Below are positions 1 through 25,421 of a stretch of DNA of 25,421 nucleotides, piece after piece; positions within the stretch are counted from its first letter, which is position 1, and each line of letters opens with the position of its first letter. The notes under the pieces are model-generated. The model saw only the letters and a program-made list of their open reading frames with translations. It was not told the origin of the DNA and searched no databases. The stretch is taken from IMG/VR virus record IMGVR_UViG_3300008629_000030, positions 1 through 25,421 of that record. One strand, written 5' to 3'. Source of the DNA: a virus. The translations under genes and the position numbers were made by a program.

Positions 1-86
1 TATGATATATTTTTGGTCTGCACCATATCTTCAATAAGTAAACTAAATTTTGTAGGTGTTATTATGTCAAATTCCATTTTATTCAT
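1..86 (-). CDS. Partial 5' end of a possible gp33-like late-transcription coactivator
   Basis: An open frame starts at the ATG at 86 and runs off the left edge of the window after 28 codons. It begins MNKMEFDIITPTKFSLL. A second in-frame ATG lies at 77. The short, acidic, amphipathic start (FDIITPTKFSLLIEDMV) resembles the beginning of small proteins annotated as late-transcription coactivator (T4 gp33 type) in T4-like marine phages; that is recalled family knowledge and rests on few residues. A near-perfect sigma70 promoter lies directly upstream, with the predicted start of transcription at about 87, so an mRNA starting there would have essentially no leader if the first ATG is used. That a gene starts here is well supported by the promoter; the functional name is tentative. 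Confidence 0.5.
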   Translation of the reverse strand, partial: MNKMEFDIITPTKFSLLIEDMVQTKNIS

Positions 87-93
87 GTGTATT

Positions 94-122
94 ATTATAC
101 TATAAAAAAACTCAAAAGTCAA
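94..122 (-). promoter_or_regulatory. Sigma70-type promoter (TTGACT-17-TATAAT) with shared 13-nt block
   Basis: On the minus strand the -35 box TTGACT (122-117) and the -10 box TATAAT (99-94) are separated by exactly 17 nt. The 13-mer CTTGACTTTTGAG (123-111) around the -35 box recurs exactly at two other promoters in this window (5764-5752 and 9564-9552). Seven bases separate the -10 box from the ATG at 86, so transcription would start at about 87. It overlaps the end of the exonuclease gene. It is probably an early promoter read by the unmodified host polymerase. Confidence 0.8.
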
Positions 123-817
123 GTCTTTTGTTGATATATTTTAAAATCGTCTATTGCTGTTATTAGTTGTGGGATATAGTCATCAACTGTTTTTACGAAT
201 ATTTGAGGTACACCGCTATCGGGCATAATGAATATTACCAGTTGATCACAGGGGATATTAGTTCTCTCTGTAAACATCTTTGCATATGCAGTTCCTTGAA
301 TGAAATAATTCTCAATCCATTCTTCCTTCTTATCTTTATTAGAAGTCTTGAAATCTACAACAGATGTTACACCATCATATTCGGCAATCATATCTACTGC
401 ACCAGCGACCCCATACTCATCTGAATACAAGTAATCTTCGATACAATAAATATCACCGATTTTGTTTTCTAGTATCTGTATAGCCTCACAAAACAGAAAC
501 CATACAGCAGGATTTTTCGCAAGAGCATCTCCACTAAACGAATCAAAGTCATCAATCTCATTTAGGAAATATTTTTCCATGAGACTGTGAAACTGTGTTC
601 CTCTAGTGGCAGCCTTTCTCATAATTCTATTGGCTTCCTCATTACCTACTCTCTTTCTCCACTCATGCAATCCTTCCTTATCTCGTATCGATAGTACGGA
701 TGTTATAGAGGGATAAGATCCACTAGGAGTATCGTAATGTCTCCTTCCACCAATATTTGTTCTCACAAGTTTAGGTAACTCAGGAATGAGTTTCCTATCA
801 TAATTTTTTAGTATCAT
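119..817 (-). CDS. RecB/Cas4-like PD-(D/E)XK exonuclease
   Basis: This 232-residue protein carries the motif set of RecB-family nucleases in order: GTQFH with H77, D142 in AGAVDM, the D155-F-K157 core after a beta-strand pair, and the helix motif Q174-x-x-x-Y178. That pattern identifies a metal-dependent nuclease of the PD-(D/E)XK superfamily, usually an exonuclease acting on DNA ends. The length fits the single-domain phage exonucleases. It would act in the cytoplasm in recombination or DNA processing. It follows the M15 peptidase gene: the peptidase stop and this start overlap at 817. The 13-nt -35 block of the next promoter overlaps its stop codon. The nuclease fold is well supported; substrate and polarity are not shown by the sequence. 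Confidence 0.85.
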   Translation of the reverse strand: MILKNYDRKLIPELPKLVRTNIGGRRHYDTPSGSYPSITSVLSIRDKEGLHEWRKRVGNEEANRIMRKAATRGTQFHSLMEKYFLNEIDDFDSFSGDALAKNPAVWFLFCEAIQILENKIGDIYCIEDYLYSDEYGVAGAVDMIAEYDGVTSVVDFKTSNKDKKEEWIENYFIQGTAYAKMFTERTNIPCDQLVIFIMPDSGVPQIFVKTVDDYIPQLITAIDDFKIYQQKT

Positions 818-1293
818 TATTTACTTACAAATCCATTTCTGTAAACTACCTTACCGCCCGTTTTAAGTGCAGTAAGTATTTTCTTACGATTACCCATTAG
901 GTTGTAACTACAATGTACCCAACCACTATTAGGATTGACACCATCATAAAACTCTAAAATGAGTTGGTCAAATTCTAAATTATTTGCAATCCATTTTGCA
1001 AGGTCAGGATTTGGTGTAGAAAACGATTCAAAATCAGCTGCCTGGCCATTACAATGTTGACTTGTTTTCGACCCACCAACCTTTGCATTTAATGCAGGAC
1101 TTCTATAACCTGAATTGATTGTAATAACACCAAACTGATCCCTTACTGGTTGTAAAATATGAATTGCAAGATGTGTTAGATTTACAAGGTGTATATCACT
1201 AGGTGAGTTGTCTACATTTAATCGTTCTGCCGTTGCACTTTTGACCATTTCTGAGAGTGCAAAATTCTTTGATAATCTTATAGTCTCAGCCAT
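817..1293 (-). CDS. Peptidase M15-type endolysin (D-Ala-D-Ala carboxypeptidase-like)
   Basis: The 158-residue product matches the peptidase M15A pattern. It has INSGYRSPALN (about 59-69), then SQHCNGQAADF with zinc ligands H80 and D87, and WVHCSY with the third ligand H127; E114 in LILEFYD is a candidate catalytic residue. Such enzymes cut peptidoglycan cross-links or stem peptides and serve as endolysins in many phages. No signal peptide is visible, so it would need a holin or another route to the periplasm. The start overlaps the end of the upstream 107-residue gene by 8 nt. It is one of two predicted wall hydrolases here, the other being the secreted SleB-type enzyme at 2621-3175. Confidence 0.85.
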   Translation of the reverse strand: MAETIRLSKNFALSEMVKSATAERLNVDNSPSDIHLVNLTHLAIHILQPVRDQFGVITINSGYRSPALNAKVGGSKTSQHCNGQAADFESFSTPNPDLAKWIANNLEFDQLILEFYDGVNPNSGWVHCSYNLMGNRKKILTALKTGGKVVYRNGFVSK

Positions 1294-1609
1294 GTATCAC
1301 TCCATCTTCTTGTACAATATCCACCTTTCCAGAGTTTGGATCATATTTAACCTTAAAACTTAATTCAATAGGTTTCAATGTTCCATCCTTTAAGGATATT
1401 GGTAGTTTACCTTCTATTGCACCTTGAAGTGCTTCTGTTGCACTTTCAAATTTATGTGCAGGGTCACTTTTAATTAATTCATCTAATTCTTCTTTTGCAT
1501 CATCTGGAAGAATATCATCTATCATCTTCTCAACGTGCTCTATCGCTAGATCCTGAGCCTTATCTACAATAAGACCAGAAACTACGTTAAATAGTAGCAT
1601 TGGTAACAT
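1286..1609 (-). CDS. Unknown small protein with hydrophobic N-terminus
   Basis: The 107-residue product starts with a short hydrophobic stretch (MLPMLLFNVVSGLIV, residues 1-15), then an acidic helical segment rich in D and E (about 20-50) and a beta-rich C-terminal part (about 70-107). I do not recognise a family. It lies directly between PhoH and the M15 peptidase, overlapping the latter by 8 nt, and its ATG overlaps the PhoH stop codon (TAATG). The position before an endolysin and the hydrophobic start make a membrane or lysis-related role conceivable, but the single hydrophobic segment is short and no holin family is evident. Confidence 0.7.
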   Translation of the reverse strand: MLPMLLFNVVSGLIVDKAQDLAIEHVEKMIDDILPDDAKEELDELIKSDPAHKFESATEALQGAIEGKLPISLKDGTLKPIELSFKVKYDPNSGKVDIVQEDGVIHG

Positions 1610-2313
1610 TATTTTCTATCTCCTAATCCAGTATTATATTTTTGGATGATATAGGAACGGACTAAACCGCTTCTGACTATATCACCAATATCAAACTCAC
1701 ATGAATAGAACTCATCCATTTCGCTGATAATTTTTATGAACTGACCTAATCCTGCTTTTTCTTCATCTTCTCTTAGGTCTGTCTGGTCAAAATCTCCTGA
1801 GAACATAATCTTGGACTCCTGACCAACTCTGGTCATGATTGTGTCCAATTCGTGGAAGTTTAGATTTTGACATTCATCTACAAGGATAATAGAATTATCT
1901 AATGTAATCCCTCTCAAAAAGGATGTTGATAAGAATGAAATATTTCCTTGTTTCTTTAGTTCATCATACAACATATCAAACTGTTCTTCTGTTGAGAGTT
2001 TGAACATGAATCGTAACATATTGTCGTAGGGAACTTGATATAAAGAACTTTTGTCTTGGTCATCAGTAGGCATGAACGCAAGACTTCTAGTAGGCATTAA
2101 AGACCTTACTATGTGTATACAGTTATAATTTTTGGAGGGGTCAAGAACTTCTTTGATTGCATTATAAAGAAGAACGAAAGTTTTTCCTGTTCCTGCTGGC
2201 CCGTATAAAAACATATTCTTACCGGCTGCATATTGATTAAAAACCTCTATTTGGTTTTTAGTAACACCCTTCATTTCAACTAACTGATCATGAGTAAACA
2301 TTTGTGTTTGCAT
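1609..2313 (-). CDS. phoH: PhoH-like P-loop ATPase
   Basis: The 234-residue product has a Walker A motif GPAGTGKT (38-45), a Walker B motif ILVDECQN (143-150) and the PhoH-typical segment FSGDFDQTDL (171-180). PhoH-like ATPases resemble helicase cores and are common in marine phages; their role in phage infection is unsettled, with phosphate stress and RNA metabolism both proposed. The length fits single-domain phage PhoH proteins. It starts 2 nt after the FmdB-like gene and overlaps the next start (TAATG at 1609). A second in-frame Met (residue 5, MFTHDQ) could also be the start; no strong Shine-Dalgarno decides between them. Confidence 0.9.
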   Translation of the reverse strand: MQTQMFTHDQLVEMKGVTKNQIEVFNQYAAGKNMFLYGPAGTGKTFVLLYNAIKEVLDPSKNYNCIHIVRSLMPTRSLAFMPTDDQDKSSLYQVPYDNMLRFMFKLSTEEQFDMLYDELKKQGNISFLSTSFLRGITLDNSIILVDECQNLNFHELDTIMTRVGQESKIMFSGDFDQTDLREDEEKAGLGQFIKIISEMDEFYSCEFDIGDIVRSGLVRSYIIQKYNTGLGDRK

Positions 2314-2315
2314 AA

Positions 2316-2594
2316 TTATGTGTCTAAGTTAGAGCCTGGGTTCTGGCGTTTTATTTCTTTTAATCTATCTTTCCACCCATCACTTGTATGTCTACGAAAG
2401 GAATCTCTCATAGAAATCGGTGAGGGGAATTGTGGAACTATTTGTAATACACAAGGAGTTCCACTTTCTCCTCCTTCACTATTACAAGAACCATATTTTT
2501 GAGGATTTTCTATAGGAATATTCCTATCATCTATTTTAAAAGTATCCTCAAATTCAAATTCACAATTCTTACATTTATATTGATATGTAGGCAT
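2316..2594 (-). CDS. FmdB-type zinc-ribbon protein
   Basis: The 92-residue protein begins MPTYQYKCKNCEFEFE, which is the FmdB/CxxC regulatory-protein signature, with a first metal knuckle C8-x-x-C11. The second pair is spread out (C37 and C48) rather than a tight CxxC, so the ribbon has an unusual loop. The C-terminal half is basic and has a predicted helix (DGWKDRLKEIKRQN). FmdB-like zinc ribbons are found in many phages and bacteria with no settled function. It sits 2 nt before PhoH and is probably cotranscribed with it. Confidence 0.75.
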   Translation of the reverse strand: MPTYQYKCKNCEFEFEDTFKIDDRNIPIENPQKYGSCNSEGGESGTPCVLQIVPQFPSPISMRDSFRRHTSDGWKDRLKEIKRQNPGSNLDT

Positions 2595-2620
2595 ATTATA
2601 ATTTCAATCTTTAATAGTAT

Positions 2621-3175
2621 TTATCTATAAAATATATGATCTCCAATCCTACCAACCTTTGGGTATTGTGTTGACCATCTAGGTGAAATCTCATATGTAT
2701 GATAGTATCTTGCACCTTCTGTAAAATCTAGCCCTTCTGATTTTATTTTATCATATTGGAGCATTGCAAGATTTGCTGTCTTTAATGTCACCTTATAAGC
2801 TTCTGGATTTCGTACCTCATCTGAGGCACCATCACAATACCAACTGAATTGGCATCTATCACGTTTTGGAAATCCATCACTAGTATGTATTCCTTGATAT
2901 ACAACATCACATATTGTATTAGGAAATGCAGAATCATTAACTCTATTTAAAGTGACTAATGCGACTGCAAATTGGCCTGCAAATGGTTCGTTTCGAGCTT
3001 CAAAATATATGTTCGTTGCAAGACAAGTTAATTGTTTTTTTCTATTTTCCATTATAGTTTCATATGATTTATATGTCCATATGTTTTCAATATGTGTATC
3101 TGAAACAACTTTTGCACTTCCCAAAGGAAGTACGGAAAATAAAATTAAAACAACTGTTGTGAACAGTTTTTTCAT
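2621..3175 (-). CDS. Secreted SleB-type cell wall hydrolase
   Basis: The 184-residue product has an N-terminal signal-like segment (MKKLF then a hydrophobic stretch to about residue 20, ending in GSAKV). The hydrolase domain begins at about residue 50. It contains the SleB-type core NIYFEARNE with the likely catalytic E59, followed by AVALVTLNRV, FPNTICDVVYQ and CQFSWYCDG. SleB-family enzymes cleave the glycan strands of peptidoglycan. A signal peptide or signal-anchor would let it reach the periplasm without a holin. It lies downstream of a T4-late-like promoter (3382-3375) and an 18-codon ORF, which suggests late expression for lysis. Confidence 0.85.
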   Translation of the reverse strand: MKKLFTTVVLILFSVLPLGSAKVVSDTHIENIWTYKSYETIMENRKKQLTCLATNIYFEARNEPFAGQFAVALVTLNRVNDSAFPNTICDVVYQGIHTSDGFPKRDRCQFSWYCDGASDEVRNPEAYKVTLKTANLAMLQYDKIKSEGLDFTEGARYYHTYEISPRWSTQYPKVGRIGDHIFYR

Positions 3176-3287
3176 ATTACCTTAATTTAATATGATCTTC
3201 AATCTTTTTTAGATATAGAAAGTCCAACAAGATATTATCAACCGCAGATCGTTAAACGGTTAAACTTTAAATTATAAATTGGGGGAA
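3176..3287. other. Noncoding stretch with short inverted repeat
   Basis: No gene is seen in this part of the 198-nt gap between the SleB-type hydrolase and the DUF6433-like gene. It holds an inverted repeat AACCG/CGGTT (3240-3244 and 3257-3261) with a 12-nt loop, but no T-tract follows on the minus strand, so it does not look like a typical intrinsic terminator. I checked the region for a tRNA cloverleaf and found none. Confidence 0.5.
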
Positions 3288-3344
3288 TTAAAAGTGGAGA
3301 GAAGATAGTCCATCTTCTACACTCATTCCGTTTCGGATTTGCAT
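3288..3344 (-). CDS. 18-codon mini-ORF behind a late-like promoter
   Basis: An ATG at 3344 opens an 18-codon frame (MQIRNGMSVEDGLSSLHF) that ends at TAA, 3290-3288. A GGAG ribosome binding site lies 8 nt upstream, and a TATAAATA box lies about 30 nt before the ATG. The promoter, ribosome site and start codon line up as for a genuine phage gene, although the product is tiny. It could be a micropeptide, a leader peptide acting on the SleB-type gene about 110 nt downstream, or the relic of a longer gene. I recognise no family. Confidence 0.4.
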   Translation of the reverse strand: MQIRNGMSVEDGLSSLHF

Positions 3345-3373
3345 ATCTATAGACTCCCTAAAAGATTGTACTA

Positions 3374-3913
3374 TTATTTATACTCTTGAAAGTCCTCATT
3401 CCACTCAAAAGCCTCCAATACGACCTGAGTAGATAATCCCTTATAAACTCGATGAAGGTTTTTGTCCTTTACTTCACATAAAAGTTTAGCCTCATCTTTA
3501 TGCAACCCTTCTAACAATCTGATAAACATACGTTCTCTAAGTGTTGCTTGAAGATTTGGATCTGCACTCTTTCCATTGGTTTTGACAAAATGCCAAAGAG
3601 TATTACCTTCGGTTCTTAACAACATATGTTCAGTACCTTCTGGAGCTTCATTTTCAATATATGGTGGAGCTCCATTTGGTAATTCTGATTCAATTTTAGG
3701 GTTAAAAGACCATTGACAAATTTGTCGTAAGGCCAAACAATCTTCTTCTTGTAAAATTTTAACCTTTTGTGCTTTTGTTTTTGCACCATGAACTTTAGAT
3801 AAAATTTCACTAAGAAGTAAATCTCTAACCTTAATTGCTGATTGAGATCTTTCTGGATATGCACTTACAGATCCATCACTATTACTATCAAATTCTACTG
3901 GTGATTGTGCCAT
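3374..3913 (-). CDS. Conserved T4-like marine phage protein (DUF6433-like)
   Basis: The 179-residue product is mostly helical, with a segment RERMFIRLLEGLHKDEAKLLCEVKDKNL (about 126-153, first residues RERMFIRLLEGL) that resembles a protein recurring in T4-like cyanophages and related phages, annotated as DUF6433. The match is from memory. No catalytic motif is visible and the function is unknown. It ends at the late-like promoter box and starts 2 nt after the RNase H gene, so it probably belongs to the replication block transcript. Confidence 0.75.
   Translation of the reverse strand: MAQSPVEFDSNSDGSVSAYPERSQSAIKVRDLLLSEILSKVHGAKTKAQKVKILQEEDCLALRQICQWSFNPKIESELPNGAPPYIENEAPEGTEHMLLRTEGNTLWHFVKTNGKSADPNLQATLRERMFIRLLEGLHKDEAKLLCEVKDKNLHRVYKGLSTQVVLEAFEWNEDFQEYK
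3375..3382 (-). promoter_or_regulatory. T4-late-like promoter box TATAAATA
   Basis: The minus strand reads TATAAATA, the exact T4 late promoter core, overlapping the stop codon of the DUF6433-like gene. The expected start of transcription is at about 3369, upstream of the GGAG site and ATG of the 18-codon ORF and of the secreted hydrolase. The same octamer also occurs by chance inside coding regions here (8865-8872 and 15398-15405), so the call rests on its intergenic position. Confidence 0.55.
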
Positions 3914-3914
3914 A

Positions 3915-4757
3915 TTAAAATTCTCCTATATCTTGTATTAAATTATTAAGTTTCCTTTCGATAAAATAATTCAAAAGGTTACTTCGTTTTCCTTGCGGAA
4001 TTACATCAAACTGTCGATTAATCTGATCAACTATGTTTAATGGTGTAAATTGTAAATCAATTAGTTTCATATTTCTATGATAATTTCTTAATTGTTCTTC
4101 AGTACAAAAATCTACTGGACTTTCACCCAGCCATGATTCTACCTTCTTTTTAGACAATGGTTTCTGTCTAATCTTATCTACGATACAATTATCAGATGAT
4201 AAAAAATTAGGAATACCATCTGATGAATCACCTCGTAAAATATGTTCTTTTAAATAATTATATGGATTATCAGCTGTCACTAATTTCTTGGTGATAGGAC
4301 TGTATTGTTTTACATTTTTGTGTGTTTGTAGTTGTATGAAATCCTTATCACCAGAAATTATCATTACCTTTTCTGATCCTGCTTTTCTTGCAAGAACTCC
4401 TATAATATCATCTGCTTCTGCCTCATCAATTTCAAGATACTTGTATGGGAAAAACTCTTTAAGTTCAGATTTGATAGTATCAAGACATCCAAATATTTGT
4501 GACCAATCTCTACTATCAGCTTCTCTATTAGTTTTTCTAGATGCTTTGTATTGTGGAAAGTGTTCCCTTCTCCAAGAGTGTCTACCATCGCAACATAAGA
4601 CCAACTCACCATATTCTCCGTGATATTTTGACCGATACATTCTGAGACTATTCAGAACCATATGTCGAACCATGTCAATATCAACTTCTGATTGTTCTTT
4701 TCCCATAGACATCATCGTGGATGCCACCATTATCTGACTTAAATCAATTAATATCAT
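3915..4757 (-). CDS. rnh: T4-type RNase H / flap 5'-nuclease
   Basis: Read from the ATG at 4757 the protein has 280 residues, close to T4 RNase H (305). The start is set by a 4-nt ATGA overlap with the upstream stop codon; an upstream in-frame ATG at 4781 would add eight residues that break the family's MILIDLSQ opening. Acidic metal ligands of the FEN/5'-nuclease family are present: D5, D57 (CCDGRHSWRR), the cluster E112-E114-D116-D117 (DEAEADDIIG), D137 and D139 (SGDKDF), and D177/D180 (GDSSDGIPN). The enzyme removes RNA primers and flaps from lagging strands. A primase gene of gp61 type in the same block fits this role. Confidence 0.9.
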   Translation of the reverse strand: MILIDLSQIMVASTMMSMGKEQSEVDIDMVRHMVLNSLRMYRSKYHGEYGELVLCCDGRHSWRREHFPQYKASRKTNREADSRDWSQIFGCLDTIKSELKEFFPYKYLEIDEAEADDIIGVLARKAGSEKVMIISGDKDFIQLQTHKNVKQYSPITKKLVTADNPYNYLKEHILRGDSSDGIPNFLSSDNCIVDKIRQKPLSKKKVESWLGESPVDFCTEEQLRNYHRNMKLIDLQFTPLNIVDQINRQFDVIPQGKRSNLLNYFIERKLNNLIQDIGEF

Positions 4758-5008
4758 AAGTATAATCCATATTTTCCACAATGGAAATATTCATCATTTA
4801 CACCTTCAGGCGTCATTTTATAATATTCCATATATTCTCTTTTTACGGCATCACCATCATTTGTTACTCGCAAACAAGCATCCCATTTAGAATATTTTCT
4901 TTTAGATATTAAAAAATATTCAAATGTATGTCTTATATCAACAAATTCAGTATCAGTTCCTTGTGGCTTACCTAATGGTTTGCCTGTATATAATGGTTCA
5001 TTTTTCAT
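4754..5008 (-). CDS. Small conserved phage protein of unknown function
   Basis: The 84-residue product has no recognised domain. It contains an aromatic-rich middle (FEYFLISKRKYSKWDACLRV, residues 29-48) and an acidic tail (YFHCGKYGLYL). It is translationally coupled to RNase H through an ATGA overlap at 4757-4754, and it starts 3 nt after the stop codon of the 150-residue gene. Its place in the replication cluster suggests a replication accessory role, but that is context only. Confidence 0.7.
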   Translation of the reverse strand: MKNEPLYTGKPLGKPQGTDTEFVDIRHTFEYFLISKRKYSKWDACLRVTNDGDAVKREYMEYYKMTPEGVNDEYFHCGKYGLYL

Positions 5009-5011
5009 AAT

Positions 5012-5464
5012 TTATTCACTTGTCCATATTGTTTGAATGTCTGGATACCAGACACCTTTAGTTCGTTTCGGTGTGCCATCTTCATGATAGGCCATTGCAA
5101 CACATTTCCATTGTGTTTTCTTTTCCTCATCATCTCCCATGAAATCAGAAATCCAATCCCCTGTTCTAAGATAATGTTCCATCATCCTAATATATGCTTT
5201 CGCACCATCAGCATTAATTTTATCTGCAATGGATTGTTTGGGAGTTGTGCCTCTCCTGCGAGAGTTGGTAAGAAATGCAGCTGCCTTTTCCTTGTTATGT
5301 TTAATAGATTTCTTAATAGATTTCAATGACAAGGGGTCATCATCTGGTTTTGCTAAGACAGATGGATATACGTTTTTGTATTCTGCTGGGGCTCTCTTAC
5401 TTCGTGCCTTCGTAAGTTGATCACGAAGCTCCTGTTTTCGTTCTTCACTTAGTTTTTTTCTCAT
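5012..5464 (-). CDS. Unknown basic phage protein in the replication cluster
   Basis: The 150-residue product starts with a strongly basic helical region (MRKKLSEERKQELRDQLTKA) and continues with a lysine-rich stretch (about 45-75) and a more conserved-looking C-terminal part (TGDWISDFMGDDEEKKTQW, about 101-119, then VWYPDIQTIW). I do not recognise the family, though proteins of this build occur near RNase H in T4-like phages. It overlaps the upstream gene by ATGA at 5464-5461. The basic N-terminus could bind nucleic acid; nothing in the sequence proves this. Confidence 0.75.
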   Translation of the reverse strand: MRKKLSEERKQELRDQLTKARSKRAPAEYKNVYPSVLAKPDDDPLSLKSIKKSIKHNKEKAAAFLTNSRRRGTTPKQSIADKINADGAKAYIRMMEHYLRTGDWISDFMGDDEEKKTQWKCVAMAYHEDGTPKRTKGVWYPDIQTIWTSE

Positions 5465-5727
5465 GATATTCCATAATAATCAAGTAAAATTTCAATCATC
5501 TCATTTGGATTTATAATAAGATCATTGAGTTTTATAGGTTTAGGCCCAGTATAAGTAAACCATTTTTCAAATTGTCCACTACCCATATATAAGTTTTGAA
5601 CAAATCCATAATCTAAAGCTACAACATCCTCATAGGAATAATCCTTTGGTTTTGATCTAACTTCTAAAATGGTTGGGACTGAACCATCATCAATAAGACT
5701 TTTCAATTTTGTAAGTCTTTTATTCAT
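5461..5727 (-). CDS. Small unknown protein, probably from a leaderless mRNA
   Basis: The 88-residue product (MNKRLTKLKSLIDDGSVPTI) has no recognised domain. Its ATG lies seven bases after a perfect TATAAT box, so the predicted transcript starts one base before the ATG and has no ribosome binding site. The next in-frame Met is residue 48, so a later start is unlikely. The stop overlaps the next start (ATGA). As the first gene after the promoter it leads a run that continues to RNase H and perhaps beyond. Confidence 0.75.
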   Translation of the reverse strand: MNKRLTKLKSLIDDGSVPTILEVRSKPKDYSYEDVVALDYGFVQNLYMGSGQFEKWFTYTGPKPIKLNDLIINPNEMIEILLDYYGIS

Positions 5728-5734
5728 ATCTTAT

Positions 5735-5763
5735 ATTATAACATTATAAATCTCAAAAGTCAA
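5735..5763 (-). promoter_or_regulatory. Sigma70-type promoter (TTGACT-17-TATAAT) with shared 13-nt block
   Basis: On the minus strand TTGACT (5763-5758) and TATAAT (5740-5735) are 17 nt apart. The 13-mer CTTGACTTTTGAG (5764-5752) is identical to those at 123-111 and 9564-9552. The distance from the -10 box to the ATG at 5727 is seven bases, the same as at the promoter at 94-122. The -35 box overlaps the stop codon of the GIY-YIG-like gene. Confidence 0.8.
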
Positions 5764-6188
5764 GTTTTTTCTTCCATGAGTGTTGTAAAATATCTGTTCA
5801 TAATATTATCATTATAATATAACTTTTCGCCATGATGATTAACAGCTTCTAACACATTATGGTTGAATAGTAACTTGGTTTCGTTGTAATTTACTTGGCC
5901 TTTTTTTTTCCATAGACCAAGTATTTCTCTCTTAAATCTGTCACCACCAGATTGCTGTACTAATTGTTGAACTTTCTTAGATGAACTGTAATAGGTTTTC
6001 CAATCACTTTCTGATCGTACTCTTTTTCTCTGACCTTTTTTCTTTCGATTCTTATGGAAATATTTTCTCCCAATATACATCTTTCCATTTTCAAGGTCAG
6101 TTAAAAGATAACAGAAACCAAAATAATCTTCTATATCTTCACTTTCAAATGCTACATCATTATATAGCCAAGGATTTTCGTAACTCAT
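5760..6188 (-). CDS. GIY-YIG-like endonuclease candidate
   Basis: The 142-residue protein has FCYLLTDLENGKMYIGRKYF (residues 25-44), which fits a GIY-YIG core: Y27 in the first strand, then Y38-I39-G40. R84 or R87 in GGDRFKREIL and E103 in NYNETKLL are candidate active-site residues. The segment between is very basic (HKNRKKKGQRKRVR, 45-58), as expected for DNA binding. GIY-YIG enzymes in T4-like phages include homing endonucleases (Seg type) and the DNA-degrading DenA; which of these it resembles cannot be told. A GGAG site lies 7 nt before the ATG. No intron or inserted gene boundary is seen beside it. Confidence 0.6.
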   Translation of the reverse strand: MSYENPWLYNDVAFESEDIEDYFGFCYLLTDLENGKMYIGRKYFHKNRKKKGQRKRVRSESDWKTYYSSSKKVQQLVQQSGGDRFKREILGLWKKKGQVNYNETKLLFNHNVLEAVNHHGEKLYYNDNIMNRYFTTLMEEKT

Positions 6189-6214
6189 AAATACTCCACA
6201 TGGGAATATTTAGG

Positions 6215-6382
6215 TCAATAATAATCTTCCTCTTCTTCATCATCAAAACCTTCTTCTATTTCAATATCTTCTCCACCACAAAAAGCACAAAATCCTATTT
6301 CATATCTTGACAAATTTAGATTATGTTGTAAACTAAATGTCGCATTGCAATCCTTGCAATCTACTTCTACTTCTTCTATCAT
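6215..6382 (-). CDS. 55-residue double-CxxC zinc-ribbon protein
   Basis: A short frame from the ATG at 6382 to TGA at 6217-6215 encodes 55 residues with two tight metal knuckles, C9-x-x-C12 (VDCKDCNATF) and C32-x-x-C35 (GFCAFCGGED), and a very acidic tail of nearly all D, E and Y. This is the layout of a small zinc ribbon. It begins 9 nt after the ribonucleotide reductase stop codon, and no strong ribosome site is seen. The two CxxC pairs and the position make an accessory redox or metal role for the reductase conceivable, but a generic zinc-ribbon regulator is as likely. Confidence 0.75.
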   Translation of the reverse strand: MIEEVEVDCKDCNATFSLQHNLNLSRYEIGFCAFCGGEDIEIEEGFDDEEEEDYY

Positions 6383-6391
6383 AACTTGCTA

Positions 6392-8377
6392 TTAAATGAT
6401 TTCACAACTGTCACCAGAGCACGCAACTGTTTGGGCTCCTGTAGTATTATCCTCTGTTTCGTATTTAGAAAGTTTAGAATAATCAATAATTGGGAAATCT
6501 GCAAGCATTGTATCATAAGTTTTTTCATCGATTTCCTCAAAAGGGGCAAGTTGATAGATGTGGTCATCTTTAGGTAAGAAACTCACCCCCACTAAGTCAT
6601 CGAAATTTTCATATACAAAGTTACCAACTGTAAACCATTCATCTGGCTTGACATATATTGTAGCTGATACTGTATGTTCAGTATAATTGTGTTTTATCTT
6701 TAACCATTGTTTTAATTGAGAAATTGCATCAACATCCTTTACCATCACCGACCCCTCTGGAGCCTTTACTGGAAATTCAACTACCCATGTTTGAGCAGTT
6801 TCTACTGGTTGTCCCACTTCTGGATAAAATTTTACTCCTTGATCCCTCATCATTTTGAACAATGGATCTGTTGCTGAAATTCTCACCCTTCGTATGTAAT
6901 ATGGTGCAAATCTTGGATGGAAACCCGATGCAGAATTTACTAATGTTGAAACTGTTCCACTAGGTTTTGTAGTAGTGATGGCCGCAGATCTGTTTATCTT
7001 CAATCGTTCAGCTGTTTCTACATTCACACCTATAGAATAATCTCTAAGAGCTTGTAAATTCTCTGGTGTTAATACATCTGGATTGTCCATCTGTCCTGTC
7101 ATAGAAACACCTAAGAGTCTTTCTTCTTCTGCGTTCTTCTTCCAATCCTCATGCAAGTCATCTAAAAGAGAAAAATCAGTCATTGTTGATTGTATAGTTC
7201 CAATTAGAGTTGCAACTTTAATCTTCTCCATCAATGTTTCAAGTGTATCTTCTGCACGAATAACTACTTCTGTGAGGTTACAGAACCCTCTAGGCCTTAA
7301 TATTATTTCACCACAGGGATTTGTAGTCCAATCTTGTCTCTTACGCCTTCGTTTTGGTATTAAACTATTGATAGAATAACGATTAAATATACCACGTTCT
7401 CCTGTACCACTCTCTGCAAGTGCTAACCATTCCTTCATGAAGTCAATGGAGTTTGGTTTAATGTCATAAATTGCACTATTGTTACTCATGGCTCTATGAC
7501 CATTAGTGATCCAGAACTGGCCCTGTTTTGCGTTCCTCATTCCACTATCGTAAAGGTCTGAAAGAGTAATAATTGATGATCTTCTGACACCACCTACGAC
7601 TACTGAATTTGCAATTTTGGTAATAATATCAAAAGCATTAGTAGAACTTAATTTTCTATCTCTATGTGCTTCTACCATGTGTTTGATAAAGTGCAAAGTT
7701 TCATCCAAAGGCCCTGGCCCAGATGACCTACCACCAAAAGTTTTGAGTCTAGCTCCTTGTGGTCTGAGTTTGGATAAATCCCATTCTACATCGCAACCTT
7801 CCCACATAGCTCGACAAACTTCCATTGTTCCTACTGCCCAACCTTCTTTGGAATCTTCAAATACAACCTTTTGTCTTTCACCATTCAGTTTCTTAACTTT
7901 GGGAATTTTTTCAATGTATTTTTTAGAAACATCAACACCGACTCCAGCACCACTCATCAATAGGAAATAAACCTCTGCAAAAGAATGAAGTCCATCTATT
8001 GGTACGGTTGAACAATTATAGATTGCAACATTATTAATGTCTGCTGGTTTTCCAGCAGTCCACAATAGTCTCATTGAAGGCATTACCTTCATTTCTAAAA
8101 TGTACTGATGTATTAATTCATAATCTGATTTTTTTAATTTATTTTTACTAACTTTCTTGAGAAATATTACCGCTCTTTCAACTGTTTCATCCCACGTTTC
8201 TCTACGTTTCTTATTGTCATCCCATCTTGAGTATGTTCTATAGTATACAAATTTACTCATTTCATTTTGAAAAGGGTCTATTTTTGGGGTTGGTTCTGTA
8301 ACAGTTTTTTTATGAAGTGTGTTGGTTATAGGTTTATAAGTCTGTGGTGTTGATACGGTTTGCATTTGAGGATTCAT
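6392..8377 (-). CDS. nrdJ: Adenosylcobalamin-dependent (class II, monomeric) ribonucleotide reductase
   Basis: The product (661 residues from the ATG at 8377) matches the monomeric B12-dependent ribonucleoside-triphosphate reductase of Lactobacillus leichmannii type. All five functional cysteines are found: C122 (YNCSTVP) and C366 (FCNLTE) as the redox pair, C355 in NPCGEI as the thiyl site with N353 and E357, and C653 and C658 in the tail (ACSGDSCEII). The spacings C355-C366 (11) and C653-C658 (5) equal those recalled for the Lactobacillus enzyme. It makes deoxynucleotides for phage replication. The start at 8377 is preferred over 8389 because GGAAG lies 5 nt upstream and the ATG overlaps the primase stop (ATGA). 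Confidence 0.92.
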   Translation of the reverse strand: MNPQMQTVSTPQTYKPITNTLHKKTVTEPTPKIDPFQNEMSKFVYYRTYSRWDDNKKRRETWDETVERAVIFLKKVSKNKLKKSDYELIHQYILEMKVMPSMRLLWTAGKPADINNVAIYNCSTVPIDGLHSFAEVYFLLMSGAGVGVDVSKKYIEKIPKVKKLNGERQKVVFEDSKEGWAVGTMEVCRAMWEGCDVEWDLSKLRPQGARLKTFGGRSSGPGPLDETLHFIKHMVEAHRDRKLSSTNAFDIITKIANSVVVGGVRRSSIITLSDLYDSGMRNAKQGQFWITNGHRAMSNNSAIYDIKPNSIDFMKEWLALAESGTGERGIFNRYSINSLIPKRRRKRQDWTTNPCGEIILRPRGFCNLTEVVIRAEDTLETLMEKIKVATLIGTIQSTMTDFSLLDDLHEDWKKNAEEERLLGVSMTGQMDNPDVLTPENLQALRDYSIGVNVETAERLKINRSAAITTTKPSGTVSTLVNSASGFHPRFAPYYIRRVRISATDPLFKMMRDQGVKFYPEVGQPVETAQTWVVEFPVKAPEGSVMVKDVDAISQLKQWLKIKHNYTEHTVSATIYVKPDEWFTVGNFVYENFDDLVGVSFLPKDDHIYQLAPFEEIDEKTYDTMLADFPIIDYSKLSKYETEDNTTGAQTVACSGDSCEII

Positions 8378-9387
8378 ATTTTCTTCCATTGATTAATTTT
8401 GAGATATGCGTTCAATCCTCGATATGTATGTACATCAATAAATTGTTTGATATTTTTAGTTCCTGAAAGAACTATGTCATTAATATCTTTACTGTTTAGT
8501 TCAGGTGGCCAAATTACTACATTATAATTCTTGTCCACAGATTTAAACATACGTTCAACAGTATGTTTATTTCGTGGTTCGTTATCGTAAATAATAGTGG
8601 TTGATTCTGGACTCAATTCCAATAAGTTCAAATCGGCACCGGCAACTGCTAAACAGTTGTCTATAAAGAGAGAATCTAATGGGCCTTCAACAACGTATGT
8701 ATGAGAATTAAAATCAATACGTTCAAGTCCATAAATCTTCTCTTTTTCTGAAACAATTTTTAATGTGATATATCTAGGATCTTCGTTACCAAAGGCTCTT
8801 CCTTGATAAGCGAATATTTCTCCAGCCCTGTCAAAGAAGGGTATGACCAAGCGTGGATAATCTATATTTATACTCTTAAATTTTTCGGGAAATATTGTGT
8901 GTGACCACTCGTAAAATTTCTCTGAAAAATATAATTTGTCCCAATGTTTTTTGGGAATTTGTCTTTTTTCTAAGTATTGTATGGCTGGATGACCATCTTC
9001 CAGTTCACTAAATTTGACTAACTTATCCAAGTGCTTATTCATGGATTTGTCAAACTTAGGAGCTTCAAATTTAAATGGAGTTTGGTCAGGAATAGGAGTA
9101 TTCCTTTGAGTTTCACCTTCCTTATACTTTTCTACACGATACTCAGTATAAAGACCATGATCTATTTGTTTGAGGAAATTATTGAAAGTAAGACCCACAC
9201 CACAATTATGACACTTATAAAAAAAAGATGCTTTCTTGCGGTATACAAAACCTCTGGCTTTATTCTTATGTTTTTTGGAATCCCCACATATGGGGCAACG
9301 AAAGTTCCAAAGATTATCCCTGACTTTCTTAAATTTTTCCACCCTAGAGGTACATAGATTTATGTACTTCTGGTCAATATAACTCAT
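8374..9387 (-). CDS. 61: DNA primase, T4 gp61 type
   Basis: The 337-residue product has an N-terminal zinc-binding domain with C31-x-x-C34 (FRCPICGDS) and C59-x-x-C62 (YKCHNCGVG), then a Toprim-like part with VVEGPLDSLF and VAGADLNLL that carries the acidic catalytic residues. This fits the T4 gp61 primase family (342 residues), which lays RNA primers for the lagging strand together with the gp41 helicase. No clear Shine-Dalgarno precedes the ATG at 9387. A sigma70-like promoter inside the upstream gene (9563-9535) could drive it. The downstream reductase is coupled by ATGA. Confidence 0.9.
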   Translation of the reverse strand: MSYIDQKYINLCTSRVEKFKKVRDNLWNFRCPICGDSKKHKNKARGFVYRKKASFFYKCHNCGVGLTFNNFLKQIDHGLYTEYRVEKYKEGETQRNTPIPDQTPFKFEAPKFDKSMNKHLDKLVKFSELEDGHPAIQYLEKRQIPKKHWDKLYFSEKFYEWSHTIFPEKFKSINIDYPRLVIPFFDRAGEIFAYQGRAFGNEDPRYITLKIVSEKEKIYGLERIDFNSHTYVVEGPLDSLFIDNCLAVAGADLNLLELSPESTTIIYDNEPRNKHTVERMFKSVDKNYNVVIWPPELNSKDINDIVLSGTKNIKQFIDVHTYRGLNAYLKINQWKKI

Positions 9388-9413
9388 AATGTATTAAATA
9401 ATAAAGTTCTAAT

Positions 9414-9716
9414 TTAAGTGTGAACTGCCCAAAAAGTTGAAAATACAGTCATTGCAAAAGTTAATGCAAGCATTATACCTCCCAATGTCCATTTCCATTT
9501 TTCTATTCCACCAATATTTTTTTCATTTTCATCTATTTTATCATACAATTTCTCAAAAGTCAAGTTAATTTCGTCTGAAATTTCTCTTTTCATGGTACTC
9601 ATTCTAGAATGAACCTCTTTAAAATCTTCTCTATTTTGTGTGATGTGATCTTCAAAAGAACTTTCGATTTTCTCGATTTTAGTTTTGAGAACTTCAACAT
9701 CGGCTTTTACTGTCAT
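9414..9716 (-). CDS. Coiled-coil protein with C-terminal membrane segment (XhlA-like)
   Basis: The 100-residue product has a long charged coiled coil (about 5-70, VLKTKIEKIESSFEDH and onwards) and one hydrophobic segment near the end (WTLGGIMLALTFAMTVFSTF, residues 75-94). This layout resembles XhlA-type holin-associated proteins and other small phage membrane proteins. It may anchor in the inner membrane and take part in lysis, but the match is one of layout only. It overlaps the upstream stop (ATGA at 9716-9713). The gene contains an internal promoter that shares the 13-nt block. Confidence 0.7.
   Translation of the reverse strand: MTVKADVEVLKTKIEKIESSFEDHITQNREDFKEVHSRMSTMKREISDEINLTFEKLYDKIDENEKNIGGIEKWKWTLGGIMLALTFAMTVFSTFWAVHT
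9535..9563 (-). promoter_or_regulatory. Internal sigma70-like promoter (TTGACT-17-TAAAAT)
   Basis: Inside the coiled-coil gene the minus strand has TTGACT (9563-9558), a 17-nt spacer and TAAAAT (9540-9535), with the same 13-mer (9564-9552) as the other two promoters. The -10 box departs from consensus at one base. A transcript starting at about 9528 would reach the primase ATG at 9387 after about 140 nt and then the reductase and downstream genes. Confidence 0.6.
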
Positions 9717-10099
9717 TTTGCTGTAAATTCTTGATTTGTTTTTAATACTTGTTCTTTTAATCTAGTAATTTTGCCCCATTGGCCTCCACCAGTACGATTA
9801 TAACGAATACCTCTCACTTGACCAGTTTGTGAATTTTTAAGAATGATTGTACCATTGTGGTATCTCCTAGCCCAATCATAAATTTTCTTTTGTGAAGAAT
9901 CTGTTAAATCTAGATATTTTGACCATCTTTCAAACTTAGTTTTTCCATGTCTAAACTTATGAAAACAATCATCTGAAACACTAAAGATTTCACATTTTTT
10001 CTTCATTTTTTTCTTAGGTTTGCCTGTGGGGTTCATATCCACATCAGATGATGTACTCATTTCATCTTCTTTAATTTGTTCTACGATTATTTCAATCAT
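9713..10099 (-). CDS. Unknown basic protein
   Basis: The 128-residue product has an acidic start, a lysine run (GKPKKKMKKKCE, about 27-38), a middle region resembling a small folded domain (FSVSDDCFHKFRHGKTKFERW, first residues at about 39) and a basic, glycine-rich end (YNRTGGGQWGKITRLKEQV). I do not recognise the family. It overlaps its upstream neighbour by 8 nt and its downstream neighbour by ATGA, so it is part of the same operon. Basic charge suggests nucleic-acid contact; this is inference. Confidence 0.7.
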   Translation of the reverse strand: MIEIIVEQIKEDEMSTSSDVDMNPTGKPKKKMKKKCEIFSVSDDCFHKFRHGKTKFERWSKYLDLTDSSQKKIYDWARRYHNGTIILKNSQTGQVRGIRYNRTGGGQWGKITRLKEQVLKTNQEFTAK

Positions 10100-10673
10100 T
10101 TATGTCCTCCAATGAAACGTATATTTTTTTGTTGCTTTTTTGATGAATTACTGGAAAAATATCTACTCCTAAAATTCTATCACTAGGTGGAGTATCTTCA
10201 AATGCAGATACCACATCCCCTTTTTGAGCATCAATTTCATCATCATCTGCTGTGACTTGATCCCTGAGTTTATATTCTCCAGCTGGAAGCATATTTCCAA
10301 ATCCAATTACTTCTTCTGATATATTGTTATTTAAATCTATCAGTTTATTTTCCAGTAAATATTTGGTAACTTCAGCTTCTGGTAAATTTTCTATTTTGTA
10401 ATGTTCTTTAAGTAGGAATAATGCAGCAGCATAAGTACCTAATTGACTTCTCACGAATGGTATTTTTTGCATAATTCTTTTACAATTAAAAACCAATCTA
10501 TGTAAAAGGGTAAAAGATTCTCTTTGTGCTTCTGTTTCTAAATCTCTAGCCTTTTTAAGTGCTTTACCATTAGCATCTATAATTCCTTGTTTATAAGCTT
10601 CTTGTTTTTTCCAAGGCGTAACTAATAATTTTAAAAAACGATAAGTTACAAATAAGTCTATTGCTCTACTCAT
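10092..10673 (-). CDS. Conserved phage protein, function unknown
   Basis: The 193-residue product begins MSRAIDLFVTYRFLKLLVTP, then a basic helical part (about 20-65), a helix-rich core (IMQKIPFVRSQLGTYAAALF) and a C-terminal part with acidic linkers and beta-strands. Proteins that open in this way are familiar from T4-like cyanophages, where they are listed as hypothetical. No enzyme motif is seen. It overlaps its upstream neighbour by ATGA (10673-10670) and its downstream one by 8 nt. Confidence 0.75.
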   Translation of the reverse strand: MSRAIDLFVTYRFLKLLVTPWKKQEAYKQGIIDANGKALKKARDLETEAQRESFTLLHRLVFNCKRIMQKIPFVRSQLGTYAAALFLLKEHYKIENLPEAEVTKYLLENKLIDLNNNISEEVIGFGNMLPAGEYKLRDQVTADDDEIDAQKGDVVSAFEDTPPSDRILGVDIFPVIHQKSNKKIYVSLEDIND

Positions 10674-11032
10674 AATTCCATTAATTTTTGTTTTACTGAT
10701 GTATTACTTGCAACCTCTACTAAATCATTTTCAGGCATTATATTTAAAAACTCTAAAAATGACTTCAGTTCTGGCCAATGGCTCTGCTCCGTTTTAAAAA
10801 ATAACAACGTAGATGAAGCCTCTGCACCAAATAAATTATTTAATATAATAATATGATTCAATAATAATCGTTCTTTAAGTATACCAGTTTCTTTGTATTT
10901 ACGAAAAAGTCTTTTAATATACTTAAATCTCTTCATATCATCGTTAAATTCACTCATACCTTCACAAGACGGATTATGATAATGCTGAATGGCATACATC
11001 ATAATGTTGTCCTTTGTCAAATTTTCAAACAT
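10670..11032 (-). CDS. Conserved phage protein, function unknown
   Basis: The 120-residue helical protein contains the stretch DDMKRFKYIKRLFRKYKETG (about 31-50) followed by LKERLLLNHIIILNNLFGAE, which I recall from small conserved proteins of T4-like cyanophages. No catalytic residues are evident and there is no assigned function. Its ATG at 11032 follows the stop of the preceding gene by 6 nt; the sequence AAGGGA just upstream, inside that stop region, can act as ribosome binding site. It is coupled to the 193-residue gene by ATGA. Confidence 0.75.
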   Translation of the reverse strand: MFENLTKDNIMMYAIQHYHNPSCEGMSEFNDDMKRFKYIKRLFRKYKETGILKERLLLNHIIILNNLFGAEASSTLLFFKTEQSHWPELKSFLEFLNIMPENDLVEVASNTSVKQKLMEL

Positions 11033-11038
11033 CGGGGA

Positions 11039-11515
11039 TTATCCCTTATCTCTTACCGCAAGCTTATCTACAGGGGTTACTTTTTCTTTATCAGTATTCC
11101 GAACAATTTGAGCATTCATAAGAGATTTTCCATGACCAGAAGGCATTACATCAATTACCATTGAAATTCCACCTTCAATGTGATCAGAAATTCCATCACC
11201 TTCTTTAAATTCTCCATAAGGATTTTGATCTCTATCTACTTCAAAAGTTCCAGAACCATATGATAATGGAATGGAATAAGATCCTTCACCCCCATCAAGT
11301 GTAGGTGATTCAAAATGATAACCTAATTTTCCCAAACCAGATTCTAGTTTTTCAATACCAACTTGTGGATTTAAATATTCCTGTTCTGCCATCTGTCCAA
11401 TAAGGGAATTTAACGCTTCTATTGCGTGTGACGCTGAAGGAAGTGTATCTTGATCCACCCATTGTCGAGAAAAAGCCCCTGAATGTTCAGAAAGATGTTC
11501 TTTAAATGTTTTCAT
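11039..11515 (-). CDS. Unknown protein with capsid-targeting-like leader
   Basis: The 158-residue protein starts MKTFKEHLSE, matching the T4 internal-protein leader MKTYQEFIAE in length, layout and the final L-x-E cleavage motif (L8-S9-E10). The rest has no recognised domain: a helical part (about 27-65) and a beta-rich part with glycine loops (LDGGEGSYSIPLSYGSGTF, about 74-92). If cleaved by a gp21-type protease it would be a packaged internal head protein, like those of the large cassette at 13383-25405. It is the only leader-bearing gene outside that cassette, and it overlaps the next gene upstream (11512) by ATGA. Confidence 0.75.
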   Translation of the reverse strand: MKTFKEHLSEHSGAFSRQWVDQDTLPSASHAIEALNSLIGQMAEQEYLNPQVGIEKLESGLGKLGYHFESPTLDGGEGSYSIPLSYGSGTFEVDRDQNPYGEFKEGDGISDHIEGGISMVIDVMPSGHGKSLMNAQIVRNTDKEKVTPVDKLAVRDKG

Positions 11516-11721
11516 TTTTCTTTTTTAATTTTTGGTTCTTCTTGTTCTGCTATATCGACTAAGAATTGGTCACATTGTTGAACTGCACCCGAAAGTGCGT
11601 TCATATTGCCGACCAATTCTTGTCTTTTAGCATCTAACTGAGAAATAGTATCTCTCAATTTTACTAAGTCGCCCTCTAGGGCCACCTTTCTTTCTTGAAT
11701 CGCTTCAATAGTTAAAGCCAT
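11512..11721 (-). CDS. Small coiled-coil protein
   Basis: The 69-residue product is almost wholly a heptad-like coiled coil (IEAIQERKVALEGDLVKLRD, starting at residue 5) with a lysine-rich end. A TGGAG ribosome site stands 6 nt before the ATG at 11721. No family is recognised; small coiled-coil proteins of this kind often sit with tail fibre or structural genes and can be chaperones or structural parts. It follows the structural gene at 11749 by 27 nt and is coupled to the next gene by ATGA. Confidence 0.75.
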   Translation of the reverse strand: MALTIEAIQERKVALEGDLVKLRDTISQLDAKRQELVGNMNALSGAVQQCDQFLVDIAEQEEPKIKKEK

Positions 11722-11748
11722 TATGTCTCCATTATATAAGGTTAATTA

Positions 11749-12669
11749 TTATGATACAGCAGTTCCACCGCCGATATTCCACCAGCCACCAGCACCATAT
11801 ATGAGCATACAACATTCATTTTTATCCAGTTGTATCTGAGTACCATCAATACCTCCAAGCGTTGCAATTTCTACATGAACATCGTGTGTAGCAGTATTCA
11901 TGATGAACTTGAGTTGACCTTGTGCTCCTGCAGCCAAAGAATAATAAGCAGCAGTTGTACTTGCTGGGTTAAGATGAGTAATTAATGAATCTACAGGAAT
12001 TACTACTTCTGAACCATCTGCTCCACCAGCAAGTGCTGTAGTTAATGCTGAAGTTGTTCCAATTCTTGTAGTAGTAAGTTTAATTAACTCACCACCAGCA
12101 GAAAAGTTTGTTGATGCTGTAACTTCTCCTGTTACATGAATAGAACCAGCAGATAATATACCAAGTGTTCCTGTAGCTGCAACAGACATGGTGTAGTTTG
12201 TATTTGTCGGCACCATACCTATACCAACTGCATCTAAACCACCATCACAATGGATGAGGGTTGTGGTGTCGCCTTTAACGACAAAATCCATTGCGGCTAT
12301 TGCATCTGAATTAATAGTTACAGAATCAGCACTAGCATCAACTGAGATTGCTTCACCACCAGTTGAGTGTACTTTAAAGTCGATATAATCATCCTCATTA
12401 CCATTAATAGTAACTGTAGATTCTGCTCCATTCGCAACAGTATTTGTTAATACTTTTAATGCACTTTTTGCTGTTGCGTGACCAATATCAAAAGTTTTAG
12501 ATGCACCATAAATGTGTGTATCGGTATTTACATTACTAAATAAATGAGCAACCGAAATCTTTTTATTTACGGGCGATGCACTATAATCAATTATGTGCAA
12601 TAAATCTGCAGCTGGGTCTACATCTGTAGCACCAAGTGCTGTTAAAGCTGTTATTTTCTTGTCAGCCAT
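11749..12669 (-). CDS. Virion structural protein (tail fibre/appendage-like)
   Basis: The 306-residue product begins MADKKITALTALGATDVDPA, then LLHIIDYSASPVNKKISVAH, an opening common among marine phage structural proteins and fibre components. The body is rich in T, S, A, G and V with repeated short beta-strands (VTINGNEDDYIDFKVH, ISVDASADSVTINSD), typical of beta-helical or fibrous appendages. The C-terminus (MLIYGAGGWWNIGGGTAVS) is glycine- and tryptophan-rich, as in fibre tips. An AAGGAG site lies 5 nt before the ATG, and a GC-rich hairpin stands just upstream. Its place in the virion is not shown by the sequence. Confidence 0.75.
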   Translation of the reverse strand: MADKKITALTALGATDVDPAADLLHIIDYSASPVNKKISVAHLFSNVNTDTHIYGASKTFDIGHATAKSALKVLTNTVANGAESTVTINGNEDDYIDFKVHSTGGEAISVDASADSVTINSDAIAAMDFVVKGDTTTLIHCDGGLDAVGIGMVPTNTNYTMSVAATGTLGILSAGSIHVTGEVTASTNFSAGGELIKLTTTRIGTTSALTTALAGGADGSEVVIPVDSLITHLNPASTTAAYYSLAAGAQGQLKFIMNTATHDVHVEIATLGGIDGTQIQLDKNECCMLIYGAGGWWNIGGGTAVS

Positions 12670-12696
12670 TTTTTCTCCTTTTAAATTTAATGTGAA

Positions 12697-12717
12697 CCCC
12701 CCATATTTCAGGGGGGG
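12697..12717 (-). terminator. GC-rich hairpin between two structural genes
   Basis: Six C (12697-12702) and seven G (12711-12717) form a strong stem with an 8-nt loop, unusual in this AT-rich sequence. On the minus strand the stem is followed by TTCACATTAAATTT rather than a clean U-tract, so termination may be partial; RNA stabilisation or attenuation between the two structural genes are alternatives. A second small palindrome TCTAG-GGATT-CTAGA lies at 12725-12739. Confidence 0.4.
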
Positions 12718-12759
12718 ATGCTACTCTAGGGATTCTAGACCACTAGCTTTATATAATTA

Positions 12760-13350
12760 TTATGCTACGACTGTGATTGTACCACAAGCAGTACCTTGAG
12801 CTGAACTAATTGCAAGTTCTGCATTTTGTGGTGTATCACTTGTATCTTTAATTGTTGAACTACTTGCCAACACAATACTTTGAGCTGCAACTGACAATAC
12901 ATCTCCTGCACTAGTTGCAGCGTTTGCAGCTGCAATTACAAGAGTAAATGTCAATTCATGTGTACCAGTACCCGATGCGTATGTAAGGGTGTGGTTTGCA
13001 CGATTATCGTTAGTAACTACTAAAGTAGGATTACTAACTGCAACATTGACAATTTCGTTATATCTGACTGTTACACTAAGTGTACCACCAGCAGACTTAT
13101 CAAATGTAGTTATATTCCAATCAACTGTATTGATTGTGGCCTCTCCAAGACCAGTTGTTCCAGACGCTCCGGCCAATCCACCGATTGCTACAAGTATTTC
13201 TGGATCGGCACTTGTATTTCCATTTCCTGTCATTGCGGATCCGGCTTCCACAACCCAACCACTTTGATTGGCATAGACATCTTTTTGTTGAGCTGTAGTT
13301 AGAAACTTAGGTAGTGCTTCCGACCCCTCAACTGCTCCCCATAAAGGCAT
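12760..13350 (-). CDS. Virion structural protein, beta-rich
   Basis: The 196-residue product starts MPLWGAVEGSEALPKFLTTA, followed by QQKDVYANQSGWVVEAG, an opening I recall from small structural proteins of T4-like marine phages. The rest (about 70-196) is a beta-sandwich-like, Ig-like or bacterial-surface-type domain with alternating strands (LSVTVRYNEIVNVAVSNPTL, HTLTYASGTGTHELTFTLVI). An AAGGAG ribosome site lies 7 nt before the ATG, and a CATAAATA late-like box lies about 30 nt upstream. A decorative or neck/appendage role is likely but not proven. Confidence 0.75.
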   Translation of the reverse strand: MPLWGAVEGSEALPKFLTTAQQKDVYANQSGWVVEAGSAMTGNGNTSADPEILVAIGGLAGASGTTGLGEATINTVDWNITTFDKSAGGTLSVTVRYNEIVNVAVSNPTLVVTNDNRANHTLTYASGTGTHELTFTLVIAAANAATSAGDVLSVAAQSIVLASSSTIKDTSDTPQNAELAISSAQGTACGTITVVA

Positions 13351-13379
13351 ATTTTCTCCTTATTGTTAGTTGTTATTAT

Positions 13380-13387
13380 TATTTATG
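13380..13387 (-). promoter_or_regulatory. Late-like promoter box CATAAATA
   Basis: The minus strand reads CATAAATA, one base off the T4 late core TATAAATA, at the very end of the HAD gene and about 30 nt before the ATG of the structural gene, with an AAGGAG site in between. The placement fits late expression of the structural genes. A single-base deviation in AT-rich DNA keeps confidence moderate. Confidence 0.4.
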
Positions 13388-13916
13388 CAAAACCTAACTT
13401 TTTAAGTTTCGCTATCGTTCCATTTACACTAGTATGGTGTATTCCAATACCACCGTTTGCTTCCCATTCTCCAATATTTTTGGGATGATCATCAACAAGA
13501 ATATTTGGTTGTCTTGTTCTTCCATCTTTTGCAAATCTTTTTTTATCTGATCTCATGACCAGATTTACTCTATCTCTAGGTAATTTTCCTACATGGGACT
13601 TTAACCAATCTGCCTTACCCCCAGCAGAATTGGGATCATGTTTAGTCCATGCAGACATAATACTTGGTGCATAGGGTTTTAAGAAATTCCAGAGTTTTTC
13701 TGCACCTGGCATCCACGGCAGGTTTTTCCAAAAATCCTTTATTGCATTAATCTTATCCCATCTTTCAGGTTTCGGTACATCACCTAATTTTGCACCATGA
13801 ACTTTATATGCACCTTTCTCTAAATCCACTAACACACCATCCATATCCAAATAGACATGAGGCATTTTATGTTCTATTCCCTGCTCATATAAAAAATGTA
13901 TTAGTGTCTTTTTCAT
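13383..13916 (-). CDS. HAD-type phosphatase (5'(3')-nucleotidase-like) with leader
   Basis: Read from the ATG at 13916, which overlaps the upstream stop (ATGA), the product has 177 residues. HAD motif I is VYLDMDGVLVD with D24 and D26; the C-terminal motif is NILVDDHPKNIGEWEANGG with the acidic pair D142-D143. The layout matches small deoxyribonucleotidase-like phosphatases, so nucleotide dephosphorylation is a reasonable guess. The N-terminus MKKTLIHFLYE ends in L-Y-E and resembles the capsid-targeting leaders of its neighbours, one residue longer than the usual ten. A packaged nucleotidase would be unusual. The fold is well supported; the substrate is not. Confidence 0.8.
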   Translation of the reverse strand: MKKTLIHFLYEQGIEHKMPHVYLDMDGVLVDLEKGAYKVHGAKLGDVPKPERWDKINAIKDFWKNLPWMPGAEKLWNFLKPYAPSIMSAWTKHDPNSAGGKADWLKSHVGKLPRDRVNLVMRSDKKRFAKDGRTRQPNILVDDHPKNIGEWEANGGIGIHHTSVNGTIAKLKKLGFA

Positions 13917-14536
13917 ATTCCACATTTGTTTTGTGGTTGTTTTTCTTGCGGATTAATTGCAATTTTATTTTGACTCTTTTTAGTAAGAGTTTTACTTCCT
14001 GAAACTGGTTCTGGATCTTCATTATCTTCTTTTGCAGCCTCAGCCCAAAGATTAACACTTCGTTCTAGAGAAAGAATATTAACATATTTGTGCATATTTG
14101 CAGCTTCTTGTTCCAGTTCTACTTGTTCCCACTTTTTTCTTGCAGCTTTAGAAATATCAATATCATAATCCTGTAATGCATCTTCTACTTCAGAATCGGT
14201 ATAACCATAATTTTTAGATGTAATAGTTTGGACTGCATCTACAAACTTCATTTTTTCACTTTTACTCATAGCTTTAAATGTTGCAGCTGCACGTTTTTCA
14301 TTTCTATCTAAGAGTTTGTATATAATTTTGTCCTCTATCCAATCTTCTTTGATTTTTTTAGTTTCTTTCATAGATTCCCTTTCTCGTTTTTGTCTAGCTA
14401 CTAATGTTATTCTTGCTTTTTTAGCATCTTGAGATGCTTTCAATCTTTCATTAGAATGTTTTGTTGCAAGAGCTTCCTTTTCCTTTGCCTTTTTTTCAGA
14501 CTCCCTTTTCCTTTTTTCAGCGTCTGGATTTGCCAT
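13913..14536 (-). CDS. Highly charged coiled-coil protein
   Basis: The 207-residue product opens with about 70 residues made almost only of K, E, R, A and S (KRKRESEKKAKEKEALATKH from residue 8), which is a long charged helix or coiled coil. The middle has a folded-looking helical part (FKAMSKSEKMKFVDAVQTIT, about 87-106) and the C-terminus is polar. No leader of the capsid-targeting type is present and no family is recognised. Core or scaffold proteins of T4 proheads are similarly charged and helical, so a scaffold or DNA-contact role is possible. It is coupled to both neighbours (TAATG upstream, ATGA downstream). Confidence 0.75.
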   Translation of the reverse strand: MANPDAEKRKRESEKKAKEKEALATKHSNERLKASQDAKKARITLVARQKRERESMKETKKIKEDWIEDKIIYKLLDRNEKRAAATFKAMSKSEKMKFVDAVQTITSKNYGYTDSEVEDALQDYDIDISKAARKKWEQVELEQEAANMHKYVNILSLERSVNLWAEAAKEDNEDPEPVSGSKTLTKKSQNKIAINPQEKQPQNKCGI

Positions 14537-16011
14537 TATCCTTTTTCCTTATTATGTTGTGACCATGCAATTTTAAAAGGTATATCACTATCTGCACCAT
14601 ATTTTTGTTTTAATTTCTTAATCATTTTCTCTTTGCCTGGTGGTGCAACTTCTGGTAATTTTTCATCCATCAAATTTATATATGTAGTTAAAAGTACACT
14701 ATATTTTTGTATTTCTAATGGGTCAATTCCTGCAGCTGCTAATTTATGGAAAATTGCTTTTGCAACATTTGATGGTATTTTAAATTTCGATGCAAACTTT
14801 TTAAGCTTTTCTTTAGATTCTGTTACAGATTCATTTGGTGTTAATTTTTTCCATTTCTTATTAAGTTCTGGTGTTCCTTCTTCATCATCTCTTTCTGGTG
14901 CTAATCTTTTTTCTCTTTGTAGTTTTTCCCATAAATTTCGATTCTTGAGAAAATTCACAGCCTCTGGCAACTTTTTATGTTGTTTTTCCAACGACTGTGC
15001 ATTTTCTAACCAAACCTTATGTAAGGTAAAATCTTCCTCTACAAGTGTAACATAATTTGTTCCACGTTTAACAACCTCTCCTATAACTCCTGTCTTAATA
15101 TCTTTAACCCAATCACCTATGTTATAAATTAAGTTCTGAAAATATTGTTCCCTTACAAACTCATTACTGTTCATCTCTGCAACAGGCTTGAAAGGCTTCA
15201 ACTGTTCTTTGATATTCATAGCAAGACGAATATCTTTGTATAATTTCTTTCCGTCTTTAAATGTATCAGGCATACCTAGTGCAAAAGATTCATAATCTCC
15301 CGATGCGGCCGCAGCCCTCATTTTGGAAGCAGACATTCCAGATGCACCTTCAGCATCTGGATCTCTCTCTCCTGCACTAACTATTTGTATATCTTCATAT
15401 TTATAATATCCATGTTGTGAATCAACTCCATTATACTTATTTAACAATGATTTAAAATCACCAACTCTATCACTTCCAACCACCATTACTAATCTATCAT
15501 ATTTGTCATTCAATTCAACTAATGCATCTAAGACTGTGTGACTATCTTTTATTTCAATCTGTCTTGCTTCTTTTGGAAACATTTTCTTGATATATGTAAT
15601 TTTCTTACTTGCAGAAAGAGGATTCTTTTTGGAATCTTGAGAAATACTTACAAACAAACAAGCATAACCATTTTCTTTTCTAGATGTTTGAATAATCTTT
15701 TGCAGTAATTTTTGATGACCGATTGTTGGTGGATTGAGTCTACCAAATGAAAATACAGCTGTTGATTGTTTTGCTTCTAAAAATTTAGAGAAACTTTCAA
15801 GTTGTTCAAATTGGCCACGTTTATACTTGTCAAATGATATAATATTTCCGTACTTATCCAGTTTAATATCTTTAATACCAAACCTCTTATCCATACTTTT
15901 TCTTCTTTCAACATCAGAAACCATTGGATGAGCCATATTTTTCCAATAATGATTCATCTGATCGACTGCTTGTCTTGTAGTCATTAATCTTTCAGAAACT
16001 TTCTTTTTCAT
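14536..16011 (-). CDS. Nucleotidyltransferase-fold protein with N-terminal extension and extra C-terminal domains
   Basis: The start at 16011 (491 residues) has an AGGA site 4 nt upstream and overlaps the previous stop (ATGA). The cytidylyltransferase/NMNAT-type core spans about 83-265: FSFGRLNPPTIGH (HxGH-like, ending H99), VMVVGSDRVGDF (176-186), and MSASKMR (226-232) as the second nucleotide-binding motif. An SH3-like segment follows (YNIGDWVKDIKTGVIGEVVK, 296-315) and a helical end. Such proteins are known from T4-like marine phages without a defined substrate. The first 70 residues (MKKKVSERLMTTRQAVDQMN) look like a separate small protein, and at the join (72-80) the segment ESFSKFLEA resembles a buried leader. 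It may be a gene fusion. Confidence 0.8.
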   Translation of the reverse strand: MKKKVSERLMTTRQAVDQMNHYWKNMAHPMVSDVERRKSMDKRFGIKDIKLDKYGNIISFDKYKRGQFEQLESFSKFLEAKQSTAVFSFGRLNPPTIGHQKLLQKIIQTSRKENGYACLFVSISQDSKKNPLSASKKITYIKKMFPKEARQIEIKDSHTVLDALVELNDKYDRLVMVVGSDRVGDFKSLLNKYNGVDSQHGYYKYEDIQIVSAGERDPDAEGASGMSASKMRAAAASGDYESFALGMPDTFKDGKKLYKDIRLAMNIKEQLKPFKPVAEMNSNEFVREQYFQNLIYNIGDWVKDIKTGVIGEVVKRGTNYVTLVEEDFTLHKVWLENAQSLEKQHKKLPEAVNFLKNRNLWEKLQREKRLAPERDDEEGTPELNKKWKKLTPNESVTESKEKLKKFASKFKIPSNVAKAIFHKLAAAGIDPLEIQKYSVLLTTYINLMDEKLPEVAPPGKEKMIKKLKQKYGADSDIPFKIAWSQHNKEKG

Positions 16012-16913
16012 TTTCCTATTTCCTTTTGAACAACTTGTCTTGTATATACTTCTAATTCTATAGATGATCCCCAATCTACTATTGGCCAATTTCCGACAGA
16101 AGATACATCATCATGAACAACATATTCATCATCTTCATACGACTTTACTTCAAGAACGTGTATTTTTTTGATTTTGATATTATTGACTAATTGTTCATCC
16201 CATGAATCCTCTGTTTGTCTTTTTGATTTTGCATAACCATAAAATATACTTTCCATTACTTTTTTATGTTTTTTAATAATCTTTTCTACACCATCAAAAT
16301 AGTCTTTTATTACCACTCTTAATATTTTTCCATCACCTTTTAGATGATGTTTCATGTTGCCCCAAATATCAAAATACCTTCCAGAATCTTTTGCAAAATG
16401 TTTTGTTTGTTGTATAGTCTGTGATTTTCCAAATGGAATATGTTTTGTAACAAGTCCCTCTATTAACTTAGATAAATCTCCTTCCACTTTACGAAAATCT
16501 GGGCCCACACCATATCTTTGTGCATTTGCAAACCAAGACATTTCTACCCACCTTCTGCCTTGTTTATCCACTTCGCTCATAATGTCTGAACTTGCAGATA
16601 TGAGAACATCTGCATCCATTTCTACTACAAGACCTCCTTCTGTAGCAATACCTTTTTCCATATATCGTGACATCATTGAAAAAAATGCAGAAATGGTATT
16701 CTTACCACCCTCAAGCTTTTTCAGTCTTTCAAGACCTTTTAAATCAGTTGCATGAAATACTGTTGAACGAATCGTATCAGGCCAAATTCTTTTGAACATT
16801 GGCCCAGAAATGGGAATCTTCAAACTTCCCGATTCTCCACTAGGTACATCAAACACAAGATCTGATGGACTCTGCATAGCAAATTCTCTTAGATATTGTT
16901 TAAATGTTTTCAT
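16008..16913 (-). CDS. ADP-ribosyltransferase-like internal protein, paralog A
   Basis: The start at 16913 gives 301 residues beginning MKTFKQYLRE, a capsid-targeting-like leader with L8-R9-E10; an open frame continues upstream but overlaps the previous gene and breaks this pattern. The body is clearly paralogous to the protein at 23040-23999: IPISGPMFKRIWP, STVFHATDLKGLERL, GGKNTISAFF, VVEMDADVLISASSDI, DKQGRRWVEMS and VIKDYFDGVEK have direct counterparts. The FHATD...GLERL...ISAFF pattern recalls the HxT and strand motifs of ADP-ribosyltransferase or RNA 2'-phosphotransferase folds, but a catalytic glutamate is not assigned. T4 packages an ADP-ribosyltransferase (Alt), which makes the idea attractive. 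Function remains inferred. Confidence 0.75.
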   Translation of the reverse strand: MKTFKQYLREFAMQSPSDLVFDVPSGESGSLKIPISGPMFKRIWPDTIRSTVFHATDLKGLERLKKLEGGKNTISAFFSMMSRYMEKGIATEGGLVVEMDADVLISASSDIMSEVDKQGRRWVEMSWFANAQRYGVGPDFRKVEGDLSKLIEGLVTKHIPFGKSQTIQQTKHFAKDSGRYFDIWGNMKHHLKGDGKILRVVIKDYFDGVEKIIKKHKKVMESIFYGYAKSKRQTEDSWDEQLVNNIKIKKIHVLEVKSYEDDEYVVHDDVSSVGNWPIVDWGSSIELEVYTRQVVQKEIGK

Positions 16914-16914
16914 C

Positions 16915-17130
16915 TTATACATCACCCATTTCTCCACGAGCAGCAATATCCACCGTGTCTTGACTCTTTGCCCACTTTTGAGCCTGTGCTTTGTTCTTAA
17001 ATCCATTAGAAACTGGCATCCATTTGTTGCTCCCCACATGACCCATTACATACCATTTCTTGTCGCTTGGGTTCTTGGCAACAATATACTTGGAATTTAC
17101 TTCTTTTAGATATGTTTTAAAGGTTTTCAT
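16915..17130 (-). CDS. 71-residue protein with capsid-targeting-like leader
   Basis: The protein begins MKTFKTYLKE (L8-K9-E10), the leader shared by this cassette. The remaining 61 residues form a compact beta-alpha unit (YIVAKNPSDKKWYVMGHVGS, 15-34, then FKNKAQAQKWAKSQD) resembling small single-domain proteins with a KWYV...A...A pattern similar to DUF2188-like proteins; the resemblance is loose. After cleavage it would be about 7 kDa and basic. It is coupled to the upstream gene by ATGA (17130-17127), and paralog A starts 1 nt after its stop. Confidence 0.75.
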   Translation of the reverse strand: MKTFKTYLKEVNSKYIVAKNPSDKKWYVMGHVGSNKWMPVSNGFKNKAQAQKWAKSQDTVDIAARGEMGDV

Positions 17131-17528
17131 TCCTTTTCTTTCATTTTTTCTTTTGCTTTTTTAATATTGTCTTTATGTTGTTTTGCTATCTGTTTCTCCT
17201 TTTTCTTCACAAAAGCATTCATCTTTCCACCCTTCATTTTTTGATCAACCTTTTTTTCTAATTTTTCTTTTTGGCCAATACTCATATCAGACAAATCTTT
17301 AGCTTTTCCTGCAAGTTTCTGCATAACAAATTTTCTAACTGCTTTTTGTGCTTTACTATGTAATTTTGCTTTAGACAAAGGTTTTAACTTATTTCTTGCT
17401 TTTTTTACTTGTGTAGATTTTTTCTTGGACAACTGTGCCATTCTACGACCAACTGCTTTGCGTTGGGCCATACTTAAAGCTTCTAATTCCAGCGTGTTCT
17501 CACGGAACTCTCTAAATGTTATTTTCAT
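17127..17528 (-). CDS. Very basic, lysine-rich protein with leader-like start
   Basis: Of 133 residues, about a third are K or R, spread along predicted helices (KKKSTQVKKARNKLKPLSKA, about 35-54; KKKEKQIAKQHKDNIKKAKE near the end). It has the segment LEALSMAQRKAVGRRMAQL (15-33), which recalls basic prohead or head proteins of T4-like phages. The N-terminus MKITFREFRE has the glutamate at position 10 like the leaders, but with F8 instead of L/I. Histone-like charge suggests it is packed with DNA in the head, as the T4 internal proteins are. It is coupled to both neighbours by ATGA. Confidence 0.75.
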   Translation of the reverse strand: MKITFREFRENTLELEALSMAQRKAVGRRMAQLSKKKSTQVKKARNKLKPLSKAKLHSKAQKAVRKFVMQKLAGKAKDLSDMSIGQKEKLEKKVDQKMKGGKMNAFVKKKEKQIAKQHKDNIKKAKEKMKEKE

Positions 17529-17782
17529 GTGCCCTTGTCTTTTTTATGAGGAAGTCTACTTTTTTCAGCTCTTCCTCTGTTTTTAGATTGATCTTCAAAT
17601 CCAACAATCTTCCCACCCTTATGAGAAGCATCTTTTTTGTCTCCATTCCCATAAGTTCCTTTATCCCGATTATATTTCACTAATTCTGCACGATACTTAA
17701 TCCTTTCAGGTGAGGATTGAAACTTCTTGTACTCCGCTTTATAGTTTCTAATATATTCTAAGATGTCTTTATATGTTTTCAT
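17525..17782 (-). CDS. 85-residue basic protein with leader-like start
   Basis: The product starts MKTYKDILEY, where I7-L8-E9 could be a gp21-type site one residue earlier than usual. The remainder is basic and polar with a conserved-looking stretch (YRAELVKYNRDKGTYGNGDK, 50% charged, about 30-49), then DASHKGGKIVGFEDQSKNRG. I recall similar short proteins in T4-like phages with a GTYGNGDxxDxSH pattern, without a function. The D-x-S-H and N-R-G motifs might suggest a small nuclease-like or metal site, but this is weak. It is coupled to both neighbours by ATGA. Confidence 0.75.
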   Translation of the reverse strand: MKTYKDILEYIRNYKAEYKKFQSSPERIKYRAELVKYNRDKGTYGNGDKKDASHKGGKIVGFEDQSKNRGRAEKSRLPHKKDKGT

Positions 17783-17946
17783 TTAAGAACCTTTCCTAAA
17801 TTTTTATAAAGGCCATCTACTGTTCTTTGATCATTTCTTTTAAGTGCCTTAATCATATCTTTTGTAATATCTTGTATATGGACAATTAAATTTTGAATAT
17901 CAGCTTCATCAAGATCTTTTGTTTTAAGTTCTTTAAATGTTTTCAT
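17779..17946 (-). CDS. 55-residue protein with capsid-targeting-like leader
   Basis: A short frame from the ATG at 17946 to TGA at 17781-17779 encodes 55 residues, starting MKTFKELKTKDLDE with L12-D13-E14 followed by A as a possible gp21 cleavage site. The rest is one amphipathic helical stretch (IQDITKDMIKALKRNDQRTV, 24-43). It is linked to both neighbours by exact ATGA overlaps (17946-17943 and 17782-17779), which is strong evidence that this small gene is real. No family is recognised. After cleavage it would be about 41 residues. Confidence 0.85.
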   Translation of the reverse strand: MKTFKELKTKDLDEADIQNLIVHIQDITKDMIKALKRNDQRTVDGLYKNLGKVLK

Positions 17947-18242
17947 GCCAATACACCTTTATGATCTCTTTTTGTAAGTCCAAGTTTTTTATGAAGTACC
18001 TTAGTCTTAGTTCCCCATGAATCATCACCATAAACTCCAGGCGGTGTCATTGTTGGGGTCTTTCCCTTCTTATGCATCTTCATCCAAAGATCATTATATC
18101 GGTCTTGTTCTTTTTTAGACCAACCACCTCTACCGGCAGCTTTCAAGCCAAGTTTTTTGAGTTCTTCATAATCTGGATCTTCTTTTTCTTTTTTGTCGAA
18201 CCAACCTTCTCTAAGTTCGGCAAAAGTTTTATATGTTTTCAT
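17943..18242 (-). CDS. 99-residue protein with capsid-targeting-like leader
   Basis: The protein begins MKTYKTFAELRE, with L10-R11-E12 as a possible cleavage site, followed by GWFDKKEKEDPDY. The remainder is basic, with a tryptophan-rich part (GRGGWSKKEQDRYNDLWMKM, about 37-56) and a short C-terminal helix (TKTKVLHKKLGLTKRD). I do not recognise it. The ATG at 18242 overlaps the RimK-type gene's stop (ATGA), and its own stop overlaps the 55-residue gene's start. By leader and context it is a candidate internal head protein. Confidence 0.75.
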   Translation of the reverse strand: MKTYKTFAELREGWFDKKEKEDPDYEELKKLGLKAAGRGGWSKKEQDRYNDLWMKMHKKGKTPTMTPPGVYGDDSWGTKTKVLHKKLGLTKRDHKGVLA

Positions 18243-19672
18243 TTTATTTCTCTACTAAATTTAGTTGTTATTACATATTTTCTCTGTGGATTAACCATCA
18301 CATTCAATAATTTCATTGTTTTTCTATTTAATAATACATCAGAATTTAACTCATCTCTATTATCTAAACCAAACTTAATTTTGCCATAATTAGTTCCAGC
18401 AAATTCAAATTCAAGTTCGACTATAGATCTTTTATCTCTACCTCCACCAGTTATAGAAACATAATCACCGAGCAATTTCGTTGTTATTGTTTTATCACCA
18501 TGTGTAAATGTAATTTCTTTTCCATTTATTTTTATATCTTCTGCATGAATAACAGAGTATTTAGAATTACCAGTATCAAATTTTCCAATTAAGTCTCCAA
18601 ATGGTTTTACATTGACAACTTCTAGATAACCACATTGATATGGAATAGAATATCTATGCTTTGGTTCAGAAAAATATTCAATAACTTCTTTAACAACATT
18701 CTTTCCTGTAGCCTTTTCAATTCCTGTTGTACCAGGCGAATGATTTACCTCTAAAATATATGGAGGTATTGTTTTTGGTTTTTCTGAAGGTATAAAATCA
18801 ACAGCAGTCCAAGAACCATCAATCGCTTTTGCAGCTAACAAACTTTGTTCTATTTCTAATTCTGTTAAAGAATATTCTTCAGCTTTTGCTCCTTGAGAAA
18901 CATTAGATCTAAAATCTCCTTCAATCACTTCTCGTTTCATGGCAGCAATAATTTTACCACCCAAAACAATAACTCGTACATCACCATCAGTTTTAATATA
19001 TTCTTGTACTAATAAATCTATATCTTCATTTTGATGTGATAATAGTTGAACTAAAGATTCTATCTGTCGCTCCGATTCAACAAATATAACACCAACACCC
19101 TTTGAACCTTCCAATGTTTTCATTATAATTGGAAATTCACTATCCAATTTTTCTACAGCGGTTTTCCAAAGTTTTCCATCTGGAATGAGTTCTGTCTTTG
19201 GTTGTGTCAGGCCATAATCTTGTAATTTCAAATAACTTCTATATTTGTCAGATGATAATTCAACTGTTTCTCTACTATTAACCATACAGATACCTATTTT
19301 CTCTAATCGAGAAAGTAAGTCCAACCAACTCTTTTTTAATCGTACTGTGCCACGAACAACAGCAATAGTATTTTTAGAACTTATTTCAAATCCATCTTTA
19401 TCATCATGATTAAATATTTTATATACTCCATCTTCATAAGAAATATAAGAATTCTCAACTTGTAAAATATAAACTTCATGATTTAATTTTTCCGATTCTT
19501 CCTTAAACCTTCTAGCAGTATGGAATATCGGTGGTTCTCCTTCTTTTTTTGCTAAAATCCTTTGTGCAGCCTCTGAAGATCTTAAAGCTCCAGAAGAAAC
19601 AATTAATATGCGTAACTTATCTTGTTTCTTTTCTTCAGGCCCTTCACTTATAAATGATGCAAGAGATTTCAT
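18239..19672 (-). CDS. RimK-type ATP-grasp ligase fused to a retropepsin-like (RimB/PF05618-type) domain
   Basis: The 477-residue protein starts MKSLASFISE (I8-S9-E10), the cassette leader. An ATP-grasp core follows: PIIMKTLEGSKGVGVIFVES (181-200), VQEYIKTDGDVRVIVLGGK (222-240), GDFRSNVSQGAKAEE (252-266) and the metal-binding end YILEVNHSPGTTGIEKATG (305-323). This matches RimK, which adds glutamates to proteins such as ribosomal S6. After about residue 345 comes a second domain with IGKFDTGNSKYSVIHAEDI (362-380), R415, and NRKTMKLLNVMV, the pattern of retropepsin-like 'ATP-dependent zinc protease' domains that partner RimK. Ligase and protease on one packaged chain is unusual. Target and activity are inferred. 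Confidence 0.85.
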   Translation of the reverse strand: MKSLASFISEGPEEKKQDKLRILIVSSGALRSSEAAQRILAKKEGEPPIFHTARRFKEESEKLNHEVYILQVENSYISYEDGVYKIFNHDDKDGFEISSKNTIAVVRGTVRLKKSWLDLLSRLEKIGICMVNSRETVELSSDKYRSYLKLQDYGLTQPKTELIPDGKLWKTAVEKLDSEFPIIMKTLEGSKGVGVIFVESERQIESLVQLLSHQNEDIDLLVQEYIKTDGDVRVIVLGGKIIAAMKREVIEGDFRSNVSQGAKAEEYSLTELEIEQSLLAAKAIDGSWTAVDFIPSEKPKTIPPYILEVNHSPGTTGIEKATGKNVVKEVIEYFSEPKHRYSIPYQCGYLEVVNVKPFGDLIGKFDTGNSKYSVIHAEDIKINGKEITFTHGDKTITTKLLGDYVSITGGGRDKRSIVELEFEFAGTNYGKIKFGLDNRDELNSDVLLNRKTMKLLNVMVNPQRKYVITTKFSREIK

Positions 19673-19678
19673 CGTACC

Positions 19679-20914
19679 TTATTTCGACATTAGGTTTCTT
19701 ACATGGGAAAGCAATTTACTTATTGACTCATCTTCAAAGACTATCTGTGAACCAAGAATTCTCTTTGCATCAGCAGGCTTTTTCATTTGTTTAGCTATTA
19801 TCTTTTCCACTTTTTTCTCATCCCTTTTAGAAATAACTAATTTTCCACCCTTTGTACCTTTAATTTTTATCTTTGCATCATCAAAGGCCATTTTTAATTG
19901 CAAAGCTGCACTTTCAGTTACTTTTTTTTTTTCCATTTTCAATCGGCGTTTTCCCATTTCACCACAAGCTGCATCTGTCTCTTTTTGAGTAGATGCACCT
20001 TTCATTTTGGATTTAAGGTCTTTATCAGAAAGATCTCCAATACCTTCTTTTTGTTCTTCATGATCACCCTTCCAATTTTTATCAATATAGTCATAAAACT
20101 TTTTCTTGGCTTCATCATCTTTAAGATCGGCAGGACTTTTTATCTTGAATTTTTTAAGAGCATTATTAAAAAACTTTTGATAAGCTTCTTTATCTCCCGA
20201 TTCTGCTTCACCTAATAATACTTTACGAACAGTATCTACTAATTTTTCCTTTTTCATTTTTTCTTCTCCTATTGAGTTGTATAAATCTAATCCCTTAGCG
20301 ATTTTTCCAAAGATACTTTTCTTTTTCTTAATCATTTCAGGGGAACATTTCTTATCGTAAACTTTTTGCATAGATTTGGATCTTAAATCTGCTCTATCTA
20401 AACTACAAATATCACCAGTTTCAGCAATGAGTTTTTCATCATGCTGTACTCGCAATAATTGGTTTTTATCATAATCTTCTGCAAATCCTTCTTTCCATTT
20501 TATGTTACCTTTTAAAATTTCCTTTGAGACTTCAATTTCTGTAGCTCCAGCAGATTTTAATTCTTTTGCTTTTTTGTCTGCTTTTTGTTGAGTCTTAAAA
20601 GGAATTACATATCTCTTACCATCTTTGGCTCTATGTCTAACAGCAAAAATTGCATAAAATTCATCTATCTCAGCTTCTTCACCCTTACCATATCCACCAG
20701 AACCCCAGCGAGATTTCTTTTGACTTTGGGGCACCTTTCCAGATTTTTTCTTTTTCCTCTCATCTTCTCTATCAAGATAAGTTCTGGCTTCCTCTAGTTC
20801 CTCAACATCTCCTATGTCATCATAGTGGTCATGTCCACCTTGAGGTTCGTGGCCTTCATGCCATTCTTTTTCATATTCTTCATATAATTCAATGAATTTT
20901 TTATTGATGTCCAT
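19679..20914 (-). CDS. Charged internal-protein candidate with many gp21-like sites
   Basis: The 411-residue product is rich in K, E and D and has several low-complexity stretches (EDERKKKKSGKVPQSQKKSR, 51-70). (L/I)-x-E motifs occur at L10-Y-E12, L40-E-E42, I83-D-E85, I163-A-E165, I215-G-E217 and L234-G-E236; the last, VLLGEAESG, resembles real T4 prohead cleavage sites with A after E. A more conserved-looking module covers about 238-285 (EAYQKFFNNALKKFKIKSPA). The first residues MDINKKFIELYEE are leader-like but not canonical. An AGGAG site lies 6 nt before the ATG. It may be a scaffold-like or multiply cleaved internal protein. Confidence 0.75.
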   Translation of the reverse strand: MDINKKFIELYEEYEKEWHEGHEPQGGHDHYDDIGDVEELEEARTYLDREDERKKKKSGKVPQSQKKSRWGSGGYGKGEEAEIDEFYAIFAVRHRAKDGKRYVIPFKTQQKADKKAKELKSAGATEIEVSKEILKGNIKWKEGFAEDYDKNQLLRVQHDEKLIAETGDICSLDRADLRSKSMQKVYDKKCSPEMIKKKKSIFGKIAKGLDLYNSIGEEKMKKEKLVDTVRKVLLGEAESGDKEAYQKFFNNALKKFKIKSPADLKDDEAKKKFYDYIDKNWKGDHEEQKEGIGDLSDKDLKSKMKGASTQKETDAACGEMGKRRLKMEKKKVTESAALQLKMAFDDAKIKIKGTKGGKLVISKRDEKKVEKIIAKQMKKPADAKRILGSQIVFEDESISKLLSHVRNLMSK

Positions 20915-20922
20915 TTTGTCTC

Positions 20923-21816
20923 CTATTTCTTAGCCATTGAAAATGCAAAGTCAACTGTTTTCACGAAACCAGCTTTGGTCTTTATCATTTCCTCAAATTT
21001 CTTTTTTGTTGCTGGTTTAAGTGCATCATACACTTGAACCACAGCAGATGCAGAGAAAAGATCAACTCTTATACTTCCCCCATCTTTAAACGCAAATACT
21101 TGATTTTGTTTATCCTTGACTATCTTTTTAAGATTTTCTATTGTTGATGGATATGCAGCTTCTTTCTCAGAAAGTTCAACTTCTTCCATTTGATAACCTA
21201 CTACTGTTCCTTTACTATTAACAACAACATCACGAATATTGAAATGGCTTGCAGTTTTATTTAATCTTGCTCTTAGTGTTCCTTTTTCTTTATCAAAAAA
21301 CTTCTGTATTTCCATTCTGGTTGGGCCTGTGACACCTTCTTCAACTTCTTCATGAGCAGGTTCAATAGCAAGAAGTCCTTGTTTCGATTTGGGAACTTTG
21401 AAATGTTTGATTGCGGCTTGTTTTGCATCATTCAAACTATCTATTTCACCTTTCTTTGGTTTAATTTCCAATTTCTCTTTATTATAAAATGCAATCCATC
21501 CTGCAAATTTTTCATCAATATCAACTTCTTCAAGTATTCCAGAAGGTATAGATTTTCTTATGTATTTAATTATAGATTCTGTAGACTTAACATCACTTAC
21601 TGCTGTAATCTTAATTTTTCTACCTACCCACTTTGCAATTTGTTGACCACCTATACCCATTTTGGTTAATGTGTCTCCATCAGTAGAAACAACTTTTCCT
21701 TCCTTTTCTTTCTTATAATAGAAAGCATCAACTACTGATTTATCTATCGGTTTAAGTGCTTCACCTAAATACACTTCTTCTATTACTTCTGTCCATGATT
21801 TTCTGTATCTTGACAT
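20923..21816 (-). CDS. Internal-protein candidate with conserved C-terminal domain
   Basis: The 297-residue product begins MSRYRKSWTEVIEEVYLGEA, with I12-E-E14 and L17-G-E19-A as possible gp21-type sites, and has further ones at L95-E-E97 and I100-D-E102. Two modules are visible: FAGWIAFYNKEKLEIKPKKG (104-123) with AIKHFKVPKSKQGLLAIEPA, and a C-terminal part (QVFAFKDGGSIRVDLFSASA, about 239-258, then YDALKPATKKKFEEMI) that I recall from T4-like phage proteins without a function. An AAGGAG site lies 6 nt before the ATG. The site pattern suggests the prohead protease cuts it. Confidence 0.75.
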   Translation of the reverse strand: MSRYRKSWTEVIEEVYLGEALKPIDKSVVDAFYYKKEKEGKVVSTDGDTLTKMGIGGQQIAKWVGRKIKITAVSDVKSTESIIKYIRKSIPSGILEEVDIDEKFAGWIAFYNKEKLEIKPKKGEIDSLNDAKQAAIKHFKVPKSKQGLLAIEPAHEEVEEGVTGPTRMEIQKFFDKEKGTLRARLNKTASHFNIRDVVVNSKGTVVGYQMEEVELSEKEAAYPSTIENLKKIVKDKQNQVFAFKDGGSIRVDLFSASAVVQVYDALKPATKKKFEEMIKTKAGFVKTVDFAFSMAKK

Positions 21817-21825
21817 TTTAACTCC

Positions 21826-23043
21826 TTATTTGTCCCAATTTTTTTGTGCTGTAAAATTGTTGAAGGAAAACTCCAACCTATCTACTAATTTAACTGCTTT
21901 TTGAGTACTATCTGCAACGACATATCCTTCTGGTGTTGTAACTTTAAATCCATCTGCTGTCTTGACAAATGTACTCATCCCCAACTGCTTTATGCTGTTT
22001 AGTTTGTCTATAATCTTCATTTTGGCCTTTACAATATGCCCCATGAATTCTGTAACTGCGACCATGTTTCTTGTATGGTTGCGTAATTCCTTGAAATACA
22101 TATCCTTACGTTCCATCCATTCTTTCTTGGTTTTCTCTGTTTTCTTTGTTGCAGTAATTTTTACAAATGCCTCATGTACGAACTTGAAATAATCTGCAAC
22201 TTGTTTCCTACCACCAATAAACTTAGCCTGGTTCTTAATCAAAGAATTTTGATACGTTTTCCATTGTGCAGAGGCTGGTAGTGTGTTTTGTAAGGGACTC
22301 CATTCCCCCATTTTTGTTGAATTTATTTTTCTAAATGTTTTACCAGCCTCTGACAAATCTCCTGTAACCTTTGTTGTTTCTGCAGCTGTCATCTTTGCAC
22401 TTCCAGAAACATCCTTATAACTTGCATCTGTATGCCAAACTGAGGAAACCTTTTTAAGTGGTTGATCTACTCCATACGAAGCAGTCATATCCTCTAAGGT
22501 GTCTCCTGAGTAAGTAGTGTGCCATACGATACCTATCTTTGATTTACTAATCTTTTTTCCTATATCAGAATCTTCTGGAACTGCATACATAATCGTATTC
22601 GGTTGAAAAGTCCAATGATCAGGCACAGCATTCTGTAATGTTGATTGAGTATATAGTAAATCTCCTTGAATCACTCCTTTAATACCTAACTTGGAAAACT
22701 CACTCAATGCAACTTTAAACTTTTCTCCAAGATCTCCTGACAAATCTATATCAGATTCCTTCTTGTAAAGAATCGGATTCTTATTAAATACCGATTTCTT
22801 CGCAACAAAAAACTGACCATCTGAAGGGTCTATTCCTGCAAATATTGCAGGAGCTCCATCCCATTTTGTACTTACATTCACAGGAGTTTTTGCAGATCCA
22901 GCCAACATATCCCTTAGAGACTGTATGAAATTAATTGCGGCCCTTCCACCATTGATACCATCATTCAAAATTTCATCTTCAATGTGTTCTAAGTGTAAGT
23001 TCTTTCCTGCGGCCTCTGTAAGAAATTCCTGAAACCTAATCAT
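21826..23043 (-). CDS. Protein with nucleotidyltransferase/ligase-type motifs and capsid-targeting-like leader
   Basis: The 405-residue protein begins MIRFQEFLTE-A, with L8-T9-E10 before an alanine, the same as a T4 leader site. STKWDGAPAIFAG has K60-W-D-G63, the motif I pattern (KxDG) of covalent nucleotidyltransferases; FFVAKKS (78-84) and GVIQGDLLY (123-131) fit motifs III and IIIa; TPEGYVVA (370-377) fits motif IV with E372-G373, and AVKLVDR (383-389) fits motif V with K385. A long insertion separates IIIa from IV. Similar proteins in T4-like phages carry an unknown-function label (DUF6267, from memory). An injected ligase-like enzyme is the working idea; activity is not proven. Confidence 0.75.
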   Translation of the reverse strand: MIRFQEFLTEAAGKNLHLEHIEDEILNDGINGGRAAINFIQSLRDMLAGSAKTPVNVSTKWDGAPAIFAGIDPSDGQFFVAKKSVFNKNPILYKKESDIDLSGDLGEKFKVALSEFSKLGIKGVIQGDLLYTQSTLQNAVPDHWTFQPNTIMYAVPEDSDIGKKISKSKIGIVWHTTYSGDTLEDMTASYGVDQPLKKVSSVWHTDASYKDVSGSAKMTAAETTKVTGDLSEAGKTFRKINSTKMGEWSPLQNTLPASAQWKTYQNSLIKNQAKFIGGRKQVADYFKFVHEAFVKITATKKTEKTKKEWMERKDMYFKELRNHTRNMVAVTEFMGHIVKAKMKIIDKLNSIKQLGMSTFVKTADGFKVTTPEGYVVADSTQKAVKLVDRLEFSFNNFTAQKNWDK

Positions 23044-23999
23044 AGTTTTATCTTTGCAACTGTTCTATTAATATAATCTACCATATCTCCTACCTCATAA
23101 TATAGTTCAAATGGAAATCCTTCTATATCTTTATCCTTGTTTGCAAAAGTGTACATTCGCTCACCACCTTCACCTTTTTCCAATTCTGCAAAGTCAGGTG
23201 AAAATTCAGGCGATACATGAATCTTTTGAATCTTAAAATTATTCACCACCAATTCATCCCACATTGGTTTATCTCCACTATCTGGATCTGGTTCTTGAAT
23301 TCTTTTCTTAGTATAGGCTGTTAATAGAGTTCCTAATACTTTGGAATGTTTTTTCATAGTCTTTTCCATTCCATCGATATAATCTTTGATGATTAATGAC
23401 TTTTCTTTTCCACCAACCGATTTTCCAAGATACCCCCAAGCCTTATTGATGTTTGGTTCTGGTGTAATATCACTATGATCTACAATAATCTTTATCAACA
23501 TCTTCTCTATATCTTTTTCCATTCCCTTGAGTTTTGCACCACCACCCAAGCCGGGATCTGAATCTGTAGGTTTATTCATAAGTGAACTTAATGTCACCCA
23601 CCTTCTGCCTGTTTTATCTGGTTGACTTGAAATATCATCTTGTGATGCAACAAGAACATCTGCTTCCATCTCTATAACATATCCACCTTCTGATTTAATG
23701 CCTGTTTGTATAACTATATCATCAATATTAAAAAATGCAGAAATAGACCTTTTTCCCCCTTGCATTCCTTTTAGTTTTCCAAGACCATCAAAATCAGTCA
23801 AATGAAATACTGTTGTACGAACTGGTTTGGGCCATATCCTTCTCATTATTGCAGGAGATAATGGAATCTTTATATCTTTTATTCCTGCTCTTGGAAGATC
23901 AAACAACATAGTAGATAAACTTTCAGTCCATGCTGGTTTCCCTGCTATCTTAAAGGGGTCTACTCCTATTTCTAACAAAAAATGTTTAAAGGTTTTCAT
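23040..23999 (-). CDS. ADP-ribosyltransferase-like internal protein, paralog B
   Basis: The 319-residue protein begins MKTFKHFLLE (L8-L9-E10). It is a diverged paralog of the protein at 16008-16913: IPLSPAIMRRIWP, TTVFHLTDFDGLGKL, GGKRSISAFF, YVIEMEADVLVASQDDI, DKTGRRWVTLS and IIKDYIDGMEK align in the same order. The paralogs lie about 6 kb apart with different genes between, which suggests old duplication. The FHLTD...ISAFF pattern again recalls ADP-ribosyltransferase or 2'-phosphotransferase folds, without an assigned catalytic triad. Start and stop overlap both neighbours (TAATG at 23999, ATGA at 23043-23040). Confidence 0.75.
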   Translation of the reverse strand: MKTFKHFLLEIGVDPFKIAGKPAWTESLSTMLFDLPRAGIKDIKIPLSPAIMRRIWPKPVRTTVFHLTDFDGLGKLKGMQGGKRSISAFFNIDDIVIQTGIKSEGGYVIEMEADVLVASQDDISSQPDKTGRRWVTLSSLMNKPTDSDPGLGGGAKLKGMEKDIEKMLIKIIVDHSDITPEPNINKAWGYLGKSVGGKEKSLIIKDYIDGMEKTMKKHSKVLGTLLTAYTKKRIQEPDPDSGDKPMWDELVVNNFKIQKIHVSPEFSPDFAELEKGEGGERMYTFANKDKDIEGFPFELYYEVGDMVDYINRTVAKIKL

Positions 24000-25405
24000 T
24001 ATGATACCTTTACGCCTGGTGTTTCAATATATAAAGATTTCCCTGACCACCCACCAGTTGCTCTAGTTCTTACTGTAATTGGAATATTTACATTATTGCT
24101 TTGAAATTTAAAATTCAATTTAAATGATTGTTTTGTTCCATCATAATCTGTGGATATATTTTGATAAAGTTTTGATTCAGCAGTTAAAATTAATTTTAAT
24201 AAATCATCTGAAGAAACATCTGTAATAGTAGAGCCTGTTGTAGAACCAACTAACAGTTTATATGGACAAGGTGTACCTCCTGTTGCAAAAGTATAAAAAG
24301 AAATTGTTTGTAAAAAATAAGATAAATTATCTGCATTTTCTAAATGTTTTGCAAACAATGTTATAAGATTATTTCTATATGGATAATAAAAATCAGCTCC
24401 AAAAAAATTCAACTCATCTAAATTAAAATCTCTACCCAAATCTCCAAATTCTGCTTTTAAATTAGATTCTGTATAATCAGCATTTTTTACTGCATCTCTA
24501 TTTTGATTTAAAGCTCTAGTTGCATTTATATTAGTAGCAGACACTAATCCAGCGGCATACTCCCAACTATCATCCATTATAGATTGTATTGAACTAAGTT
24601 GATTAGAATCTCCTAATTGTTTATAAAATGCGTTTATATTTGTATTAAATTTTGGTGTTGAATCTTTTCCTGCTGAAGCTTTATTTGAATATCCAATATA
24701 AGTACTATCTGATAATTTTAAAATAATATCAGAAGGATTACTTTTAGGTATGTCGGCTGGTTTATTTCTAGGCACCCAATGATATGATGATACTGAGCTT
24801 CTACCTAAATCTTTCTCTACTTCTCTTGCATTATGCCAACCTATTTGAATATCTCTAATTTGAGACTCATCTTTATCTAATAATCCTCGTAATGTTATAT
24901 AAGTGATAGGTGTAGATTCGGCTTTAACTATTCCAGTATCACCATTTATTTTTTGAATATTGTGTATCCAAGCCTGAGCATCTGACTCTGTTCCTGCTTT
25001 ATCCTTATTATGCTTTAAAAAATATAATGACATAAGTTCATTGATGTCTGATGATGCTGTAGAATTTTTTCTTTGTTTCATTCCAAAATGACCAATAGCA
25101 TCACTTTTTGCAACTCTAATATAATATTCGGTTTCAATATCATCTGCATCAACAACACGAAAATAATAACCAGATCTTCTATTTTGTAGTTTACCAGTTA
25201 ATGGTATTTTTGGTAATCCTGTTTTTGGTATACTTTTAAATTTCCATGGCTGTTTCAAGCCATCAAGTTTTTTATCTTTTTTTAATTGTTTTGTTACTTC
25301 ATCTGTTATAGTCTTAGACATATCATAAAAGGGATTATACACATTTCCCTGCCTGTAATCGGGGGAAACTGTTAATTCACGAATATACTCTTTAAAACCG
25401 AACAT
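23999..25405 (-). CDS. Possible PD-(D/E)XK-like nuclease with capsid-targeting-like leader
   Basis: The 468-residue reading starts MFGFKEYIRE (I8-R9-E10), leader-like. No stop codon precedes the ATG within the remaining 16 nt, and no Shine-Dalgarno is seen, so the gene could begin outside the window; the leader argues for this start. The middle has DINELMSLYFL with E123, then NPSDIILKLSDSTYIGYSNK, where D226 and S240-x-K242 have the spacing of the PD-(D/E)XK core but with Ser in place of the second acidic residue. That makes it a nuclease-like fold candidate, perhaps inactive or variant. The C-terminal 200 residues are beta-rich (KQSFKLNFKFQSNNVNIPIT). Function is uncertain. Confidence 0.65.
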   Translation of the reverse strand: MFGFKEYIRELTVSPDYRQGNVYNPFYDMSKTITDEVTKQLKKDKKLDGLKQPWKFKSIPKTGLPKIPLTGKLQNRRSGYYFRVVDADDIETEYYIRVAKSDAIGHFGMKQRKNSTASSDINELMSLYFLKHNKDKAGTESDAQAWIHNIQKINGDTGIVKAESTPITYITLRGLLDKDESQIRDIQIGWHNAREVEKDLGRSSVSSYHWVPRNKPADIPKSNPSDIILKLSDSTYIGYSNKASAGKDSTPKFNTNINAFYKQLGDSNQLSSIQSIMDDSWEYAAGLVSATNINATRALNQNRDAVKNADYTESNLKAEFGDLGRDFNLDELNFFGADFYYPYRNNLITLFAKHLENADNLSYFLQTISFYTFATGGTPCPYKLLVGSTTGSTITDVSSDDLLKLILTAESKLYQNISTDYDGTKQSFKLNFKFQSNNVNIPITVRTRATGGWSGKSLYIETPGVKVS

Positions 25406-25421
25406 TTGTAGTGTAGTTGGG

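Follow-up and report, generated by a model that had tools for sequence, protein, structure and literature searches.

The window analyzed here is the whole 25,421-nt stretch of IMG/VR record IMGVR_UViG_3300008629_000030 and, judged by its protein matches, comes from a marine T4-like myovirus that has Pelagibacter phages Mosig and HTVC008M among its relatives. The DNA primase (gp61-like, 8374-9387, minus strand, phrog_47 2.5e-74) has its best matches in Pelagibacter phage Mosig (46%) and in cyanophages, and PhoH is closest to the proteins of S-BM3, HTVC008M and P-SSM7, at 58-59%. The primase is followed by a gene for a B12-dependent ribonucleotide reductase (NrdJ-like, 6392-8389, minus strand), the best matches of which are found in Roseobacter phages at 47-50% identity. 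At this position HTVC008M and Mosig carry NrdA/NrdB genes, for a large and a small subunit.

Three sites in the window share an exact block of sequence. The 13-mer CTTGACTTTTGAG has three exact matches, at 111-123, 5752-5764 and 9552-9564, all of which are on the minus strand; the plus strand of the 25 kb window has no exact copy. The sequence-only reading had given the repeated unit as 13 nt. The repeat stands, but the block common to the three sites is 14 nt long, ACTTGACTTTTGAG, the extra base being an A in front. There are 11 nt from the 13-mer to a TATAAT hexamer at sites 1 and 2 and to TAAAAT at site 3. A sigma70 scan returned TTGACT-17-TATAAT at 122-94 and 5763-5735 and TTGACT-17-TAAAAT at 9563-9535, in agreement with the exact matches and with the earlier description of a minus-strand block occurring three times with a -10 box at 17-nt spacing. 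At all three sites TTGACT matches TTGACA at five of six bases, and the TATAAT-like hexamer, at 17 nt, falls within the 16-18 nt of a sigma70-type promoter. The 13-mer itself exceeds chance, with a count of zero in 100 order-2 Markov simulations based on the window. Some 13-mer reached three or more copies in 18 of the 100, which makes the number of copies, taken by itself, no more than mildly unusual. The weight given to these putative promoters is placed on their geometry and conservation, not on repetition.

Sites 1 and 2 appear to be promoters squeezed into gene junctions, with the stop codon of the upstream gene in the -35 hexamer and the -10 hexamer 7 nt from the next ATG. Promoter 1 (94-124, minus strand; block ACTTGACTTTTGAG at 124-111, -35 TTGACT at 122-117, -10 TATAAT at 99-94) lies downstream of an exonuclease gene (119-817, minus strand, phrog_298 3.4e-67), whose TGA stop at 119-121 falls within the -35 hexamer. 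Seven nucleotides separate the end of the -10 hexamer at 94 from the ATG at 87 of the gene served, the start of which occupies 1-87 on the minus strand and which encodes a homologue of the T4 late-transcription coactivator gp33, as judged from its sequence and from the homologue in relative L203. The gene order in L203 is gp33 (PF16805 1.4e-23), gp59 (PF08993 1.3e-14) and gp32 (PF08804 1.1e-42) by Pfam match, and by synteny with relatives promoter 1 would drive gp33 and then gp59 and gp32. In the Mosig record (MT647606.1), an annotated tmRNA at 111467-111805 adjoins the late-transcription accessory gene.

Promoter 2 (5735-5765, minus strand; block at 5765-5752, -35 TTGACT at 5763-5758, -10 TATAAT at 5740-5735) has the same arrangement. 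The TGA stop (5760-5762, minus strand) of a SegE-like GIY-YIG gene (5760-6188, minus strand, PF19835 9.6e-46) falls within its -35 hexamer, and an 88-aa gene (5461-5727, minus strand) begins with an ATG at 5727, 7 nt past the -10 hexamer. The 88-aa protein found no family match in PHROG and Pfam profile comparisons. Its gene is the first of a minus-strand run from 5727 to 3915 in which an RNase H-like exonuclease (3915-4781, phrog_107 1e-55) comes last, and promoter 2 would serve this cluster of small genes. Because the -10 hexamer lies 7 nt before the ATG at both sites, the transcripts are predicted to be leaderless or nearly so; with a start about 7 nt past the -10 hexamer, they would begin on the ATG or beside it. 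The absence of a Shine-Dalgarno sequence was dropped as proof of leaderless mRNA because a recognizable one precedes only about 14 of the 39 starts in this AT-rich window.

The core of these promoters is conserved. At site 1 of 14 relatives, where the flanks vary, TTGAC[T/A]TTT is kept in all and the -10 hexamer stays at 17 nt, and some have CTA, CAC or GGG in place of GAG. The orthologues of promoter 2 behave like site 1, with GAG, GAA or CAT at the GAG position.

Site 3 (9535-9565, minus strand; block at 9565-9552, -35-like TTGACT at 9563-9558, -10-like TAAAAT at 9540-9535) is intragenic rather than intergenic. It spells ..INLTFEKL.. inside a 100-aa ORF (9414-9716, minus strand) that has homologues at 62-96% identity, and the end of its -10 hexamer is 147 nt from the primase ATG at 9387. 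It could be a coding coincidence in which the peptide NLTFEKLYDKI chances to spell a promoter, a possibility that we take seriously without favoring it: the site is wholly contained in a conserved ORF whose amino acids are kept at those identities, and TAAAAT is a weaker -10 hexamer than TATAAT. However, 11 homologues keep the AAC, TTG, TTT and AAA codons of NLTFEK unchanged, whereas codons for other Leu, Asn and Phe residues vary, and all six site-3 codons of the window recur in L129, compared with 66% of conserved-residue codons overall, which is a modest excess. In addition, in many distant phages (43-51% primase identity) a CTTGAC-17-TATAAT-like promoter stands where the equivalent gene ends and immediately precedes the ATG of the primase; the gap to the ATG is 6-7 nt in 16 of 52 unique promoters, within a wide -10-to-ATG range of 4-33 nt, a spread that speaks against the interpretation favored below. 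On these comparisons site 3 is probably a promoter, with the primase as its likely target, and it would probably feed both the primase and NrdJ. For the earlier identification of the three sites as promoters, support is good at sites 1 and 2 and moderate at site 3, which lies in coding sequence.

The pairing of the 13-mer with a spaced -10 box recurs among viruses, as in at least 119 viral stretches the 13-mer is accompanied by TANAAT 10-12 nt downstream. Among viral loci picked with the -10 allowed at 10-12 nt, it lies exactly 11 nt after the 13-mer in 113 of 125 occurrences, at 10 nt in five and at 12 nt in two. No paper on the 13-mer turned up in a literature search. To judge which bases are particular to this lineage we used an unbiased viral sample of 125 sites matching CTTGACT-17-TATAATA. 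T occupies the next three positions at 82, 61 and 54% of these sites and the GAG positions have no preference, which makes CTTGACTTTT ordinary and leaves GAG as the part peculiar to the lineage. TTTGAG occurs at none of the 125 sites, on which ground we rejected the 13-mer as a special virus-wide element. Ten of the 13 bases in the block are ordinary, and GAG alone is lineage-specific.

The ordinary part of the block resembles known promoters. The published sigma70 (RpoD) consensus of S. meliloti is CTTGAC-N17-CTATAT (PMC2873474), and the sites described here share with it the C before TTGAC, the 17-nt spacing and a -10 element in the expected place. They differ from it in having a -10 of the TATAAT type rather than CTATAT, in carrying a T-run and GAG, and in being compressed against the next ATG. 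CTTGAC would be the -35 element in its alphaproteobacterial form, an argument that is indirect for this phage; the T-run would be a feature often seen when strong phage promoters have such a context, and GAG a lineage-specific residue. A scan of the cultured relative HTVC008M found CTTGAC[T/A] promoters just upstream of the primase (118213), DNA polymerase (97020), gp55 (80353) and exonuclease (144003) genes and, some 300 nt ahead of the ssDNA-binding gene, a further one (4987). Several of them begin within 3-5 nt of the end of the preceding CDS. These promoters are like those of the window in their CTTGAC[T/A] -35 element and T-run, 17-nt spacing and TATAAT, whereas they have TTTTT and TTGTGATATAAT where the window has GAG, and several have 11-31 nt between the -10 and the ATG. 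Relatives do have CTTGAC-17-TATAAT upstream of replication genes, as expected of an early/replication set. Host promoter mimicry was dropped, as a genome scan gave 91 matches, mostly from Clostridia and with no SAR11 organism among the titles listed.

An added sequence requirement next to the -35 region had been proposed to explain the bases shared beyond the hexamer. In such a model, a DNA-binding protein of the phage or its host (a MotA-like activator or repressor) would read TTTGAG beside the -35 and thereby define a regulated promoter class. Most close relatives do share GAG between the two junction sites, 1 and 2, and L214 and L215 retain TTTGAG though their -35 is TTGACA. G is found at the last GAG position in nine of 11 distinct site-1 sequences and five of nine distinct site-2 sequences. 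This is more often than might be left by drift alone, so GAG may be under weak selection. However, orthologous promoters that keep both hexamers have GAG swapped for CTA, CAC, GGG, CAT or GAA, and this replacement argues against an obligatory site for an extra factor, as does the generality of TTT in viral CTTGACT promoters. In a composition-matched control, the 13-mer with AGG in place of GAG was found in 48 viral stretches belonging to 30 flank clusters, which represent independent viral families. The GAG 13-mer is only slightly above this, with at least 38 clusters, and includes several big groups of near-identical sites, some of them podovirus-like. We rejected an extra factor site on the variability of GAG and this control; a separate factor needing TTTGAG is unlikely, and that one governs a regulated class of promoters here is highly improbable.

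Instead of a -35 element, T4 middle promoters have a TGCTTTA-like MotA box at -30. They are comparable to the window sites in belonging to a T4-like phage and in serving gp32, gp59 and primase functions, but they lack a good -35 element, which the sites here possess, and the sequence at the MotA-box position does not fit the box in a by-eye comparison with the T4 consensus, so a T4 MotA-dependent middle promoter was rejected. The MotA activation domain (PF09114) had no match in 11 partial records of the lineage, in which the positive controls were equally silent, and pelagimyophages have been reported to be without motA and asiA (PMC7029224). None of the three sites has a T4 late promoter, that is, a TATAAATA -10 without a -35 element. 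Late-type boxes are present elsewhere on the minus strand, with CATAAATA at 13387, about 30 nt before the ATG of ORF 12760-13350, and TATAAATA at 3382.

The sites might instead be unrelated sigma70 promoters that converged on one sequence with no copying between them. CTTGACTTTT is frequent in unrelated viral promoters and the same 13-mer arose in podovirus-like contigs, both of which are as convergence would have it, but two relatives make this account unlikely. In L069, the site-2 promoter is identical at 29 of 29 positions, variable spacer included, to the site-1 promoter of L018, L202, L123, L054 and L113, while its 90-nt upstream flank is 96% identical to site 2 of L202 and 38% identical to site 1; the remaining site-2 promoters have 66-83% identity to that of L069. 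In L213, the exonuclease and gp33 genes are separated by a 1.2 kb insert (620-1890) that contains a 332-aa ORF and a tRNA gene and is flanked by CTTGACTTTT promoters, the second of which has GAG and sits past a terminator-like hairpin, before gp33. A site-1-type promoter at site 2 and a promoter on each side of an insertion both fit recombination between promoter copies, and they lend support to the suggestion, made from the window alone, of a recently copied promoter unit. The L069 case may alternatively reflect faulty assembly or an unusual run of mutations.

The interpretation that we favor, with a probability of roughly three in four, is that a marine T4-like myovirus uses the three sites as host sigma70 (RpoD)-type early/replication promoters, which all read along the coding (minus) strand and are alike through selection and occasional copying. 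The sequences show the motif with its geometry and conservation, the gene identities by homology and the mosaic promoter of one relative; from these we infer the use of sigma70, the transcription start, the timing, leaderless translation and gene conversion. The likeness of the copies would be kept by selection on RNA polymerase contacts, and one promoter would occasionally be copied onto another via short-tract recombination, possibly by gene conversion. A more elaborate model, which we regard as doubtful, is that these are very compact promoter cassettes, with the stop codon in the -35 and the mRNA start at the ATG, and that gene conversion keeps them alike, which would give the replication operons a common strength and timing without a middle-gene activator, with new genes entering there. 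The sites are a real regulatory feature and not a new kind of switch or system.

In a published survey, prediction of middle and late promoters failed in pelagimyophages (PMC7029224), and the present finding extends a promoter set that is poorly described. As a conserved family upstream of primase, DNA polymerase, gp55 and gp33, CTTGAC[T/A]TTT-N14-TATAAT is a concrete and testable motif for replication genes in ocean viruses of very high abundance. The mosaic in L069 also points to short recombination as a way in which promoters can pass from one operon to another.

Other repeated sequences were seen alongside the block. A podovirus-like group of contigs (L005, L025, L042 and similar) has repeated promoters, CTTGACTTTTGAGTAAAAGTATGGTATAATA, with an inverted repeat, ACTTTTGAGTAAAAGT, and a 48-nt stretch of one such contig is 92% identical to Pseudoalteromonas phage Slicky01. 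Within the window, many minus-strand ORFs between 11039 and 25405 have a similar N-terminus (MKTFKEHLSE, MKTFKQYLRE, MKTFKTYLKE, MKTYKDILEY, MKTFKELKTK, MKTYKTFAEL and MKTFKHFLLE), which we take to resemble the capsid-targeting N-terminus of T4 internal proteins. The 14-mer ATGAAAACATTTAA is present in three copies.

What the first reader, a model, noticed from the sequence alone, without database searches (positions are those of the whole stretch)
13383..25405. A cassette of about 12 kb whose products share a T4-type capsid-targeting leader
Read directly: proteins starting at 25405 (MFGFKEYIRE), 23999 (MKTFKHFLLE), 23043 (MIRFQEFLTE), 19672 (MKSLASFISE), 17130 (MKTFKTYLKE) and 16913 (MKTFKQYLRE) share a ten-residue start ending in (L/I)-x-E. 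Variants occur at 21816, 20914, 18242, 17946, 17782, 17528 and 13916, and one lone member at 11515 (MKTFKEHLSE). The bodies are unrelated apart from one paralog pair. Known: T4 internal proteins IPI and IPIII start MKTYQEFIAE; this leader targets them to the prohead and gp21 cuts after (L/I)-x-E. Inference: this is a large set of virion-internal, injected effectors, much richer in enzyme-like domains than the T4 set.
Basis: partly seen in the sequence, partly recalled or inferred. Interest (0 to 1): 0.9.

Follow-up and report, generated by a model that had tools for sequence, protein, structure and literature searches.

The report
Phage cassette of capsid-packaged enzymes
A marine T4-like phage carries a 12 kb block of otherwise unrelated genes whose proteins begin with the same short address tag that T4 uses to load proteins into its head, so they are probably carried in the particle and injected into the host; related phages use the same tag on enzymes that disarm bacterial immunity.

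Summary
Seven of 38 window genes begin with a ten-residue leader M-x-x-[FYL]-x-x-[FYH]-[LI]-x-E; background is 0.08% per position. The fixed positions (4, 7, 8, 10) are the ones shown by mutation to direct targeting and cleavage of T4 IPIII (PMC9026906). One detail is wrong: T4 IPII and IPIII, not IPI, start MKTYQEFIAE.

The same syntenic cassette occurs in Melnitz and HTVC008M, and related contigs encode the gp21 protease. Relatives have a T4-type late promoter in front of it. The leader is modular: 400 leader ORFs fall into about 80 unrelated bodies, including RimK, a cytidylyltransferase, SAM lyase and the anti-CBASS enzyme Acb1.

Published virion proteomics provides an outside test. In S-CREM2, four of five leader proteins were detected in virions (non-core P = 2e-4; with the tail region 0.006). 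In S-SZBM1 the leader cytidylyltransferase was detected and its leaderless neighbour was not, but two other leader proteins were missed.

So this is most likely a T4-type capsid-targeted internal-protein set, unusually large and enzyme-rich. Injection and effector functions remain inferred.

The parts
23999..25405 (-). 468-aa protein, strict leader MFGFKEYIRE|L; match to phrog_2496 (unknown function)
   Evidence: orthologues keep the leader (MLTFKSFIRE, MKTFKEYLRE)
23040..23999 (-). 319-aa protein, strict leader MKTFKHFLLE|I; member of an expanded family without known function, paralogue of 16008-16913
   Evidence: relatives all keep F4 and E10; PDB fold search gave no hit
21826..23043 (-). 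DUF6267 protein, strict leader MIRFQEFLTE|A; invariant KWDGAPA motif
   Evidence: Pfam PF19782 E 7e-95; leader present in window-clade relatives, absent in 80/80 cyanophage-like relatives
20923..21816 (-). 297-aa protein, long variant leader MSRYRKSWTEVIEEVYLGE|A; likely counterparts in Melnitz (MTRYNKTMSEALSE) and HTVC008M (MTRYTKTMAEAYREVNE)
19679..20914 (-). 411-aa charged protein, weak variant leader MDINKKFIELYEE
   Evidence: relaxed pattern only
18239..19672 (-). RimK-type alpha-L-glutamate ligase (ATP-grasp) with a C-terminal retropepsin/Zn_protease-like domain, strict leader MKSLASFISE|G
   Evidence: TIGR00768 E 3e-53, PF08443 E 4e-38; leader core present in 31/31 relatives with a readable N-terminus
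17943..18242 (-). 99-aa protein, variant leader MKTYKTFAELRE
   Evidence: relaxed pattern
17779..17946 (-). 55-aa protein, variant leader MKTFKELKTKDLDE|A
   Evidence: relaxed pattern
17525..17782 (-). 85-aa basic protein (phrog_6437), variant start MKTYKDILEYIRN
17127..17528 (-). 133-aa very basic protein, variant leader MKITFREFRENTLELE|A
   Evidence: Melnitz counterpart MKKFSELTSELIE|R
16915..17130 (-). 71-aa protein, strict leader MKTFKTYLKE|V
   Evidence: relatives in L166 and L216 keep a leader
16008..16913 (-). 301-aa paralogue of 23040-23999, strict leader MKTFKQYLRE|F
14536..16011 (-). cytidylyltransferase/NMNAT-like protein; leader-like FSKFLE|A at residues 74-80 behind an N-terminal extension
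   Evidence: phrog_3041 E 6e-65; shorter relatives start MKKFSEIIE|A, MKRFTQFVE|A, MRFRQFIIE|A; cytidylyltransferases detected in virions (PMC3037559, PMC9146016, PMC10665884)
13913..14536 (-). 207-aa charged protein in the cassette, no leader at its own start
13383..13916 (-). 5'(3')-deoxyribonucleotidase (HAD), leader MKKTLIHFLYE|Q
   Evidence: phrog_2643 E 2e-27, PF06941 E 8e-6; a leader nucleotidase-like ORF in L166 starts MKNFKQYITE
11039..11515 (-). lone leader protein MKTFKEHLSE|H, 158 aa, separated from the cassette by virion-type genes
   Evidence: Melnitz positional counterpart MKNFKNHIAE|E
12760..13350 (-). phrog_11617 protein at the cassette end, no leader; likely virion structural protein (positional counterpart of MS-detected S-SZBM1_136)

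Best explanation
The cassette encodes internal head proteins of a marine T4-like (Kyanoviridae-type) phage. The leader works like the T4 capsid-targeting sequence. Residues 4 and 7 dock the newly made protein onto the prohead scaffold core while the head assembles. The gp21 protease then cuts after [L/I]-x-E, freeing the mature protein inside the head, where it is packed with DNA and delivered into the next host. Because the leader is short and independent of the body, it acts as a reusable address label that unrelated genes can gain or lose. Here it labels at least seven proteins (probably 10-13), including a RimK-type ligase, a DUF6267 protein and a duplicated family, plus a cytidylyltransferase and a nucleotidase with variant leaders. 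The leader, its conservation, the synteny, the late promoter in relatives and gp21 in related genomes are shown. Virion location is shown only for related proteins and other leader proteins in cyanophages. Cleavage, injection and effector activity are inferred.
For: Seven of 38 genes carry the strict leader against about 0.03 expected. In 80 independently chosen DUF6267 loci, of 83 starts of the form M..[FY]..[FYWH][LIVM], 62 have E at position 10 and 11 at position 9. A set of 84 leader proteins, nearly all mutually unrelated, has consensus MKTFKxxLxE. Those positions are the mutationally mapped targeting (4, 7) and processing (8, 10) residues of T4 IPIII (PMC9026906). Melnitz and HTVC008M share the synteny helicase - cassette - primase and encode gp21, gp22 and gp23; the Melnitz gp23 propeptide holds LSE|A. 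Related contigs holding leader-bearing DUF6267 carry Peptidase_S77. TATAAATA-type late promoters precede the first cassette gene in relatives. S-CREM2 virions contain four of the five strict-leader proteins: SAM hydrolase MKDFDSFLEE, gp13 MKDLHSFLTE, kinase MKRFDAFLTE and cytidylyltransferase MKNFSSFLTE (Fisher P = 2e-4 among non-core genes; 0.006 with the tail region added). In S-SZBM1 the leader-bearing cytidylyltransferase was detected and the adjacent leaderless DUF6267 protein was not. The leader core is kept in 31/31 RimK relatives.
Against: The window record is a 25 kb fragment with no head genes, so its own gp21 is unseen. HTVC008M has the same cassette but no strict leader. S-SZBM1_191 and _192 carry strict leaders and were not detected in virions. 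The proteomics authors note that abundant non-virion proteins may co-purify (PMC10665884). No peptide starting right after the E is reported in what I read. The variant leaders are weak, and 13913-14536 has none.
Confidence: 0.82

Rival explanations
1. The leader targets the proteins to the prohead, but they serve head assembly (core or scaffold helpers, DNA-packing proteins) rather than acting in the next host.
For: Several members are small and basic (17127-17528, 17525-17782). T4 IPIII loss causes head-assembly defects (PMC9026906). Some cassette members are conserved across Kyanoviridae.
Against: The bodies include enzymes of host metabolism or counter-defence (RimK ligase, nucleotidase, cytidylyltransferase; SAM lyase and Acb1 in other phages), and content varies strongly between close relatives. 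T4 IPI, IPII and IPIII are injected inhibitors of restriction enzymes (PMC12373910).
Confidence: 0.15
2. The shared start is not a capsid address but some other N-terminal feature of late genes, such as a translation-start ramp or spread of a start region by recombination.
For: Leader genes are enriched for upstream late-promoter-like motifs (43% against 20%), so the leader could merely track late expression.
Against: Conservation is at the amino-acid level and at exactly the T4-mapped residues; wobble and flanking residues vary. Core structural genes of the same genomes lack the leader. Leader-bearing proteins are enriched in S-CREM2 virions.
Confidence: 0.05
3. Only the strict leader proteins are capsid-targeted; the variants and the cytidylyltransferase with an N-terminal extension are ordinary cytoplasmic late proteins.
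For: The relaxed pattern has a 7.8% background per position, and 13913-14536 has no leader.
Against: Cassette enrichment of the relaxed pattern is P = 3e-5, T4 IPI has a longer leader, and related cytidylyltransferases are found in virions.
Confidence: 0.25

Closest known systems
Phage T4 internal proteins IPI, IPII, IPIII (capsid-targeting sequence, gp21-processed)
   Same: Same leader length and key residues, L/I-x-E cleavage motif, unrelated bodies, multiple genes per phage, gp21 in the same lineage.
   Different: Here more proteins, many large (300-480 aa) and enzyme-like, in one late operon between helicase and primase; T4 IPs are small inhibitors encoded in two other loci.
T4 Alt ADP-ribosyltransferase
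   Same: An enzyme packaged in the head, processed at its N-terminus and injected.
   Different: Alt starts MELITELFDE and does not fit the strict leader; no Alt homologue was found in the cassette.
Virion-associated enzymes of cyanophages (S-CREM2, S-SZBM1, S-SCSM1, S-SM1)
   Same: The cytidylyltransferase is related, and S-CREM2 SAM hydrolase, kinase, gp13 and cytidylyltransferase carry the same leader.
   Different: The S-CREM2 paper names no leader or gp21 mechanism, and no marine phage paper in the held library uses the phrase 'capsid targeting sequence'.

Membership tests
T4-type capsid-targeted internal proteins | N-terminal about 10-residue leader with hydrophobic/aromatic residues at 4 and 7 | tested here: met
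   Seven of 38 genes, background 0.08% per position
T4-type capsid-targeted internal proteins | gp21 cleavage motif [L/I]-x-E ending the leader | tested here: met
   Sequence motif only: E10 in all strict members; E10 in 62 of 83 starts in independent loci
T4-type capsid-targeted internal proteins | gp21-type prohead protease in the same genome | tested here: inconclusive
   Not in the 25 kb fragment; present in Melnitz and HTVC008M and in related contigs with DUF6267
T4-type capsid-targeted internal proteins | Protein present in the virion | tested here: inconclusive
   Not available for this phage; related and other leader proteins detected in cyanophage virions, with exceptions
T4-type capsid-targeted internal proteins | Leader removed in the mature protein | not testable with these tools
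   Needs N-terminal peptides
T4-type capsid-targeted internal proteins | Injected into the host with the DNA | not testable with these tools
   Needs delivery assays
T4-type capsid-targeted internal proteins | Late expression | tested here: inconclusive
   TATAAATA-type motif upstream of the first cassette gene in L001, L003, L005, L006, L008, L009, L017 and Melnitz; CTAAATA in HTVC008M; the window ends before this site and no expression data were available
RimK-type glutamate ligase (18239-19672) | TIGR00768 score above cut-off | tested here: met
   181 bits against cut-off 143.4; catalytic activity not tested
ATP/NAD-dependent ligase fold (DUF6267, 21826-23043) | Structural or profile match to ligases | tested here: not met
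   KWDG motif invariant, but only insignificant PDB matches to ligase adenylation domains (E at or above 0.7) and no profile match to T4 ligases

The most novel reading that the evidence does not exclude
T4-like phages at large use this leader as a general delivery tag for a fast-changing arsenal of injected enzymes, including pre-made counter-defence enzymes: an anti-CBASS Acb1 with both HxT motifs intact encoded just downstream of gp21-gp22-gp23 (L181), a SAM lyase found in virions, and possibly a virion Cas9. The host would then be disarmed before any phage gene is expressed.
Probability: 0.5. Interest if true: 0.87.

Novelty: new variant of a known kind. Interest (0 to 1): 0.74.

Why it matters
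It turns a string of 'hypothetical' genes in abundant marine phages into predicted injected proteins that can be found from ten residues of sequence. It also offers a mechanism for puzzling enzymes reported in cyanophage virions (SAM hydrolase, kinase, cytidylyltransferase), and gives a simple screen for new counter-defence proteins delivered before phage transcription.

Tried and rejected
An ADP-ribosyltransferase reading of the paralogue family 23040-23999 / 16008-16913 was tested by AlphaFold2 (pLDDT 71.5) and PDB fold search; there was no match. A ligase reading of DUF6267, suggested by KWDGAPA, gave a moderate model (pLDDT 78) with only insignificant ligase hits and no profile match to T4 ligases; it is kept as a lead only. 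YerA41, where a RimK relative without the leader is called structural, was rejected as evidence because its particle preparation also contains polymerases and helicases. A search for the window or its paralogue family among annotated phages found nothing. Among the about 80 leader clusters some are chance matches, for example probably a DNA polymerase fragment (L373, inferred from the polymerase hits) and a tail-tube-like protein (L153), so the cluster count is approximate. L214:1898-2329 looked like an Acb1-type 2H phosphoesterase by eye but matched only weakly.
Full report
What the window is. The window is a complete IMG/VR record of 25,421 bases, not part of a larger held genome. It has no near match among 50,697 phage records, but its DUF6267 protein is 55% identical to one in Methylophilales phage Melnitz and 40% identical to one in Pelagibacter phage HTVC008M. 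Both are Kyanoviridae with T4-type genomes, and both show the same order: gp41-type helicase, cassette with DUF6267, S-layer/fibre-like proteins, primase, ribonucleotide reductase, PhoH. The window is this region read from the other strand.

The observation. All quoted starts exist as ORF starts. I turned the T4 mutational data into a pattern: positions 4 and 7 hydrophobic or aromatic (targeting), position 8 aliphatic and position 10 glutamate (processing), following the T4 IPIII amber-suppressor work reviewed in PMC9026906. It matches 7 of 38 genes, while internal positions of the same proteins match at 0.08%. A looser pattern matches 13 of 15 cassette genes and 4 of 23 others (P = 3e-5, post hoc). 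Apart from the pair 16008-16913 / 23040-23999, no two window proteins are related. In T4 the strict pattern recovers IPII and IPIII and gives one other hit among 229 ORFs; it misses IPI and Alt. It is therefore specific but not sensitive, which leaves room for real variants.

Independent occurrence. In 80 loci chosen only because they encode DUF6267, of 83 starts of the form M..[FY]..[FYWH][LIVM], 62 have E at position 10 and 11 at position 9; positions 11 to 16 have 5 or fewer each. Across all loci held at that point there were 400 distinct leader ORFs in 82 body clusters; a few of these are chance matches. An alignment of 84 representatives has consensus MKTFKxxLxE; F4 and E10 are invariant by construction of the search, while K5 and the choice of L over I or V at 8 are not. 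Some contigs carry runs of leader genes: L108 has at least five in a row, and L161, L166 and L171 have several each.

The leader is modular. In the window clade DUF6267 carries it. In 80 of 80 cyanophage-like relatives DUF6267 starts directly at its body (MAKNTHLEH), while the cytidylyltransferase in the same loci begins M[RK]F/Y..F[IL].EA in the printed examples (45 of 79 shown). In the RimK family every relative with a readable start (31 of 31; 18 distinct N-termini) keeps F..[FY][LIV].E although the rest of the protein falls to about 30-60% identity. The Melnitz and Mosig RimK proteins also have it (MTQKFSQFITE, MQVQPFKNYLEE), although their genes lie near DNA polymerase genes, outside the cassette. 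The leader therefore follows the protein rather than the locus.

Machinery and timing. Melnitz and HTVC008M encode gp21, gp22 and gp23, and the Melnitz gp23 propeptide contains LSE|A. Peptidase_S77 was found in 6 of 11 related contigs searched, including the 145 kb contig G004 and G005, G007 and G008, which come from the DUF6267 search. In window-clade relatives a TATAAATA box lies roughly 70-95 bases before the first cassette gene; Melnitz has TATAAATA and HTVC008M has CTAAATA at about 40-50 bases. This matches the T4 late promoter (recalled knowledge) and fits co-expression with head genes. Over all leader ORFs the motif [ACT]TAAATA occurs within 60 bases upstream in 43%, against 20% of other ORFs in the same loci; these sequences are not independent.

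Virion evidence from the literature. S-CREM2 virions were analysed by mass spectrometry (PMC10665884, Table 3). I read the N-termini of 196 of its annotated genes. Five fit the strict leader; four of them were detected: SAM hydrolase, gp13, APH-like kinase and cytidylyltransferase. Among non-core genes in the two regions first read the enrichment is P = 2e-4. When the tail-gene region is added it is P = 0.006. The virion Cas9 of that phage has the leader-like stretch LRFASFMAE|A near residue 25. In S-SZBM1 (PMC9146016, Table 1) the cytidylyltransferase MRFRQFIIE|A was detected, while the adjacent leaderless DUF6267 was not; however, SSZBM1_191 and _192, with strict leaders, were also not detected. 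Cytidylyltransferase/NMNAT-like proteins were further reported in virions of S-SM1 and S-SCSM1 (PMC3037559, PMC9602691). The S-CREM2 authors caution about co-purification. The S-CREM2 paper mentions no leader, and no marine phage paper is among the 15 in the held library that use 'capsid targeting sequence'. The library omits most subscription journals, so priority is not proven.

What the proteins might do. In the window: a RimK-type glutamate ligase fused to a retropepsin/Zn-protease-like domain, a cytidylyltransferase/NMNAT-like protein, a deoxyribonucleotidase, DUF6267 with an invariant KWDGAPA motif, and a duplicated family of unknown fold. In other phages leader bodies include a SAM lyase family protein, a DnaJ-domain protein, an acetyltransferase, a methyltransferase and Acb1. 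The Acb1 case is notable: L181 encodes proteins that I read as sheath, tube, portal, gp21 (confirmed by Peptidase_S77), gp22 and gp23, then a 176-residue Acb1 (Pfam E 4e-12) beginning MKTFKDYLIE|S, with both HxT motifs; it aligns with T4 57B and with nt-1 gp57B. Because T4 IPI, IPII and IPIII are injected inhibitors of distinct restriction enzymes (PMC12373910), a counter-defence role is the natural expectation for many of these proteins, but it is inference for the window's own set.

Verdict. The capsid-targeting reading is well supported and the kind of system is known; what is new is the extent, the enzyme-rich content, the spread across environmental T4-like phages, and the link to published virion enzymes and to Acb1.

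Noticed in passing
L181:8603-9133 (+): Anti-CBASS Acb1 homologue with a capsid-targeting leader, directly downstream of gp21, gp22 and gp23; both HxT motifs intact.
   Followed up: partly
L211 (S-CREM2) 7704-10313 (-): A Cas9-like protein detected in virions (PMC10665884) has the leader-like LRFASFMAE|A about 25 residues from its start.
   Followed up: no
L001, L003, L005, L006, L008, L009, L017 upstream of the first cassette gene: Between the TATAAATA box and the start codon lies a conserved short inverted repeat (GGGAAT...ATTCCC or GGGAAC...GTTCCC) with an apparent compensatory change; no Rfam match in the one locus searched.
   Followed up: partly
L161, L166, L214, L215, L220: The family of window 23040-23999 / 16008-16913 is expanded to several neighbouring, mostly leader-bearing copies, suggesting rapid diversification.
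   Followed up: partly
window 14536-16011 (-): Cytidylyltransferase with an extra N-terminal stretch before an internal leader-like FSKFLE|A; the close relative L001 has a similar extension while L006 and L012 start directly at the leader.
   Followed up: partly
window 21826-23043 (-): DUF6267 has an invariant KWDGAPA motif reminiscent of the ligase/nucleotidyltransferase KxDG lysine motif; structure and profile searches were not significant.
   Followed up: yes
window 18239-19672 (-): RimK-type ATP-grasp ligase fused to a retropepsin-like (RloA3 / Zn_protease) C-terminal domain.
   Followed up: no
L211 (S-CREM2) gp12 and gp14; L320:3791-5254: After the leader, the Cas9-like protein, the kinase and a cytidylyltransferase share a short GL.SDGHG.W-like stretch by eye, possibly a second common module (phrog_3561 in L320).
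   Followed up: no
upstream of the dominant leader family, e.g. L091, L107, L134: An ATAAATA motif lies only about 12 bases before the start codon, which would give nearly leaderless transcripts if it is the promoter.
   Followed up: no
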